Shown here in pieces: positions 1 through 64,000 of a stretch of 64,000 bases of DNA. The notes beneath the pieces are model-generated. The model did not search any database, was not told the origin of the DNA, and saw only the letters and a list, made by a program, of their open reading frames with translations. The stretch's first letter is position 1. Each line of letters starts with the position of its first letter. Made by a program: the position numbers and the translations under genes. Source of the DNA: Polynucleobacter sp. (GTDB taxonomy: Bacteria; Pseudomonadota; Gammaproteobacteria; Burkholderiales; Burkholderiaceae_D); contig JAIPCX010000009.1 in assembly GCA_021737945.1 (NCBI GenBank), forward strand, positions 1 through 64,000. The letters are read 5' to 3'.

Positions 1-104
1 TGGAACTCTTTGTCCACCCATTTCTCTGCGGCTTTCATGTCAGCCCAGGACGCGCCTGAGGCTAGCATTGCTGCAATCGCAATAGCACTAAGTTTAAGTT
101 TCAT
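1..104 (-). CDS. glpV: Glycerol ABC transporter substrate-binding protein, N-terminal fragment
   Basis: Only the first 34 codons lie in the window; the gene runs off the left edge. The start ATG at 104 has a good ribosome binding site (AGGAG) just upstream. The translation opens with a typical Sec signal peptide (MKLKLSAIAIAAMLASGASWA) followed by DMKAAEKWVDKEF, as expected for a secreted periplasmic binding protein. It is the last visible gene of the leftward glycerol operon, directly after the permease genes and DUF2160, which is the position of glpV in known glpSTPQV operons. The assignment to glycerol is by context; the fragment alone only shows a secreted protein. Confidence 0.75.
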   Translation of the reverse strand, partial: MKLKLSAIAIAAMLASGASWADMKAAEKWVDKEF

Positions 105-140
105 CTTGTCTCCTCTTCGCACCTTCCCGGACAGAACAAC

Positions 141-190
141 CGACACCGGTGGGAAGAAACCCGGTGCCAGCATGAGTCGAGGCTGACTCA
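141..190 (-). promoter_or_regulatory. Two stem-loops between the DUF2160 gene and glpV
   Basis: Two short inverted repeats sit in the 99-bp gap before glpV: CACCGG/CCGGTG at 144-149 and 161-166, and TGAGTC/GACTCA at 173-178 and 185-190. On the transcribed strand they would form adjacent hairpins in front of the binding-protein cistron. Neither is followed by a U-run, so they do not look like a terminator. They may protect or process the glpV part of the message, since binding proteins are needed in excess over permeases. This role is inferred. Confidence 0.4.
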
Positions 191-203
191 AATTAGTAGC
201 TTG

Positions 204-488
204 CTAACCCCAACGCATCATTACTAACAACACTACAAAACCTAATACTGCCGCAACCCATTGCGTTAAATCAGTCAGTCCTGCCCACGCCAGATTCACA
301 TACGCAGCAGACAACAAGCCGATAAATAAACGATCACCACGCGTGGTGGAGATAGGTAGAAATCCTTTTCGCTCAATACTCGGCGAGCGTACCTGCCAGA
401 TCGTCATGCCGATCAACATCAACACCACGCTAATAAAAAATACAGCGACTTCTAAGGTCCAAGCCATCCATGAAAAGGCGTTAACCAT
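204..488 (-). CDS. DUF2160 small membrane protein of the glycerol ABC operon
   Basis: A 94-residue hydrophobic protein with about three membrane segments (FISVVLMLIGMTIW, LFIGLLSAAYVNLAW, VLGFVVLLVMM). It matches the DUF2160 family found inside glycerol ABC operons between glpQ and glpV. The track start at 536 would overlap glpQ by 47 bases and adds an unrelated leader. The ATG at 488 follows the glpQ stop by one base and has a strong GGGGAGGG site, so I chose it. Its function is unknown; it may be an accessory membrane subunit of the glycerol transporter. Confidence 0.85.
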   Translation of the reverse strand: MVNAFSWMAWTLEVAVFFISVVLMLIGMTIWQVRSPSIERKGFLPISTTRGDRLFIGLLSAAYVNLAWAGLTDLTQWVAAVLGFVVLLVMMRWG

Positions 489-489
489 G

Positions 490-1296
490 TCACACCCTCC
501 CCATAGCAAAACCTTTGGCGATGTAATGCCGTACAAACCAAATCACTAAGGCGCCCGGCACAATCGTTAGCGTGCCAGCCGCTGCGAGTACACCCCAATC
601 CATGCCGGCGGCTGAGACGGTGCGCGTCATCGTTGCAGCGATCGGCTTAGCGTTCACAGACGTTAACGTGCGCGCCAAAAGAAGTTCGACCCAGCTAAAC
701 ATGAAACAGAAAAACGCCGTCACACCGATGCCTGATTTAATTAGTGGCAAAAAGATTTTGACGAAGAATGCGGGAAAGCTGTAGCCATCAATGTAAGCGG
801 TCTCGTCGATCTCTTTCGGTATGCCCGACATGAAGCCTTCTAAAATCCATACAGCTAGCGGTACATTAAAAAGCAAGTGAGCTAATGCCACCGCGATATG
901 CGTATCCATCATGCCGAAGGTGGAATACAGCTGGAAGAAAGGCAGCAGAAAAACAGCCGGCGGCGTCATGCGGTTAGTGAGCAACCAAAAAAACAAATGC
1001 TTGTCACCCAAAAACGAATAGCGGGAGAAAGCATAGGCAGCAGGCAGTGCAAGTAGCACCGACATCACCATGTTCATCGCCACATAAATAATCGAATTAA
1101 TGTAGCCGCCGTACCATGCCTCATCCGTAAAGATAGTGCGGTAATTATCAAAGGTCAGATGCGTTGGCCAGAGCGTCATCACGCCGACGATTTCTTCATT
1201 CGTCTTGAGTGACATGTTCAGCATCCAATAGATCGGCAATAGCGATAACGCTAAAAAAGCGACCAGGAAGAAGCGTGAGAAATTTTGTCGGATCAT
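490..1296 (-). CDS. glpQ: Glycerol ABC transporter permease GlpQ
   Basis: A 268-residue inner membrane permease of the carbohydrate-type ABC family with about six membrane spans. The cytoplasmic EAA-like loop, which docks on the ATPase, is visible as EIDETAYIDGYSFPAFFVKI around residues 158-177. It forms the translocation channel together with GlpP and takes glycerol from GlpV. The start overlaps the glpP stop by 4 bases (ATGA), showing translational coupling. The substrate call depends on the adjoining glpD and glpR; the fold itself is that of a MalG-type permease. Confidence 0.88.
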   Translation of the reverse strand: MIRQNFSRFFLVAFLALSLLPIYWMLNMSLKTNEEIVGVMTLWPTHLTFDNYRTIFTDEAWYGGYINSIIYVAMNMVMSVLLALPAAYAFSRYSFLGDKHLFFWLLTNRMTPPAVFLLPFFQLYSTFGMMDTHIAVALAHLLFNVPLAVWILEGFMSGIPKEIDETAYIDGYSFPAFFVKIFLPLIKSGIGVTAFFCFMFSWVELLLARTLTSVNAKPIAATMTRTVSAAGMDWGVLAAAGTLTIVPGALVIWFVRHYIAKGFAMGRV

Positions 1297-2162
1297 GTCT
1301 TGTCTCCCGTGCCCACGCGCTGCATCCAGTTGTAGAGCACAAACGAAAACAGCAAGATGATCAAGAAGTAAATCAGCGAGAACGCCGCTGCCGGACCCAG
1401 ATCAAATTGACCCACGGCTTTTTGTGTCAGGTATTGCGAAAGGAAAGTCGTTGCATTTCCGGGGCCACCGCCAGTGAGTACAAACGGCTCGGTATAAATC
1501 ATGAAGCTATCCATAAACCTCAGCAACACCGCAATCATCAGCACGTTGCGCATTTTAGGCAGCTGAATAAAACGGAAAACCGCGAAGCGTGAAGCACCAT
1601 CAATTTTTGCTGCTTGATAGTAAGCGTCAGGTATCGCGCGCAAACCGGCGTAGCACAGCAACACCACTAACGGCGTCCAATGCCACACATCCATCAGCAA
1701 TACAGTTAACCAGGCATCCCATGAGTCGCCGGTGTAGTTGTACGAGATGCCTGCATCATTAATCAGCTTGCCCATCAAACCAATATCGCCACGACCAAAA
1801 ATTTGCCAGATCGTACCGACCACGTTCCATGGAATCAGCAAAGGCAAAGCAACAAGTACCAGCGATAACGAAGCGCGCCAACCTTGAGCCGGCATCGTAA
1901 GAGCCACGCCTATGCCCAAAGGAATTTCTATCGATAGCACGGCTAAAGAAAACCATAGTTGACGCGCTAACGCGCCATGCAAATCTTCATCGCGCATCAC
2001 TTCTCTAAACCATTCCATGCCAACGAACACAGATTGGTCTGGCCCGAGGATGTCTTGCACTGAGTAATTCACTACCGTCATCAGTGGCACGATCGCAGAA
2101 AACGCGACCGATAGAATCACCGGCAACACGAACCACCACGCTTTGTTGTTGTAGGTTTTCAT
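1293..2162 (-). CDS. glpP: Glycerol ABC transporter permease GlpP
   Basis: A 289-residue MalF/UgpA-type permease with an N-terminal membrane anchor (WFVLPVILSVAFSAIVPLMT) and about six spans. The EAA loop is seen as YYQAAKIDGASRFAVFRFIQ near residues 181-200. It pairs with GlpQ to form the membrane channel for glycerol import. It overlaps glpT upstream by 4 bases and glpQ downstream by 4 bases, so the three are translated as a coupled unit. Confidence 0.88.
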   Translation of the reverse strand: MKTYNNKAWWFVLPVILSVAFSAIVPLMTVVNYSVQDILGPDQSVFVGMEWFREVMRDEDLHGALARQLWFSLAVLSIEIPLGIGVALTMPAQGWRASLSLVLVALPLLIPWNVVGTIWQIFGRGDIGLMGKLINDAGISYNYTGDSWDAWLTVLLMDVWHWTPLVVLLCYAGLRAIPDAYYQAAKIDGASRFAVFRFIQLPKMRNVLMIAVLLRFMDSFMIYTEPFVLTGGGPGNATTFLSQYLTQKAVGQFDLGPAAAFSLIYFLIILLFSFVLYNWMQRVGTGDKT

Positions 2163-3241
2163 GCGACGCGTCTCTCATTGACGTAATACAAAATGCGCTC
2201 GTCTGGCAGACGCACGCCCACTGCATCACCCGCTGCGACGGAATGCAGCGTGCGCTGTTTACACGCAACTCGATAATCACCGAGCTGGCAATCCACTAAC
2301 CAATGCGTGCCCATGTTGCGTGCGCTGATGACGCGCGCTGGCAAACTGTCTGCCGTGCCTTGCGCTACGCACTCAACAAACTCTGGGCGTATGCCTAACT
2401 TCAAACTACCTTCACCCATACGCAAACCACGGCGTGGCGGTAAAAATTCGGAGACGCCCGCAATACGAACTCCATCAGCGCTATAACCACAGGGCAGTAG
2501 ATTCGTGCCGGGATTACCGATGAAGTAACCCACAAAGGTATGCGCAGGCGCTTCGAATAATTCTTGCGCTGTACCAATTTGAACCACTTCACCATCCGTC
2601 ATCACGACGACTTTGTCGGCAAAGGTTAGCGCTTCAATTTGATCGTGCGTGACATAGATGAGCGAGAGTTTGAGTTCGTGATGAATTTCTTTGAGCTTGC
2701 GACGTAGCAGCCATTTCAGATGGGGATCAATCACGGTTAGCGGCTCATCAAACAATACCGCTGCGACATCGGGCCGCACTAGGCCGCGGCCCAAAGAAAT
2801 TTTTTGTTTAGCGTCTGCAGTAAGGCCGCTGGCGCGATTTTTTAAATCCGGCGTCAGCTCAAGAATCTCAGCAATATGCGCCACACGCTTATTAATATCG
2901 GCCGTTTTCCAGCCGCGATTTTTTAACGGAAAAGCGAGGTTTTCACCCACTGTCATCGTGTCGTAAATTACCGGGAACTGAAACACCTGCGCAATGTTGC
3001 GCGATTCCGTTGGTAAGTTAGTGATGTCTTTGCCGTCAAACAGAACCTTGCCTTGTGATGGCCGCACCAGCCCGGAAATAATATTTAGTAGCGTCGTCTT
3101 GCCACAACCCGAGGGGCCGAGTAAGGCGTATGCGCCACCATCGTTCCAGGTCATCTCCATTGGACGCAGTGCGTAGTCCGAAGGCTCCGAAGGATTTGCT
3201 TTGTAGCTGTGTGCCAGTCCGGCTAATTCTATGCGCGCCAT
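2159..3241 (-). CDS. glpT: Glycerol ABC transporter ATP-binding protein GlpT
   Basis: A 360-residue ABC ATPase with a C-terminal TOBE-like region. Walker A is GPSGCGKTT near residues 42-50 and Walker B with catalytic Glu is AAVLFDEPLTVID. The usual LSGGQ signature is replaced by LTADAKQK, so this subunit carries a degenerate signature motif. The track ORF begins 32 codons earlier, inside glpS; the ATG at 3241 lies one base after the glpS stop, has a CAGGAGTG site and gives the usual MARIEL start. With GlpS it should form an asymmetric ATPase pair that energises glycerol import. Confidence 0.88.
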   Translation of the reverse strand: MARIELAGLAHSYKANPSEPSDYALRPMEMTWNDGGAYALLGPSGCGKTTLLNIISGLVRPSQGKVLFDGKDITNLPTESRNIAQVFQFPVIYDTMTVGENLAFPLKNRGWKTADINKRVAHIAEILELTPDLKNRASGLTADAKQKISLGRGLVRPDVAAVLFDEPLTVIDPHLKWLLRRKLKEIHHELKLSLIYVTHDQIEALTFADKVVVMTDGEVVQIGTAQELFEAPAHTFVGYFIGNPGTNLLPCGYSADGVRIAGVSEFLPPRRGLRMGEGSLKLGIRPEFVECVAQGTADSLPARVISARNMGTHWLVDCQLGDYRVACKQRTLHSVAAGDAVGVRLPDERILYYVNERRVA

Positions 3242-3242
3242 C

Positions 3243-4337
3243 TCACACTCCTGTCGAGTCCGGAGCGCAGAGAAGTGCGCCATCGGTACTAAAAATAAAC
3301 AAATCTTCAGGAAGGAAATACACCGTCGTCGTCGCACCTATATCTAGCGTGTGCACGCCGGTAAGTTGAGCAACCAATGACAGCTCACCGCGATGCAAGT
3401 GAACGTAGGTTTCTGAGCCGCTGATTTCAGACAGATCTACCGTTGCACCGACAGCGAAATCATTTCCTTGCGAACTCAGTCGCAAGCTGTGCGCACGCAC
3501 TCCGAGCACCACTTGATTGTGGTTTGTAGCTTTAGCACGCTGGCGTTCCGACAAAGGCATAGATAAACCATGACCTAAATCTGCCACGCCCTGCGCGTTA
3601 ATGTGCGCATTCATCAAATTGATCGGTGGATCACTAAACGTGCGCGCTGCTTGCAATGATGAAGGCGCATTAAATACAGACAGCGTAGAACCGTGCTGCA
3701 GCACGCGGCCTTCATGCATCAATAGTGTTTGTCCACCTAATTGCAAAGCTTCGAGTGGTTCGGTAGTGGCATACACCACCGTTGTACCGCCCGAGGCAAA
3801 CAGATCGGTTAATTCGCGACGAAGTTCTTCGCGGAGTTTGTAATCCAGATTGACTAGCGGCTCATCAAGTAATAACAAGCCCGCATCTTTAATCAGCGCA
3901 CGCGCTAGCGCAGTACGTTGTTGCTGGCCGCCAGAGAGTGCAGCAGGTGAACGATCGAGATAGTTGGAAATATGCAGACGCTCGGCCATCTCATGGACTT
4001 TTTTGCGAATGTCATCTTCCGATAACTTGCCGGCAATCCGTAATGGCGAGGCGATGTTTTCAAAAACACTCAGCGAGGGGTAATTAATGAACTGCTGATA
4101 AACCATGGCCAGATGCCGTTCACGCACAGGTACGCCAGTTACATCAACACCGTCGGCAATGATTTTCCCTTCGGTAGGGCGATCGAGTCCCGCCATCAAA
4201 CGCATAAGCGTGGTCTTGCCGGCCAAGGTCGGGCCGAGCAGTACGTTGATGGCTCCCGCCATCAACGAGACCGAAGTCGGATACAGATGCGTATGAGCGC
4301 CAACGCGGGCGCTTACGCCTTGTAATTCGAGACGCAA
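3243..4337 (-). CDS. glpS: Glycerol ABC transporter ATP-binding protein GlpS
   Basis: A 364-residue ABC ATPase partner of GlpT. Walker A is the unusual GPTLAGKTT near residues 35-43, the signature is intact (LSGGQQQR) and Walker B is LLLLDEPLVNLD. The H-loop region reads VVYATTEPLEAL, in which the normal histidine is Thr, so this subunit also departs from the canonical set. Translation begins with TTG at 4337 behind a strong GGAGGAG site. It starts 30 bases after glpD ends, on the same strand, so transport and oxidation of glycerol are likely co-transcribed. Confidence 0.87.
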   Translation of the reverse strand: MRLELQGVSARVGAHTHLYPTSVSLMAGAINVLLGPTLAGKTTLMRLMAGLDRPTEGKIIADGVDVTGVPVRERHLAMVYQQFINYPSLSVFENIASPLRIAGKLSEDDIRKKVHEMAERLHISNYLDRSPAALSGGQQQRTALARALIKDAGLLLLDEPLVNLDYKLREELRRELTDLFASGGTTVVYATTEPLEALQLGGQTLLMHEGRVLQHGSTLSVFNAPSSLQAARTFSDPPINLMNAHINAQGVADLGHGLSMPLSERQRAKATNHNQVVLGVRAHSLRLSSQGNDFAVGATVDLSEISGSETYVHLHRGELSLVAQLTGVHTLDIGATTTVYFLPEDLFIFSTDGALLCAPDSTGV

Positions 4338-4367
4338 TTTATCTCCTCCGAATGTGTCGCGCCGACC

Positions 4368-5930
4368 TTAACCTGCTGCGACCATCAGTTTGTTATCGTT
4401 TTTATACCGCTTTGTTGAAAACCACTCATCAACTTTTTGTGCCGTCCCCTCTGGCACATGAAGCCCCAACTTAGTGCGACGCCACAGTATATCGGTGCTG
4501 GACGTAGCCCATTCAAAATTCATCAGATATTCCAACTCGGCTGGGTATAAACCTTCGGCCAGCGGCTCACCCATATCGTGCAACGTGTGACGATTGTTTA
4601 ACAGCACATGAATCCGCGTGCCATACGTGCGCGCATAACGCGCAATCAATTTGGGTGCGAGCCAGGAAAATTTCTTTTGCAGTTCGTGCACATACGCATC
4701 GAACTCAAGTACCGAACGATTTTGTGGTTCGCTACCAAACAAGTCACCACCAGGAAGACAGGCATCGGCAGTCCACGCTGTACGATGATTGCCTAACTTG
4801 GGCGCAATCATATCGACCGCTTCTTCAGCTAGTTTGCGGAACGTCGTAATCTTGCCGCCGAACACACTCAGCATCGGCGCGCTGTCGCCTTCAATGACTA
4901 AGTTGTAGTCGCGAGTAATTTCTGAGGCATTCGATGACGCATCTTCTAACAAAGGACGGACACCCGAATACGCCCACACCACATCTGCAGGCTTTAAAGG
5001 TTTTAAAAAATAGCGTTCAGTTAGTTTGCACAGATACTCGATTTCATCGTGATCAATCGCGACCTTATTCGTATCGCCGTTATATTCAATATCCGTGGTA
5101 CCTATCAACGTGAAATCGTGTTCATAGTCGATAGCAAACACGATACGACCATCTGGATTTTGAAAAATGTACGCGAACGGATGATCAAATAATTTTTTAA
5201 CGACGATATGACTGCCCTTAATCAAGCGCAGTGAATTTGTACTAGGGCGATGCAGTGCATCTTGCAAGAATGACGCCGCCCATGGGCCAGCGGCATTCAC
5301 CAGTCCACGTGCATTCACAGTGAGTGGTTCGCCATTGCTAGTGCGCAGTACTGCCGACCATTTATCGCCAACGCGCTTAGCTGATTCGCATAGTGTGTGC
5401 GTGAGTACCGTTGCGCCTTTTTCTTTGGCATCTAAGGCATTCAAGATAACCAGTCGTGCGTCATCAACCCAACCATCGGAATAAATAAAACCTTTAGTGA
5501 ATTCCGGTTTAAGTGGTTTGCCTGCGGCGTGTGTGCGCAAATCAAGGCTGCCGGACCCGGGCAAAATTTCGCGCTGTGCGAGATGGTCATACACCAGCAT
5601 GCCCGCACGTATTATCCAAGCAGGACGTTGGCCTTTATCGTGCGGCATAACAAAGCGCATCGGCCACATGATGTGCGGCGCCGAGCGGAGCAAGACTTCG
5701 CGTTCAATCAGCGCTTTACGCACTAATCCAAATTCGTAATGCTCGAGATAACGCAGACCACCGTGAATTAATTTTGTCGAGGCCGACGACGTGTGAGACG
5801 CTAAATCATCCTTCTCACACAACACCACCGATAAGCCGCGTCCCGCCGCATCGCGCGCAATGCCCGCGCCATTGACGCCGCCGCCGACAATCAGCAAATC
5901 GCAATCAAAGGTGGCAGGAGAGGGGCTCAT
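4368..5930 (-). CDS. glpD: Aerobic glycerol-3-phosphate dehydrogenase
   Basis: A 520-residue FAD enzyme that oxidises sn-glycerol 3-phosphate to dihydroxyacetone phosphate at the membrane, feeding the quinone pool. The N-terminal FAD-binding signature is DLLIVGGGVNGAGIARDAAG at about residues 10-29, followed by the family motif STKLIHGGLRYLEHYEF and later GSHIVVKKLFDHPFAYIF. The length matches GlpD. The ATG at 5930 (MSPSPATFDCDLL) is preferred; the track start at 6011 adds a leader with no family resemblance. No strong ribosome binding site is visible. It is the first gene of the leftward glycerol operon and is divergent from glpR. Confidence 0.93.
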   Translation of the reverse strand: MSPSPATFDCDLLIVGGGVNGAGIARDAAGRGLSVVLCEKDDLASHTSSASTKLIHGGLRYLEHYEFGLVRKALIEREVLLRSAPHIMWPMRFVMPHDKGQRPAWIIRAGMLVYDHLAQREILPGSGSLDLRTHAAGKPLKPEFTKGFIYSDGWVDDARLVILNALDAKEKGATVLTHTLCESAKRVGDKWSAVLRTSNGEPLTVNARGLVNAAGPWAASFLQDALHRPSTNSLRLIKGSHIVVKKLFDHPFAYIFQNPDGRIVFAIDYEHDFTLIGTTDIEYNGDTNKVAIDHDEIEYLCKLTERYFLKPLKPADVVWAYSGVRPLLEDASSNASEITRDYNLVIEGDSAPMLSVFGGKITTFRKLAEEAVDMIAPKLGNHRTAWTADACLPGGDLFGSEPQNRSVLEFDAYVHELQKKFSWLAPKLIARYARTYGTRIHVLLNNRHTLHDMGEPLAEGLYPAELEYLMNFEWATSSTDILWRRTKLGLHVPEGTAQKVDEWFSTKRYKNDNKLMVAAG

Positions 5931-6129
5931 TAGCGAACGTAGGCAAAAGGTCGAGTTTGGGGCACCGCTGAATTGATGGTTTGACGAAAGTAGCCTACTG
6001 CAGTCAACCAATCCGGCGCCAAGGTTGTCGACGTGCGGTTTGTTGTACTCAGGATGGGTGGGTAACCTTTCCTGTTGGAATTGCCAAGCTTACGTAGACT
6101 GAAGATAATGCGATTCAAAGATAGTCGTT

Positions 6130-6173
6130 AAACGAACAAAAAGCAACACACTTGACAGCATTTGGGTTCGTTT
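6130..6173. promoter_or_regulatory. Candidate GlpR operator in the glpD-glpR divergent region
   Basis: The 295-bp gap between divergent glpD and glpR holds an inverted pair, AAACGAAC at 6130-6137 and GTTCGTTT at 6166-6173. The half-sites resemble the TTCG/CGAA core bound by GlpR of the DeoR family. A TTGACA hexamer at 6152-6157 lies between them, although I cannot place a well-spaced -10 element. The arrangement fits autoregulated glpR and repression of the glp operon. The assignment is inferred from position and half-site sequence. Confidence 0.45.
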
Positions 6174-6225
6174 GTTTTCATTATTTACTTTTTAACGAGG
6201 CCCGGCCTGGGGCGGGAGTATTGGT

Positions 6226-6987
6226 ATGACCCTCAACCCGCGACAACGGCGTTTGCTCGAAGTGGTCCAGAGCCAAGTCACTATTTCGGTAGAAGACCTG
6301 GCCCATCAGCTAGACGTTACGCCGCAGACAGTCCGGCGCGACGTCAAATTAATGGAAGAGTCGCGCTTGCTTGCGCGTTATCACGGTGGGGTTGGGTTGC
6401 CTTCGTCGGTCGAAAACATCGATTACACTCAACGCCAGATACTCAATATAGAAGGCAAGCGCCGCATCGCTGCCGCTGTAGCTGAACGTGTACGTCCCGG
6501 CTCTTCGCTACTGATCAATATTGGAACGACTACAGAGGAAGTGGCGCGTGCGCTGATGCATCATCAGGGTTTGCACGTCGTAACCAATAATCTCAACGTG
6601 GCGGCCATATTGGCCAGTCAGCCCAGCTGCGAAGTCATTGTGGCCGGCGGCGTGGTGCGCGGCCGCGATCGTGCGATTGTGGGTGAGGCCACGGTCGACT
6701 TCATACGGCAATTCAAGGTTGATATAGGCATTATCGGGGTTTCGAGCATTGAGCCAGACGGCACCCTGCGTGATTTTGATCCGCGCGAAGTCAAGGTGGC
6801 TCAAGCCATTGTTGAGCAGTCGCGCGAGGTGTGGCTGGTGGCCGATCAAGCCAAATTCGACAGGCAAGCTTTGGTTCGCATCACCCATCTTTCTCAAATT
6901 GATAAGTTATTTTGCGATGCGCCGCCGCCGCCCGGCTTGGCCAGTATCTTGGCTGAAGCGAAGGTGGAAGTGGTGGTTGCCCCCTAA
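6226..6987 (+). CDS. glpR: DeoR-family glycerol-3-phosphate regulon repressor
   Basis: A 253-residue DeoR-type repressor. The N-terminal winged helix (RQRRLLEVVQSQ..VSVEDLAHQLDVTPQTVRRD-like) spans residues 5-55. The C-terminal sugar-phosphate sensor domain includes INIGTTTEEVARAL, VTNNLNVAAIL and the GGVVRGRDRAIVG segment. The start ATG at 6226 is preceded by GGGAG. It stands alone on the plus strand, divergent from glpD, and likely represses the glycerol operon until glycerol 3-phosphate accumulates. Confidence 0.92.
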   Translation: MTLNPRQRRLLEVVQSQVTISVEDLAHQLDVTPQTVRRDVKLMEESRLLARYHGGVGLPSSVENIDYTQRQILNIEGKRRIAAAVAERVRPGSSLLINIGTTTEEVARALMHHQGLHVVTNNLNVAAILASQPSCEVIVAGGVVRGRDRAIVGEATVDFIRQFKVDIGIIGVSSIEPDGTLRDFDPREVKVAQAIVEQSREVWLVADQAKFDRQALVRITHLSQIDKLFCDAPPPPGLASILAEAKVEVVVAP

Positions 6988-7105
6988 TTGAGAAAGCGAC
7001 AAACAATGTTTACAGACGTGAGTGTCTGAGACGCGTTAAAAACTAGGGATAAGCCGGCCCTTTGGGCGATAATACGGCCATCCGAAAACCGCACCAAGGA
7101 ACAGG

Positions 7106-8188
7106 ATGTCCAACGTCTACGCCCCACTAAAGAACGATACGTTTTTGCGCGCATTGCTGCGTCAACCCACCGATTACACGCCGCTCTGGCTGATGCGCCA
7201 AGCGGGCCGTTACCTGCCGGAGTATCGTGCAACCCGTGCTAAAGCAGGCTCGTTCATGGGGCTGGCCACCAATCCCGATTACGCTACCGAGGTCACCATA
7301 CAACCCCTCGATCGCTATCCATTAGATGCGGCGATTCTGTTTTCAGACATCTTGACCGTACCCGATGCTATGGGTCTGGGGCTGTCATTTGCCGAGGGCG
7401 AAGGCCCACGCTTTGCGCATCCACTGCGCGATGAAAAAGCCGTGTTGGCACTGCGCGAACCCGATCTCGCCAGTCTGCAATATGTGTTTGATGCGGTGAC
7501 GCAGATACGCAAAACGCTCGATGGTCGTGTGCCGCTGATTGGTTTTTCCGGCAGCCCATGGACACTTGCCTGCTATATGGTTGAAGGCGGTGGTTCCGAT
7601 GATTTCCGTCTGGTGAAGGGCATGTTGTACGACCGTCCCGATTTGATGCATCACATCTTGAATGTGAATGCGAAGGCCGTCGCCGCTTACCTAAATGCCC
7701 AAATTGATGCGGGCGCGCAAGCCGTGATGATCTTTGATACGTGGGGCGGTGCCTTAGCGGATGGCGTGTATCAGGCGTTTTCTTTGCATTACATGCGCGA
7801 AGTCATTAAGGGCTTAAAGCGCGAGCATGACGGACAAAAAATCCCGTGCATCGTCTTCACCAAGGGCGGCGGCTTGTGGCTAGACGAAATAGCCGACAGC
7901 GGTGCCGACGCCGTGGGCTTGGATTGGACGGTTAATCTCGCCAAGGCACGCCAGCAAGTCGGCCATAAAGTTGCGCTACAAGGTAACCTCGATCCGAATG
8001 TGCTGTTTGCCAAGCCAGAGCAAATTCACGCCGAAGTGGAAAAAGTCTTAGCGTCGTTTGGTAAACCCGGCCCCGGAACGGGCCATGTGTTCAACCTAGG
8101 CCATGGGATTTCTCAGTTCACTCCGCCGGAGGCGGTGACAGCCTTGGTTGAGGCCGTTCACGGCATCAGCCGCCGTATGCGGTCCTGA
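7106..8188 (+). CDS. hemE: Uroporphyrinogen decarboxylase
   Basis: A 360-residue enzyme that converts uroporphyrinogen III to coproporphyrinogen III in haem synthesis. The substrate-cleft motif [13 protein letters not shown] is at residues 28-40 and the second signature [19 protein letters not shown] near residue 150. The tail [17 protein letters not shown] is also typical. A clear AAGGAACAGG site precedes the ATG. The gene is transcribed toward priA across a long gap containing DnaA-box-like sites. Confidence 0.97.
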
Positions 8189-8271
8189 GCGGCGTTGCCC
8201 AAACGGCATGTGCGGTGAGCGGCGACTTCGACTAAAACCGTGCAGTTATGCACATTATGGTTAGACGAGTG

Positions 8272-8337
8272 TAAATCAAGGACTTGCGGAAAATAGACAG
8301 ACCTCGCCGTAGAAAAATTGGCTAAGTCCTTGATTTA
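8272..8337. repeat. 14-bp perfect inverted repeat downstream of hemE
   Basis: TAAATCAAGGACTT at 8272-8285 is matched exactly by its reverse complement AAGTCCTTGATTTA at 8324-8337, with 38 bases between. It lies about 85 bases after the hemE stop. There is no U-run, so it is a poor intrinsic terminator. It could be a structured element of the neighbouring DnaA-box region or a relic of a small mobile sequence. Confidence 0.7.
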
Positions 8338-8418
8338 TAAATCCGCAAATGCCTTTTGGCAATATCCGATCACCGATCCCACATTACAGAAATAGCGCAG
8401 ATTTGTTAGAAACCGAGT

Positions 8419-8905
8419 TTGTTCACAAAGATATCCACAAGCTAGTGGATAACTTCTGATAGATCTGCTAGCCCTAATGGCTCCTCCAAACGGCATTCTG
8501 AAGGCGGAGTAAGGGCTATCTTGGTGCGCTGGTTAGTTCGGCTATCGGATTCCTTGCTGAGGTTGCGTAAACCGCACTTATTCACAAACCACGGGCTTGT
8601 CAAGGCGCTGAAAAATAAATTCAAATTATTTTTTTCTATTTAGCGTGAAATTCATAAGCCATTGATTTTATTGAGAACGCTCAGCTGCTTCCCCTCTGAG
8701 CAAAGTGTTTGAGGCCGCATGAATTCTGGCATTTGGCCTGTCAAGCCCCAGTTGTACACAAAGTTATCCACATATTTTGTGGATAGCCTAAAAAGCGCTT
8801 TCGAAATGGACAGTTAGCGCGCATTCTAAGGAATCACTTTAAGTGGTGACTTAAGTGGTGCGGGTTAAAAATTTTTCAGCAAACAAAAAAATATAAAATT
8901 TTTTG
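8419..8905. other. Candidate replication origin or DnaA-binding cluster between hemE and priA
   Basis: The 764-bp hemE-priA gap has no credible gene but contains a cluster of DnaA-box-like nonamers. Perfect matches to TTWTNCACA are TTATTCACA at 8578-8586 and TTATCCACA at 8764-8772. One-mismatch sites are ATATCCACA at 8431-8439, TTATCCACT on the minus strand at 8444-8452 and CTATCCACA on the minus strand at 8778-8786; weaker sites are TTGTTCACA at 8419 and TTGTACACA at 8752. An AT-rich tract at about 8864-8905 (AAAAAAATATAAAATTTTTT) follows, as an unwinding element would. The dnaA gene is not in the window, so a DnaA-titration or regulatory cluster is an alternative. Confidence 0.5.
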
Positions 8906-8952
8906 CGTCACAAATTTCTTACACACAGATCGTAAAAACTTTTTCATCTCAC

Positions 8953-11064
8953 GTGCACAACACAATTCTGCAAGTTGCTATCGACACACCACTCGATACA
9001 ACATTTGATTATCGATATCTTGCATCAACAGAAAAAACTGAACAGCCACAGGTTGGACAATTCGTGCGCGTGCCGTTTGGTAAACGTGAAGTGGCAGGTT
9101 TGATTGTTGGCGTAAACAAAACAAGCGACATTGATCCACAAAAAATGCGCGACGTAATTGAACTGCGTCATCAGATGACAGCTCTGTCATCTCACTGGAT
9201 GCAATTATGTGAATTCGCTGCGGAGTATTATCAGCGTCCGTTTGGTGAGGTCGCTTTACCTGCTGTGCCAAAAGCTCTGCGTGAGGGCAAAGTTGCGTCA
9301 ATAGAGCGTGCATTAAAAAAAATATCAGGGCTGACGAAGCCGAAAGACGAAGAGACAAAAGAAAAAAATAACGAAAAAACTAACGAAAGAACTAAAACAG
9401 CCGACGCCGCCACCGCTTCAGAAACCACACATCACGTAACGCACACACTCAACGAGCAGCAACAACACGCCGTAGATTCGATTGCCGCAACCACAGACTA
9501 TGCCTGTCATTTATTGTTTGGCATTACCGGTAGTGGCAAGACGCAAGTGTATTTGCAGGCCGCGAAAGCCTTGCTAGAAAAAACAAATGCAACTGGCCAG
9601 CGCGCGCAAATATTGATACTGGTTCCAGAAATTAATCTCACGCCTCAGTTAGAAAATCAGGTACGTGCATCGTTCCCTCGTTTGAATGTCGTTTCCATGC
9701 ATAGCCAGTTGTCAGAGGGTGAGCGACTGCGAAACTGGTTAGCCGCGCATGAAGGGCAGGCCGATATCGTCTTGGGGACGCGACTCGCTGTGTTGGCATC
9801 GATGCCGCATCTAAAACTTATCATCGTTGATGAAGAACACGATCCATCCTACAAACAGCAAGAAGGATTGCGCTATTCCGCGCGCGATCTGGCGATCTGG
9901 CGTGCGCGTCAGTTAGCGATACCTGTCGTGTTAGGTTCCGCCACGCCGTCAATAGAAAGCTGGCAGCACGCAGAGACAGGTCGTTATAAGCGACTCATAC
10001 TCAACCAACGGGCCGCAGCACTAGCCACCGTGCCCAGAGTTGGATTGATCGATATGGAGCGCGACAAAGCCGTAGAAGGTATATGTCCATCGCTACTAAA
10101 GGCATTACGTGAACGACTCGCGCGTGGCGAACAATCATTACTCTTTTTAAATCGACGAGGTTACGCACCCGTGATGCATTGCGATGCCTGTGGTTGGATC
10201 AGCAATTGCCGACGCTGTACCGCTTTCATGGTGCTACACAAACCTGAGCGTCGTTTGCGTTGCCATCACTGCAGTCTCGAGTTGCGTGTACCGCAATCGT
10301 GTCCTACGTGTGGCAATGTCGACATACAACCTTTAGGGCGTGGCACGCAACGTGTAGAAGAGCATCTGCACGCACTGTTTCCCGAAGCGCGCATCTTGCG
10401 TATCGATGCCGACTCCACACGCCGTAAAGGCAGCGCACAAGAAGCCTTTGATTCCGTGCATCGTGGTGACGTCGATATTCTGCTAGGTACTCAAATGGTC
10501 GCGAAGGGCCATGATTTTCAGCGATTAACATTAGTGGGCGTGATCAATCCCGACACCGCATTGTTTTCACAAGACTACCGCGCCAGTGAACGATTATTTG
10601 CACAGCTAATGCAAGTGGCAGGGCGCGCAGGTCGCGCTGCGAGTGGTGTGGGTAGCGTGAGCGAAGTGTTGGTACAAACGCGTTATCCTCAGCATCCGTT
10701 GTATCGCGCGTTGATGAATCAGGATTACACCGGTTTTGCGGCCAGCGTTTTAGAAGAACGCCAAAGCGCAGGCTTGCCACCTTTTGTATTTCAGGCGTTG
10801 TTGCGAGCTGAAGCCAAGACACTAGATAAAGCCTTAGAGTTTTTAACGACCGCTAAAACTTTGTTAGAGCACGAAGGCATCGTCATTAATGACCCTGTGC
10901 CGATGACTATCACACGTGTAGCAGGAGTAGAGCGCGCGCAACTATTACTCGAGTCATCATCGCGCGCCGTATTGCAAGCATTTTTAAAACCATGGATGCA
11001 AGCATTGCGTGAATCAAAATCTCGCCTGCGCTGGTCGTTAGAAGTAGACCCAGTCGATATTTAA
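8953..11064 (+). CDS. priA: Primosomal protein N' (PriA helicase)
   Basis: A 703-residue superfamily 2 helicase that restarts stalled replication forks. The N-terminal 3'-DNA-binding domain is followed by Walker A GITGSGKTQVYLQ near residue 193 and the DEEHDPSYKQQEG motif. A zinc-binding cysteine cluster (CDACGWISNCRRC, CHHCSLELRVPQSCPTC) lies near residues 415-455, then QVAGRAGR and the C-terminal domain. A Lys/Glu/Thr-rich linker sits at about residues 125-155. Translation starts at GTG 8953; no clear ribosome binding site is visible. Confidence 0.96.
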   Translation: MHNTILQVAIDTPLDTTFDYRYLASTEKTEQPQVGQFVRVPFGKREVAGLIVGVNKTSDIDPQKMRDVIELRHQMTALSSHWMQLCEFAAEYYQRPFGEVALPAVPKALREGKVASIERALKKISGLTKPKDEETKEKNNEKTNERTKTADAATASETTHHVTHTLNEQQQHAVDSIAATTDYACHLLFGITGSGKTQVYLQAAKALLEKTNATGQRAQILILVPEINLTPQLENQVRASFPRLNVVSMHSQLSEGERLRNWLAAHEGQADIVLGTRLAVLASMPHLKLIIVDEEHDPSYKQQEGLRYSARDLAIWRARQLAIPVVLGSATPSIESWQHAETGRYKRLILNQRAAALATVPRVGLIDMERDKAVEGICPSLLKALRERLARGEQSLLFLNRRGYAPVMHCDACGWISNCRRCTAFMVLHKPERRLRCHHCSLELRVPQSCPTCGNVDIQPLGRGTQRVEEHLHALFPEARILRIDADSTRRKGSAQEAFDSVHRGDVDILLGTQMVAKGHDFQRLTLVGVINPDTALFSQDYRASERLFAQLMQVAGRAGRAASGVGSVSEVLVQTRYPQHPLYRALMNQDYTGFAASVLEERQSAGLPPFVFQALLRAEAKTLDKALEFLTTAKTLLEHEGIVINDPVPMTITRVAGVERAQLLLESSSRAVLQAFLKPWMQALRESKSRLRWSLEVDPVDI

Positions 11065-11089
11065 AGACGAGTACGTTCTTACAAAACGA

Positions 11090-11572
11090 TTACTGTAGCG
11101 GTGCGTCCAGCTGACCTTCCATCGCTAACTCGCGAATCTTGCGGACCGTATCAATGTCTGATTCTTTGTAGGCATCGCGCCTAAAGTTGTTGTAAAACTC
11201 TGCTTCAGCATCATTACCTGATTCTTGGTGATCGTCGTATTCGAAACGTACAAATAAAGCGCCTGCAGCGGGCTCTTCTATTGTCATCGTCAAATCCGAG
11301 GCTGGAATTTCATTTTGTTGGGGTACGTGATACCGCACAAACTGTTGCGGAACAAAATGCACCTCATCATGAATAATGAGTTTGCCAAATTGCAGTGTGC
11401 GTGAGATGCCGTTTTCAGAGCGACTGGTGATTTCGCAAGCATCAAGAGCCAGCACAAACAGCGTTGGCCGCTCAGCACGCAGCACTAAACCACGCCAAAG
11501 CTGATCACGACTCAGTGGGTCAATCAAAGGATTGTCAGCGGCGTTAATTTCTATCAGATGAACAAATTTCAT
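11090..11572 (-). CDS. SRPBCC-fold protein, DUF1857/AtaL-like
   Basis: A 160-residue soluble protein that begins MKFVHLIEINAADNPLIDPLSRDQLWRGLVLR-like and fits the DUF1857 (AtaL-like) branch of the SRPBCC/START fold, which forms a hydrophobic ligand cavity. The ATG at 11572 is chosen over the track start at 11596 because family members begin with this strand-forming segment. Its ligand and role are unknown. It lies between priA and rep on the opposite strand and ends 25 bases past the priA stop, so the two genes converge. Confidence 0.75.
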   Translation of the reverse strand: MKFVHLIEINAADNPLIDPLSRDQLWRGLVLRAERPTLFVLALDACEITSRSENGISRTLQFGKLIIHDEVHFVPQQFVRYHVPQQNEIPASDLTMTIEEPAAGALFVRFEYDDHQESGNDAEAEFYNNFRRDAYKESDIDTVRKIRELAMEGQLDAPLQ

Positions 11573-11706
11573 AAGTCGAATAGTATCAATCAGCAAATCA
11601 CTTTACCATGGACATCGAATTGCTCGCGCGGATTCGTTACAATGAGGGCTGCGCACGAAACTCGTGCAAACCCAGTGCAATTAATTCCACTTTTTCTGTT
11701 TTCTGA

Positions 11707-13758
11707 ATGCCGTCTGGCTTAAATACGCCGCAGCGCGCCGCTGTTAATTACATCGATGGTCCATGCTTGGTGCTGGCCGGCGCAGGCTCAGGGAAAACGC
11801 GCGTCATTACGCAAAAAATCGCGCACCTGATTCAATCCTGCGGCTACGAAGCTAAAAATATCGCTGCACTCACCTTCACCAACAAAGCCGCGCTTGAAAT
11901 GCGCGAGCGCGTTGCCAAACTACTGCAAGAGCCTGGCCACGCAAAACAATTAACCGTCTCCACCTTTCACTCGCTAGGCGTACACATATTGCGGCGCGAA
12001 GCGGCAAGTTTGAAATTGAAAGATCACTTTTCCATCATGGATAGCAATGATTGTTATTCCGTCATACAAGATCTCTCAGCCACCACCGACAAAGCGCTGA
12101 TACGAAAATTGCAGCAAGCGATATCCTTATGGAAGAACGCCTTACTCACACCCGAGCAAGCGCTAAATATCGCCAAAGATGAAAACGAAGTGCAAGCTGC
12201 TCGTCTGTATCGAAATTACGTTGCCACCTTATCCAGTTATCAAGCCGTTGACTTTGATGATTTGATTCGTTTGCCGGTTGAGCTGTTTCGCACTGATGAA
12301 GCCGCGCGCGATCGCTGGCAACGCAAGCTGCGTTATCTACTGCTCGACGAATACCAAGACACCAACACCTGCCAGTACGAAATGGTGAAGCTGTTAGTCA
12401 CCGGCCCCGGTAAAAAACCCATGTTCACCGCGGTGGGTGATGATGATCAGGCGATTTATGCGTGGCGTGGCGCGAGTATGGAAAACCTGCGCACACTACA
12501 AACGGATTTTCCCGATTTAAAACTCATTAAGCTCGAGCAAAATTACCGCTCGAGTACACGCATCTTGCAAGCCGCAAATGCTGTCATAGGAAACAATCCT
12601 AAATTATTTGAAAAAGCCTTGTGGTCAGAGCATGGCGCGGGCGACCCCGTCAAAGTGCTGGCGATGGAAGATGATGAAGCCGAAGCTGATCAAGTCGTCA
12701 TGATGTTATCGGCGCATAAATTTGAGCGGCGCGCAAAGTTTTCTGACTACGCCATTCTGTATCGCGGTAATCATCAATCACGCAGTATAGAAAAAGCCTT
12801 GCGGCGTGAGCGCATACCGTATGTGATGTCGGGTGGCCAAAGTTTTTTTGAGCGCGCAGAAATCAAAGACATCGTGAGTTATTTGCGTTTGATCGCGAAT
12901 GCCGATGATGATCCCGCGTTTATTCGTGCAGCGACCACACCGCGCCGCGGCATCGGTCAGGCAACACTAGAAGCACTGGGAGAATTTTCTGGCCAATGGC
13001 AGTGCTCCTTATTTGAAGCGGTATTCAAAGGCGGCATCGAAGCACGCTTGAGTGAACGACAGTTATTTCCATTGCGCGAATTTTGCGAATTCATCAATCA
13101 ACTCGAATCACGCGCGTCGCGAGTGGGCCCATCCGGCACCGGAGAAAATGCCGCTGCCGTACTCGACGACATGATGAAAGCCATCGATTACGAACCGTAT
13201 TTGTATGGCGCCTTTGATGATAGACAGGCACAAGAAAAATGGCAGAACGTGCTCGATTTCATTGGCTGGTTAAAAGAAAAAGGGAATGGCGGCCGTGAAG
13301 GTGCCGACGGAGAAAAATCACTGCTCGAATTAACCCAGATGGTTGCGTTAATGAGCATGCTAGAAGGGCGCGATCAAGATCCCGATGCCGTTCGCATGTC
13401 TACCCTTCATGCGGCCAAAGGTTTGGAGTTTGGGCACGTCTTTATGGTAGGCGTAGAAGAGGGTATCTTGCCGCATAAAGGCGATCCCGATGCGCCACCC
13501 GAGGTATTTGCTCAGCGCATAGAAGAAGAGCGGCGCTTAATGTATGTAGGCATCACGCGTGCGCAGCGCAGCTTGACGTTGACGTGGTGTAAAAAACGTA
13601 AGCGCGTGCGTGAAAATATAGCATGCGAACCTTCGCGCTTTATTAAAGAGATGCGCATAGAAGAAGGCGATGCCTTGCCCGATCAAGAAGCAGAAGTCAC
13701 ACCACAAGACAGGCTAGCCAATTTAAAAGCTCTGCTGCAAAAACCGAAAGCCGCGTAA
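11707..13758 (+). CDS. rep: ATP-dependent DNA helicase Rep (UvrD/Rep family)
   Basis: A 683-residue superfamily 1A helicase. Visible motifs are LNTPQRAAV (Q motif), GAGSGKTRVITQ (Walker A, near residue 26), LTFTNKAA (Ia), LLDEYQDTN (II), VGDDDQAIYAWRGA (III), LEQNYRSS (IV), VRMSTLHAAKGLEFGHVFMVG (V, shortened here) and YVGITRAQ (VI). The length is close to E. coli Rep (673) and shorter than UvrD, which favours Rep. It unwinds DNA ahead of the fork and removes bound proteins. The last gene of a local plus-strand cluster does not overlap it. Confidence 0.93.
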   Translation: MPSGLNTPQRAAVNYIDGPCLVLAGAGSGKTRVITQKIAHLIQSCGYEAKNIAALTFTNKAALEMRERVAKLLQEPGHAKQLTVSTFHSLGVHILRREAASLKLKDHFSIMDSNDCYSVIQDLSATTDKALIRKLQQAISLWKNALLTPEQALNIAKDENEVQAARLYRNYVATLSSYQAVDFDDLIRLPVELFRTDEAARDRWQRKLRYLLLDEYQDTNTCQYEMVKLLVTGPGKKPMFTAVGDDDQAIYAWRGASMENLRTLQTDFPDLKLIKLEQNYRSSTRILQAANAVIGNNPKLFEKALWSEHGAGDPVKVLAMEDDEAEADQVVMMLSAHKFERRAKFSDYAILYRGNHQSRSIEKALRRERIPYVMSGGQSFFERAEIKDIVSYLRLIANADDDPAFIRAATTPRRGIGQATLEALGEFSGQWQCSLFEAVFKGGIEARLSERQLFPLREFCEFINQLESRASRVGPSGTGENAAAVLDDMMKAIDYEPYLYGAFDDRQAQEKWQNVLDFIGWLKEKGNGGREGADGEKSLLELTQMVALMSMLEGRDQDPDAVRMSTLHAAKGLEFGHVFMVGVEEGILPHKGDPDAPPEVFAQRIEEERRLMYVGITRAQRSLTLTWCKKRKRVRENIACEPSRFIKEMRIEEGDALPDQEAEVTPQDRLANLKALLQKPKAA

Positions 13759-13810
13759 AAATAGAAAGCTGTATAAATTTTTAAGCCTGCCGCCGTTAGA
13801 CAATTCATGC

Positions 13811-13999
13811 ATGAGTACTCACACAGTGAAGCCTTTTCGTAACCCACACAATTTGCCCGTAAAACAGTGCGAAGCCTGCCAGCGCCCCTACACCTGGCGA
13901 AAAAAATGGGCTTTAAATTGGGAGCAAGTGCGTTATTGTTCCGATGCGTGCCGCAAGTCGGGTGCACCTTCACAAACATCCACCTCTAAAACATCATGA
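13811..13999 (+). CDS. DUF2256 zinc-ribbon-like small protein
   Basis: A 62-residue basic protein with the DUF2256 pattern: NLPVKQCEACQRPYTWRKKW then a second cysteine pair in VRYCSDACRK. The four cysteines (CxxC and CxxxC) suggest a zinc-binding knuckle. Function is unknown. It overlaps slyX by 4 bases (ATGA), so the two are translationally coupled. Confidence 0.88.
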   Translation: MSTHTVKPFRNPHNLPVKQCEACQRPYTWRKKWALNWEQVRYCSDACRKSGAPSQTSTSKTS

Positions 14000-14205
14000 A
14001 CATAGACGAACAATTGATTGCCATCGAAAGCAAACTCGCGCATCAAGAGTATTTGCTCGATGTATTGAATCAAACGGCCTATCAACAGCAAAAACAAATC
14101 GATGAGCTAGATAATCTATGCAAAGCACTAGCAAAACGCTTAGGTGATTTGCAGGCACGTGAGTCAGACGCCATGCTGCCACATGAAAAACCACCCCATT
14201 ACTAA
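13996..14205 (+). CDS. slyX: SlyX family protein
   Basis: A 69-residue protein with a heptad-like coiled coil (LIAIESKLAHQEYLLDVLN through QQQKQIDELDNLCKALAKRL) and the short acidic-proline tail EKPPHY that is typical of SlyX. The biochemical role of SlyX is not established. The start overlaps the DUF2256 stop. Confidence 0.88.
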   Translation: MNIDEQLIAIESKLAHQEYLLDVLNQTAYQQQKQIDELDNLCKALAKRLGDLQARESDAMLPHEKPPHY

Positions 14206-14253
14206 TGCGCTTTAACGCGCCGAACCTAAACAAAACTAAGCTCTGAGCCGCCC

Positions 14254-14583
14254 ATGACTCACGAAAAAATTCTTGCTTCATTACGCAGCGAACTGAACGA
14301 ACAAACCGCACAAATGCGCTGGACCGAACTCGAGCGATTTTTCGCCAGCGGAAGCGTAATCAGCATCGCGCCTGAACTCGATTTAATCGACGTGGGTGCG
14401 CATATCGCAGCCGATGACAAAGACAGTGTTCAACGCTGGATGGATGCCGGCTTGCTGCACAAGACCAGTGATGACCAAGCGACCGAATGGATGAAGAACG
14501 ATGCCTTGTTATGGGTCGTCGTCGTCAAACCCTGGATATTGGTTCAACACGAGCGCATGACGCCCACCGCTGCTAAGCAGTGA
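14254..14583 (+). CDS. DUF2288 family protein
   Basis: A 109-residue protein matching the DUF2288 family: a conserved tryptophan region (AQMRWTELERFFASGSVI), a central acidic helix, and the hydrophobic LLWVVVVKPWILVQHE tail. No catalytic motif is visible and the function is unknown. It begins 48 bases after slyX on the same strand. Confidence 0.82.
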   Translation: MTHEKILASLRSELNEQTAQMRWTELERFFASGSVISIAPELDLIDVGAHIAADDKDSVQRWMDAGLLHKTSDDQATEWMKNDALLWVVVVKPWILVQHERMTPTAAKQ

Positions 14584-14675
14584 GCAAATGCTCAAAGATT
14601 TATCTGGGTATCGCGTGAGCGCTCGACGATGTAAGGATATTTACTTACATTAAGCCCATATTTAGGAGAAAAACC

Positions 14676-14996
14676 ATGGCAGCCATACGTGAATTAGCCA
14701 CCATTACTTCAAAAGGCCAGATCACCTTGCCGAAACTCATACGTCAAGCACTGGGGGTGGACTATGGTGACAAAGTTGCGTTCGATTTACGCGGCTCACA
14801 AGTTATCGTTAGTCGCGCCGATGAGGCGCCGCATGAGGATCCGGCCATTGGTTCTTTTTTGGCATTGCTGAAAGCAGATAGTAGATCAGGCCAAAACCTG
14901 AGCGGTTTGCCCGATGAACTTGTGCAGGCCATATTGACCAACCTGAATCAGCCTGTTGATCTAGGTGCTGACATAGAAGGCGATGTGTCCCTGTGA
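14676..14996 (+). CDS. Orphan PrlF/SohA-type AbrB-fold antitoxin
   Basis: A 106-residue protein with an N-terminal SpoVT-AbrB DNA-binding fold (ATITSKGQITLPKLIRQALG at residues 8-27) and the C-terminal acidic tail DLGADIEGDVSL seen in PrlF antitoxins. A GGAG site precedes the ATG. PrlF normally pairs with a YhaV toxin encoded directly downstream, but the next 170 bases contain only very short reading frames (for example MSRLFI then stop). It therefore looks like a solitary antitoxin or regulator. Confidence 0.7.
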   Translation: MAAIRELATITSKGQITLPKLIRQALGVDYGDKVAFDLRGSQVIVSRADEAPHEDPAIGSFLALLKADSRSGQNLSGLPDELVQAILTNLNQPVDLGADIEGDVSL

Positions 14997-15170
14997 TCCA
15001 ATGTCACGATTGTTTATCTGACCAACTAAAAAAATTGCATACGTCCGTGTAGCGGGCAAAGAAACTTAATAATCAGACCCATTCACCTTCCTAAAAGATT
15101 ACTAAAATATTGTGTGCCGTACTCACAAGCGCATGAAATTTCCATGCAGATAAAATGTTAGACACATGTC

Positions 15171-15944
15171 ATGTCCACCTACTGGCTGATCACTAACGCA
15201 CTCACAGCGCTACTATTGCCGCCGACTATTTTCGTCGTGTTGGGTATCAGCGGTCTGTTGATTGCACGGCGCTATCGTTATCTTGGCCGCACGGTAATAA
15301 TTGTATCCATCACTTCACTACTGGCCTTATCAACCGACGCAGGTTCAGCGTGGTTGATTCGTCCGCTCGAGCAGCAATCACCACAAGCCACCTCAACTGA
15401 AAAAAATAAATCACAAGCCATCGTCGTGTTGGGTGGTGGCAGGGCGCGTGTAGCCTCGGGTGAAGGCGATTATGATCAGGTCGGTCCAATCACACTCATG
15501 CGATTGCGCGCTGCTGCATATTTGCAGCGTCAAACACATTTGCCTTTGCTGGTTACCGGCGGTGCGCCAGATGGTCAGGGCGAAAGTGAAGCGGTATTGA
15601 TGGCGCGCAGCTTGAAAGACGATTTTGGTGTCGAAGCACGTTGGGTTGAAAGTAACGCTATCAACACCAATCAAAACGCCATTCTGTCAGCACAGCTTTT
15701 ACGACAAGAAAATATTCAACAGATTCTTTTAGTGACCGATGCCATTCACATGCCGCGCGCTCGTTGGGCCTTTGAGCATGCTGGGTTGCGTGTGGTACCA
15801 GTGCCTAGCCACTTTGTTGCTAGTGGTGATTTCCACCTTGCGAGCTTTATTCCTAACGCTCAATCGCTCAAGAATAGTCATTACGCAATACATGAATGGC
15901 TGGGTTTGTTAGGGTATAGCCTGCGGTACTCGGTAGCTGACTGA
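15171..15944 (+). CDS. YdcF/ElyC-like DUF218 membrane protein
   Basis: A 257-residue protein with two N-terminal membrane segments (LTALLLPPTIFVVLGISGLL and VIIVSITSLLALST) and a DUF218 domain. Family motifs are AIVVLGGG near residue 83, TGGAP, ESEA, the SNAINTNQNA segment and LVTDAIHMPRARWAF. Related proteins (ElyC, SanA) act in envelope and peptidoglycan precursor homeostasis. No specific substrate can be deduced. Confidence 0.85.
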   Translation: MSTYWLITNALTALLLPPTIFVVLGISGLLIARRYRYLGRTVIIVSITSLLALSTDAGSAWLIRPLEQQSPQATSTEKNKSQAIVVLGGGRARVASGEGDYDQVGPITLMRLRAAAYLQRQTHLPLLVTGGAPDGQGESEAVLMARSLKDDFGVEARWVESNAINTNQNAILSAQLLRQENIQQILLVTDAIHMPRARWAFEHAGLRVVPVPSHFVASGDFHLASFIPNAQSLKNSHYAIHEWLGLLGYSLRYSVAD

Positions 15945-16035
15945 AATTCTCAGGCATTGCTCAGATCACTCGAGCTTGGTCTATGATCAGCAAGTACCTG
16001 CTAGCGCCCGATCACCCTTTCACAGGAGACCCACC

Positions 16036-16338
16036 ATGCACGACGCTAATATGCACGCCGTTCGTTCCGACCTCAAAAACCTCATGCGTGAAGCGCAAAA
16101 TTTATTCTCAGAAGCCACGTCTGCCAGCGGCGGTAAGGCTGATGAGTTGCGCGCCAAAGCCATGAAAATGCTCGACAGCGCGATTGATCATGCCCATGAG
16201 ATTCAACATATCTCTATCGAAAAAGGCAAAAAAATTGCCCATGAAACCGATGCCTATGTACATGAGCATCCATGGCGCGCGATTGGTCTTTCTGCAGCGG
16301 TGGGCTTAGTGATTGGTATGTTGATTGCGCGTCGCTGA
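16036..16338 (+). CDS. YqjD/ElaB-type DUF883 membrane-anchored protein
   Basis: A 100-residue protein with a long amphipathic helix rich in Ala, Lys and Glu, then the DUF883 motif HETDAYVHEHPWRAIGLSAA and a C-terminal membrane anchor (VGLVIGMLIARR). In E. coli this family binds ribosomes at the inner membrane in stationary phase. The ATG at 16036 has an ACAGGAG site, unlike the track start at 15976. It heads a three-gene yqjD-yqjE-yqjK-like group. Confidence 0.88.
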   Translation: MHDANMHAVRSDLKNLMREAQNLFSEATSASGGKADELRAKAMKMLDSAIDHAHEIQHISIEKGKKIAHETDAYVHEHPWRAIGLSAAVGLVIGMLIARR

Positions 16339-16358
16339 TCGCGAACTCATACGCCGTC

Positions 16359-16847
16359 ATGACTGATCAATCTTCACAGCCAAGGCCTCAGGCAACGGCG
16401 CAGGAATCATCACAGCAATCGACGCATCAATCAACCCAACAGACCTCAACTGATCAAGGTTTAGGCTCAACTACACGCGACCTGATTCAAAACATCATCG
16501 GCTTGATTGCTGCACGGTTGTCATTAGCCGCGCTGGAACTTTCTGAAGCACGGGATGCAGCACTGTTGGTGATTGCACTCGCGCTGGGCGCCTTTATGGC
16601 GGCGAGTTTTGCGGTGATTGCCTTGTCTGCTTTGTTGGTGGTGTTGACGTGGGATGCATTAGGTTGGCGCATCGTGCTGATACTCACACTCGCGTATGCC
16701 GGCATTGCAATCGTGTTGGTTAAGCAGATACGGCGCATTATTTACGCGGGTCGTTTGGGTTTGCCCGCTACCGTCGCCGAGCTCAAACAAGATAGTGAAG
16801 TCTTGATGCGTAAAACTCGCACGGGAGGTAGCCATGACGCGAGATGA
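16359..16847 (+). CDS. YqjE/DUF1469 phage-holin-superfamily membrane protein
   Basis: A 162-residue protein with a Gln/Ser/Thr-rich N-terminus (about 45 residues), then a conserved LIAARLSLAALELSEAR helix and two membrane segments (VIALALGAFMAASFAVIALSALLVVL and IVLILTLAYAGIAIVLV). This is the DUF1469 (YqjE) pattern. The track start lies inside yqjD; the ATG at 16359 is 20 bases after it. The function of YqjE is unknown; it accompanies YqjD in many proteobacteria. Confidence 0.83.
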   Translation: MTDQSSQPRPQATAQESSQQSTHQSTQQTSTDQGLGSTTRDLIQNIIGLIAARLSLAALELSEARDAALLVIALALGAFMAASFAVIALSALLVVLTWDALGWRIVLILTLAYAGIAIVLVKQIRRIIYAGRLGLPATVAELKQDSEVLMRKTRTGGSHDAR

Positions 16848-17145
16848 GCAAAAAAAATTACTCATCGTTCAAGGGGTGGTGCATAGATTAGAGATAGCGC
16901 ACGCCCTAGATCAACTCAAATCGCACACTAAGCCAACAGCCCTGTTTAGCAAACTGCCTAGCCTGATGAAATTAATCATGGCTAGCAATGCCGTGCCGCT
17001 GATTAGTACGTTATTGCCGCTCGTGTTTGGTCAAAGCAAAGTGTCGCGCGTACTACGGCGAGTGATGGTGATGGTGAGTGCGGGTGCTGCACTAAGAGCG
17101 TTCATACAGCGGTGGAAATCGCCGCGCGGTGAATCGCGTAGCTAA
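16834..17145 (+). CDS. YqjK-like small protein
   Basis: A 103-residue basic protein that overlaps yqjE by 14 bases. It has an N-terminal helix (KKLLIVQGVVHRLEIAHALDQL) and moderately hydrophobic central segments (LMKLIMASNAVPLISTLLPLVF). Position and size match the third gene of the yqjDEK group, although the sequence similarity I can see is weak. Function is unknown. Confidence 0.65.
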   Translation: MTRDEQKKLLIVQGVVHRLEIAHALDQLKSHTKPTALFSKLPSLMKLIMASNAVPLISTLLPLVFGQSKVSRVLRRVMVMVSAGAALRAFIQRWKSPRGESRS

Positions 17146-17199
17146 GATCAGCACGTCCTACCTCAAAAACTAACTAACTAACGAGTCATTTTTAAGTAA

Positions 17200-17238
17200 A
17201 AAATCCCGGTCGCTTTGCAGCCACCGGGATTTTTTTAA
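17200..17238. terminator. Bidirectional intrinsic terminator between the yqj genes and cytochrome c5
   Basis: AAATCCCGGT at 17201-17210 pairs with ACCGGGATTT at 17223-17232, around a 12-base loop, with T-runs on the plus side and A-runs on the minus side. It stands between convergent genes and can end both transcripts. Confidence 0.9.
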
Positions 17239-17265
17239 ATCCAAGCAAGAAATTAATTACTCGAA

Positions 17266-17769
17266 TTATTTTTTCTCAGCGGGTTCTTTAAATGAAGCGC
17301 CACCTGCATTCGCCATGTGCACCACTGCACGTGCAACTTCAATATCATCTAAATCAGGATTGCCGCCTTTAGCAGGCATAGCGCGTATGCCTTTAACTGC
17401 ATGCGATACCAGAGTGTCGTAGCCTTGTTTATTACGTGCGCCCCAAGCAGCTTTGTCGCCAAACTTCGGAGCACCTGCAACACCTGCGCCATGACACGCT
17501 ACGCAGGCTGCGTTGTAAACCTCACCGCCGGCTTTCAATGTTCTGGGTGCGCTGGCATCGACCAAGGTGTAGCCTTCATCAGCCACAGGTTTTAAGCGAG
17601 CTGCAATTGCTTCAGGTGATTGCGCGTTCGAACCCGCAGCAGGTTTTGGGCTGGCGCCGACATACACAACCAACAACCAAATAATGATGATGGGTACTAA
17701 AAAACCAGCCACAACAGCGGCGATTAATTGGCCAGGGGTTTTGATTGCGGTTTCGTGTGCGTCACTCAT
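17266..17769 (-). CDS. Membrane-anchored cytochrome c5-type protein
   Basis: A 167-residue protein with one N-terminal membrane helix (LIAAVVAGFLVPIIIIWLLVVYV) that anchors a periplasmic class I cytochrome c domain. The haem-attachment motif CVACHG is near residue 90 and the axial methionine is probably in IRAMPAKGG. It fits the cytochrome c5 family of electron carriers. The ATG at 17769 (MSDAHET) is preferred to the track start six codons earlier. It is convergent with the yqj group. Confidence 0.88.
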   Translation of the reverse strand: MSDAHETAIKTPGQLIAAVVAGFLVPIIIIWLLVVYVGASPKPAAGSNAQSPEAIAARLKPVADEGYTLVDASAPRTLKAGGEVYNAACVACHGAGVAGAPKFGDKAAWGARNKQGYDTLVSHAVKGIRAMPAKGGNPDLDDIEVARAVVHMANAGGASFKEPAEKK

Positions 17770-17912
17770 AGTTTCCTCGGGAATCAAGCATATTTTGTCA
17801 AGCCAAAGATTATAGAGTAAACAGCGGCAACTGACCTCAAAACACCCGCAGTTACATGGACTGGCTGACTGAAACCCGGTATCCTTGCGCGGCCTTCATG
17901 GTCTAGACCCGC

Positions 17913-17988
17913 GCGGCTGTAGCTCAGTGGATAGAGTATTGGCCTCCGAAGCCAAGGGTCGTGGGTTCGATCCCCGCCAGCCGCGCCA
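17913..17988 (+). tRNA. tRNA-Arg (anticodon CCG)
   Basis: A full cloverleaf is present: acceptor GCGGCTG pairing with CAGCCGC, D-loop AGCTCAGTGGATAGAGT, anticodon stem TTGGC/GCCAA around loop CTCCGAA (anticodon CCG), T-arm GTGGGTTCGATCCCCGC and an encoded CCA end. It reads arginine CGG codons. The antisense ORF across it (17784-18047) is a known kind of artefact. Confidence 0.97.
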
Positions 17989-18145
17989 AATCCTAAGTCC
18001 CCAAGTTTTGCCGTTGATTTCTTTGTTTCGGCGGCCTTCACGTCCAATTAAGTAAACGGCAAATCGCACAAATTTCATTATTGCTAATGAATGTGCAATC
18101 TAACCTTCAGCCGTGCTTTAGCAGAAAAATACGGTGGCAATTTTT

Positions 18146-18730
18146 TTAAATAAGTTCGATCGCATCAGCGAGTCTCGCGGCAGTGCCGACTAACGAAGCC
18201 CGTTCTAGTCGCCTTAGAAATTCGTCTGGGGTGAAAGGCGGATTTTTTAAGCGCGCCCGAACATGTTTGATAGCAGTGAGTGCATGAAAGGGCTCAAGGG
18301 AGAGTTGTAGTGGAATGAACTCATCAGGATGAATAACTTCGACGCCATGAATCTCTAGCGTGTCGGATGGAAAATCTTTTAAATTCGACGTGATAATGCA
18401 GTCAGCTTGCCCGATGATTGCCGCGGCCAGTACGTGGCGATCATTTAAATCAGGAAGTGTGAGATTCGCAATTAAATACTGGTACTTGTCCTGATCAATT
18501 TCCCAATCCGGTATAGCTTTATGCAAATTTTGCTGACGATAAGTTATTTGTTCATCAGTTAGATCAGGCCGATCTTTCTTTAATGATGTTGTCCATTCAC
18601 GATCTATGTCGGCAGACCATTTCGCTGTAAAAAGACCCTCAATAGAAAGTTGAATAAGTATGTCTGCAATGGTTACTGGGTACAAAACACAGGCGTCAAG
18701 AACGGCGGTGTATTTGGCCGTACCCGCCAT
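18146..18730 (-). CDS. PIN-domain protein, probable toxin of a type II TA pair
   Basis: A 194-residue protein with the PIN nuclease pattern. The first acidic residue is in YTAVLDACVLYP (residues 7-18), and the later acidic cluster is LPDLNDRHVLAAAIIGQADCIITSNLKDFP around residues 92-121. PIN enzymes cleave RNA using four acidic residues and a metal. The start overlaps the stop of the HTH gene by one base (TAATG), which fits an antitoxin-toxin operon. The protein is longer than VapC (about 130) and resembles the larger PIN subgroup. Confidence 0.8.
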   Translation of the reverse strand: MAGTAKYTAVLDACVLYPVTIADILIQLSIEGLFTAKWSADIDREWTTSLKKDRPDLTDEQITYRQQNLHKAIPDWEIDQDKYQYLIANLTLPDLNDRHVLAAAIIGQADCIITSNLKDFPSDTLEIHGVEVIHPDEFIPLQLSLEPFHALTAIKHVRARLKNPPFTPDEFLRRLERASLVGTAARLADAIELI

Positions 18731-19209
18731 TAAAGCAGCCCTAATTCCTGCGCTTGATTTGCTAGCGCATCCATCGCCTCGTCTTGCGCCATACGGATTT
18801 TGTTTTTGTAATTAACGAGGTCTTCATAGACGATTCTTCTGTGTGAGCCGACCATAACGAACGGTATCTTTCCTTCTTTTAGAAGCTTGGTTAAAAAGGG
18901 TCTTGAAACATTTAAGAATTGTGCCGCTTGAACCGTTGTTAGTGTTTGCCCTTTGGGCAATAACACAACAGTTTTACCTTCTGCCATCGCGCCTAAAATG
19001 GTTGCTACAAAACGCAGCACTTTCGGAGGCAGTTCCAGGATAGGAGTTTCTGCAGTAATTTTTTTTGCGTCATCTGAAAGCAGGGCAATTTTGTTTGCTC
19101 GCGAATGGTCCAGAGCGCTGACAATGCATCGTTGTGCCGCACGAACAAGCACACTTTCCGTGTCCGTCAGGGCAGCGTCTTTGCTGTCGATATCGATAGT
19201 TTCATGCAT
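18730..19209 (-). CDS. Excisionase-type HTH protein, probable antitoxin
   Basis: A 159-residue protein with a central MerR/excisionase-like DNA-binding helix-turn-helix: TLTTVQAAQFLNVSRPFLTK followed by LLKEGKIPFVMVGSHRRI and a helical C-terminus. This arrangement is found upstream of PIN-domain toxins as an antitoxin and autorepressor. It is translationally coupled to the PIN gene. Confidence 0.8.
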   Translation of the reverse strand: MHETIDIDSKDAALTDTESVLVRAAQRCIVSALDHSRANKIALLSDDAKKITAETPILELPPKVLRFVATILGAMAEGKTVVLLPKGQTLTTVQAAQFLNVSRPFLTKLLKEGKIPFVMVGSHRRIVYEDLVNYKNKIRMAQDEAMDALANQAQELGLL

Positions 19210-19609
19210 AAAAAATCACCTCGATTTCAATAATCACAATGCAAAAGTGGGTAGAGCTCACACATCATAAGTGAAATAACTGAAACGAGCGTCAAATTTT
19301 ACGAGGGTACTGATAGTTTTGACCGTGATCAGATCCAGACTATCTTGAGCCTTGCCAATCAGGCTGCTTACAAATACAGGGGTTTCCAAAATCAAATTAA
19401 AGAATGCTTTATTTTGATTTCCTTATTTAAAGCATTCTTTGAATGGGGCGTTCCCCTGGTTGGTAATTGATTTAGACAACTTTTGCCAAGAAATTACTTA
19501 AGGCAAACCAAGCTATTTCATTATGCGCATAGCGACGGTTTCCCCACTGGAACGCTCCTTGCTATCAGTCCCTGCTGTACAGATTTCCAACAGCGTGCAT
19601 CGGGACCCT
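19210..19609. other. 400-bp gap upstream of tolC with a 13-bp inverted repeat
   Basis: No credible gene is seen here. AAAGAATGCTTTA at 19399-19411 has its exact reverse complement TAAAGCATTCTTT at 19428-19440, with a 16-base AT-rich spacer. It lies about 170 bases before the chosen tolC start and could be an operator or a leader hairpin. The divergent promoters of the HTH gene and tolC must also fall in this gap, but no convincing -35/-10 pair was identified. Confidence 0.5.
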
Positions 19610-21181
19610 ATGCCCAGCAATAACAACCCAAGTTTTTTCGCCAAAGCCAGCCTAGTGCTGATGCTTTGCGTGATGTTTTTGCACGCGCATTCATCACAGG
19701 CAATGAGCTTGATGGAGGCCTATCGGTCCGCGCTAAGTCACGACCCTATTTATCGATCAGCCCAACATGAAAACGCCGCCGGCCAAGAGTCACGCGAAAT
19801 TGGCCGCTCCGCCATATTGCCGTCTGCAGGTTTGAGCTATGGCTATGCCAGTAATTCAGCTGAACTCACGCGCAATGGCAGCACCGACCCCTATCGCTAT
19901 GACAGCAAAATGTTGTCCGTCATCCTAAGACAACCCTTGTTCAGCCCAGAAGCATTGGCGCGCTACAAACAAGGCGCCATTCAATCCGATTACAGCGACG
20001 CCGTCTTTACAGCCAAATCACAAGAACTCATGGTGCGATTAGTTAGCGCCTATTTAGAAACGCTCGCTGCAGGCGATCAGGTGCGCTTACTCATCGCCCA
20101 ACGCGATGCCTTAATTGAGCTGCAAGAAGTTAATCGTCGCCGTTTGGATAAAGGCGAAGGCACCAAAACCGAAGTACTCGAAACTCGCGCTCGTGCCGAA
20201 CTCGCACAAGCGCAATTACTCGAAGCGAAAGATACCCACGACAACGCCATGCGTAAGCTGCGCGCCATCATAGGTAAAGATATTGATAGCGTTCGCACAC
20301 TACCCAAAACCATGTCCGTGTTTGCCTTGCAGCCCGTGACCATTCAAGAATGGGAAGCACTCGCCCGCGAAAACAATCCATTCGTAAGAGCGCGACGCTT
20401 TCTAGTTGCATCGTCAGAGCAGGATGTCAAAAAGAATCAAGCCGGCCATTTGCCGCGCATAGAACTCGTCGCATCACATAGCCGCAGCATTTCCGATTCT
20501 GTTCTTATGTATAACCAGCAAAATGTCGTTAACTCTGTTGGCATACAACTCAACTTACCGATTTTTTCAGGTGGTGCTACATCCGCCGGTGTGCGTCAAG
20601 GCGCAGATTTATTAAGTAAGTCGCGTGCAGATTTAGATGAAAGTATCAGCAACGTACTCATAGAAATACGACGTCAATATAATTTATTAGTGAGTAGCCA
20701 GGCCCGCATAGAAGCCTTGTTCAATGCCGAGAGTTCAGCGCAAGAAGCATTAATCGCTATGCGCAAAAGTATTATTGGTGGCTTGCGTATCAATGTCGAT
20801 TTGCTCAATGCACAGCAGCAGTTATATTCAACCCAGCGCGATCTCGCGCAAGCGCGTTATGGCTATTTACTCGCGTATATGCGCTTGCATGATGCAGCGG
20901 GTTTGCTCACCGAAGACTCATTGCAAAAAATCGATCGTGAATTTTTAGTCGCAGCAGATGCAACCGTCGAAGTACCCGCAACCGCATGCACCGGTGCGCG
21001 ACATGCACACTGCAAATCAAAACCATCCGAAGTTTTTACTAGTGCTGCTTTAGAAAAAGAACAGTCACTGTTAGTAGTGGCCGATCCCAATGCAATTGGA
21101 GATGAAGCGGTGTTGTGGCGCGAAACTAAGAGCGGCAAGAAAAAATCGTCGCGTAAAGCCAAAAAGCCAAATTTAAACTAG
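19610..21181 (+). CDS. TolC-family outer membrane channel protein (type I secretion, first set)
   Basis: A 523-residue outer membrane factor. A signal peptide (LVLMLCVMFLHAHSSQAMS) precedes SLMEAYRSALSHDPIYRSA, the usual TolC opening. Two coiled-coil halves follow (for example LIELQEVNRRRLDKGEGTKTEVLE and LRINVDLLNAQQQLYSTQRDLAQARY). The C-terminus is extended and ends in a Lys-rich tail. The track ORF starts 29 codons earlier; I prefer the ATG at 19610, directly before the signal peptide. It is separated from the prtD-hlyD genes by about 2.4 kb of TA genes, which may have been inserted. Confidence 0.85.
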   Translation: MPSNNNPSFFAKASLVLMLCVMFLHAHSSQAMSLMEAYRSALSHDPIYRSAQHENAAGQESREIGRSAILPSAGLSYGYASNSAELTRNGSTDPYRYDSKMLSVILRQPLFSPEALARYKQGAIQSDYSDAVFTAKSQELMVRLVSAYLETLAAGDQVRLLIAQRDALIELQEVNRRRLDKGEGTKTEVLETRARAELAQAQLLEAKDTHDNAMRKLRAIIGKDIDSVRTLPKTMSVFALQPVTIQEWEALARENNPFVRARRFLVASSEQDVKKNQAGHLPRIELVASHSRSISDSVLMYNQQNVVNSVGIQLNLPIFSGGATSAGVRQGADLLSKSRADLDESISNVLIEIRRQYNLLVSSQARIEALFNAESSAQEALIAMRKSIIGGLRINVDLLNAQQQLYSTQRDLAQARYGYLLAYMRLHDAAGLLTEDSLQKIDREFLVAADATVEVPATACTGARHAHCKSKPSEVFTSAALEKEQSLLVVADPNAIGDEAVLWRETKSGKKKSSRKAKKPNLN

Positions 21182-21252
21182 CAATTTGGCACCCCATTGC
21201 ACTAGCAGCTTGATAATCCCATCACACTGACACCTTTGATAAGGGCTTTGCT

Positions 21253-21552
21253 ATGGGATTCATTCGCAAAACTATTACCCTGACCGATCTACAAGACCGC
21301 AGCGTAAAAACTAAAATCGACGCAGGGCATTACTCCAACGATAGTGAGCGCAGTGCTGAAATGGAATCTATACGCACAGCACTAATTAAAGGCGAGGCTA
21401 GCGGAAAGGCCAAGCATTTTGATACTGAATCGTTCATGCGAAAAATGCGTGCAAGACTCCCTTCAAATAAGCTTGAAGACCTAGAACTCAATGCTATCGC
21501 CGATTCACGCGCCAATGATTTAGTAATTAAGGTCAGCCTGGATGACCTATGA
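21253..21552 (+). pseudogene. ParD-like antitoxin with an internal deletion and a foreign tail
   Basis: A 99-residue reading frame that begins like ParD (RKTITLTDLQDRSVKTKIDAGHYSNDSE). It then jumps directly to the later ParD segment RSAEMESIRTALIKGEASG. The stretch of about eleven residues that normally links them (the RDLIRRxQE-like helix of the ribbon-helix-helix domain) is missing. After FDTESFMRKMRAR the sequence no longer looks like ParD. No ParE toxin follows. It is read as a decayed or chimeric antitoxin; a functional orphan cannot be excluded. Confidence 0.6.
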
Positions 21553-21583
21553 GCTTGCATTCTTCGGGGGGGTGTCGAGCTAG
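21542..21583 (+). pseudogene. Possible RelE-toxin N-terminal stub
   Basis: An ATG that overlaps the end of the ParD-like gene encodes MTYELAFFGGVSS and then stops. MTYELAF is a common opening of RelE-type toxins, and the overlap resembles a relB-relE junction. The frame breaks at a run of seven G residues. The piece is too short to be certain; it is offered as a remnant of a toxin gene. Confidence 0.3.
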
Positions 21584-21672
21584 CCTAAATAGGCTAAAAC
21601 GCATCGAAATAAGAATATTTACTGCGCAGTGAATATTACGTTTTCACTGAATATTGGCAAGTCGGATTTAAA

Positions 21673-21757
21673 CTTATCACGAACCGACGACGTTGAAATT
21701 ACACGCGGCGCGGTATTCGCATGCGCCTAGAAACGTTTAGCTATGTACAACCTTGCC
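21673..21757. repeat. Imperfect direct repeat, copy 1 (flanks higBA)
   Basis: This 85-bp stretch shares CCGACGACGTT, AAATTAC, GCATGC, CCTAGAAA and TTAGCTATG blocks, in the same order and spacing, with 22573-22656. The copies are 900 bp apart and enclose the higBA genes, suggesting cassette-like insertion or duplication. Confidence 0.65.
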
Positions 21758-21782
21758 TTGATGCTAGATTTTCTTCTTGGTT

Positions 21783-22145
21783 TTAGCTGTCGCCGATTAG
21801 ACTTTCAGCAGGAATCCCAAGCCCTTTGTGCAACCTTCGAATCATTGGCAACGTCAGCGGACGTCTCTTGGAAAGCACTTCATAAACTCTGTTTGACCTT
21901 CCTATCATGGGTTCGAGGTCTTTTACTCCCAGACCTGCTTGCTCCATTCTGAATTTGATAGCTTCTATCGGATCGGGCGGATCGATGCTGTAATGTTTGG
22001 CTTCATACGCTTCGATCAGCATCACCATGATCTCGAAGCGATCTGCTTCGATCGAGCCCGGCTCTGGTTCAGCATCAAAATAGGGAGCGACCGCCGCCAA
22101 GGCAGCCTCATAATCTTGCTCAGTTCGAATTGGCTTAATTTCCAT
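21783..22145 (-). CDS. higA: HigA-family antitoxin (XRE-type)
   Basis: A 120-residue antitoxin. The N-terminal part (IKPIRTEQDYEAALAAVAPYF) is the toxin-binding segment of the COG5499 HigA group, and the C-terminal half carries an XRE-type helix-turn-helix (GLGVKDLEPMIGRSNRVYEV through LPMIRRLHKGLGIPAE). It follows higB by 4 bases, the reversed toxin-first order typical of higBA. It likely neutralises HigB and represses the operon through the palindrome upstream of higB. Confidence 0.88.
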   Translation of the reverse strand: MEIKPIRTEQDYEAALAAVAPYFDAEPEPGSIEADRFEIMVMLIEAYEAKHYSIDPPDPIEAIKFRMEQAGLGVKDLEPMIGRSNRVYEVLSKRRPLTLPMIRRLHKGLGIPAESLIGDS

Positions 22146-22149
22146 CTGA

Positions 22150-22449
22150 TTAACCTCCTACCTTAGTGGCGTCGATCCTGTCGTATTCAGCATGAGTGCC
22201 GACAAACTTGATGTACACAACGCCCAACTTATACGCAACGGCGACAATCAGTCGATGTTGGTTGCCTTTTATGTTGAATACCACGCGATTGCCAGCTACA
22301 AAACTGGCGGTCACGAACTGTCTTTTAATGTCCTGAGAGTTTAGCCACTTGGCATTCCTAACCTCGTCGTACCATGCGCGTAATGCTTGCTCGGCATTTG
22401 GATGCTTTTCCCAGTAGGCGATAAGTGTCTTTTTTGAAATCACTCTCAT
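22150..22449 (-). CDS. higB: HigB-family mRNA interferase toxin
   Basis: A 99-residue RelE-fold toxin. Family features are MRVISKKTLIAYWEKHPNAE at the N-terminus, AWYDEVRNAKWLN, the NRVVFNIKGNQHRLIVAVAY core and the end VYIKFVGTHAEYDRID. It should cleave ribosome-bound mRNA. The track starts at GTG 22455; the ATG at 22449 is two codons in and fits family starts better. It is encoded upstream of higA on the minus strand. Confidence 0.9.
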   Translation of the reverse strand: MRVISKKTLIAYWEKHPNAEQALRAWYDEVRNAKWLNSQDIKRQFVTASFVAGNRVVFNIKGNQHRLIVAVAYKLGVVYIKFVGTHAEYDRIDATKVGG

Positions 22450-22459
22450 GCTCACATGG

Positions 22460-22478
22460 TAGTCCCAAAATGGGACTA
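22460..22478. promoter_or_regulatory. Palindromic operator upstream of higB
   Basis: TAGTCCCA at 22460-22467 and TGGGACTA at 22471-22478 are exact inverted copies with a 3-base spacer. The site lies 11 bases upstream of the higB start, where HigA would bind to repress its own operon. The role is inferred from symmetry and position. Confidence 0.75.
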
Positions 22479-22572
22479 TATCAAGTAGGCCTCCTGCAAA
22501 ACCGATCCGTGCCCTGATCTATTAAATTGCGCATGTACCGAAAGGAATGGACGCAGCAGCCCACCTCTTAGC

Positions 22573-22656
22573 CCTATCGCAAACCGACGACGTTAAAATT
22601 ACCTGGGACACGTTCTTGGCATGCACCTAGAAAGGTTAGCTATGCACAAGCTTGCG
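22573..22656. repeat. Imperfect direct repeat, copy 2 (flanks higBA)
   Basis: This is the partner of 21673-21757. It keeps the blocks ACCGACGACGTT, AAAATTAC, GGCATGC, CCTAGAAA and GTTAGCTATG. Its right end overlaps the last codons of the minus-strand transglutaminase-like gene, so an insertion here could have altered that protein's C-terminus. Confidence 0.65.
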
Positions 22657-23175
22657 CGAACTCGCCAGCATCGCATCTAGGTGTTCAATTAGTTGGCCCG
22701 CATATAAATTGAGATCGGCTTCATTCTCTTGCGGCGGCGTAGAGTCAACACCATCAGGTGGTTGATGCCACCAGAGTCGGTCGCTAGCCGAAATATTGTA
22801 TTGACCCAAAATTTGTGAGGGGCGGTTGAATCGTTGCACCAGCAACGAATCTGGAAAGGCTACGCCAGCCGCTTCATGAAAGTGATAAACGGATGCATCA
22901 ATAAAGTAGTCGCCAACGCGGCAAGCGACATGACCATCCCAGCCACCACCAGGCTCTGGTTTGCTGCCTAAAAAGCCCAGCACAATGCTGTCAGCCGGGC
23001 GCGATAGCCAAATTTGGCAGGGCATGAGTTCACTTCGGATACGGTAGTGAGTTAGTACTCGTTGTAGCAAGCGCGCATTAAACACGCAAAAGGTTCTGTA
23101 CTTCTCCGGCACGACTTCGTAATACTGTCGAGTGACGAGTTGCAAAAATCTTAATTCAAGCTCGAGTGCATTCAT
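22636..23175 (-). CDS. Transglutaminase-like cysteine-peptidase-fold protein
   Basis: A 179-residue protein whose layout suggests a transglutaminase or NAT-type Cys-His-Asp triad: a helix with cysteine (YRTFCVFNARLLQRVL, about residues 27-42), a histidine in GWDGHVACRVG and an aspartate in DYFIDASVYHF. This assignment comes from motif order only. The ATG at 23175 is chosen because the track leader has no family feature. Its last codons lie in the direct repeat that flanks higBA. Substrate and role are unknown. Confidence 0.5.
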   Translation of the reverse strand: MNALELELRFLQLVTRQYYEVVPEKYRTFCVFNARLLQRVLTHYRIRSELMPCQIWLSRPADSIVLGFLGSKPEPGGGWDGHVACRVGDYFIDASVYHFHEAAGVAFPDSLLVQRFNRPSQILGQYNISASDRLWWHQPPDGVDSTPPQENEADLNLYAGQLIEHLDAMLASSRKLVHS

Positions 23176-23584
23176 ATACTTGCAAAAGGGCTTACAAATC
23201 AGCCTGTCAGGCAGGGAACGCAAAACACCTAGTCATAGTATTTACATGTCTGAAAAGAGAAAGTTAAATATCCATAATTATTGATAAATAGTAAATTCTT
23301 TGAATTATGAAAGCTGATGTCGCATACGCAATTAGACTTTGGATATTTTGAGAGTAAGTATCAGCCTAACGCGTAGGCATTCAGCAAAATCTCAGCATTG
23401 CTAGGCAAATCCTCTCCCCCTGTCACCGGCTCGACGAAACACCGGGTATCAAACTTGCTAAAGAAGCCGTGTAAAAGAAAAAACGCCGGTATCCGACGTT
23501 CTTTCGACATGGGCTGTGCGCAGTAGTTGCGCAGTCGTAGCACTAACCAGCAAAAAATTAATCGACGTGAATCGGAGCAGTGGC
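23176..23584. other. 409-bp AT-rich gap upstream of the first type I secretion operon
   Basis: No gene is supported here; the 85-codon antisense ORF at 23361-23618 has no recognisable feature. A weak promoter-like pair (TTGATA at 23281-23286 and ATTATG at 23304-23309, 17 apart) is the only candidate seen. The gap probably holds the promoter of the prtD-prtD-hlyD operon. Confidence 0.4.
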
Positions 23585-25414
23585 ATGACCCGACCAAGCG
23601 ATGCACCCGCAACCTCACTACTAGAAAACGTAGTCAGGGCGCAGTCGCGCTATTTCAAATGGGCCGCGCTGATCAGTATCTTGACCAGCCTGCTAGCAAT
23701 TACACCCACCATCTACATGATGGTGGTGTACAACCGCGTCGTCACCAGTCGTAACGAAACCACCTTAATGATGTTTTTAATCTGCGCGATCGGCTTATAC
23801 GCGTTGATGGAAATCTTAGAACTCGTCCGTACACGATTACTGCATGTCGCCGGTTGGCGCATCGATCATGCTTTGCGTGATCGCATCCATGATCAAACCT
23901 ACTCCGCAAGCCGATTACAAAAACCGGTAGGCACGCAAGCCTTTACCGACATGCGCATGATTCGCGAATTCATGGGTTCACCCGCATTGGGCGCCATACT
24001 CGATAGTCCATCGTCAATCTTATTTTTAGTGGCGATTAGTGTCATGAATCCTTGGTTGGCTGTTACATCGCTTTTAATCGCACTGGTGCAAACCTTCATC
24101 GGTGTACGCACCGAGAAAAAAACTTTACCCGCATTAGCCGCCGCTACGCGCGCGCACATGCAGGCACAAACCAATTTGTCGGGCGTGCTGCGCAATGCGC
24201 AAGTCGTCTCGGCAATGGGTATGAAAGACGCGCTCTATAAACGCTGGGTGACATTGCAACGCGTATTTTTAATCAGGCAAGCACAAGCCTCAGATATGGC
24301 CGGCAGCAACAGCGCCACCTCAAAATTTATTCAAACACTACAAGGCTCATTGTTATTGGGCTTGTCATGTTGGCTCACACTCAAAGGCGTATTAATGGGT
24401 GGTGGCGCCATGATGATCGTGGCTTCGATGTTGGGTGGTCGAGTACTTGCGCCATTAGTAACCGTCATAGGATCCTGGCGCCAAGTCGTGTATGCGCGCC
24501 AAGCGTGGTATCGCTTAGATGACTTTTTAGGAAACGACCATCAACCAACCCGCAACATGTCCTTACCTCAACCCGAAGGTGTTCTCACCGTTGAAGGTTT
24601 GCATGTACAAGCACCGAATAGCGAAACGCTGCTGATTAAAAACGTCAGCTTTGCAGCGCTACCCGGTGAAACTTTATTAATTGCCGGACCCTCAGCGGCA
24701 GGTAAAACTACACTCGCACGAACCCTCGTAGGAGCATGGCCCGCAACCGCCGGCAAAGTGCGACTCGATGGCGCTGATTTGCATGCCTGGAATAAAACCG
24801 AGCTCGGTCCGCACATAGGTTACTTGCCACAAAGCGTAGAACTCTTTGATGGCACACTCGCAGAAAACATCGCACGCTTTGAAGCGCCCGCTAGCGAATT
24901 AAATAAAGAAAAAATCCAAACAGCGATTGATTTATGCGGCCTCACTGAGTTTGTAAACAGCCTGTCTAACGGCATGCATACCCGCATTGGTGACGACGGT
25001 GCGTTCTTATCAGGCGGTCAACGCCAACGCGTAGGCATCGCACGAGCAATTTATGGCGATCCAAAATTCGTGGTTTTAGATGAACCCAATTCCAACTTAG
25101 ACGAAGCCGGCGAGCAAGCACTCAACAACACGCTTCAAGCCTTAAAAGAGCGGCAGTGCACAACCATCGTTATATCGCATCGCACTAGCATTTTGCCCGC
25201 GATCGATCACATACTGATATTGCGAGATGGCATAGCGCGCTTATACGGCACGCGTGATGAAGTACTCAGTCGCCTCGACGCACCGCGCTCCATAACGCCA
25301 GAGCAAAGACATTTAGAAAACGAAGCTGAACAACAAGCGCAACAACAATCGCAGCTGAATGCCAGCGTTGCTAGTCATCGCGCAGCAAATCCTGTTTTAG
25401 CAGGTGCCGCATGA
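23585..25414 (+). CDS. Type I secretion ABC transporter, PrtD family (first of a tandem pair)
   Basis: A 609-residue exporter half: an N-terminal membrane domain (about residues 20-310) without a C39-like domain, then an ATPase. Walker A is GPSAAGKTTL, the signature is LSGGQRQRVGIARA and Walker B is FVVLDEPNSNLDE. The C-terminus is extended by a Gln/Ala-rich tail. The ATG at 23585 has a GGAG site, whereas the track start at 23516 does not. It overlaps the next ABC gene by 4 bases (ATGA). It should form the inner membrane part of a type I secretion complex. Confidence 0.9.
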   Translation: MTRPSDAPATSLLENVVRAQSRYFKWAALISILTSLLAITPTIYMMVVYNRVVTSRNETTLMMFLICAIGLYALMEILELVRTRLLHVAGWRIDHALRDRIHDQTYSASRLQKPVGTQAFTDMRMIREFMGSPALGAILDSPSSILFLVAISVMNPWLAVTSLLIALVQTFIGVRTEKKTLPALAAATRAHMQAQTNLSGVLRNAQVVSAMGMKDALYKRWVTLQRVFLIRQAQASDMAGSNSATSKFIQTLQGSLLLGLSCWLTLKGVLMGGGAMMIVASMLGGRVLAPLVTVIGSWRQVVYARQAWYRLDDFLGNDHQPTRNMSLPQPEGVLTVEGLHVQAPNSETLLIKNVSFAALPGETLLIAGPSAAGKTTLARTLVGAWPATAGKVRLDGADLHAWNKTELGPHIGYLPQSVELFDGTLAENIARFEAPASELNKEKIQTAIDLCGLTEFVNSLSNGMHTRIGDDGAFLSGGQRQRVGIARAIYGDPKFVVLDEPNSNLDEAGEQALNNTLQALKERQCTTIVISHRTSILPAIDHILILRDGIARLYGTRDEVLSRLDAPRSITPEQRHLENEAEQQAQQQSQLNASVASHRAANPVLAGAA

Positions 25415-27252
25415 CGACGATGAGCGCCACGCAAGTCACACAAACTGCACACGCCACATTAGTTGGCGCAGCTACTTCGGCAGCTCCCACTGACAATCAC
25501 ATACAGAAGCCATCAGCAAAGCGTACCTCGCTGAACCACATGCTGCATGACTTTAAAACCGAATTACTCTGGGTTGCGATTTTTAGCTTAATCGCCAATC
25601 TGCTCACGCTCACACCTACGTTGTACATGTTGCAGGTGTTTGATCGCGTCATGCAAAGCCAAAACGAATTCACCCTCATCGCCTTAACAGTAATTTTGGT
25701 GATGTTTTTGTTGGTGATGGCCTTTGCCGAATTTATACGTTCTCGCTTGTTAGTGCGTGCCGGTATGCGGTTTGACGAATTAATGAATCGCCGCGTTTTC
25801 GCTGCCAGTTTTGATGCGCACACAGCGCATTCATCGCGCGATGGTTTGCAGGTATTTAACGAGCTCACACGCTTTCGGCAATTCGTCACCGGCAGCGGCA
25901 TCATCGCGCTGAGCGATATGCCGTGGTCAATCATTTATGTAGGTGTACTGTTTTTAATGCATCCGGTGTTGGGGTGGTTTGCTAGTGCCTTCACACTATT
26001 TCTTGCGGTGCAAGCGTGGGTGACACATCACACGAGTACGGCAGTGTTAGATGATGCCGTTAAACGCGAATCAGACAATCATCAATGGCTGGGTAGCAAA
26101 CTACGCAATGCCGATACCGTAGAAGCCATGGGCATGCTGCATTCATTGCGCAAGCAGTGGCAGCGCCGCTATCAGCAGTGGGTGCGTGTGCAAGAAGAGG
26201 CACAACATCGCCAAAGCACCATGGCAGCGGTTGCTAAATTTACTCAGTACACACAACAATCATTAATTTTGTCGGTCGGTGCATGGTTAGTCATTCATGG
26301 CGAGTTAAGCATCGGTGCCATGGTCGCGTCCAATCTGTTAATGGGCAACGCACTGCGCCCGATAGCTACGCTCGTCAAAACGTGGAAAGAATTCGCGCAT
26401 GCTCGTCATGCGTTAAATGAAGTCACCCATTTGCTCGATAACCATGCGCTGCATTCAACAACCCATAAAGCGAAGCACAATGCAGACAGCATACAAGGCC
26501 AGATCACGCTCCATCAATTCAGCGCTTACAAACCGCGGGTAGAAACAGACTGGGTTGATGCTCAGTTAGTTTTATCTTCAGAACATGACCCAAGCAAACG
26601 GCTACTGCACGAACTCGATATTGAATTTAACAGCGGCGAAATCGTCGCCATCATCGGCCCATCCGGCGCAGGTAAATCTACGCTCTTGCGCTGCATGTTA
26701 GGCATATGGCCAATCACCACCGGTAGCATCAAACTTGATGGCATACCTGTCGAAGACTGGTCTCGCACAGAGTTAGGTGCATGCATCGGTTACTTGCCGC
26801 AAGAGCCCGAGCTGTTCAACGGCAGCATCGCAGAAAACATTTGTAGGTTTTCAAACAACGATCAGGCGTTTGATTCAGCCGCCATTGTTGAAGCCGCACA
26901 GCGCGCCGATATTCATCAAATAATTTTGCGCTTACCGAATGGCTACGACACTTCGATAGGTGTCGCAGGTCAGTTGCTATCCGCCGGTCAACGACAACGC
27001 TTAGCATTAGCGCGTGCTTTGTATAACTCGCCCGATCTTATTTTGCTGGATGAGCCCAACGCTAATTTAGACGATGCCGGTGAAGCCGCGCTCGCAAAAA
27101 GCTTATGCGCTTTAAAAGCCCTAGGTAAAACCGTATTCATGGTTTTGCATCAGCGCAGCTTGCTGCAATTAGCCGATCGCGTGTTGGTACTTGAAGCCGG
27201 GCACGTTAAAGCCTTCGGTAAATTTGAAATCACTTCTGCAACGGCGAGCTAA
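25411..27252 (+). CDS. Type I secretion ABC transporter, PrtD family (second of a tandem pair)
   Basis: A 613-residue protein with the same architecture as its upstream neighbour. The N-terminal membrane domain includes LWVAIFSLIANLLTLTPTLYMLQVFDRV. The ATPase has Walker A GPSGAGKSTLL, a slightly altered signature LSAGQRQRLALARA and Walker B LILLDEPNANLDD. The start overlaps the first copy by 4 bases and the HlyD gene follows after 6 bases. Two PrtD-type subunits in tandem suggest a heterodimeric exporter, although two separate homodimers are possible. Confidence 0.9.
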   Translation: MTTMSATQVTQTAHATLVGAATSAAPTDNHIQKPSAKRTSLNHMLHDFKTELLWVAIFSLIANLLTLTPTLYMLQVFDRVMQSQNEFTLIALTVILVMFLLVMAFAEFIRSRLLVRAGMRFDELMNRRVFAASFDAHTAHSSRDGLQVFNELTRFRQFVTGSGIIALSDMPWSIIYVGVLFLMHPVLGWFASAFTLFLAVQAWVTHHTSTAVLDDAVKRESDNHQWLGSKLRNADTVEAMGMLHSLRKQWQRRYQQWVRVQEEAQHRQSTMAAVAKFTQYTQQSLILSVGAWLVIHGELSIGAMVASNLLMGNALRPIATLVKTWKEFAHARHALNEVTHLLDNHALHSTTHKAKHNADSIQGQITLHQFSAYKPRVETDWVDAQLVLSSEHDPSKRLLHELDIEFNSGEIVAIIGPSGAGKSTLLRCMLGIWPITTGSIKLDGIPVEDWSRTELGACIGYLPQEPELFNGSIAENICRFSNNDQAFDSAAIVEAAQRADIHQIILRLPNGYDTSIGVAGQLLSAGQRQRLALARALYNSPDLILLDEPNANLDDAGEAALAKSLCALKALGKTVFMVLHQRSLLQLADRVLVLEAGHVKAFGKFEITSATAS

Positions 27253-27258
27253 CTCATC

Positions 27259-28659
27259 ATGAACCAGCCCATCGTTCAACAACCCACCTCTAGCCAGCTA
27301 TTAGCGCGGCCTGGAGATAAACCAAACACAAGCATTGACGAAGACAGCGTCGCATTTAGCGCGGCGCTCCAAGCCGATACACGATCCATCATTCGTTTAG
27401 GGTTTTGGACTCTTATCGTTGGTCTGAGTGCATTTTTTGTATGGGCCGGTTTTGCGCCGCTGGATGAAGGCGTGCCTATCTCTGCCACCGTATCCATCGA
27501 AACCAAACGTAAAACCATTCAGCATTTAAATGGCGGCATCGTAGAAAAAGTCGTCGTGCAAGAAGGTCAGCAAGTCAAAGCCGGCGATTTACTCGTCGAG
27601 CTCAATGAAGGCAACACTCGCGCCAACTTTGAATCCATCCGCCAAAACTATCTTGCTCAGCGCGCTGCAGAAAGCCGCTTACAAGCAGAAGTGTCCGGCC
27701 ACCCACAAATCGAATTTCATCCTGATTTGATGGTCGCTGCAAACGATCCTATCGTCAAACAGCACATCAACACACAAACACAATTATTTACTGCTCGCAG
27801 AAATGCGCTGCAAAGCGAACTCAGCGCCATCAAAGAAAATATCGCGGCAATGAATGCGCAATTAGCCGGTATTGATTCGCAACTGATTAGCCGCAAACTG
27901 CAAGCCGATAAACAATCCGAGCAATTAAAAAACATTCGTGAATTAGCGCGGGAAGGCTATGCACCAGCCAACAATGTTTTGCAGATGGAGCAAACACAAG
28001 CCGAGTTACGTGCACTGTTTGCTGATCTCAAAGCCAGTAAATTAAAAACTCAGCGCGCCATCGCTGAAATGCACATGCGTGAAGCGCAGCGTACACAAGA
28101 GTCGTTAAAAGAATCTGCTGCGCAACTCGCCGAGGTGAGAAAAGAAGTTCAAGCCGGAAAAGAAAAACTTTCTGCATCGGGTGACGAACTCGCCCGCGTA
28201 AAAATCACCGCACCGGTCGATGGCCAAGTCGTAGGCATCACCATTGCATCAGTGGGTGGAGTAGTTACCCCCGGGCAAAAGCTTATGGATATCGTGCCCG
28301 ATAGCGAAGGTGTGGTACTAGATGCCAAGATACAACCACAATTAATTGATCGAGTGAAACCTGGCGACACAGCCAGCGTGCGTTTCTCTTCCTTTGCGCA
28401 TTCACCGCAATTAGTGGTGGATGCAAACGTTCGTTCAATCTCTAAAGACGCGGTAATGGAAACTACTCCAGCAGGTAATGTCGCGTATTACACCGCGCGT
28501 GTACAAATTACTGCCGAGGGATTAAAACAATTAGGCCAACATAATCTACAGCCCGGTATGCCGGCTGAGATAGTAATTAAAACTGGAGAGCGGTCGTTAT
28601 TAACTTATTTGCTGCACCCGCTATTAAAGCGGGTGGCAGGGGCGATGACGGAGGAGTGA
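27259..28659 (+). CDS. HlyD-family periplasmic adaptor (type I secretion, first set)
   Basis: A 466-residue membrane fusion protein. One N-terminal membrane helix (FWTLIVGLSAFFVWAGFAPL) is followed by a lipoyl half (IQHLNGGIVEKVVVQEGQQV), a long coiled-coil hairpin (about residues 120-300) and the second lipoyl and beta-barrel part (VDGQVVGITIASVGGVVTPG). It links the PrtD exporter to a TolC channel. It is the last gene of the prtD-prtD-hlyD operon and converges on the oxygenase gene with no space between stops. Confidence 0.92.
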   Translation: MNQPIVQQPTSSQLLARPGDKPNTSIDEDSVAFSAALQADTRSIIRLGFWTLIVGLSAFFVWAGFAPLDEGVPISATVSIETKRKTIQHLNGGIVEKVVVQEGQQVKAGDLLVELNEGNTRANFESIRQNYLAQRAAESRLQAEVSGHPQIEFHPDLMVAANDPIVKQHINTQTQLFTARRNALQSELSAIKENIAAMNAQLAGIDSQLISRKLQADKQSEQLKNIRELAREGYAPANNVLQMEQTQAELRALFADLKASKLKTQRAIAEMHMREAQRTQESLKESAAQLAEVRKEVQAGKEKLSASGDELARVKITAPVDGQVVGITIASVGGVVTPGQKLMDIVPDSEGVVLDAKIQPQLIDRVKPGDTASVRFSSFAHSPQLVVDANVRSISKDAVMETTPAGNVAYYTARVQITAEGLKQLGQHNLQPGMPAEIVIKTGERSLLTYLLHPLLKRVAGAMTEE

Positions 28660-29241
28660 TTACGTCTTAACGCTGTCGAACAAGGCGCGTTTATTGAGAT
28701 TCATGGCAACCACTACGCGACGTCCTTCGGTTTCTGGAACTTCATGCACCAAAATACCCGGGAATAACACCAACATGTTGGGCTTAGGCTTCACATGCAT
28801 TTTTTTAGCAAAAATAATCGGTGCGCTGTCTTCGTGGGCTTCCAGATAAATCACTGCACTAAACTCAGACGGAAAATGATTATGAATTTGCGTGTAATTA
28901 GATTTGTCGTAAATCGCGCCCCAGCAATCAGTAACCACCAACTCTAGATTCAGTGATTGAAGGTTGGCTGATAAATGCGATTTACTCACTTCCTGTGCAA
29001 TGGTCACGACCGAATCAGTTAAGGGTGAAAATTTAGGATTCAGTAAATGGCTATGCCACGGACTCATGTACGCCGATTTGACATTTGAAAAGGTAGATTC
29101 TGGGTGCGAGATTCGTAGCTCTTCAATGCCTTCGCGCGCGCGGTCAAGCTGCGGCTTAATCAGAGTGAGATCGCATATAAACACAGGAAGTTCTGCGCTG
29201 ACTTCCACGGTACGGATTTGGACTTTATCGGAGGGTGACAT
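28660..29241 (-). CDS. Putative 2OG-Fe(II) oxygenase (PF13759-like)
   Basis: A 193-residue protein with a jelly-roll oxygenase pattern. The iron ligands are probably the histidines of TQIHNHFPSEFSAVIYL (residues near 125) and the later FPGILVHEVPET, followed by an arginine in GRRVVVAMNL that would bind 2-oxoglutarate. This resembles the putative 2OG-Fe(II) oxygenase family PF13759. The target is unknown. It lies between two secretion sets and immediately upstream of the giant repeat gene, so protein or glycan hydroxylation is conceivable but unproven. Confidence 0.72.
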   Translation of the reverse strand: MSPSDKVQIRTVEVSAELPVFICDLTLIKPQLDRAREGIEELRISHPESTFSNVKSAYMSPWHSHLLNPKFSPLTDSVVTIAQEVSKSHLSANLQSLNLELVVTDCWGAIYDKSNYTQIHNHFPSEFSAVIYLEAHEDSAPIIFAKKMHVKPKPNMLVLFPGILVHEVPETEGRRVVVAMNLNKRALFDSVKT

Positions 29242-29540
29242 TGCGTGAATTAACTAAACTAAAAAAAGAGGGAAAGATTGTAATTCGAAAAAATGCTTAC
29301 TTGCCTGTTTGTAGACAGATTTTGCGATTTAGTGTCAAAAAATCAAATAGCAATTCAATAATTACGTTTTTGTAATTCATGGCCAACTACAACTGGCTTG
29401 ATAATTGCAAAACATTGCTTACGTTGAACAAAGAATGACCAATAAAGTGCTTTATTTACCAAATTAGCTATATTTATTGATTTATTCTGGCGCAACATAA
29501 AGAAGCCAGATTAATTCGTTGTTTTTACGCTGTTTATTGG

Positions 29541-29561
29541 TGCGATCTACGTTAGATCGCA
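29541..29561. promoter_or_regulatory. 9-bp perfect palindrome upstream of the giant repeat gene
   Basis: TGCGATCTA at 29541-29549 and TAGATCGCA at 29553-29561 are exact inverted copies with a 3-base spacer. The site is about 200 bases upstream of the promoter-like pair. It has the form of a dimeric regulator's operator. No matching regulator gene is present in the window. Confidence 0.55.
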
Positions 29562-29760
29562 TTAGATAAGGGCGAAAGGCAGGAAACAGGTGAAAAATCA
29601 GAAAAAGTTGATTTTTTATATATATGAATAATTTAATAATACTGAAATATTATGTCGATAAAATTCAAGGAACTAACCGAAGACCGATCATTCAATTATT
29701 AATCAATGAATTACATAGTCTCAATTTACACACAAACTGACCGATAAAGCGATTTACTAG

Positions 29761-29789
29761 TTGCGTGATGAAATTCATGTTGCTATAGT
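29761..29789 (+). promoter_or_regulatory. Sigma-70-like promoter for the giant repeat gene
   Basis: TTGCGT at 29761-29766 and TATAGT at 29784-29789 are 17 bases apart. Initiation near 29796 would put the hairpin GGAGGG/CCCTCC (29797-29811) at the extreme 5' end of the mRNA, giving a leader of about 135 bases. Confidence 0.5.
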
Positions 29790-29796
29790 GCAAGTT

Positions 29797-29811
29797 GGAG
29801 GGATGCCCTCC
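29797..29811 (+). promoter_or_regulatory. 5'-end stem-loop of the giant gene mRNA
   Basis: GGAGGG (29797-29802) pairs with CCCTCC (29806-29811) around a 3-base loop. It is GC-rich in an otherwise AT-rich leader and falls at the predicted transcript start. A terminal hairpin of this kind can protect mRNA from 5'-dependent decay, which would suit a very long surface-protein message. The role is inferred. Confidence 0.4.
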
Positions 29812-29930
29812 GGCTTTGATATTGGGCGTCTCTATTTGCTTTACCTAAAAATTTGAATACTTTGCAGTAAGAATTAGCAGTCCCGAATAGCTGAACATCA
29901 TTAAAAAATAACTCTTTAAGCGAGAAACAA

Positions 29931-32900
29931 ATGGCTACTACATCAACGTCAATTTCGAACCTGACGCAAGCGCTAATCACCGCATTAACAACGGCTGATA
30001 TCGTGGATTTAACAGCAGTTCAGGCAGGAACTTTCTCGGCTACTCAAGCGAGTTACCTGTCAGCAACTCAGATTGCTGCATTCGAAAATGACGACATTGC
30101 GAAATTAACGCTGTCGAATCTGTCAGCCTCGCAAGTAGCTGGCATTACCAAAGATCAGTCGCCAGTCCTTTCCGCGGCTCAAGTTGCTGCGATTGGCGCA
30201 AGCGCCATCAGCGGTATGGTTACCGCAGCATTCTCAACATTGACCACCACGCAAACCGTGGCGTTGACGACAGCGCAAATCGCTGGTCTGTCCGCTACGC
30301 AAATGGGCGTGATGACGGAAGATCAACTCGGCAAAATCACTGCAGCGCAAATCGCTAGGGTTCCAGTCGCTTCATTGCAGGCAATGAGCACAGCGCAAAT
30401 CAGCTTCCTGAACACAGCATCTGTATCGGGTCTGACTACTGCGCAAGTTAAAGGTATCTACACAAACCAGATCGGTGCACTCGATACACGTATCGTCGCT
30501 GCGTTGACAACGGCGCAAATCACCGCGCTATCGAATGACAACATCGCCGCGGGTTTAAGCACAGCGCAAATCGTTTCGATGGCGGCCACGCAAATCGCTA
30601 GCTTGGCGACAGCGCAACTATCGAAATTCACTACGTTGCAAATGTTGGCGCTGGAAACAACGGACCTCAATGCGTTGACCACAGCCCAAGTAATCGCGCT
30701 GGCAACTGACCAAACGCGCGCGCTGGCAACCAACCAAGTTGCTGCGCTCAACACCAAGCAAGTCAACACGCTGGCTACCAAAAACATCTACACACTAACA
30801 ACTGATCAAGTCGCTGCATTGACTACAGTCCAGGTGCTTGGTTTGGCTACGTCACAAATAGCAGCATTTGAAACGCATCAAGTGGCGGCAATTTCCGACG
30901 CAGACATTGCTATTCTGACTACAGCTCAAGTATCTGCGTTCGAAACGAAAGACATCGCTGGTGGTTTGGTTACTAGCCAAATCGCTGCACTTTTGACTTC
31001 GCAAATCGCTGCTATGAGCACAGCGCAAGTCACTAGACTGACAACAATACAAGTTCAAACACTCGCCGCAGCCGATATCGCTGCCATGAGTACAGCCCAA
31101 GTCGCCTCGCTCGGCACCGATCACTTCGTCGCTATGACCACTGACCAAGTGGCAGCGATTACTACACTGGGTGTTGTAAATCTTCAGACAGCCGACGTTG
31201 CTGCCTTGACTACCTCTTCTATTGTTGCACTGAGCTCATCGCAAGTCGCTGTGTTGACAACCGCGGGTCTGGGTGTTTTGAGCACAGCTCAAACGGCTGC
31301 CATAGAAACACGTGATATTGCTGTTTTGAATACAGCACAAATCGCTGCACTCAGAACTTTCAACGTTTCTACGTTGACCACTGATCAATTAGTTGCACTG
31401 ACTACGTCGCAGATTTCTTCTGTTACAACAGCGGCGCTGATTTCAATTGCGACTGCAAACATTTCGGCGATTGATGCGGCAGATGTCGCAAGAATGACTA
31501 CCGCACAAATCGCGGCTTTAACTACAAACCAAGCTGCTGCTATGTCAACGGCGCAATTCGCTGCGTTGACCACAGTGCAAATTAGCAGAGTAACCACCGC
31601 TGACTTAGCTCAGTTTGGTACTGACGACGTTGCTGTTCTCGCATCGAGCCAAATCGCTAATCTGACTACAGCACAAATAACGTCAATGTCATCAACCCAA
31701 GTCAGCAATTTTGTTGATTCGGGCATTTCGTCATTGAATACACTGCAAATCGCTTCACTCGCCACGACTCAAATGTCGGGCCTGACAACGTCACAAATCG
31801 TTGCGCTGAGCACAGCGCAAGTGGCTTCAGTAAGTACGCTCAACATATCGTTGCTGCAAACCAGCCAGATCGCTTCGATTGAAACTCGCGATGTGGCTCA
31901 GTTAACGACAAGACAGATTCAAAGTTTGGGCAGTGCTCAAATCAATGTTATGTCGACCGCTCAAGTCGGTGCTCTTAAAACTGCGCAGGTAAGAGCGATC
32001 GAAACAGTTGATGTCAATGGATTCTCTACAGCCCAGATGGTGGCGTTGTCGACTGCTCAAGTCACTGCCCTGGCAACTTCGCAACTTCTGTTGTTGAACA
32101 CATTGCAGATCTCAGCAATGGAAACCCGTGATGTAGCTGCCATGGGTACAGCGCAAATTTCGCGTATCAGTTCGTTGCAGTTGTCTTCTATGACAACCGA
32201 TCAGTTGAACTCACTCAGCACTCTCAGCCTGTCAGTGCTGCAAACAGCCGCTACTTCAGGCATGACAACAGCTCAGGTTTCTGCGTTTACAACTACACAA
32301 GTTAGAGCCCTGACCACCATTCAAATCGCGACCTTTGGCTCGGCGCAATACGCTGCATTGCCAACCGCATCGTTGTCGTTGTTTGGTACAGCTCAGTTAG
32401 CAACGGTTACTACGGCAAATATCGCTGGTCTGACCACCGACCAAATCGCTGCATTGTCGGCTACACAAGTCGCCAACTTGACTACTAGTCAGTTAAATGC
32501 AATGTCCACGAGCCAGATTCGTGCGATTGAAACAGCTGACTTCACGTCATTAACAACCCGTCAAATCGCCAGCTTATCAACGGACGACGTTGTCGCCCTC
32601 AGAACTAACCAAATTAGCTTGCTCAACACCGCCCAGATCGGTCTGTTGGCAACTAATGGTATCGCAAACTTAACGACCGACCAGTTGGTAGCACTGAGCG
32701 CCACTCAGTTCGCTAATTTGGCAACCAAGCAAATCGTCACTTTGGCCTCAAACCAAGTCGCTGCGATTGAAACAGCCGATATCGGTTCGGTAACTACCGC
32801 AGGCATCTCCACCATTACAACCGCAGCTATCGTTGGTTTGACAACGGCGCAAATGGTTGCGATGACAGCAGCTCAACTCAGCGCACTCAAAACAGCTCAG

Positions 32901-35900
32901 TTCTCACTGCTAACAACGGACGATTTAGTCGCGATTGAAACAGCTGATATTTCTAGCCTGACTACAGCGCAACTGCGTACACTGGGTTCCGCTTCAGTGA
33001 GCGTATTGTCGGTTGAGCAGATCGCTAAAGTAACAACAGCGCAAGTTTCTGGCCTTACAACGGCAGCATTGCAGGGATTGACCACTGCGGGCGCATCAAC
33101 ATTGACAGCGGCGCAAGTAGGAGTAATGTCAACCGCGCAGTTCATCTACATGACCAGCGCTCAAGGTAACGCGTTGGGTACAGCGGCAATAGCTGGATTG
33201 ACTACGGCCCAAATGTCGGCTTTCTTATTAAATACAACCTCAACGATTGCTTTAGCTACGGCTCAATTTTCGTCGATTACAACAGCCAACATGGCTTTGT
33301 TCAGTACGTTGAACTTGACGAACATGACAACGGCGCCGTTGAATTCGCTGACTAATTACGGCACGAATCAGGTAGCTGCAATCAATACCTTTGCAATGTC
33401 GGCCATTAGTAGCGGTGCCATGAACACCATGACTACCGCGCAAGTGGGTACTTTATCTACAGCACAAGTTGCAGTGCTGAATACTGCAGCGATCAGCTTC
33501 GGTGTAACAACAGCCCAATTGGCATCGTTGTCTGCAACACAAGTAGCTAACTTGTCTACCGCAACTATCGCTACCCTGGCTTCGAACCAAGTTGCAGGTA
33601 TCGAAACAGCTGACATTGGTAGCTTGACTACCCGTCAACTCGCTGCGTTGACAACAGCAACAGCGCTGGGCTTGACCACAGACCAAATCGTTAACCTGAC
33701 CACGGATCAATTCGGCGCCCTCAAAACAGCGCAAATGATCGCGTTGACTACAGCACAAATCCGCGCATTAGAAACGCGTGATGTGGCTGCTTTGTCCACA
33801 GCTCAGATCGTCGCATTTAGTTCCGGTCAAATGGTGCTGGGCTTGAGTACTGCTCAACTGGGTGTGCTCTCAGCGTCGCAAATCGCAGTAATCACTACCG
33901 ACGACATCAGTGTTATGACGACTACTCAGTTCGCTGGCTTCTCGGCAGCGCAAGTGGGCTCGTTGGTAACTGCAGAAATCAACGTGATGGCTTCAGCGCA
34001 GATCGGTGCCTTGGCAACATCTGCAATCAGCAGCCTGACAACAGCAGCGATGACATTCATCTCAACTGATTCGCTCAAGGGCCTGACAACAGACCAAGTG
34101 GTCGCCTTGAATACGACGCAGATTGGTTCGATCACCACAGCGCAAGTAACCTTCCTGACCTCAGCGCAAATCGGCGCGATCGAAACAGCCGATATCGTTG
34201 GTTTGGAAACAAGAGACATCGCAGCACTCACGTCTAACCAGGTTGCTGGTCTGACCACATCGCAGTTCGTGGGCATGGCAGCAGGTCAAATCTCGGCAAT
34301 CACTACCGATGACATCAACCTATCGTTCACCACACTTCAGGTCGCAGGTTTGTCAGCTGCTCAAGTAGCTAGCTTGTCGACAGCGCAGTTTTCAGCGATG
34401 ACGTCGTCGCAGTTCCGTGCAATCGAAACAATCGACTTCTCCAGCCTGACCACAGCGCAGATCAGCACATTTAGCTCGTTCGCACTCGCTAACTTAGTTA
34501 CAGACCAGTTAAGGGTGATGACAACGGCGCAGATCGCTAGCTTGGGTACAGCAGTAGTAAGTGCATTGACTTCGGATGAAGCGGTTGCACTGTCAACGGC
34601 TCAGCTGTCGTCATTAACCACTGCACAAGTTGTTGCTATTGGTTCATATCCAATCTCGTGGTTCAACACAGCTAATATGTCTAGCCTGACTACTGCTCAA
34701 ATCGGGGTGTTGACTACACAGCAAATTAACAATCTGACCACCGAGCAAATTGCTCAGTTAAGCGCAACACAGGCAGGTGTGATTACTACTGTCCAAACCA
34801 CAGGTATTACAAGTCGTGAAGTGTCAGTAATGAACACTGCTCAGATTTCCGCGCTTACAACAGCTGCAATAAGCGCTGTGTCAAGCTACGGTATCTCGGG
34901 CATTACAACCACTCAGGTTGGTGGAATAAATACTGCTCAGATCGGCGCCTTGACCACGTATCAGTTCAGCCTTGTCAACACTGCGCAATTCGCTGCATTA
35001 GGTACCGCTCAGATGAGTGTCCTGTCGACAGCGGCTATCACAGTCATTGATTCGGTAGACTTTGCAGCCTTGTCTTCCGCGCAGATTAGTGCGCTAAGTG
35101 TTGGTGCAATCGCAGCGATGACCACACAGCAAGTGTTTGGTTTGAGTAGTGACATCATTGGCCTTACAACAGCCCAAATCGTTGCCTTAACCACTGCAGC
35201 AGCAGCTAACTTGACGACTGATCAGTTCAACCAGTTCGGTACTGCTCAAATCGCAGCATTTGAAACTCGCGATCTGATACAAATTGCCTCAGCCGCAATC
35301 ACTGTGTTGGAAAGCGTGCAGTTCGGCGTTTTGAACACTGCACAAGTGGCAATATTGACTACACAACAAGTGTTTAGCATTAGTAGTGCTGAAGTTGTTG
35401 GCTTAACAACTGATGCCATCGTAACATTGAGTACAGCGCAGTTTGCTGGCATGTCAACTAATCAGTTCTTAAGCCTGACTACTGCGCAGCTGGCCGCAAT
35501 CGAAACACGCGATTTGGTTCAAGTCCTAAGTAGCGGTATTGCTGGTTTAACTAGCTCGCAGTTGTCCGTGCTGACTACAGATCAAGTTTCGCGCTTGACG
35601 TCTATTCAAGTTTCAGCAATTGAAAGCGCTGATATAGTTGGCATGACGACAGCTCAGTTGGCATCCCTAACGACTGTTAACGTCAGTGGGATTGCAACGC
35701 AAAATATCCAGAATTTGACGACAGCTCAGATCTCTGGCTTCAGCACTACAGCCATCGCTGGAATGTTGGTGAGTCAGATTGCTGCGATCGAATCAATCGA
35801 TGCTGCCAAGTTAACTACTGACCAGTTGGTAGCATTGACTACAGCTCAGTTCTCCGCTGTTGTGTCTCAGGCTATCTATGGTTTCACAACGAATCAGATA

Positions 35901-38900
35901 ACAGCAATAGAAACACGTGATCTGGTGGTGTTGGGTTCAGAGAACGTCAACTTTATGAATAGCGTTCAGATTGCTGCATTAACGACAACACAGATTGCAA
36001 TAATGACTAGCCAGCAACTGTCAGCTATTAATAGTGATGATGTTCGCGGCTTCACTACTGATCAATTGGGTGCCTTGTTAACAACGCAAATCTACGGTCT
36101 GGCAAGTCAGAACATAGACAACTTATCTTCAGCGCAAGTGAGTGGTTTTTCAACGCTATTTATTGCTGCATTGACAACGGATCAGTTGAATGCGATTAGC
36201 TCAGAAGATATTAAGGGTCTGACAACTACGCAAATTATTGCATTGACTACGACTCAAGTTGCTGCATTGGATTCTCAGTCATTGGGCGGATTGTTAACTA
36301 ACCAGTGGGCAGCATTTGAAACCCGTGATGTTGCAGCTTTGACGTCTGATCAGTTCACCCTTGGTGCATCTTCGGTTCAGTTGGCAGCCTTGACTACCGA
36401 TCAGATAGTTGCAATGACATCCCAGCAGCTATCAGGATTGTCAGCAGTTCAAGTTTCTGGATTGACTACAAATCAAGTTTCGGCGATCGAAACTCGTGAT
36501 TTGATTTTTGGATTCGCATCTAACCAGATAACTGCATTGGGTTCAGCTCAAGTTATTGCATTAACTACTGATACTGTTAGTAGGTTTAACTCTCTGCAGC
36601 TGCAAGGTATTGACAGCATCGATCTTTCGGTAATGACAACTAACCAGATTGCAGTGCTGTCCACCGCAGCTGCGGCTTACATTACATCGGTTCAGGTTGA
36701 TGCTTTAACGACCGCGCAAGTTAGCGTACTTTCTGCAAACACTATTGATTTGTGGACTACTGCTCAAGTGTCGATGCTGGCTAGCGCTGAGATGGTTGCG
36801 CTTACTACTGCATCCATGGCCGTCTTTGATTCGTTGCAACTTCTGGCTGTTTCAAGCGATGAGATATCAGTTTTGACAACGGCGCAGATTGCTTCTATAT
36901 CAACTGCTGCAATGGCGTACATAAATTCAACCCAGGTCGACGGATTGACGACAGCACAAGTTGCTGTGTTGTCTGCAAACACTATCGATTTATTGACTTC
37001 TGCCCAGGTGTCGATGTTGACTAGTGCTGAAATGCTTGCGTTGACTACGGCACAATTGGCGGTGTTTGATTCGCTGCAACTCTTGGCTGTGACAAGCGAT
37101 GAATTGGCGGTGTTGACAACGGCTCAGATTGCTTCGATACCTACTGCAGCAATGGGTTACCTCGTATCATTCCAAGTCGATGCATTGACAACGGCACAAA
37201 TTTCCGCGCTGTCTGCGAACACAATCGACTTGTGGTCTACGCAAAACATCTCGGTTTTACTTAGCTCCGAGATGATTGCGCTGACTACAGCTCAGCTAGC
37301 GGTATTTGATTCAATGCAGCTCTTGGCTGTTACCAGCGATGAATTGGCGGTCTTGACGACTGCCCAGATCGCTTCGATATCGACTGCTGCACTGGGTTAT
37401 ATTGTCTCAACTCAGGTTGATGGATTGTCTGCAGCTCAATTAGCGGTGGTGTCGGCGAACACGATCGACTTGTGGACTTCACAAAACATTTCAGTGTTGA
37501 CAAGTACTGATATGGCTTCAATGACTACAGCTCAGTTTGCGGTATTTGATTCATTGCAACTCTTAGCTATCTCAAGTCTTACATTATCGACTTTGACCAC
37601 GGCCCAGATTGCCGCGATACCTACTGCTGCAATGGGTTACCTGACTTCAATCCAAGTCGACGGTTTAACTGCGACCCAAATTGCAGTACTGTCAGCAAAC
37701 ACAATTGACATGTTTGATTCAGTAACTATATCGATGTTGTTGAGTTCCGAAATGGTTGCTCTAACAACAGCGCAGTTAGCAGTATTTGATTCATTGCAAC
37801 TCCAGGCGGTCGCTAGTGATGAACTGACGGTCTTGACGACTGCCCAGATCGCTGCGATACCTACTGCTGCACTGGGTTATATTGTCTCAACTCAGGTTGA
37901 TGGATTGTCTGCAACTCAATTAGCGGTGGTGTCGGCGAACACGATCGACTTGTGGACTTCACAAAACATTTCAGTTTTGACAAGTACTGATATGGCTTCA
38001 ATGACTACAGCTCAGTTTGCGGTATTTGATTCATTGCAACTCTTAGCTATCTCAAGTCTTACATTATCGACTTTGACCACGGCCCAGGTTGCTGCTTTAC
38101 CGACCGCTGCAATGGGTTATCTGAGTTCTACGCAGGTTGATGGTTTAACTTCTTCGCAGGTTGCTGTCCTGTCAGCGAACACTATTGATTTGTGGACAAG
38201 TAACAATGTGTCTATGTTGACAAGTGTAGAGCTTGCTGTACTGACAACGGCTCAGATTGCAGTATTTGATTCGTTGCAGCTCCAGTCGCTGACAAGTACT
38301 GAGTTGAGCTATCTGACTACATTCCAAGTTAGTGCGTTGACTTCATCAGTCTTCCAGAACCTAACTTCTGTTACGTTAACTGGATTGGGATCAGCTCAGA
38401 TTGCTGCATTAGGTGACCAGTACGGTAACTTGTCTTCAACTGCTCTCGATTACATTTTCAGTCAACAGATCAGGGCGCTTGGATTACAAAGTGCTTTAAC
38501 TAAATGGGGCTTTGTCACTCCAGTTGTATTAGATCTGGACGGTAACGGCATCCAAACCACAACCGCTGAAAACGGCGTAACTTTCGACATCAATAACGAT
38601 GGCAAGGCTGACCAGACAGCATGGGTTGCACGTGGTGATGGCTTGCTAGTCCGTGACATCAACAAAGACGGTCAGATCAACAACGGTAGTGAGTTGTTCG
38701 GTTCGGCAACGTCCTTGGGTAAGGGTATGACAGCAGCGGATGGTTACGTAGCGATGCGTGCCTTGGATACCAATAACGATGGTGTCTTGGATGCAAACGA
38801 TGCAGCCTTCGGTGAGTTAATGGTCTGGACTGATATCGATGGTAACGGTATTACTGGTTCTAACGAGTTGACTAACTTGTCTGATCTGGGAATCAACTCG

Positions 38901-39347
38901 ATCTCCTTGAATGCGACTAAGTCGACACAGACCAACAACGGTAACTTGATTGGATTGATGGGTAGCTACACAACGACCGATGGCAAAACACATACCATGG
39001 GCGACGTGTGGTTCCAGACCGATGCAGCAGGTGATCGCGTGTTTGATCTGGCGGCCATCGCTAAAGCAGCGGGCACATCGAAGGTTGATATGTCCAACGC
39101 ACAAGCCGATACGCTGAAAGTGACTCTGGCTGATGTCTTGGCAGTGGGCACACCGGATATCCTGAGCGGCACCTCAACGGTGACCATCACGGGTGATTCG
39201 GGAGACGTGGTCCAACTGACAGGTTCGGCTGGTGCAGGATGGAGCTTGGCTGGAACGCAGACCGATGGAGCAGATACCTACATGGTCTACGTGAACCAGA
39301 ATGCTCACCTGATGGTTAACGACAAGATTCACCTGATCATTAACTAA
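29931..39347 (+). CDS. Giant octapeptide-repeat surface protein, type I secreted
   Basis: A 3138-residue protein with no Sec signal and, on reading the whole translation, no cysteine. Residues from about 10 to 2850 are some 350 octapeptide repeats with consensus near A-L-T-T-A-Q-I/V-A, occasionally stretched to nine residues, punctuated by acidic octads such as AIETRDVA. The last part of the array (36631-38310) is seven copies of an 80-residue unit. From residue 2868 a calcium-binding module follows, with EF-hand-like loops DLDGNGIQ, DINNDGKAD, DINKDGQIN, DTNNDGVLD and DIDGNGITG. The final about 75 residues (VTLADVLAVGTPDILSG to HLMVNDKIHLIIN) resemble C-terminal type I secretion regions. The next gene, 10 bases on, is a type I ABC exporter. 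I infer an S-layer-like or adhesive surface protein; the exact family is unknown to me. Confidence 0.85.
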   Translation: MATTSTSISNLTQALITALTTADIVDLTAVQAGTFSATQASYLSATQIAAFENDDIAKLTLSNLSASQVAGITKDQSPVLSAAQVAAIGASAISGMVTAAFSTLTTTQTVALTTAQIAGLSATQMGVMTEDQLGKITAAQIARVPVASLQAMSTAQISFLNTASVSGLTTAQVKGIYTNQIGALDTRIVAALTTAQITALSNDNIAAGLSTAQIVSMAATQIASLATAQLSKFTTLQMLALETTDLNALTTAQVIALATDQTRALATNQVAALNTKQVNTLATKNIYTLTTDQVAALTTVQVLGLATSQIAAFETHQVAAISDADIAILTTAQVSAFETKDIAGGLVTSQIAALLTSQIAAMSTAQVTRLTTIQVQTLAAADIAAMSTAQVASLGTDHFVAMTTDQVAAITTLGVVNLQTADVAALTTSSIVALSSSQVAVLTTAGLGVLSTAQTAAIETRDIAVLNTAQIAALRTFNVSTLTTDQLVALTTSQISSVTTAALISIATANISAIDAADVARMTTAQIAALTTNQAAAMSTAQFAALTTVQISRVTTADLAQFGTDDVAVLASSQIANLTTAQITSMSSTQVSNFVDSGISSLNTLQIASLATTQMSGLTTSQIVALSTAQVASVSTLNISLLQTSQIASIETRDVAQLTTRQIQSLGSAQINVMSTAQVGALKTAQVRAIETVDVNGFSTAQMVALSTAQVTALATSQLLLLNTLQISAMETRDVAAMGTAQISRISSLQLSSMTTDQLNSLSTLSLSVLQTAATSGMTTAQVSAFTTTQVRALTTIQIATFGSAQYAALPTASLSLFGTAQLATVTTANIAGLTTDQIAALSATQVANLTTSQLNAMSTSQIRAIETADFTSLTTRQIASLSTDDVVALRTNQISLLNTAQIGLLATNGIANLTTDQLVALSATQFANLATKQIVTLASNQVAAIETADIGSVTTAGISTITTAAIVGLTTAQMVAMTAAQLSALKTAQFSLLTTDDLVAIETADISSLTTAQLRTLGSASVSVLSVEQIAKVTTAQVSGLTTAALQGLTTAGASTLTAAQVGVMSTAQFIYMTSAQGNALGTAAIAGLTTAQMSAFLLNTTSTIALATAQFSSITTANMALFSTLNLTNMTTAPLNSLTNYGTNQVAAINTFAMSAISSGAMNTMTTAQVGTLSTAQVAVLNTAAISFGVTTAQLASLSATQVANLSTATIATLASNQVAGIETADIGSLTTRQLAALTTATALGLTTDQIVNLTTDQFGALKTAQMIALTTAQIRALETRDVAALSTAQIVAFSSGQMVLGLSTAQLGVLSASQIAVITTDDISVMTTTQFAGFSAAQVGSLVTAEINVMASAQIGALATSAISSLTTAAMTFISTDSLKGLTTDQVVALNTTQIGSITTAQVTFLTSAQIGAIETADIVGLETRDIAALTSNQVAGLTTSQFVGMAAGQISAITTDDINLSFTTLQVAGLSAAQVASLSTAQFSAMTSSQFRAIETIDFSSLTTAQISTFSSFALANLVTDQLRVMTTAQIASLGTAVVSALTSDEAVALSTAQLSSLTTAQVVAIGSYPISWFNTANMSSLTTAQIGVLTTQQINNLTTEQIAQLSATQAGVITTVQTTGITSREVSVMNTAQISALTTAAISAVSSYGISGITTTQVGGINTAQIGALTTYQFSLVNTAQFAALGTAQMSVLSTAAITVIDSVDFAALSSAQISALSVGAIAAMTTQQVFGLSSDIIGLTTAQIVALTTAAAANLTTDQFNQFGTAQIAAFETRDLIQIASAAITVLESVQFGVLNTAQVAILTTQQVFSISSAEVVGLTTDAIVTLSTAQFAGMSTNQFLSLTTAQLAAIETRDLVQVLSSGIAGLTSSQLSVLTTDQVSRLTSIQVSAIESADIVGMTTAQLASLTTVNVSGIATQNIQNLTTAQISGFSTTAIAGMLVSQIAAIESIDAAKLTTDQLVALTTAQFSAVVSQAIYGFTTNQITAIETRDLVVLGSENVNFMNSVQIAALTTTQIAIMTSQQLSAINSDDVRGFTTDQLGALLTTQIYGLASQNIDNLSSAQVSGFSTLFIAALTTDQLNAISSEDIKGLTTTQIIALTTTQVAALDSQSLGGLLTNQWAAFETRDVAALTSDQFTLGASSVQLAALTTDQIVAMTSQQLSGLSAVQVSGLTTNQVSAIETRDLIFGFASNQITALGSAQVIALTTDTVSRFNSLQLQGIDSIDLSVMTTNQIAVLSTAAAAYITSVQVDALTTAQVSVLSANTIDLWTTAQVSMLASAEMVALTTASMAVFDSLQLLAVSSDEISVLTTAQIASISTAAMAYINSTQVDGLTTAQVAVLSANTIDLLTSAQVSMLTSAEMLALTTAQLAVFDSLQLLAVTSDELAVLTTAQIASIPTAAMGYLVSFQVDALTTAQISALSANTIDLWSTQNISVLLSSEMIALTTAQLAVFDSMQLLAVTSDELAVLTTAQIASISTAALGYIVSTQVDGLSAAQLAVVSANTIDLWTSQNISVLTSTDMASMTTAQFAVFDSLQLLAISSLTLSTLTTAQIAAIPTAAMGYLTSIQVDGLTATQIAVLSANTIDMFDSVTISMLLSSEMVALTTAQLAVFDSLQLQAVASDELTVLTTAQIAAIPTAALGYIVSTQVDGLSATQLAVVSANTIDLWTSQNISVLTSTDMASMTTAQFAVFDSLQLLAISSLTLSTLTTAQVAALPTAAMGYLSSTQVDGLTSSQVAVLSANTIDLWTSNNVSMLTSVELAVLTTAQIAVFDSLQLQSLTSTELSYLTTFQVSALTSSVFQNLTSVTLTGLGSAQIAALGDQYGNLSSTALDYIFSQQIRALGLQSALTKWGFVTPVVLDLDGNGIQTTTAENGVTFDINNDGKADQTAWVARGDGLLVRDINKDGQINNGSELFGSATSLGKGMTAADGYVAMRALDTNNDGVLDANDAAFGELMVWTDIDGNGITGSNELTNLSDLGINSISLNATKSTQTNNGNLIGLMGSYTTTDGKTHTMGDVWFQTDAAGDRVFDLAAIAKAAGTSKVDMSNAQADTLKVTLADVLAVGTPDILSGTSTVTITGDSGDVVQLTGSAGAGWSLAGTQTDGADTYMVYVNQNAHLMVNDKIHLIIN
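36631..38310 (+). repeat. Seven tandem 240-bp super-repeats within the giant gene
   Basis: The unit is 80 residues (ten octads) and exactly 240 bp. Units start at 36631, 36871, 37111, 37351, 37591, 37831 and 38071, each marked by the motif SANTIDL and later FDSLQL. Units 4 and 6 are nearly identical: 37383-37607 and 37863-38087 differ at only two of 225 positions, while adjacent units diverge more. This points to recent recombination or gene conversion within the array. Confidence 0.92.
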
Positions 39348-39357
39348 GGAAAGCATC

Positions 39358-41559
39358 ATGAATCACCCTGGCGGCTCTCGCTTTGAAGCGAGGCCGGCAG
39401 AAACGGATAGTCTGTTGCAAACCCTACTTGGGGTTTGCAACAGATACGGAGTCCAGAAGTCAGCTGCCTCATTTTTGGCAGGTTTACCGAGTACAGAACG
39501 GCTGTCTGTAGAGCACGGAACTCGTGCAATGCATGCGGCCGGTTTTGCTGTAAAACTGGTTAAACGCGATCCATCCACTCTGCCTAATGAATTACTGCCT
39601 GCTGTATTATTAAACAAAGACGGTACGGCTTTCACGCTACTCAGCATCGACCATGGCCGCTCTGGCCCACGCTTTGAAATTCATGAAGCGGGACCGTCGG
39701 AACAAATAAAAGTGATGACCTTGGCTGAACTACGCCAGCATCATGGTGGTCATTGCATGCTGATCAAACAGCTTCCCAAAGCAGGCGAAGCCGGCGGAGA
39801 AGACGAAAAAGAAGAAGTCGGTTCGAAATGGCTGTGGCAAGCCGTTTGGCGCTACCGCCGTTATTACTACGACAGTATTCTTGCGGCAGTACTTATCAAC
39901 GTGTTGTCCACGTTTGCTGGATTGTTCGCAATCCATGTCTACGACCGCGTAATTCCATTAAAAGCGTATTCCACATTGTGGACTTTAGTGGTCGGTGTAG
40001 TTATTGCTTTGTTGTTCGAAGCAGCCACCCGACAAATACGTGATTACCTAATGGATTTGGCGGCTCGTAAAGCTGATATCACTCTTTCGACCACATTGTT
40101 TCGACAAGCGCTCGGTTTGCGTTTAGAAAACGCACCGCCGAACTCAGGCGCGTTTGCCCATCAAGTGCGGCAATTTGAAACCGTAAGAGATTTTGGTACA
40201 TCGGCCTGTATGGGCATCGTGACCGACTTGCCGTTTGGTTTGCTATTCATTTCTATGATCTTCATAGTGGCTGGACAACTTGCGATAGTGCCGTTGGTTG
40301 GCATTATGGTATCGATGCTGTTTGCGTTGTTAACGCAGCCCGCTCTGTATCGTTATATGTTGCTCACCTACCGTGATCAGGCACAGATGATGGGCGTGCT
40401 GATCGAATCAATCGAAGGTATTGAGACTCTCCGCGTTACAGGTGCATCCGGCATCATGACCAAGCGTTATGAAGATTTAGCCGCTACATCGGCGTTTTCA
40501 GGTATGCGGTTCCGCATCTTGTCCAATATCGTTGGCACATTAGCCAGCATGATCCAACAAGCGCAAAACATTATTTTGTTGGTGTGGGGCGTTTACCTGA
40601 TTCACTCGGGAGAAATTACCACCGGTGCGCTAGTAGGTAGCATTATGTTTGCCGGTCGTGCAACGGCACCATTCATGCAATTCATCGGTTTGGCCACGCA
40701 ATGGCAAAGCGCTAAAACAGCGATGGATGGCCTAAACACGTTAATGAATGCACCGCAAGAGCGAGATCCAGCGCGCTCGTATTTGCAAAAACCAACCATG
40801 GATGGCCGCATTGAGGTGAGTAAGTTGGGCTTTGCGTACCCATCCACCGGTAGCCACACTGCGCCGATCGCACTCAAAGATGTCAGTCTAAAAATTGATG
40901 AAGGCGAGCGCGTGGCCTTCGTCGGAAAAATCGGTAGTGGCAAATCAACGCTGTTGCGAATGATCGCTGGCTTGTATTTGCCTATCGAAGGCCAAGTCAA
41001 AATGGATGGCATCGATATACGCCAGATTGACCCCGTTGATTTTCGAAATCAAATTGGCTATGTGACGCAAGATCTCAGATTATTCCGCGGCACGTTAAGA
41101 GAAAACATTTTCTTAGGTCGACCAGCAGCAACGATGGAAGCGTTTTTAGAAGTGGTCGCATTGACTGGTTTAGATAAAATCGCCGACGCCCATCCGATGG
41201 GATTTGATATGCCGATTCTGGCGGGGGGTATTGGTTTGTCGGGTGGTCAGCGTCAGTTAGTGGCGTTGGCACGCGCTTTGGTAACCAGTCCTAAGGTATT
41301 ACTGATGGATGAACCAACCAGTGCGATGGACATGCAATCCGAGGCCCAATTTACTCAACGACTGGATGCCATCGTTAACAACCGTACTGTCATTATCGTG
41401 ACTCACCGTCCGTCATTGTTAAAAGTAGTGGATCGTATTGTGGTGATGGATAACGCTCGCTTAGTGGCTGACGGCCCTAAAGAAAAAATTCTAGCGATGT
41501 TGTCCGGATCAACGGCGATTAGCCAAGAAGGCACGGCACTGGAGCGGGGAGAGCATTAA
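39358..41559 (+). CDS. Type I secretion ABC transporter with degenerate C39-like domain (LapB/HlyB-type)
   Basis: A 733-residue exporter. The N-terminal about 140 residues resemble a C39-like domain, but no cysteine appears at the catalytic position (NRYGVQKSAASFLAGLP), so it should bind rather than cut the substrate. The membrane domain (about 165-460) and ATPase follow: Walker A GKIGSGKSTLL, signature LSGGQRQLVALARA, Walker B VLLMDEPTSAMD, H-loop VTHRPS. It begins 10 bases after the giant gene, so it is the natural exporter for it. It overlaps the HlyD gene by one base. Confidence 0.92.
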   Translation: MNHPGGSRFEARPAETDSLLQTLLGVCNRYGVQKSAASFLAGLPSTERLSVEHGTRAMHAAGFAVKLVKRDPSTLPNELLPAVLLNKDGTAFTLLSIDHGRSGPRFEIHEAGPSEQIKVMTLAELRQHHGGHCMLIKQLPKAGEAGGEDEKEEVGSKWLWQAVWRYRRYYYDSILAAVLINVLSTFAGLFAIHVYDRVIPLKAYSTLWTLVVGVVIALLFEAATRQIRDYLMDLAARKADITLSTTLFRQALGLRLENAPPNSGAFAHQVRQFETVRDFGTSACMGIVTDLPFGLLFISMIFIVAGQLAIVPLVGIMVSMLFALLTQPALYRYMLLTYRDQAQMMGVLIESIEGIETLRVTGASGIMTKRYEDLAATSAFSGMRFRILSNIVGTLASMIQQAQNIILLVWGVYLIHSGEITTGALVGSIMFAGRATAPFMQFIGLATQWQSAKTAMDGLNTLMNAPQERDPARSYLQKPTMDGRIEVSKLGFAYPSTGSHTAPIALKDVSLKIDEGERVAFVGKIGSGKSTLLRMIAGLYLPIEGQVKMDGIDIRQIDPVDFRNQIGYVTQDLRLFRGTLRENIFLGRPAATMEAFLEVVALTGLDKIADAHPMGFDMPILAGGIGLSGGQRQLVALARALVTSPKVLLMDEPTSAMDMQSEAQFTQRLDAIVNNRTVIIVTHRPSLLKVVDRIVVMDNARLVADGPKEKILAMLSGSTAISQEGTALERGEH

Positions 41560-42842
41560 TGAAACCCAAATCCCTGCACGACCTCGACAAAATTTCGCCG
41601 TGGTATGTTGATTTTGCCTTTTGGCGTAAATGGAAAAAACGCATCAGCGGCTCCGATCTTGAGTACATGGATAACGTCAGCGAGGCGTTGTTAGCGCAAT
41701 CGACTCCTGCATCGTCTGCATTTTTGTATTTAATGATTGCGCTCACTGTGATTGCCGTGACTTGGGCGAGCACTTCCAAAGTAGATGAAGTCACACAAGC
41801 CGAAGCTAGAGTAATAACGTCTAACCGTGATCAGGTCGTTAACAGTTTAGAGGGCGGTCTACTTGCTGCCATGCTGGTCTCAGAAGGTGACACAGTCACT
41901 AAAGGACAAGCCATCGTTCAACTTGAACCAACACGGTTTGAGAGTCAGTACGCGGAAGGTATGTCAAAGCAAATAGCGCTGAAAGCTGCTTTATCAAGAG
42001 CCCGATCTGAGGCACTGAATCAGACATTAAGTTTTCCGCCCGAGGTACTCGCTTATCGAGCCATCGTAGAAAACGAAACGCGCAACCACTTGGCGAAGAA
42101 AAAAATGATGGATGAATCGGTGGTGTCTTTACGCAAAAGCGTGGACATGATTTCGAATGAAATTCAAATTTCGCAAAAGCTGTCAGAGCAGGGTTTGTTT
42201 TCGGTTGTGGAATTATCGCGCTTACGTCGCCAAGAAAACGATCTCAACCAGCAAATTACAGAGCGCTTAAATAAATTTCGTGCAGACGCTAATGCTGAAG
42301 TAGTGCGTATTGAGAACGAGCTCTCACAATTAAAACCAAATCTAAATGCGCGTCGTGACACCTACGATCGTACAACCTTACGCGCACCGGTTAATGGCAT
42401 AGTAAAAAACATACGCATGACTACTCTGGGCGCGGCAGTACCAGGCGGCGCGCCAATATTAGATATTGTTCCTGTCGATGCTAAACTGTTGCTAGATGCA
42501 CGCCTAGATCCAAAAGACATCTCTTACATAAAACAGGGATTGCCAGTAACTATAAAAATGGCCGCATTTGACACAGCCATTTATGGTGAATTAAAAGGCA
42601 GCGTGGTGTTGATCAGTCCAGATACATTTAGGGAAGATGCACGGAGCGCGGATGGCCAATCGGCTGCGTACTACCGCGTGTTGATTGAGAGCGAAATCGA
42701 TAAAAATGATCCTCGTCAAAAAAAGATGGTGATTATTCCTGGGATGACCGCCACCGCGCAAATTAAGACAGGTGCTAAAACCGTTATGCAGTATTTGATC
42801 AAACCGATCTACAAAGCAAAAGAAGCGTTCCGCGAACGTTAA
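41559..42842 (+). CDS. HlyD-family periplasmic adaptor (type I secretion, second set)
   Basis: A 427-residue membrane fusion protein with one membrane helix (AFLYLMIALTVIAVTWAST), a lipoyl half (DQVVNSLEGGLLAAMLVSEGDTV), a long coiled-coil hairpin and the APVNGIVKNIRMTTLGAAVPGG half-motif. The C-terminal beta-barrel ends in ITAQIKTGAKTVMQYLI-like sequence typical of LapC and HlyD. The start shares one base with the stop of the ABC gene (TAATG). It couples the LapB-type exporter to the TolC-like protein that follows. Confidence 0.92.
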   Translation: MKPKSLHDLDKISPWYVDFAFWRKWKKRISGSDLEYMDNVSEALLAQSTPASSAFLYLMIALTVIAVTWASTSKVDEVTQAEARVITSNRDQVVNSLEGGLLAAMLVSEGDTVTKGQAIVQLEPTRFESQYAEGMSKQIALKAALSRARSEALNQTLSFPPEVLAYRAIVENETRNHLAKKKMMDESVVSLRKSVDMISNEIQISQKLSEQGLFSVVELSRLRRQENDLNQQITERLNKFRADANAEVVRIENELSQLKPNLNARRDTYDRTTLRAPVNGIVKNIRMTTLGAAVPGGAPILDIVPVDAKLLLDARLDPKDISYIKQGLPVTIKMAAFDTAIYGELKGSVVLISPDTFREDARSADGQSAAYYRVLIESEIDKNDPRQKKMVIIPGMTATAQIKTGAKTVMQYLIKPIYKAKEAFRER

Positions 42843-42867
42843 GATCTGGTCTCACATTCTGTGCACA

Positions 42868-44259
42868 ATGAAAACATTCAAGCGTACCGCGTGGTTAGCA
42901 GCATTCATATCAACAGCTTTGTTGTCGCCCTTGGCAACGAACGCTGCAAGCACCGACGACAAAGCCGATGCTGCACCAATGCAGATGACAGATTATCTGC
43001 AATTAAAAAGGTTTAAGGAGATTCCTTCTGCAGGCCGCATAGTCGAATCGAATTTACGCCAAAAAGAAATCATTATTGCTGCCTTAAACTACAGCCCTAC
43101 AGGGCGTGAAGTACTTGCTAGCTTATTGGCAGCAGGACTCGATACCACCGCAGCAAAAGGTGCCAAGTTACCTCAAGTAACTGCAACGGTTCAATCGGCA
43201 ATGACTGAAGGCGATCTTCCGATGGCATCAAAGAATCGCGGAAGCCCTGGCGCTACCTTTCAAGCGTCCTATGTTGTGTACGACTGGGGCCGACTAGATG
43301 CAAATGTAAGAGTTCGTAAAGAAGCAGAAAATTCACTTAGCGCTCGTCAAAATTTGGTAGCACGTCAAGTGGCTTTGGATGCCGTAACCACCTGCCTAGA
43401 GCTAAGCAAACAGCGAGCGCTACTAACCGCGAATATCGATTATGTCGATAAGATCAAAGATTTAGTAAGGCGATTAAATCGAGTAGTTGAATCAGACCCC
43501 GGCCGTGCCGGTGAACTAGTGCAAACAAAATCAAGAATGCTGCAAGCGGATTCATCGATAGAAACGGTCCGCACCAAAGTAACTGAAATTAAGTATCGTT
43601 TAGACCGAATACTCGGATCGAATCAATCGCACCAATGCGATGGTCTTGGACCCAGCCTATTGAATGCGCCTGATCGAAACGATGTACTCGACAGTTTAAA
43701 AATTCATCCGCAAGTCCGAATTGTAGAAGCGGATTATCGACTAAATTTAAACCTTGTCGATCAACTAGCCGCAACACGTAAACCACAAGCCTCGGTCATT
43801 GCAGCGCATGCGCCGGTGTCTTTGGGATTTACGCAAGACTATGCACAATCTGTTACGTTATCCGTAACAGCACCTCTGTATGATGGCAATACACTTAAAT
43901 CATCAGAGCGAGCTTCACTAGAACGCGCCAACGCAGCTCTCGAAAGAAAAGAAGAAACCCTTCGCCAGCTCACCGATGACGTAAAGCAGCGCCATTCACA
44001 AGCCGTGCGTAACTTGGCGCGCGCTGAAGAATATGTCAGCCTGCTAGAGATCAACAAAAAAGTTCGTGATGATTTTTTTGTGCAATGGGTTTCGTTAGGC
44101 CGTCGTTCTTTATTTGAATTGCTAGCCATTGAAGCGGAACAATTTTCTTTAGACACCGGTTATTTCACTACGCTATACGACGGCATGATTGGCGTGGCCT
44201 TTCTGCGCACGACTGCGGGTGAATTGACTATGGATACATTTACGACGAATACACCATGA
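42868..44259 (+). CDS. TolC-family outer membrane protein (type I secretion, second set)
   Basis: A 463-residue outer membrane factor with a signal peptide (WLAAFISTALLSPLATNAAS). The TolC-like coiled coils include ARQVALDAVTTCLELSKQRALL and ERASLERANAALERKEETLRQL, and the VYDWGRLDANV and APLYDGNTLKSS motifs are typical of the outer strands. It completes an ABC-HlyD-TolC triad. It overlaps the GT41 gene by 4 bases (ATGA), linking secretion and glycosylation in one transcript. Confidence 0.88.
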   Translation: MKTFKRTAWLAAFISTALLSPLATNAASTDDKADAAPMQMTDYLQLKRFKEIPSAGRIVESNLRQKEIIIAALNYSPTGREVLASLLAAGLDTTAAKGAKLPQVTATVQSAMTEGDLPMASKNRGSPGATFQASYVVYDWGRLDANVRVRKEAENSLSARQNLVARQVALDAVTTCLELSKQRALLTANIDYVDKIKDLVRRLNRVVESDPGRAGELVQTKSRMLQADSSIETVRTKVTEIKYRLDRILGSNQSHQCDGLGPSLLNAPDRNDVLDSLKIHPQVRIVEADYRLNLNLVDQLAATRKPQASVIAAHAPVSLGFTQDYAQSVTLSVTAPLYDGNTLKSSERASLERANAALERKEETLRQLTDDVKQRHSQAVRNLARAEEYVSLLEINKKVRDDFFVQWVSLGRRSLFELLAIEAEQFSLDTGYFTTLYDGMIGVAFLRTTAGELTMDTFTTNTP

Positions 44260-46151
44260 GCACCAAAGCCAAGGCTAAAAAACATACACCAAACGCCGTT
44301 GCCGCTGCGCCTGAACAAAACTGGTTAGCGACACTAGGACAGATTAAAAGCGATAAGTTTTCTATCGATCAGATTATTCAGTTAGCCGATACTTTGCTGA
44401 AAGCAGGTAAACAGGACCTAACCGATATCGCGTATCAAACATGGATAGCGAGCTCGACCTCGCCGATGAAATTTGTCGCCGCGTTTAATTACGGTGTGAT
44501 GCTGGCGAATTGGAATCGAACCGATGATGCGATTCGTTATTACAACCTCGCTGTACAAATAAATCCTAGCTTTGGTCACCCGCGTATCAATCTTGGCTTA
44601 GCCTTTGAGCGGCAAAACAAACAAGAAGAAGCAGTCGCCCAATGGCAGCTCATCGAAGCAGATCCAGTAATTAAAGCGGCGGCACCGATAGAGATTCGCA
44701 CGACTGCGTTAAATCACATTGGACGTTTACGTGAGATTCAGCGAAATTTCGTTGCCGCGGAAGTGGCGTTGACAGAGAGTTTGTCGATAAATCCGAACCA
44801 AAAAGACGCTCTACATCACTGGTTTCATTTACGCCAAAAGCAATGCGACTGGCCAGTGCTAAAAGAATTTGCTGAAGTTACTAAAAATAGAATAGTGACT
44901 TCCATGTCACCGCTAGCGTGCTTAGCGCATGATGATGACTTGGGTTTTCAGATGTTTATTGGTGAGCGTATCGTGCGTGAAAAATTCACCTTTAACCATC
45001 AGCCTATGGCCGAGCGTAAAAGCTATGGTCATCAGAAAATCCGAATTGGTTATCTCTCAGGGGATTTGTGTACACATGCCATCGGCCTGATCATGCCTGA
45101 GCTGTTTGAATTGCATGATCGCTCACGGTATGAAGTGTATTTATACGATTACGGTCGTGAAGATGGCACCGGCTTGCGCGCGCGTTACAAACAAAATATT
45201 GAAAATTTCGTATCCATTGCTGCGATGACTGATGTGCAGGCCGCCGCCAAAATCCGCATGGATGAGATTGATATCCTGATTGATTTGCATGGCCTCAGCT
45301 TAGGCATACGCGCTGAAATTCTTGCGTACAGGCCAGCGCCGATTCAAATGACGTATTTGGGTTACATCGGTACAACCATGTTGCCGTATGTTGATTACGT
45401 CATCACCGATGAATACAGTTTTACTGAGCCAATGGAACAGTACTACAGTGAAAAACCACTGAAGCTCAAGCATTGCTGTTTGCCGACCGATCGAAAAAAG
45501 CATGTCGACCCGACGCCAACCCGTGAAGAAGCGGGATTGCCTAGCGATAAATTCATTTTTGCGACATTCAACAATGCCTATAAGTTGAATGAAAAAATGT
45601 TTGGCACGTGGCTAAACATCATGAAGCGCGTGCCTAACAGCGTGTTATGGATTGTGGATGACAATCCGTGGGCAACGGCGAATATTCGTCGCTTCACACA
45701 ACAAAACGGCGTTGATCCAGCGCGGTTGATATTTACGCCGCGCGTCATGCCACCGGCCTACTTAGGTCGTATGCCCTTAGCGGATGTTTTCTTGGATAAC
45801 CATCCGTATAACGCCGGCTCAACCGCCAGCGATATTCTTTGGATGGGTGTGCCTATGGTGACCTTGTCGGGCAATACCTTTGTGTCGCGTATGGCAGGCA
45901 GCATGCTGCACTACGCAGGCCTTGATGAACTGATCGCTCACAATCACACCGACTATGAAAACCTCGCGGTGGCTTTATCTGCTGACCCTGAGCGTTTAGC
46001 GCGTATCAAAGCGCAGATGCTCAATCAACGTAATCCGGGTGGATCGTTCGATATGAGCCATTTCACCAAAGAGATGGAAAGAAATTACGAAGAGGCTTAT
46101 ACAAAAATAGCCACTTTCGAGATTCCGCATCATGAACTGGTAATGATCTGA
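44256..46151 (+). CDS. GT41 (O-GlcNAc-transferase/SPINDLY-like) glycosyltransferase with TPR domain
   Basis: A 631-residue cytoplasmic enzyme. The N-terminal half has TPR-like helices (AAFNYGVMLANWNRTDDAIR, RINLGLAFERQNKQEEAVAQ). The C-terminal half carries GT41 hallmarks: KIRIGYLSGDLCTHAIGL with the base histidine region, FATFNNAYKLNEKMF with the conserved lysine, RVPNSVLWIV, and the nucleotide-sugar site AGSTASDILWMGVPMVTLSG. GT41 enzymes add a sugar, usually GlcNAc, to Ser or Thr. The gene is translationally coupled to the tolC of the giant-protein exporter, so the Thr-rich octads are the likely acceptor. The donor sugar is not known. Confidence 0.9.
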   Translation: MSTKAKAKKHTPNAVAAAPEQNWLATLGQIKSDKFSIDQIIQLADTLLKAGKQDLTDIAYQTWIASSTSPMKFVAAFNYGVMLANWNRTDDAIRYYNLAVQINPSFGHPRINLGLAFERQNKQEEAVAQWQLIEADPVIKAAAPIEIRTTALNHIGRLREIQRNFVAAEVALTESLSINPNQKDALHHWFHLRQKQCDWPVLKEFAEVTKNRIVTSMSPLACLAHDDDLGFQMFIGERIVREKFTFNHQPMAERKSYGHQKIRIGYLSGDLCTHAIGLIMPELFELHDRSRYEVYLYDYGREDGTGLRARYKQNIENFVSIAAMTDVQAAAKIRMDEIDILIDLHGLSLGIRAEILAYRPAPIQMTYLGYIGTTMLPYVDYVITDEYSFTEPMEQYYSEKPLKLKHCCLPTDRKKHVDPTPTREEAGLPSDKFIFATFNNAYKLNEKMFGTWLNIMKRVPNSVLWIVDDNPWATANIRRFTQQNGVDPARLIFTPRVMPPAYLGRMPLADVFLDNHPYNAGSTASDILWMGVPMVTLSGNTFVSRMAGSMLHYAGLDELIAHNHTDYENLAVALSADPERLARIKAQMLNQRNPGGSFDMSHFTKEMERNYEEAYTKIATFEIPHHELVMI

Positions 46152-46153
46152 TC

Positions 46154-46978
46154 ATGGCTATTCATATTTACCAAATTTATTATGATCAAGCGACTAAGCA
46201 AGCGCTGGATCCGGGATTTATACCGCTAGATAACAGTAATACTGAGCGGCCTGATTGGTATGAGTTTTGGCCGATTCGCAAATTCTTAAAAGAAAACCAG
46301 CTACAAGAAGATTCTTGGTATGGTTTTTTGTCGCCTAAATTCGCGGGCAAAACAGGCTTTAACAGTAAGACCATCAAAGAGCTAATCACACAGTACGATC
46401 GTGTGATGGATGTGGCATTGTTTTCATCGACCTGGGATTTCATCGCGTATTACAAGAACTGCTTTGAGCAGGGCGAGGTTTGGCATGAAAACATCACGCA
46501 AGTCGCGCAGATGTTTTTTAACGTGGTGGGCTATGAAGTCAATTGTGCCGAGCTAGTAAACCACACGCAAAACTCCGTCACTAGTAATTACGTGATTGCT
46601 AAGCCGATTTACTGGCGCCGTTGGATGGATTTGGCAGACAAACTTTTCGCCGTATCGGAATCCAACACCCCCTTAGGTAACATATTGTCCGGGCAAACTA
46701 CTTACGGGCCGAAACTTTTACCGTTTAAAGTGTTCATACAAGAACGTTTGGCGCCGGTACTACTAGCGAATGAAAAATTCAAAGTGCTCTCGCCTGATCA
46801 AAGCCAGTATCGGCCACTGTTCAGTCACCTGTTCCATGAAAATCTGCGCACGCGTCGTACTTTGCAAACGCTTGATTTGTTAAAGGAGCGGTTCTGTGCC
46901 ACTGGAGATAGGCAGTATCTCGATACCTATAGCAAATTGAAGGCAGAAATCCCTATCAAGCCGACGCGCTTCCGTTAA
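46154..46978 (+). CDS. Uncharacterised protein of the glycosylation locus
   Basis: A 274-residue soluble protein that begins IYQIYYDQATKQALDPGFIP and contains WYEFWPIRKFL, WYGFLSPKFAGKTGF and a late SDQSQYRPLFSHLF-like region. It has no signal peptide and no motif I can assign. It starts two bases after the GT41 gene and therefore shares its transcript. Such proteins recur beside glycosyltransferases; a nucleotide-sugar or glycosyltransferase-like function is possible but unsupported by visible catalytic residues. Confidence 0.6.
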   Translation: MAIHIYQIYYDQATKQALDPGFIPLDNSNTERPDWYEFWPIRKFLKENQLQEDSWYGFLSPKFAGKTGFNSKTIKELITQYDRVMDVALFSSTWDFIAYYKNCFEQGEVWHENITQVAQMFFNVVGYEVNCAELVNHTQNSVTSNYVIAKPIYWRRWMDLADKLFAVSESNTPLGNILSGQTTYGPKLLPFKVFIQERLAPVLLANEKFKVLSPDQSQYRPLFSHLFHENLRTRRTLQTLDLLKERFCATGDRQYLDTYSKLKAEIPIKPTRFR

Positions 46979-47002
46979 TACCCGCGGCGACTTTCGCGGC
47001 GT

Positions 47003-47023
47003 ATTACGGAGACGATCCGTAAT
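47003..47023 (+). promoter_or_regulatory. Stem-loop after the GT41/hypothetical pair
   Basis: ATTACGGA at 47003-47010 and TCCGTAAT at 47016-47023 form a perfect 8-bp hairpin with a 5-base loop. A GC-rich tandem (CGCGGCGACTTTCGCGGCG) lies just before it. No T-run follows, so it is more likely a processing or Rho-related site than an intrinsic terminator. Confidence 0.4.
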
Positions 47024-47075
47024 CACAGCTATCTTGCAACCTCACTAAAGTATTTACTGTCAGGCCGGTCCCACG

Positions 47076-47777
47076 ATGAAAAAGCTTAGCTTGATTTCGC
47101 ATTACTACAATTCGCACGACAAAGCGCAAGACCTGATCGACCATTTGGCGCAAGCCAAGCCCGAGACATTAGAATATCTCGAGTTAATCATTGTGGATGA
47201 TTGCTCGGATGAAGAGCGCATGCTGACCGCGCCTAACTTCAGCCTCAAGTATTTACGCATTATTGATGATATCCCTTGGAACCAATCCGGTGCGCGCAAC
47301 CTCGGGGCCTTGACGTCGGAAGGGAGCTGGCAATTATTTTTTGATATTGACCAGCGTATTTCTTACGAAGGATTAGATTATGTCGTAGAGCATTGCGAAG
47401 GTCTGGCCGACACCGTGATGCATTATTTTTTAGTGAATAATTTCATCGACAGTAATACCAATGAGCAGCTGACGGTTCATCCGAATACGTTTTTAGTCAA
47501 TGCGAACAAATTTCGTCTCAATGGTCTGTACGACGAAGACTTTGCAGGAAACTATGGCTATGAAGATCTGTACTTACCATATTTGTGGGAGCGTAATGGT
47601 GGGACACGCGCAATTATGGGTAATGAGTTTTACTTTACTGATCAGCACTTCAAAACAACAACTTTAAATCGCGATCTCGAACCGAACAAGATAATATCCA
47701 CCCGCAAATTAATGACTGGATTGCCGCGGCCTAAAAGCCTATTGCGCTTTGAGTGGAAAATTCAAAGCATGTCGTAA
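47076..47777 (+). CDS. GT2-family-like glycosyltransferase
   Basis: A 233-residue GT-A fold enzyme. The N-terminal Rossmann-like part reads LSLISHYYNSHDKAQDLIDH then LIIVDDCSDEERM; a probable metal-binding DxD-like motif is LFFDIDQRIS, and ARNLGALTS matches the GARN-type GT2 segment. The C-terminal GNYGYEDLYLPYLWER region resembles acceptor-binding loops of this family. It has no membrane anchor and probably adds a sugar on a cytoplasmic acceptor. Donor and acceptor are unknown. Confidence 0.82.
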   Translation: MKKLSLISHYYNSHDKAQDLIDHLAQAKPETLEYLELIIVDDCSDEERMLTAPNFSLKYLRIIDDIPWNQSGARNLGALTSEGSWQLFFDIDQRISYEGLDYVVEHCEGLADTVMHYFLVNNFIDSNTNEQLTVHPNTFLVNANKFRLNGLYDEDFAGNYGYEDLYLPYLWERNGGTRAIMGNEFYFTDQHFKTTTLNRDLEPNKIISTRKLMTGLPRPKSLLRFEWKIQSMS

Positions 47778-47849
47778 GCGATAGCAAGTGCAAGATTAGA
47801 CAAATTAATTCAATTAATTCAAATTGATTCAACTTCATTCCGTGCTTCC

Positions 47850-48809
47850 ATGACTATCGCCTCTATCTCTGGCATCAAAAATGAATCAGATGTCATCGAA
47901 TCCTTCGTGCGCCATAACGCCAAATTCATTGATGATTTTTATTTTATTGATGACTCGGCCGACAAAACGCCCGCGATATTGGCGCAGTTAGCGGGCGAAG
48001 GCTTTCGTATCTTTACGATTAAGTTTGACACGCGTGACTATCAGCATAGCAAGATCATGACGAATGCTACGCGCCACATCAATCAAGAGCGCAAGTACGA
48101 CTGGATTTTTTATCTCGACGCAGATGAGATTTTGTACTACCCGACCAAAGAGCAATTTCTGCAAACGCTGGCAGCTAATCAGCAGCATCAAGTCGGGGTA
48201 CTGCATCACTATGAAATGGCGGCCAATCAAACGCCGTATTTCAACTCGCTTAATCCGCTTAAAGATTGCTTTAATGTTAGAACGCTTCAGAGTCAGACGA
48301 ATAAGATTTTTATACGCGGCGACATGTTTGATAAAGTCATGATCGGCCCTGGCCAGCATGATGTACTGGCGCTCGATGGCAAACGCTGTGATTATTTTGA
48401 ATCGGGCATGCAGTTAGCGCATTTTCCAGTTCGCAGCGCATCGCAGTATGTGACGCGCACCATCATTATTTATACGAGTTTGCTCGCGAAGTTAAACAAA
48501 ATACCTGGCGAAGGCAATCACGCGATTCGTCAGTATGAATGGTTAAAGCAAAATGATTTTGTGGCGAGTGATGCCAAGGTCACCGAATGGGGCTTGCAGT
48601 TTGGCTTGGACGACAATACCCGCCATCAGTGCAAACTAACTGCTGATCGTCCAGTGCTTCTGGACGATATCGTGTGCAAGTACCACGAGCTGGCGCGCCG
48701 CAATGACACCTTATTACTTGGCTTAGAGCTTGAGCGCGTAGCAGGCTTGCTGAGTGACTTCCGACATAAAACCCATCAATCCGTTGAGCAACTGAAATCC
48801 CTGTTTTGA
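47850..48809 (+). CDS. GT2-type glycosyltransferase (Glyco_tranf_2_4-like)
   Basis: A 319-residue enzyme with N-terminal ISGIKNESDVIESFVRHNAK and DDFYFIDDSADKTP, typical of the Glyco_tranf_2_4 branch of GT2. The metal-binding motif is FYLDADEILYYP. The C-terminal portion (KVMIGPGQHDVL, LAHFPVRSASQY) fits the HxxP-like histidine segment of this branch. It lies 72 bases after the previous glycosyltransferase and on the same strand. Confidence 0.82.
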   Translation: MTIASISGIKNESDVIESFVRHNAKFIDDFYFIDDSADKTPAILAQLAGEGFRIFTIKFDTRDYQHSKIMTNATRHINQERKYDWIFYLDADEILYYPTKEQFLQTLAANQQHQVGVLHHYEMAANQTPYFNSLNPLKDCFNVRTLQSQTNKIFIRGDMFDKVMIGPGQHDVLALDGKRCDYFESGMQLAHFPVRSASQYVTRTIIIYTSLLAKLNKIPGEGNHAIRQYEWLKQNDFVASDAKVTEWGLQFGLDDNTRHQCKLTADRPVLLDDIVCKYHELARRNDTLLLGLELERVAGLLSDFRHKTHQSVEQLKSLF

Positions 48810-48824
48810 AAGCGCTATGGGCGC

Positions 48825-49622
48825 TTAAATAAACGGCCAGTTGGGCAGATGGGCTTCCGCAAAATGCTTTTTCTTTTCTGCAAACCCATCAATCGGCAAA
48901 TCATAGTGGTACATATGCAGCGGCTGAATGTCGAAATGCGCGATACGGGTTTTGTGCTTGTATAAAGCTTTATGAAATATATCCGGACCCATTTCTATAT
49001 AGTCCAAGGGATAATTAGAAACAGAGCCATCAGGAAGGACTTTGTTTAAATAGTCTTTTTGAGTGCGACTGGGGTTTTCTTTTAGCTCGGGTAGTTTCTC
49101 ATCCAAGAATTCATGCAACATATTTAGCATGTCTTCAGTCAAGATGGTTTTTCGTTTGAAAATGAAAGCCACGTGCCCAATCCCAAACGGCACATAATTC
49201 TGTTTGTAATCTTCAAGCTCAGCCGAGCCATCAAATTTTTTGCTTAGTCCAAACTCGGTAGGACTAGTCAGCGGATAACCCAAAGCCAGCGCATCGGGAT
49301 TATTTCTTAAAGTGGCAAATGCATCCACCCAAGATTTGTAGGTGAACTTAATATCGGAATAACCACCACCGAAATGGTGCATCAGATAGACCCGTAGATA
49401 ATCTGACATGTGGCATTCGCTAATGTACTGCGTAGCGGGGTGAAACGGCGCCGAGGGAAGCTCCCATAGCTTGTAAGAGCGCGGTGTTAAAAAAATAACC
49501 GGGCGCTGGGTATTGGCGAGAATAGAAAATACTTCGGTGGCGCGATCCGGTGTGAGCTTATCTTCACCTGGCCACATGCAAAAAATATATTCTCTTTCAA
49601 ATCCGTCAACATCCTCGCCCAC
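48825..49622 (-). CDS. GT32-like/capsular polysaccharide synthesis glycosyltransferase
   Basis: A 265-residue protein with the DXD sugar-binding region characteristic of the Gly_transf_sug group: SDYLRVYLMHHFGGGYSDIK. The N-terminal IFCMWPGEDKLTPDRA and the late HMYHYDLP motif fit capsular polysaccharide synthesis proteins. The gene is the only minus-strand gene in this part of the locus and converges on the preceding GT2 gene, so it has its own promoter in the 49623-49964 gap. Confidence 0.75.
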   Translation of the reverse strand: MGEDVDGFEREYIFCMWPGEDKLTPDRATEVFSILANTQRPVIFLTPRSYKLWELPSAPFHPATQYISECHMSDYLRVYLMHHFGGGYSDIKFTYKSWVDAFATLRNNPDALALGYPLTSPTEFGLSKKFDGSAELEDYKQNYVPFGIGHVAFIFKRKTILTEDMLNMLHEFLDEKLPELKENPSRTQKDYLNKVLPDGSVSNYPLDYIEMGPDIFHKALYKHKTRIAHFDIQPLHMYHYDLPIDGFAEKKKHFAEAHLPNWPFI

Positions 49623-49872
49623 AAAGCTACCCCTGAATGATTAAGTGCCTCTTATTATAAAGATTGCTGGTCATGATTCGGTGACAGTTGGCAAAATTTT
49701 TATGCAAACTCATTTGTTCTGAACCAAAACCCTCTGTAGGCCATCAAATAAACGCCACGATTATCATGCCATTATAAAAACAGCAGTTTACTTGTGGATG
49801 CTAGTTTAGCAATGATGAGAATAGACCTTGGTTTTACGCTTTAACTTCGATAAAAACCAGCTGGTCCAAAGA

Positions 49873-49878
49873 TATAAT
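49873..49878 (+). promoter_or_regulatory. Consensus -10 box for the sugar-nucleotide operon
   Basis: The 342-bp gap 49623-49964 has no gene. A perfect TATAAT at 49873-49878 precedes the epimerase gene by 86 bases; no good -35 is seen at 16-18 bases, so activation may be needed. The rest of the gap is AT-rich and must also hold the divergent promoter of the GT32-like gene. Confidence 0.5.
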
Positions 49879-49897
49879 AGAAGGATTTTCTTACTCA

Positions 49898-49925
49898 TTG
49901 GGGATGTGAACTGTCATTTCCCCAA
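49898..49925 (+). promoter_or_regulatory. Leader stem-loop ahead of the epimerase gene
   Basis: TTGGGGA at 49898-49904 pairs with TCCCCAA at 49919-49925 around a 14-base loop, within the predicted untranslated leader. It may stabilise the mRNA or control translation; no known riboswitch pattern is recognised. Confidence 0.4.
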
Positions 49926-49964
49926 GCATTCAGCCAATTTTAGTATTTGCATTTAAGGCAAGCC

Positions 49965-50921
49965 ATGAAATTCATCATAACCGGCTGTGCCGGTTTTATT
50001 GGAAGTAGTTTGACTGACAGATTATTGTCTATGGACCATGATGTGGTGGGCGTCGATAATTTTTCATCAGGACAGCGCCGGTTTTTAGAGTCGGCTCTGA
50101 CGAATAAAAATTTCAAACTAGTCGAAGCCGATTTGCTCGATCCTGAGCATCTAAACCCCGCTTTTGCCGGCGGTGATGTGGTGTTTCACTTTGCTGCCAA
50201 CGCCGATGTGCGTTTTGGCACCGATCACCCGCGTCGCGACCTTGAGCAAAACACCATTGCGACATACAACGTACTTGAAGCTATGCGCGCCAATGGCGTG
50301 AAAAAAATTCTGTTCTCTTCCACGGGCTCGGTGTATGGCGAAGCGAAGGTTATACCTACGCCTGAAGATGGCCCGTTTCCGATTCAAACCTCGCTGTATG
50401 GTGCCTCTAAATTAGCCGGTGAAGGTTTGATCGCGGCGTATTGCGAAGGCTTTGGTTTTCAGTCGTGGATATTTAGGTTTGTATCGATACTCGGCGAGCG
50501 TTACACACACGGCCACGTATTTGATTTTTATCGTAAGCTCAAAGAAGACACAACTGTATTGCCGGTGCTGGGCAATGGGCAGCAAAAAAAATCCTACCTG
50601 TACATACAAGATTGTCTAGACGCGATGTTGCTGGCTTTAGAAAAAGCCACCGACAAAGTCAACGTGCTGAATTTAGGTGTGGATGGCTATTGCCAAGTGA
50701 ATGACTCTATCGGTTGGATTTGTGAATCATTAAAAGTTAAACCGACGATGCAATATTCAGGCGGCGACCGTGGTTGGATAGGTGATAACCCGTTTATTTT
50801 TCTTGAGACTAAACGTATACAAGCACTAGGTTGGAAGCCGAAGCACACCATACAAGAAGGCGTACTTAAAACCATTGAATTCTTAAAGAATAACGAATGG
50901 GTTTTCGATGAGCGTGATTAA
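49965..50921 (+). CDS. NAD-dependent sugar-nucleotide epimerase/dehydratase
   Basis: A 318-residue extended short-chain dehydrogenase. The NAD-binding motif is ITGCAGFIGSSLTDRLL at the N-terminus, the catalytic Ser is in LFSSTGSVYGEA and the Tyr/Lys pair in SLYGASKLAGEG. It resembles the UDP-glucose 4-epimerase branch, so it probably epimerises or dehydrates a nucleotide sugar. The ATG at 49965 follows an AAGG site; the track start (TTG at 49947) adds six residues. It is the first gene of an operon running through the heptose genes. Confidence 0.88.
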   Translation: MKFIITGCAGFIGSSLTDRLLSMDHDVVGVDNFSSGQRRFLESALTNKNFKLVEADLLDPEHLNPAFAGGDVVFHFAANADVRFGTDHPRRDLEQNTIATYNVLEAMRANGVKKILFSSTGSVYGEAKVIPTPEDGPFPIQTSLYGASKLAGEGLIAAYCEGFGFQSWIFRFVSILGERYTHGHVFDFYRKLKEDTTVLPVLGNGQQKKSYLYIQDCLDAMLLALEKATDKVNVLNLGVDGYCQVNDSIGWICESLKVKPTMQYSGGDRGWIGDNPFIFLETKRIQALGWKPKHTIQEGVLKTIEFLKNNEWVFDERD

Positions 50922-50961
50922 TAGCAGTCACGTCACTCACAACTCGAAAAACTGATAATTA

Positions 50962-51837
50962 ATGACCTTACCACTTCAACACAAAACAGCAATCATCACT
51001 GGCGCAAGCCAAGGCTTAGGTGCGCACATGGCACATCGCTTTGTCGCTGCCGGTGCCAACGTAATGCTATGCGCGCGTGATAGCAAAGCATTACAAAGCC
51101 TGGCTGATGAGTTGCGTGCTATTGCCGCACCTGAACAAAAAATTGCCTTTCATGCGTGCGATATCACACACGAAGCCAGCCCACGTGAATTAGTAGCGGC
51201 CACCGTAAAACAACTTGGTGGTTTGCATGTGTTGGTAAACAACGCAGGCATTTGGGGCCCTAAAGGCGAGGTTGAAGAAAACGACTGGTCGGAGTGGGTT
51301 TACACCGTACAAATTAATTTACTTGCATCTGTGATGATGTGTCGTGAAGTGCTGCCTGCAATGAAACAGCAAGGCTATGGAAAAATCATTCAGCTATCCG
51401 GTGGTGGTGCAACTAAGCCTATGCCACGCACTAGTGCGTATGCAGCCACCAAAGCAGCCATAGTGCGGTTTGCAGAGACCTTGGCTGAAGAAGTGCGCGG
51501 TAGCGGTATAACCGTGAATTCAATTGCCCCCGGTGCGATGAATACGCGCATGCTAGATGAAATGCTCGCTGCTGGCCCCGAAAAACTCGGTGAAGCGCAC
51601 TACGCTAATTTGTTAAAACAGCAGCAAAGCGGTGGTGATTCACCTGAAGATGCTGCTGACTTAGCCGTGTTTCTGGCATCTGCCGCAGGCGATAGCATTA
51701 CCGCGAAACTAATCAGTGCGAAGTGGGATAACTGGAGAGATTTTCCAGCGCATAGCGATGAATTAAACAAAAGCGATGTCTATACATTGCGCCGCATTGC
51801 AGGCCGCGAGCGTGACATGAATTGGGGTGATAAATGA
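50962..51837 (+). CDS. SDR-family oxidoreductase
   Basis: A 291-residue classical short-chain dehydrogenase. The cofactor site is TGASQGLGAHMAHRF near residue 14, with NNAGIWG, catalytic QLSGGGATK and the YAATKAAIVRFAE Tyr-Lys motif. It probably reduces a keto-sugar or a related intermediate in this locus. It overlaps the Gfo/Idh/MocA gene by 4 bases. Substrate is not deducible. Confidence 0.88.
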   Translation: MTLPLQHKTAIITGASQGLGAHMAHRFVAAGANVMLCARDSKALQSLADELRAIAAPEQKIAFHACDITHEASPRELVAATVKQLGGLHVLVNNAGIWGPKGEVEENDWSEWVYTVQINLLASVMMCREVLPAMKQQGYGKIIQLSGGGATKPMPRTSAYAATKAAIVRFAETLAEEVRGSGITVNSIAPGAMNTRMLDEMLAAGPEKLGEAHYANLLKQQQSGGDSPEDAADLAVFLASAAGDSITAKLISAKWDNWRDFPAHSDELNKSDVYTLRRIAGRERDMNWGDK

Positions 51838-52856
51838 CAAACTCCACAGCAGCATCAAGCAAAGTGCTGAACATCGGCATTATTGGTTGTGGCCTGATCG
51901 GGCAAAAGCGTGCGGCAGCTTTAGGCGCAGGCGGTAAATTGGTAGCTTGTGCTGATACCAACTTAGCGCGAGCAGAATCACTCGCTAAAAAATTTAATGC
52001 CGAGGCTTACGACACTTGGCAGGCGCTGATAGCAAGAAAAGATATCGATGCCGTTGTTATCGCAACATTGCATGATTCATTAGCTGAGATAACGTTGGCG
52101 GCGGTTGAATCAGGCAAGCATGTGTTGGTAGAAAAGCCCGCTGCACGCAACCCAGCCGAACTAGAGCCAGTGATTGCCGCTGCAAAAAAGCTTAATCGCA
52201 AAGTACACGTAGGTTTTAATCATCGCTATCACCGCGCGCTGCAAAAAGCGAAAGAAATTATCGATAGCGGAGCCATCGGTGAATTGATGTTTATCCGCGC
52301 ACGCTACGGTCATGGTGCGCGCGTCGGCTACGATAAAGAGTGGCGTTCTGATCCCAAACTATCCGGTGGTGGTGAGCTGATTGATCAAGGACCACACGTG
52401 ATTGATTTGTCGCGTTGGTTTATGGGTGAATTTACGGAAGTCGACGGCTATGCGCATACTTATTACTGGGATATGCCTGTTGATGACAATGCCTTTCTCA
52501 CACTCAAGACAGCTAAAAAACAAGTCGCGTTTTTGCAAGTGTCCTGCACCGAATGGAAAAACACCTTTTCCATGGAAATCTATGGCAAAACCGGCAAGCT
52601 GGATCTTAACGGCTTGGGCGGTAGCTACGGAGTAGAGAGACTCACTTGGTACAAGATGCTGCCTGAAATGGGCCCGCCTGAAACCACTGCGTGGGAATAC
52701 CCCATGGGTGATAACTCATGGGCGTTAGAGATGGCTGAATTTTATGAAGATATCCACCTCAATCGCGATCCGGCAGCGGGTTTGAATGATGCCTTAGCAG
52801 CGTTGACCGTTATACAAAAAATTTACAAGGAGTCTGGTTATGATTTTAGTGCGTAG
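51834..52856 (+). CDS. Gfo/Idh/MocA-family oxidoreductase
   Basis: A 340-residue NAD(P)-dependent sugar oxidoreductase. The Rossmann motif is IGIIGCGLIGQKRAAAL near residue 14, and the cofactor/substrate motif VLVEKPAARNPAE lies near residue 100, with HVGFNHRYHRA following. Such enzymes oxidise or reduce ring hydroxyls of nucleotide sugars. It overlaps the SDR gene upstream and the GHMP kinase downstream (17 bases). With the SDR it may make a modified sugar. Confidence 0.9.
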   Translation: MTNSTAASSKVLNIGIIGCGLIGQKRAAALGAGGKLVACADTNLARAESLAKKFNAEAYDTWQALIARKDIDAVVIATLHDSLAEITLAAVESGKHVLVEKPAARNPAELEPVIAAAKKLNRKVHVGFNHRYHRALQKAKEIIDSGAIGELMFIRARYGHGARVGYDKEWRSDPKLSGGGELIDQGPHVIDLSRWFMGEFTEVDGYAHTYYWDMPVDDNAFLTLKTAKKQVAFLQVSCTEWKNTFSMEIYGKTGKLDLNGLGGSYGVERLTWYKMLPEMGPPETTAWEYPMGDNSWALEMAEFYEDIHLNRDPAAGLNDALAALTVIQKIYKESGYDFSA

Positions 52857-53823
52857 CCCATTGCGAATTTCATTGGGCGGTGGCGGCACGGATCTGCCTT
52901 CCTACTATCGCGACTATGAAGGCTTTTTAGTTTCAGCTGCCATCGACAAGTACGTGTACGTGAGTGTGATGCGGCCTTTTACTGAAGGTATCTATTTAAA
53001 GTATTCGCAGCTCGAGCATGTGAATCGTATTTCTGATGTTAAGCATCCGATTATTCGTGAAGCGCTCGACATCATGAAATTTAAAACACCGCAAATCGAA
53101 ATCACCACACTGGCAGATATACCTGCAGGTACAGGCTTGGGATCGTCAGGCAGTTTTACAACGGCCTTAATGAAGGCCTTGTATACGCACCGCAAACGTC
53201 ACATCCATCAAGAAGAGCTCGCTGAGTTAGCGTGTCATATTGAGATAGATCGTTTGGGTGAGCCTGTCGGCAAACAAGATCAATACATCGCAGCGTATGG
53301 TGGCGTGACGTGTTTAACGTTTCAAAAAAATGGCAAGGTCGTTGCAGAGCCGCTGGCGATGAGCATACCAACCATGCACGAGTTAGAAGATAACTTACTG
53401 TTATTTTTTACGGGGTTTTCAAGAAGTGCGAGTGGCATTTTGGCCGATCAAAACACGCGCTCGCAACAGCATGATGCAGAGATGCTAAAAAATCTGCATT
53501 ACGTCAAAGAGCTGGGCTTGCGCAGTAAGCAAGCACTTGAGGCGGGTGACACCACGCAGTTTGGTGAAATCATGCACGAGCATTGGGAACATAAAAAACG
53601 TCGTTCAGGTGGTATGAGTAACCCGCGCATTGATGAGTGGTATGACCTAGGAATGAAGCATGGCGCTATCGGTGGCAAGTTAGTAGGCGCGGGCGGTGGT
53701 GGATTCTTGATGTTTTTAGCGAAAGACCGAACTGAGCTGCGTAGAGCGATGACGATCGCAGGCCTAGAAGAAGTGCGCTTCAAGTTTGATTTTGAAGGCA
53801 CTAAGGTAGTGACTTCCTCGTGA
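52840..53823 (+). CDS. hddA: D-glycero-D-manno-heptose 7-phosphate kinase (GHMP kinase)
   Basis: A 327-residue GHMP kinase. The N-terminal PLRISLGGGGTDLPSYY and the ATP-binding loop PAGTGLGSSGSFTTAL (about residues 87-102) are clear, with the C-terminal KLVGAGGGGFLMF motif. This pattern is that of HddA, which makes heptose 1,7-bisphosphate from heptose 7-phosphate. The neighbours HddC, GmhA and GmhB complete the pathway, which supports the call. The alpha or beta anomer specificity cannot be read from sequence here. Confidence 0.88.
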   Translation: MILVRSPLRISLGGGGTDLPSYYRDYEGFLVSAAIDKYVYVSVMRPFTEGIYLKYSQLEHVNRISDVKHPIIREALDIMKFKTPQIEITTLADIPAGTGLGSSGSFTTALMKALYTHRKRHIHQEELAELACHIEIDRLGEPVGKQDQYIAAYGGVTCLTFQKNGKVVAEPLAMSIPTMHELEDNLLLFFTGFSRSASGILADQNTRSQQHDAEMLKNLHYVKELGLRSKQALEAGDTTQFGEIMHEHWEHKKRRSGGMSNPRIDEWYDLGMKHGAIGGKLVGAGGGGFLMFLAKDRTELRRAMTIAGLEEVRFKFDFEGTKVVTSS

Positions 53824-54524
53824 TGCTGCCGGTGGCGATTTTAGCGGGCGGCTTGGCCACACGCTTGAGGCCGATTACGACCAGCATACCCAAAGCATTG
53901 GTTGAGGTGGCGGGTGAGCCGTTTATAGCGCATCAGCTGCGCTACCTCAAAGCGCAAGGGATTAGCGAGGTGGTGCTATGTACAGGCTATCTGGGCGAGA
54001 TGATAGAAGCAGTAGTGAAGGATGGCGCAGCGTTTGGAGTGCTGGTGAAGTATTCACCGGACGGCGAGAAACTGCTCGGCACCGGCGGTGCATTGAGACA
54101 GGCGCTGCCTTTACTTAGCGATGAATTTTTTGTGTTGTACGGCGATTCATTTTTGCCCGTGGACTTTAAGGCAGTTGAAACTGACTTTTATCAAAGCACT
54201 CAACCTGCTTTGATGACGGTATTAAAAAATGAGGATCGCTGGGATAAAAGCAATGTGATCTTTAAAGAAGGTCAGATTGTTGAATACAACAAAGCGGAGA
54301 CCAAGCCCGATATGCACTTCATAGACTATGGTTTGGGCGTGTTAAAAAAATCAGTGCTGCAAGCTTACCCAGCAAATGAAGTATTTGATTTGGCTGCTGT
54401 GTATCACCAGTTATCAATCGCTGGTCAGCTTGCCGGCCATGAAGTGCATGAGCGGTTTTATGAAATTGGGTCTTTCGAAGGTTTGAAAGAGACCGAAGAA
54501 TTTTTGAATCTAATTAAATCCTAA
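53823..54524 (+). CDS. hddC: Nucleotidyltransferase, probable GDP-heptose pyrophosphorylase
   Basis: A 233-residue sugar-phosphate nucleotidyltransferase. The signature LAGGLATRLRPITTSIPKAL binds the nucleotide near the N-terminus, and FVLYGDSFLPVD carries the metal-binding aspartate. In heptose loci HddC couples D-glycero-D-manno-heptose 1-phosphate to GTP; the guanosine specificity is inferred from context. The ATG at 53823 overlaps the hddA stop (TGATG); GTG at 53820 is an alternative. Confidence 0.85.
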   Translation: MLPVAILAGGLATRLRPITTSIPKALVEVAGEPFIAHQLRYLKAQGISEVVLCTGYLGEMIEAVVKDGAAFGVLVKYSPDGEKLLGTGGALRQALPLLSDEFFVLYGDSFLPVDFKAVETDFYQSTQPALMTVLKNEDRWDKSNVIFKEGQIVEYNKAETKPDMHFIDYGLGVLKKSVLQAYPANEVFDLAAVYHQLSIAGQLAGHEVHERFYEIGSFEGLKETEEFLNLIKS

Positions 54525-54556
54525 GTAGTAAATCAAGATCACGTCGGAGCGAAACC

Positions 54557-55168
54557 ATGAGTTATGCAAAACAGCATTTAGATGAAGCCGTAGAAATCAT
54601 TCACCAAATAGATACCAACGCCATAGAAAAAATGGCTGACTTATTAGCCGACGTTAAACACGATGGTGGTCGGATTTTTTTCCTGGGTGTAGGTGGCAGC
54701 GCAGGTAACTGCGGCCATGCAGTGAATGATTTCCGCAAAATTGTAGGTATTGAATCCTATGCGCCAACCGACAATGTGTCTGAGCTAACTGCTCGTACGA
54801 ACGACGAAGGTTGGCATACGATTTTTTCAGAATGGCTCAAGATCAGCAAACTGACGACGAAAGATGCGTTGTTTATTTTTTCAGTCGGTGGCGGCAACTT
54901 AGAAAAAAATATCAGCCCGAATTTGGTTGAGGCACTCAAATACGGTAAAGAGATTGGTTGCAAAGTAATGGGTGTCGTAGGCCGTGATGGCGGCTACACC
55001 GCTAAAGTAGCGGATGCTTGCGTAATTATCCCTACCGTGAATCCAGAGAATGTGACGCCGCATTCTGAAGCGTTTCAGGCGGTGGTGTGGCACTTGCTGG
55101 TATCGCACCCTAAGCTCAAAGCGAATCAAACCAAGTGGGAATCTGCCAGTAACGTGGCAATGAAATAA
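54557..55168 (+). CDS. gmhA: Sedoheptulose 7-phosphate isomerase (SIS domain)
   Basis: A 203-residue SIS-domain protein. The phosphosugar-binding motif FFLGVGGSAGNCGHAVNDFR lies near residues 41-60, followed by ELTARTNDEGW and FSVGGGN, as in the GmhA family. GmhA converts sedoheptulose 7-phosphate to D-glycero-D-manno-heptose 7-phosphate, the first committed step of the pathway. A GGAGCG site precedes the ATG. Confidence 0.88.
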   Translation: MSYAKQHLDEAVEIIHQIDTNAIEKMADLLADVKHDGGRIFFLGVGGSAGNCGHAVNDFRKIVGIESYAPTDNVSELTARTNDEGWHTIFSEWLKISKLTTKDALFIFSVGGGNLEKNISPNLVEALKYGKEIGCKVMGVVGRDGGYTAKVADACVIIPTVNPENVTPHSEAFQAVVWHLLVSHPKLKANQTKWESASNVAMK

Positions 55169-55189
55169 ACAAGAAGAGACAAACTCGAA

Positions 55190-55720
55190 ATGCATAAAGC
55201 AGTCTTTTTGGATAGGGATGGTGTGATTAATCGCGCCATGGTGCGCGATGGCAAACCGTACCCGCCGAAAGATCTGCAGGAGCTAGAAATACTGCCCGGT
55301 GTGTCTGAAGCGTTGACATTACTAAAGCAAGCAGGTTACCAATTGATCGTAGTGACCAATCAGCCCGATGTGGCGAGAGGCACCACATCAAAAGAAACCG
55401 TGGAAAGCATCAATCAGTATCTGAGAGATCGCTTGCCTTTGGATGAATTTAGAACCTGCTATCACGATGATCATGAAGCCTGTGATTGCAGAAAGCCTGA
55501 GCCAGGTGCATTGATTGCAGCAGCACAGCAGCATGACATTGCTTTAAACAAGAGTTATATGGTGGGTGACCGTTGGCGCGATATAGAAGCAGGAAGTCGC
55601 GCGGGATGCCAAACCGTATTTATTGATTACGGATACAACGAGAAGCAGCCAGAGCATGTTGATTACAGAGTTCATTCTTTGCATGAGGCGGTACTGGCTA
55701 TATTAGGAGAAGCAAGTTGA
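55190..55720 (+). CDS. gmhB: D-glycero-D-manno-heptose 1,7-bisphosphate phosphatase
   Basis: A 176-residue HAD phosphatase. The catalytic motif is VFLDRDGVIN (residues 5-14), the second motif VVTNQPDVARG, and the zinc-binding segment CYHDDHEACDCRKPEPG is characteristic of GmhB. It removes the 7-phosphate from heptose bisphosphate, yielding heptose 1-phosphate for HddC. Its stop overlaps the TTG start of the transaldolase gene. Confidence 0.92.
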   Translation: MHKAVFLDRDGVINRAMVRDGKPYPPKDLQELEILPGVSEALTLLKQAGYQLIVVTNQPDVARGTTSKETVESINQYLRDRLPLDEFRTCYHDDHEACDCRKPEPGALIAAAQQHDIALNKSYMVGDRWRDIEAGSRAGCQTVFIDYGYNEKQPEHVDYRVHSLHEAVLAILGEAS

Positions 55721-56433
55721 AAACGCTGAACGATTTAAAAGTAAAGATTTTTGCTGATGGTGCTGAGAAAGCCAGCATGATGGAAATGCACAGCAAACCC
55801 TTTGTGCAAGGTCTCACCACCAACCCTACGTTGATGGCTAAAGCGGGTATCAAAGATTACCGCGCGTTTTGCAAAGACATACTCACCGAGATCAAACACA
55901 AATCCTTATCGTTTGAAGTCTTTACTGATGACTTAAACGAGATGGAGCGCCAAGCGCTAGAGATCGCTAGCTGGGGCGATAACGTTTACGTAAAAATCCC
56001 TGTCACCAACACCAAGCAACAGACTTGCTACGAGCTGGTAAAAAAACTAGCCAAACAAAAAGTCAAACTCAACGTAACCGCTTTAATGACACTCGCCCAA
56101 GTGCGTGATGTGGTTGCATCGCTAGAGCCTAACGTACCCAGTTACGTATCCGTTTTCGCTGGCCGTATCGCTGATACTGGCCGCGACCCGGTGCCGGTAA
56201 TGGCTGCTGCTGTAGAGATATTAAAACTCGCGCCGGCATCAGAGCTGATTTGGGCTAGTCCGCGTGAACTGTTGAACATCTATCAGGCCGATGAAGTTGG
56301 CTGCCAAATTATTACCGTAACGCCCGACGTGATTAAGAAGCTGTCATTGATCGGCTATGACTTAGATACCTTCTCGCTAGATACCGTGAAGATGTTTTAT
56401 AAGGATGCGACTGAAGCGGGTTATAAGCTGTAA
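55717..56433 (+). CDS. Transaldolase-family enzyme
   Basis: A 238-residue class I aldolase of the transaldolase/fructose-6-phosphate aldolase group. The motif FVQGLTTNPTLMAKAG is near residues 29-44, and the Schiff-base lysine is in NVYVKIPVTN. Translation starts with TTG at 55717 after a TAGGAGAAGC site, overlapping gmhB by 4 bases. In this position it may supply sedoheptulose 7-phosphate, the substrate of GmhA, which would make the heptose module self-contained. That role is inferred. Confidence 0.85.
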   Translation: MKTLNDLKVKIFADGAEKASMMEMHSKPFVQGLTTNPTLMAKAGIKDYRAFCKDILTEIKHKSLSFEVFTDDLNEMERQALEIASWGDNVYVKIPVTNTKQQTCYELVKKLAKQKVKLNVTALMTLAQVRDVVASLEPNVPSYVSVFAGRIADTGRDPVPVMAAAVEILKLAPASELIWASPRELLNIYQADEVGCQIITVTPDVIKKLSLIGYDLDTFSLDTVKMFYKDATEAGYKL

Positions 56434-56462
56434 CCGAAAAATAAAAATTACTAGGAAGAGTT

Positions 56463-57872
56463 ATGGGACAAGTAACCGTCATTATTAACAACCGCGATTT
56501 ACTCGAATGGCCGAAACAAATGTGCGCCGACATCGAGCGCATGACCGGCCTACATGAGATCATCATCGTAGATAACGGATCGAGTAACCGCCAGCTTTTG
56601 CAATGGTACAAAGACTGCAAATACAAAGTGGTGTTTTTGGATAACCTGGGCCACACCGCGCCGTGGGATTGTGGCTTGACTGGCCGTATTGAAACGGATT
56701 TATATGTTGTGACTGATCCTGATTTGGATTTAAGTGGCGTTCCAGAAAACGCGCTTATCCACATGGCCAACATACTTTATAAAAACCCGGCCTTGGGTAA
56801 AGTGGGCTTGCTATTGGAAACCAACGGCATTCCACCTGCATCACCGTATTTTGACCATGTGAATAACTACGAAAAAAGTATCTTGTCATCTGGCACCGTA
56901 GATAACCTGTACATCAACGCACCTGTCGATACCACCTTTGCTATTTACGATCGACGCATACTGAACAAATACCAAATTTGTGGCGTTAGAACACTAGCGC
57001 CTTATATGGCAAAACACATCCCTTGGCATGTTATCGAGCCAGAAGGTGAATTTAAATATTATTTGGACAATGCCAGTAGCAAGTCATCCAGCTATAAATG
57101 GTTTACTAAGTACGAGAGCGAAGGCCCCCTCAGAAAACTCTATCGCGAGCACAAGGTTGGTAAAGTATCGTCCAAGTGGAGCTCGTACTTTCCAATCTAC
57201 GATAAATGGTTTGCTCCATACCGTGAGCAATCGATCAAGATGCTAGAGATTGGTGTGCAAAATGGCGGATCACTGGAAATGTGGGCGCGCTATTTCAAGC
57301 AGGCTGAGACCATTGTTGGCTGTGACGTTAACCCAGCGGTCGCTAATCTTGTTTATCAAGATCCACGCGTTAAAGTGGTTGTGGGTGCAGCATCCCAACA
57401 GCCAGCTTTTGATGTGATTAACGCGCACGGTGCAGGAGGATTTGATTTGATTATTGACGATGGTTCGCATCGCTCAATAGACACGATATCGAATTTCCTG
57501 ATGTTTTTCCCCATGATAAAACCAGGTGGATTATTTGTAATTGAAGATATGCACTGCGCCTACTGGCCAGAATATGAAGGCGGCTATTTTAACCAGAGAT
57601 CAATGGCAAGTTTTTTCAAAGCGATGGTTGATCTAGTTAATATCGAGCATTGTAGAAACGACTTTAGTGCGCAGCAGTTATTCCAGACGTTTTTCACGAA
57701 CACCCGTGTGCCAGACATTTTCACCAATGGCTCAATCGCAGGCGTAACGGCTTATAACTCAGTCTACGTAATAGAGAAATCCACAGAGACTTTCAAACCT
57801 TTCTGCGGTGATGTGATTATTGCGGGAGATGACTCGACGATTGAGCCGAGGGCGGTTGGTAAGTCTAGATAG
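56463..57872 (+). CDS. Fusion of GT2-like glycosyltransferase and SAM methyltransferase
   Basis: A 469-residue two-domain protein. The N-terminal part (about 1-205) has GT2 features: VTVIINNRDLL, HEIIIVDNGSSN and YVVTDPDLDLSG with a DxD-like motif. The C-terminal part (from about 245) is a class I methyltransferase: KMLEIGVQNGGSLEMWARYF, VGCDVNP, FDLIIDDGSHRSID and FVIEDMHCAYWPEY. It may transfer a sugar and methylate it or the chain end in one step. The gene starts 29 bases after the transaldolase gene. Confidence 0.85.
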   Translation: MGQVTVIINNRDLLEWPKQMCADIERMTGLHEIIIVDNGSSNRQLLQWYKDCKYKVVFLDNLGHTAPWDCGLTGRIETDLYVVTDPDLDLSGVPENALIHMANILYKNPALGKVGLLLETNGIPPASPYFDHVNNYEKSILSSGTVDNLYINAPVDTTFAIYDRRILNKYQICGVRTLAPYMAKHIPWHVIEPEGEFKYYLDNASSKSSSYKWFTKYESEGPLRKLYREHKVGKVSSKWSSYFPIYDKWFAPYREQSIKMLEIGVQNGGSLEMWARYFKQAETIVGCDVNPAVANLVYQDPRVKVVVGAASQQPAFDVINAHGAGGFDLIIDDGSHRSIDTISNFLMFFPMIKPGGLFVIEDMHCAYWPEYEGGYFNQRSMASFFKAMVDLVNIEHCRNDFSAQQLFQTFFTNTRVPDIFTNGSIAGVTAYNSVYVIEKSTETFKPFCGDVIIAGDDSTIEPRAVGKSR

Positions 57873-57960
57873 CAGGTCTTCTAGATAGATTTAAATTGAT
57901 GACAGCTATGCGCTTGGATATAAAATAAAAACACCATTATATTAATGGATAGCCATTTAA

Positions 57961-58596
57961 ATGATCAATATAGACACGTTTATTATTAGTTTGAAGTATA
58001 GAGAAGATAGACGCCTTGGTGCGTTGAATCAACTTGCTAAAATTAAATTGAACCCAGATCGGGTGCAGTTTCAAGACGCAAAATATACTTTGCGAAATGG
58101 AGCGATTGGGTGTGCAATGTCTCAAGCCTATGCTTTAAGTCGATTCTTGTTCGAATCGAATGCAGAATACTGCCTTATCTTTGAGGATGATTTTGAGGTT
58201 CTAAATCCGGATAATTTTTCAGACACGTTGGCAAATTTTTTAAGCAGTAACAACGACTGGGATGTATTGATGCTGGCATCCAATGTGGCTGTCCCTATTT
58301 CAGCCCCAAAACATCCCAATGTTTTTCGTGTGGTTCATGCCCAAACAGCCTCAGCCTACTTAGTAAAGCGGCACTATGCGCCAACACTAGTAAAAACATT
58401 CTATGAGGCAGCAGATTACCTATCAAGTCGTTATCTGACCATGGACACAAAAACTCAAAATTATTTCTATGCGATAGATATGATCTGGAAGCCACTGCAA
58501 CTAGAGGCAAATTTTTATGCTTTTTTGCCTCAATTGGTTAGGCAGCGCGAGTCGTATTCAGATATTGAAAATAAGCTCGTGTCTTACGGAGTTTGA
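57961..58596 (+). CDS. GT25-family glycosyltransferase
   Basis: A 211-residue enzyme of the LPS-type GT25 family. The opening IDTFIISLKYREDRRLGALN, the LRNGAIGCAMSQAYALSRFL segment and the metal-binding LIFEDDFEV motif are diagnostic. The middle YLVKRHYAP region matches the family as well. It is the first gene of the strongly AT-rich part of the locus. Sugar and acceptor are unknown. Confidence 0.85.
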   Translation: MINIDTFIISLKYREDRRLGALNQLAKIKLNPDRVQFQDAKYTLRNGAIGCAMSQAYALSRFLFESNAEYCLIFEDDFEVLNPDNFSDTLANFLSSNNDWDVLMLASNVAVPISAPKHPNVFRVVHAQTASAYLVKRHYAPTLVKTFYEAADYLSSRYLTMDTKTQNYFYAIDMIWKPLQLEANFYAFLPQLVRQRESYSDIENKLVSYGV

Positions 58597-58599
58597 GTA

Positions 58600-59433
58600 A
58601 TGATTTTTCTCTGTCTAAAAGGACGCTTTGGAAATCAGCTTTATCAGCTGGGTGCTGCTTTACGGCTGGCTAAAAAAAATATTAATTTAATCAAAATAAA
58701 TTTGAGGTACCTACCTAATCCAGGCGACTTTCGATTAAACGAACTTTTAAGTAAGGCCGACTTGCCGGAATTTATTACCGATGCTGAAATGCAGCTAAAC
58801 CCTGTTAACGGTAAAACTTATTCTCTGGGAGACACCCCTAAAGGTGCATTTTTTGATCAACCATTATTGGACGCACAAATAGATCTAAGTTCTGATCATG
58901 TCGTTTTGGATGGTTATTATCAGTCTGGGAAAAACTTAGCGGTGCTGCGCGAGTTTGTATATCAAGCTCCTGTGTTATCCAGATCTACATTGCTTAGCCA
59001 AATCAAGCCTTTGCCTAAAGAGACTCTTGTAGCCCATTACCGGATGGGAGATTATTTAAAGCCTGATGTGCAAAGAGAAATTGGCTTAATAAATCTTTCT
59101 TATCTTGATAGTTCTATAGAGAAATTATGGGATAAGAAAAATGAGTTGATTATTTTTTCAGACGGCGATGAAGTCCGAAAAAGATATGAAAATAAAAATG
59201 GCATAAGAGTAGAAACGGGCGGCAGTGATATAGATACTTACAGGACAATGATGGCCGCTACTACTCTCATAGTTCCTAACTCAACATTTTCACTAAGTGC
59301 AGGATTTTTATCCCCCGTTACAAAAAAAATATGCAGGCCTTTAATTTGGTCTCGAAAATACTTATCTGATGACCTTACACAAGGGATTCAACCAGAGGTT
59401 GAATGCATATCAAACACGTTCTATGGATTTTAA
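58600..59433 (+). CDS. GT11-like (alpha-1,2-fucosyltransferase-type) glycosyltransferase
   Basis: A 277-residue enzyme with the three GT11 landmarks: GRFGNQLYQLGAALRLA at the N-terminus, the nucleotide-binding VAHYRMGDYL (a variant of HxRRGDY), and IVPNSTFSLSAGFL near the C-terminus. GT11 enzymes use GDP-fucose. A GMD-like dehydratase gene lies downstream, consistent with a GDP-deoxyhexose donor. It begins 3 bases after the GT25 stop. Confidence 0.8.
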   Translation: MIFLCLKGRFGNQLYQLGAALRLAKKNINLIKINLRYLPNPGDFRLNELLSKADLPEFITDAEMQLNPVNGKTYSLGDTPKGAFFDQPLLDAQIDLSSDHVVLDGYYQSGKNLAVLREFVYQAPVLSRSTLLSQIKPLPKETLVAHYRMGDYLKPDVQREIGLINLSYLDSSIEKLWDKKNELIIFSDGDEVRKRYENKNGIRVETGGSDIDTYRTMMAATTLIVPNSTFSLSAGFLSPVTKKICRPLIWSRKYLSDDLTQGIQPEVECISNTFYGF

Positions 59434-59477
59434 AATTTTTTAGTTAAACAAGGCCAATAATAGAGTGTTACTAAATC

Positions 59478-60176
59478 ATGGACAGTGAAAAATACAAAGC
59501 ACAGCTATCGCAATTTATGGCCGATAGCAGCAAGCAAAGGCCCGAATTTTCTACATATTATTCTTATCCTTGCCTTGAGGATGACACAAAACAAACAGGA
59601 TTCGATAGTCACTATCTTTACCATGTTGCTTGGGCGGTAAGGAAGTTATTAACAGCTACTCCAGAAACTCACTGCGATGTTGGTTCTTCACTGAATTTTT
59701 GCTCAATTGCTAGCGCAATCGTCCCGACAACATTCATAGATATTAGGCCGGCAAATATTTACTTAAATAACCTATTAGTAGAACCGAGAGACTTAACAGT
59801 TGATGAATCATGGAAAAATGAGGAGTTTGGCTCGCTGTCGTGTATGCATGTAATTGAACACATAGGCTTGGGGCGCTATGGCGATAATTTGGACGTTAGT
59901 GGTGATCTCAAGGCAATAAATAATTTATTGCGCGCAGTAAAGAAAAATGGGCAGTTATTTTTTGTGGTGCCAGTTGGAAAGCCTGAAATTTACTTCAATG
60001 CGCATAGAGTTTATTCATCAAAATGGATAATTGAATATTTCTCATCAAAATGTACATTAAATGAATTTTATTTTATTCCTGCACAAAATGACATGGCACC
60101 AGTAGAAAATTGTGATCCAGAATATGCTGATAAATTTACATATGGTTGTGGTTGTTTTCATTTCATAAAAAAATAA
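59478..60176 (+). CDS. DUF268 family methyltransferase-like protein
   Basis: A 232-residue protein resembling DUF268: SLSCMHVIEHIGLGRYGDNL followed by DVSGDLKAINNLL, with HCDVGSSLNFC as a possible SAM-binding glycine/aspartate motif and FFVVPVGKPEIYFNAHRVY. The layout suggests a class I methyltransferase fold, but the exact reaction is not known. It converges on the GT10-like gene. Confidence 0.72.
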   Translation: MDSEKYKAQLSQFMADSSKQRPEFSTYYSYPCLEDDTKQTGFDSHYLYHVAWAVRKLLTATPETHCDVGSSLNFCSIASAIVPTTFIDIRPANIYLNNLLVEPRDLTVDESWKNEEFGSLSCMHVIEHIGLGRYGDNLDVSGDLKAINNLLRAVKKNGQLFFVVPVGKPEIYFNAHRVYSSKWIIEYFSSKCTLNEFYFIPAQNDMAPVENCDPEYADKFTYGCGCFHFIKK

Positions 60177-60204
60177 TAAAATCCACATGGGATAAAGAGA
60201 TAAA

Positions 60205-61059
60205 TTAGTTAATGTCATCCATTATCTTTCTGAATAACACGTCATCAGATTTTTCATGAAGTAAGCAGCGGTCGAAATTCTCTTTTATGGCATGACTTTT
60301 TGATTGATAAAGATCTTCACTAAGATCGTTCGGGTCAAAATATTGATCGAGAATAATTACCCCTTCTTTGTTAAACATGTCGGAAAGTTTGGGTGTACCG
60401 TGATACACAGGAATAGTTCCGGTGGCGAAGCAATCCATCAACTTTTCGGTGTAATAATTTGAGTAAGATTCATTTTCCATTGTTATCGAAAACCTAAAAT
60501 CAGCTAAGGCTTCTTCTTTAGTTAAAAAAGGTTTGAAGCCTCTACCAAAGAAATTAATCCAAGGATTAAGGTGCATTTGTTTATTCATAAAAGTGTTTCG
60601 AAAACGATGACCTTCAGTAAAGCCCTTGCCAGAAGATATCATTGATAACATCTTGGATTTTTTGTAGATTTTTCGATTTTTTATCCAGGTAAAATTTGCA
60701 GCAGGCGGAACATACTCAAAAATTGACCCTAGATTAAGAAGGTTTTCGTCGTGAACAAAAATTTTTCTAAATGTTTCCGCTAGAAAATCAATATTATTTC
60801 TAACAAAATCATTTTCCTGCGGAACAATTGTTTTTGACTCGCACAACCAAAGGTATTTGAATTTATTACTTGAATTTAGCGCGTGACGAATACCATAGTC
60901 CATATAAACTTCGATGCCACTAGAACTTGGTCTATCAAATACCCAATTAAAATGTAAAGGAATTTCGCCGGTACAGGAGCACACATCGTGGCTAAAGGGA
61001 CTTCCGTAGCCAGAAATTTCTATTTTTTTGCTAATGCTATTCATTTTCTGATGCGTCAA
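60205..61059 (-). CDS. GT10-like (alpha-1,3-fucosyltransferase-type) glycosyltransferase
   Basis: A 284-residue enzyme whose C-terminal half carries the GT10 donor-binding signature: FRFSITMENESYSNYYTEKL then MDCFATGTIPVYHGTPKLSD. These segments bind GDP-fucose in known family members. The N-terminal half is diverged. The gene is on the minus strand and converges on the DUF268 gene, so its promoter is in the 122-bp gap to the next gene. Confidence 0.78.
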   Translation of the reverse strand: MTHQKMNSISKKIEISGYGSPFSHDVCSCTGEIPLHFNWVFDRPSSSGIEVYMDYGIRHALNSSNKFKYLWLCESKTIVPQENDFVRNNIDFLAETFRKIFVHDENLLNLGSIFEYVPPAANFTWIKNRKIYKKSKMLSMISSGKGFTEGHRFRNTFMNKQMHLNPWINFFGRGFKPFLTKEEALADFRFSITMENESYSNYYTEKLMDCFATGTIPVYHGTPKLSDMFNKEGVIILDQYFDPNDLSEDLYQSKSHAIKENFDRCLLHEKSDDVLFRKIMDDIN

Positions 61060-61181
61060 CTGTTTAAAGAGAGCGCTGTGATGCTGAGCTAAATGTAAAA
61101 TCCTGTAAACGATGTTGAAAGAGGAAGTTAAAGCAAATTAACATAGACTATGCAAATTATATATTCAGTGAGAAATTTCAA

Positions 61182-61919
61182 GTGAAAACAATAACGATAA
61201 ATCAGCCAGCAGGTTTGGGAGACATAATATGGATACAGCCGATATTGCAAATGTTTGTTGACAAAGGATTTACTATAATTTATCCGATTATCGACCGTTA
61301 CCTTGAATTGGCGACCAAATACCTACCGCGCGAAGGGGTAACTTACGTGTCTATTGAGTCAGAATTTCATTTTAAAGATTGTTTTGATAATCCAAACGTT
61401 ATTCACAACAACAATGGATATTATCTTCCTTTGACATACAGTCATCGCCATTTTCCAGCAAGCTCGCTTATGATGAGCAAATATTTGATGACACAAACTC
61501 CTTTGCAGGATTGGAGGCGTTTCATACCAAGGATAAGAGATAAACAACGTGAAATCTCTCTCTGGGAAAAAATTAATCCCAATAATGAAGAATTTATTCT
61601 CACAAATAAATATTTCGGAACGCCCCCACAAACCAAAGAAAGAGAAATAAATTTAACAAATCATTCTTTTAAAATTATTGATATTGATTACAGAGATCAG
61701 GATCTAATAGAATTTCATCCGTTTGATTGGGTGTACGTGATTGAGAAAGCAAAAGAAATACATTTTGTACAAACAGCTTTTTCTTTTATTGCAGATCTCT
61801 ATGCATCACCAACTGCTGTTATGCATTTATACGACCGAATTGGTAAAGATGACCAACCAAGATATCTTAAGGACTTTGAATATGTGCAACGACATCCCAA
61901 TTGGGTATATCACACGTAA
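61182..61919 (+). CDS. Uncharacterised protein with GT-B-like N-terminus
   Basis: A 245-residue protein that starts with GTG at 61182. The opening MKTITINQPAGLGDIIWIQP resembles the GDxxxxxP turn of GT9-type heptosyltransferases, and the late EIHFVQTAFSFIADLYASPT fits a nucleotide-sugar-binding helix of GT-B enzymes. This is a weak fold-level hint only. If correct, it would be a candidate to use the GDP-heptose made upstream. Confidence 0.45.
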   Translation: MKTITINQPAGLGDIIWIQPILQMFVDKGFTIIYPIIDRYLELATKYLPREGVTYVSIESEFHFKDCFDNPNVIHNNNGYYLPLTYSHRHFPASSLMMSKYLMTQTPLQDWRRFIPRIRDKQREISLWEKINPNNEEFILTNKYFGTPPQTKEREINLTNHSFKIIDIDYRDQDLIEFHPFDWVYVIEKAKEIHFVQTAFSFIADLYASPTAVMHLYDRIGKDDQPRYLKDFEYVQRHPNWVYHT

Positions 61920-61924
61920 AAAGT

Positions 61925-62902
61925 TCAAGAAGAAGTCTTGGTAAACTTTTCTGCGTGTTCTTTTGCCATTTGTTTCGCAACTTCCTTCATTTTGAATTTC
62001 GGCGTCCATCCTAAAATTTTTGAGGTTTCCGTTGGGTCGCCGTAAATGACGTTCAATTCGGAAGGACGAAAAAGAATTTTTTCCTGCACAACATAATCTT
62101 GCCACTTTAATCCAAATGATTTGAAAACCTCATCTACGAATGATTCAAGTGAATTTGGCTCACCAGTAGCAAATATATAGTCACCAGCCTGCGGTTGTTG
62201 AAGAGAAAGCCACATACCTTCGACATATTCTGGTGCCCAACCCCAATCACGAATGATATCTAGACGACCTAACGAGAGAGTTGTTTCCTTTCCAACAGAT
62301 ATTGCATAAGCACGTTCGACAATTTTTTGAGTCACAAAGCGTGATGGTCTAAGTACAGACTCGTGATTGAAAAGTATGCCGTTGCAAGCAAAAACATTGT
62401 AAGCAAGACGGTAATTGATAACTAAAAAGTGAGCAGCTGCTTTAGCCACTCCATATGGGCTAACCGGATTAAAGGGGGTGTGAATTGTTGCTGGGAGTTG
62501 TTCAACATTGCCAAAACATTCACTTGAACTTGGGTGAAAAAATTTGGAATTTAGCTTAAGAATACGGATTGCCTCGAGAAAATTCAGAACCCCATTTAGG
62601 ATGCTTTCAATAGTTTCCGCGGGGAGTACAAAAGAAAGACTTACAGAGCTTTGGCTACCAAGAAAATAAACTTCATCTGGCGTTGATTGTGCCAAAACAT
62701 TCAAAACACTCCTAAAATCAGAAGGAATGACAGACCTAAGAACTACAGCGTCTTTGATCCCAAGCCGAGAGATATTTTTATGTTCAGGAACTTCCGCATC
62801 ACGAGATGTACCCCAAACCTCATAATCTTTATTAATCAAGAATTTGGCCAGTAAAGCACCATCTTGCCCAGTAATTCCACAAATGAGAGCGCGTTTTTTC
62901 AT
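61925..62902 (-). CDS. GDP-mannose 4,6-dehydratase-like protein
   Basis: A 325-residue extended SDR with the GMD-type opening RALICGITGQDGALLAKFL, catalytic region HPSSSECFGN, the YGVAKAAAHFLVINYR Tyr-Lys motif, and FNHESVLRPSRFVTQKI. It would convert GDP-mannose, or a related GDP-hexose or GDP-heptose, to the 4-keto-6-deoxy form used for fucose, rhamnose or deoxyheptose donors. It is the start of the minus-strand end block of the locus. Confidence 0.87.
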   Translation of the reverse strand: MKKRALICGITGQDGALLAKFLINKDYEVWGTSRDAEVPEHKNISRLGIKDAVVLRSVIPSDFRSVLNVLAQSTPDEVYFLGSQSSVSLSFVLPAETIESILNGVLNFLEAIRILKLNSKFFHPSSSECFGNVEQLPATIHTPFNPVSPYGVAKAAAHFLVINYRLAYNVFACNGILFNHESVLRPSRFVTQKIVERAYAISVGKETTLSLGRLDIIRDWGWAPEYVEGMWLSLQQPQAGDYIFATGEPNSLESFVDEVFKSFGLKWQDYVVQEKILFRPSELNVIYGDPTETSKILGWTPKFKMKEVAKQMAKEHAEKFTKTSS

Positions 62903-62950
62903 CGCAATATTTTAAAATTATGGGTATTGTGGCGTGATTAAAATAAAAGA

Positions 62951-63355
62951 TCAATATGACTCATGAGACTTGACTTCTATAAGTTTCGATTTAAGAATCA
63001 AATCAATTTCGCGCTTATATTGAGCTCTAATATCATTATTTATATATACCGACCTAGCTAAGTTTACAAATTCTGAACTGAAATCTTTTCTGCGCTCACA
63101 GTCGCGTTTTCCATCTTCAATATCCCAGAGTGAGCTATTGATGTTTTTTAAATTTAAGTAAAGGGATTGTATATTTTCAGGAAAATCAGATATGGTCATT
63201 CCGCATCTAATAAGAGAATTTAAGCTTGCCTGTATATTATTTCGCTTAACTGGATCAGAAATTTTTTCCAGTTTAATCTCAAGGATACTAAGACGGTCAA
63301 AAAACTCACCCCAAGAAATTTCAACTTGAGGTAAAGCAGAGAATTTAAAAGTCAT
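62951..63355 (-). CDS. DUF6165 family protein
   Basis: A 134-residue helical protein with the DUF6165 pattern: ISWGEFFDRLSILEIKLEKI at the N-terminus, LWDIEDGKRDCERR in the middle and LARSVYINNDIRAQYKREID near the end. Members are often found in lipopolysaccharide or glycan loci; no activity is established. It is on the same strand as the GMD-like gene, 48 bases upstream of it. Confidence 0.8.
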   Translation of the reverse strand: MTFKFSALPQVEISWGEFFDRLSILEIKLEKISDPVKRNNIQASLNSLIRCGMTISDFPENIQSLYLNLKNINSSLWDIEDGKRDCERRKDFSSEFVNLARSVYINNDIRAQYKREIDLILKSKLIEVKSHESY

Positions 63356-63393
63356 AAATAAAAATTAAAAATGTATCGCAAAATAAAAATCAA

Positions 63394-64000
63394 TTATTCG
63401 GGAAAAATCATCATGTACCCCTGATGTTCATAAAAGCGCCTAAACTTTCTACGTGGACCAAAAAATAACTTTAAAACGGCTGTGAAAGATCCAGCTAAAA
63501 ACATATCACGCTGCCGGAGAACGGCACGTACCGATTCTGCACTTTCAGGATGTTCTCGATCGAAGGCAAACTCTCCAGAATCAAACAAGAAAAGGTCATC
63601 GATAATTATCAAATCATTTTTGGCGCCATCGCGTGAATTGGAAATTTCTGCAAGTTCAAGAAGAAGAGGGAGGCCTGCTGTGTTGTTATTATCGATTGAA
63701 TCGCCATAAGAAGTATCAAAAAAATCAGCTCCAGGAAAATGCGCATCTAAAAAAAATAAAGTTGGGGAGCTATCGACTTTGTTTTGCAGAAGACCGCGTA
63801 GACCATGAAGGGAATTTGAATTTACAATTGATACACTTTGATGGTTCGATTGAGCTGAATTTATATTTTGGTGTAAAGATACAGAATTTGCTAATTTTTC
63901 ATCAATCTCAATTGAATATAAATGGCGAAAAGATTTATTTTGTATCGCATGACAAAGTGAGACGCCAAGACCAGTTCCTGTCTCCACATAATTTTTTAGA
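63394..64000 (-). CDS. SAM-methyltransferase-like protein, 5'-truncated by the window edge
   Basis: The reading frame continues through the right edge: upstream of the track start (a GTG codon, Val) the frame reads LKNYVETGTGLGVSL, so the track start is internal. The YVETGTGLGVS motif and YSIEIDEKLA resemble a SAM-binding site, with FFLDAHFPGADFF and LIIIDDLFLFD later. It is probably a methyltransferase of a family seen in glycan loci. The N-terminus lies outside the window. Confidence 0.7.
   Translation of the reverse strand, partial: LKNYVETGTGLGVSLCHAIQNKSFRHLYSIEIDEKLANSVSLHQNINSAQSNHQSVSIVNSNSLHGLRGLLQNKVDSSPTLFFLDAHFPGADFFDTSYGDSIDNNNTAGLPLLLELAEISNSRDGAKNDLIIIDDLFLFDSGEFAFDREHPESAESVRAVLRQRDMFLAGSFTAVLKLFFGPRRKFRRFYEHQGYMMIFPE

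Follow-up and report, generated by a model that had tools for sequence, protein, structure and literature searches.

The window, by which we mean the whole 64,000-nucleotide stretch of Polynucleobacter sp. DNA analysed here, contains a gene for a giant ALTTAQ octad-repeat protein of 3138 amino acids (29931–39347, + strand), the proposed substrate of the enzyme described below. The octad gene is encoded together with the components of a type I secretion system, namely a permease/ATPase of the LssB type (39358–41559, +; TIGR03375, 766 bits against a cut-off of 693), a HlyD-type periplasmic adaptor (41559–42842, +; TIGR01843, 276 bits, cut-off 209) and a TolC-like outer membrane factor (42868–44259, +; PF02321, 73.6 bits), and the octad protein is probably exported by this route. 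The gene that follows (44256–46151, +) starts with ATG and encodes a 631-amino acid GT41 glycosyltransferase with an N-terminal TPR domain. Its first 4 bases are shared with the end of tolC, and here the ORF coordinates agree with the overlap given in a preliminary description of the locus. Downstream lie a gene for a 274-amino acid partner protein (46154–46978, +), for which a Pfam search returned no confident family match, two further glycosyltransferase genes and a set of sugar-nucleotide genes. A second type I secretion set, consisting of a TolC-like protein, two ABC proteins and a HlyD-like protein, is located directly upstream of the octad gene (19523–28659). Between the two sets of secretion genes, on the opposite strand, lies a putative 2OG-Fe(II) oxygenase (28660–29241, −; PF13759), which could be a further modifier of a secreted protein.

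The ALTTAQ repeat model PF20080 matched 65 stretches of the octad protein with a total of 1068 bits (cut-off 26.4). A register search placed 347 complete octads with the consensus A-L-T-T-A-Q-I-A inside residues 18–2848, followed by an Asp-rich C-terminal region. The self-identity of the protein is 0.255 at a lag of 8 residues, while the remaining lags between 4 and 15 give 0.05–0.10, which bears out the fixed spacing of 8 residues noted earlier. Ser or Thr occupies position 3 in 218 octads (63%) and position 4 in 305. Both positions are Ser/Thr in just 185 of the 347 octads (53%), at odds with the idea of one Thr/Ser-Thr pair per repeat, and the several hundred TT or ST pairs initially assumed reduce to 143 (111 TT and 32 ST). 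At least one of the two positions is Ser/Thr in 338 octads (97%), indicating that a hydroxyl residue is on offer in nearly every repeat.

An AlphaFold model of a 240-amino acid stretch of 30 octads (window 31179–31898, model m442693886ebd; pLDDT 93.1, pTM 0.82) shows, nearly throughout, one helix of 5 or 6 residues per octad, starting mostly at position 4. Given this predicted helix start, we take position 3 to be the cap and position 4 to be the residue that opens the helix. With its single short helix, the modelled octad makes an alpha-solenoid unit of very small size. Among solved folds, mesothelin comes closest, and the match is so weak (E = 1e-3, TM about 0.4) that we claim no homology. 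Within the octad gene, tandem repeats of 240 bases (10 octads) and 480 bases, 68–84% matching, cover window positions 36725–38302, which suggests that the gene has grown by whole octad blocks.

The product of 44256–46151 is a GT41 member by fold, Pfam score and catalytic residues, with predicted enzymatic activity. It scores 268.8 bits against PF13844 (Glyco_transf_41; cut-off 25), and its AlphaFold model (mean pLDDT 87.5) shows a helical TPR part that extends to approximately residue 200, with the catalytic part behind it. The TPR domain proposed from the initial inspection is thus present, and TPR_1 and TPR_2 are the only TPR models above their Pfam cut-offs, several others matching below; at approximately residues 23–200, however, it accounts for a third of the protein rather than the half originally assigned to it. 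The closest solved structure is XcOGT (2jlb; E = 6e-35, TM 0.86 by target length), followed by human OGT and SPINDLY. The conserved histidine and lysine regions were correctly recognized: His274 and Lys443 align with His218 and Lys388 of XcOGT, and both are invariant across 28 relatives of the enzyme. The same holds for Asn78, Asn112 and Asn153, which occupy equivalent positions of successive TPRs and form an asparagine ladder. In SPINDLY, such a ladder binds the substrate backbone, and mutation of the ladder abolishes activity (PMC9715652). The H-T-T motif of XcOGT is replaced by G-S-T in the window enzyme, the G being kept in 28 of 28 relatives, which implies that the donor need not be UDP-GlcNAc. 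N-glycosylation of the HMW1C type was rejected, as the NGT model NF049992 reached only 22.2 bits against a cut-off of 1000 and the octad protein has only 31 N-x-S/T sequons.

The association between the octad gene and GT41 extends over many genomes. In the family of the window genome (196 genomes), ALTTAQ occurs in 29, all of which have a GT41 match. For the GT41 subgroup, defined by a score of at least 400 bits against the window enzyme, 25 of the 26 genomes that carry it also have ALTTAQ (Fisher p = 2e-26, relatedness not corrected for), the sole exception being genome G105. In the 4 ALTTAQ genomes with a GT41 below 400 bits, the two genes still lie side by side. Within the genus of the window genome, both genes are present in 6 genomes and neither in 4. 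Among 78 named relatives, which include Duganella, Pseudomonas, Cupriavidus, Paraburkholderia, Geomesophilobacter and a record labelled Syntrophobacteraceae, an ALTTAQ gene is found in 50 loci; in 40 of these it lies directly upstream of GT41, in the same orientation and no more than 500 bp away. The usual order is ALTTAQ followed by GT41, with a median gap of 168 bp. Some of the loci that have no local ALTTAQ gene are close to a contig edge. Five such loci with an exporter beside GT41 but no local ALTTAQ gene were checked, and in all 5 genomes ALTTAQ is present elsewhere. The two genes adjoin in Beta-, Gamma- and Alphaproteobacteria, and outside the window family the pair is separated by 84 bp in locus L184 and by 106 bp in L183. 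ALTTAQ genes are also seen near flagellin- or FlgL-like genes, at L042 (7164–17620), L080, L083 and L194 and on contig C45 of the window genome.

Of the GT41s from the same family that are more distant from the window enzyme, 0 of 12 lie beside ALTTAQ, vs 18 of 28 of its relatives (p = 1e-4). In a phylum sample, GT41 is present in 18 of 22 clear-ALTTAQ genomes, 16 of these 18 coming from one family, and in about a third of the rest. In a family designated f51, 26 of the 34 clear-ALTTAQ genomes have GT41 and 8 have none, indicating that the repeats can exist without the enzyme. In the GT41 tree, the ALTTAQ-linked enzymes do not form one clean clade (21 label changes vs 46.8 in shuffles) and the window GT41 sits on a long branch; we therefore make no fine evolutionary claim. 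A literature search, with most subscription journals outside its reach, yielded no mention of ALTTAQ and no published link of GT41 with ALTTAQ or type I secretion, and we found no published description of the GT41–ALTTAQ pairing.

Taken as genomic evidence, the conserved neighbourhood and the co-occurrence over many genera strongly support a role for this GT41 as an enzyme dedicated to the octad protein. Given their joint occurrence, the repeats are probably glycosylated by this enzyme before export. The adjacency would have a different meaning if GT41 glycosylated another surface protein, most likely flagellin, and the ALTTAQ gene were a neighbour owing to shared surface-structure clusters. 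FlmG of Caulobacter is a TPR-containing O-glycosyltransferase for flagellins (PMC7591256), Flagellin_N genes are present in the window genome, and flagellin-like genes occur in several related GT41 loci. We regard this explanation as unlikely: the Flagellin_N matches are on contigs other than that of GT41, the subgroup tracks ALTTAQ across genomes and has it in most of its loci, and a flagellin substrate does not explain why Ser/Thr is enriched at position 4 of the octads, as described below.

To identify the candidate acceptor, we compared octads from 30 of the 34 clear-ALTTAQ genomes of f51. The mean Ser/Thr fraction at position 4 is 0.77 in genomes with GT41 and 0.43 in those without (p = 4e-4; p = 0.003 at the genus level, where 4 GT41-less genera are set against 13). 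At position 3 the corresponding values are 0.79 and 0.77 (p = 0.66), and none of the remaining octad positions shows a difference comparable to that at position 4. Where GT41 is lacking, Ala or Pro is common at position 4; the ALTTAQ proteins at L182, L206, L211, L216, L217, L218 and L221, from genomes with no GT41 match, provide natural controls of this kind. The GT41-linked enrichment at position 4, with position 3 remaining flat, marks position 4 as the candidate acceptor and supports an action of the enzyme on octad Ser/Thr. Position 3 appears structural, as expected for a helix cap, because Ser/Thr is equally frequent there in genomes without GT41. Clade effects remain in the comparison, given that only 4 GT41-less genera enter it. 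The GC content is somewhat higher in the GT41-less f51 genomes, and higher GC favours Ala and Pro codons; position 4 is also the first helix residue in the model, where Ser/Thr is tolerated structurally as well. In L067–L069, which belong to the window genus and have the octad gene adjacent to GT41, Ser/Thr at position 4 amounts to just 32–48%, and in L183 to 37%.

These low values bear on a second explanation, according to which GT41 modifies the ALTTAQ protein outside the octads, in the N-terminal stretch or the C-terminal region, or at position 3. Position-3 Ser/Thr is present in well over half of the window octads and stays high in L067–L069 despite the low position 4. The independence of position 3 from GT41 and its place just before the helix in the model argue against it as the acceptor, and overall we assign this explanation a low likelihood. 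The TT pair as a motif was rejected on the pair counts together with the comparison of the two positions. For the original proposal that the enzyme modifies every octad at its TT or ST pair, the outcome is mixed. The pairing argues for dedication to the octad protein and the position-4 enrichment for action on Ser/Thr, but neither the extension to every octad nor the pair as target finds support, the pair being present in only about half of the octads and including a position that looks structural.

The genes downstream of GT41 may contribute to the same modification. Relatives of the 274-amino acid partner are fused to the C terminus of GT41 in L091 and L152 and follow it in L062, L080, L083, L108 and L145. 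Several GT41s of the Duganella type carry C-terminal GT2 and methyltransferase domains, and the GT41 ORFs at L047, L048, L053, L062 and L065 end in GT2 and/or methyltransferase domains, as though a single chain performed several steps of glycan building. Both observations hint at additional reactions on one glycan. The partner gene of the window is followed by a GT2-type glycosyltransferase (47076–47777, +; PF00535, 28.9 bits) and a Glyco_tranf_2_4 glycosyltransferase (47850–48809, +; PF13704, 54.3 bits), either of which might extend the glycan. Further on, a group of sugar-nucleotide genes identified by NCBIfam matches (52840–56433, +) resembles the D-glycero-D-manno-heptose pathway, comprising an HddA-like kinase, an HddC-like nucleotidyltransferase, a GmhA-like SIS protein, a GmhB-like HAD phosphatase and a transaldolase. 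Among these enzymes only the transaldolase passes its cut-off (TIGR02134, 331 bits), the others having the named models as best or near-best NCBIfam matches below cut-off; a match to the heptose kinase structure PDB 3k85 reaches 2.9e-53. The presence of this set near the GT41 operon suggests local synthesis of a nucleotide-activated heptose or a similar sugar, and since most of the scores are below the model cut-offs, we treat a heptose donor only as a lead.

Glycosyltransferase and sugar-nucleotide genes within about 1–14 kb downstream would also be expected if GT41 acted with the downstream glycosyltransferases in a polysaccharide or glycolipid pathway, the ALTTAQ neighbourhood being incidental. 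Against this, the ALTTAQ–GT41 pair is seen in many genera, in which the flanking genes vary, and the characterised GT41 enzymes have proteins as their substrates. A polysaccharide or glycolipid function is therefore very improbable.

The window genome encodes a single GT41, located within the exporter operon, and 5 further ALTTAQ proteins. Four of these have a C-terminal end like that of the window protein and Ser/Thr at position 4 in 79–93% of octads, and the fifth (1286 amino acids), with a different end, has 31%. As there is one GT41 in the genome, one enzyme would serve several unlinked paralogues, and the four with the same type of C terminus are probably modified by it.

Altogether, we favour the view, with a probability of roughly 0.7, that the window GT41 works in the cytoplasm as an O-glycosyltransferase dedicated to exported ALTTAQ solenoids, with octad position 4 as its main target. 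The order of events that we infer is as follows. In the cytoplasm, the TPR groove with its asparagine ladder would hold the ALTTAQ chain by its backbone soon after synthesis, before it folds, and the catalytic part would add a sugar to the octad Ser/Thr, mainly at position 4. The neighbouring glycosyltransferases and the 274-amino acid partner would probably extend or trim the glycan. The ABC–HlyD–TolC type I system of the operon would then export the modified chain, and the solenoid would fold outside the cell. A broader version, in which, as a general bacterial system, an OGT relative glycosylates position 4 in almost all repeats, so that approximately 300 regularly spaced O-glycans line a type-I-secreted solenoid of one-helix octads, with one enzyme for several unlinked repeat proteins, is a tentative extension that we find conceivable but short of probable. 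The favoured view, if true, would give a function to ALTTAQ, an uncharacterised and widespread repeat family, and would supply many OGT-related enzymes of bacteria, a large group, with a natural substrate. It would also link the O-glycosylation of proteins with type I secretion. The regular array of acceptors would also make a clean model for the action of an OGT-type TPR groove on repetitive substrates.

Several known systems share features with the window enzyme. XcOGT (XCC0866) and human OGT have the same fold, are the best structure and sequence matches and align in the catalytic His and Lys. The differences are an identity of about 30% or less, few TPRs, and the XcOGT motif H-T-T, which is G-S-T in the window enzyme. 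The protein O-fucosyltransferase SPINDLY shares the GT41 fold and the binding of substrate by an asparagine-ladder TPR domain (PMC9715652). In contrast to the window enzyme, it is a plant regulatory enzyme that uses GDP-fucose and has no secreted repeat substrate. HMW1C is a GT41 member that belongs with a giant secreted protein, the adhesin HMW1, and its secretion partner (PMC3983070), an arrangement similar to that proposed for the window enzyme. However, HMW1C N-glycosylates Asn sequons and operates with two-partner secretion, whereas the window GT41 has no match to the NGT model above cut-off. The autotransporter heptosyltransferase TibC belongs to an enzyme family other than GT41, and its substrate is an autotransporter. 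It resembles the proposed system in that, with TibA and AIDA-I, a dedicated enzyme hyperglycosylates an exported adhesin (PMC4358343). FlmG of Caulobacter crescentus is a soluble cytoplasmic enzyme whose TPR domain binds flagellin and whose C-terminal GT domain modifies it (PMC7591256). It has in common with the window enzyme the N-terminal TPR and C-terminal GT domains and, as proposed for the window enzyme, an exported protein as substrate. The two differ in that FlmG acts on flagellin, with flagellar export and pseudaminic acid as donor, whereas the window operon combines an octad protein with a type I exporter and its GT41 lacks a FlmG-type linkage to flagellin genes. By analogy, the window enzyme would work most like FlmG, and the logic of its operon would be that of HMW1C with HMW1, without the enzyme being of the HMW1C type.
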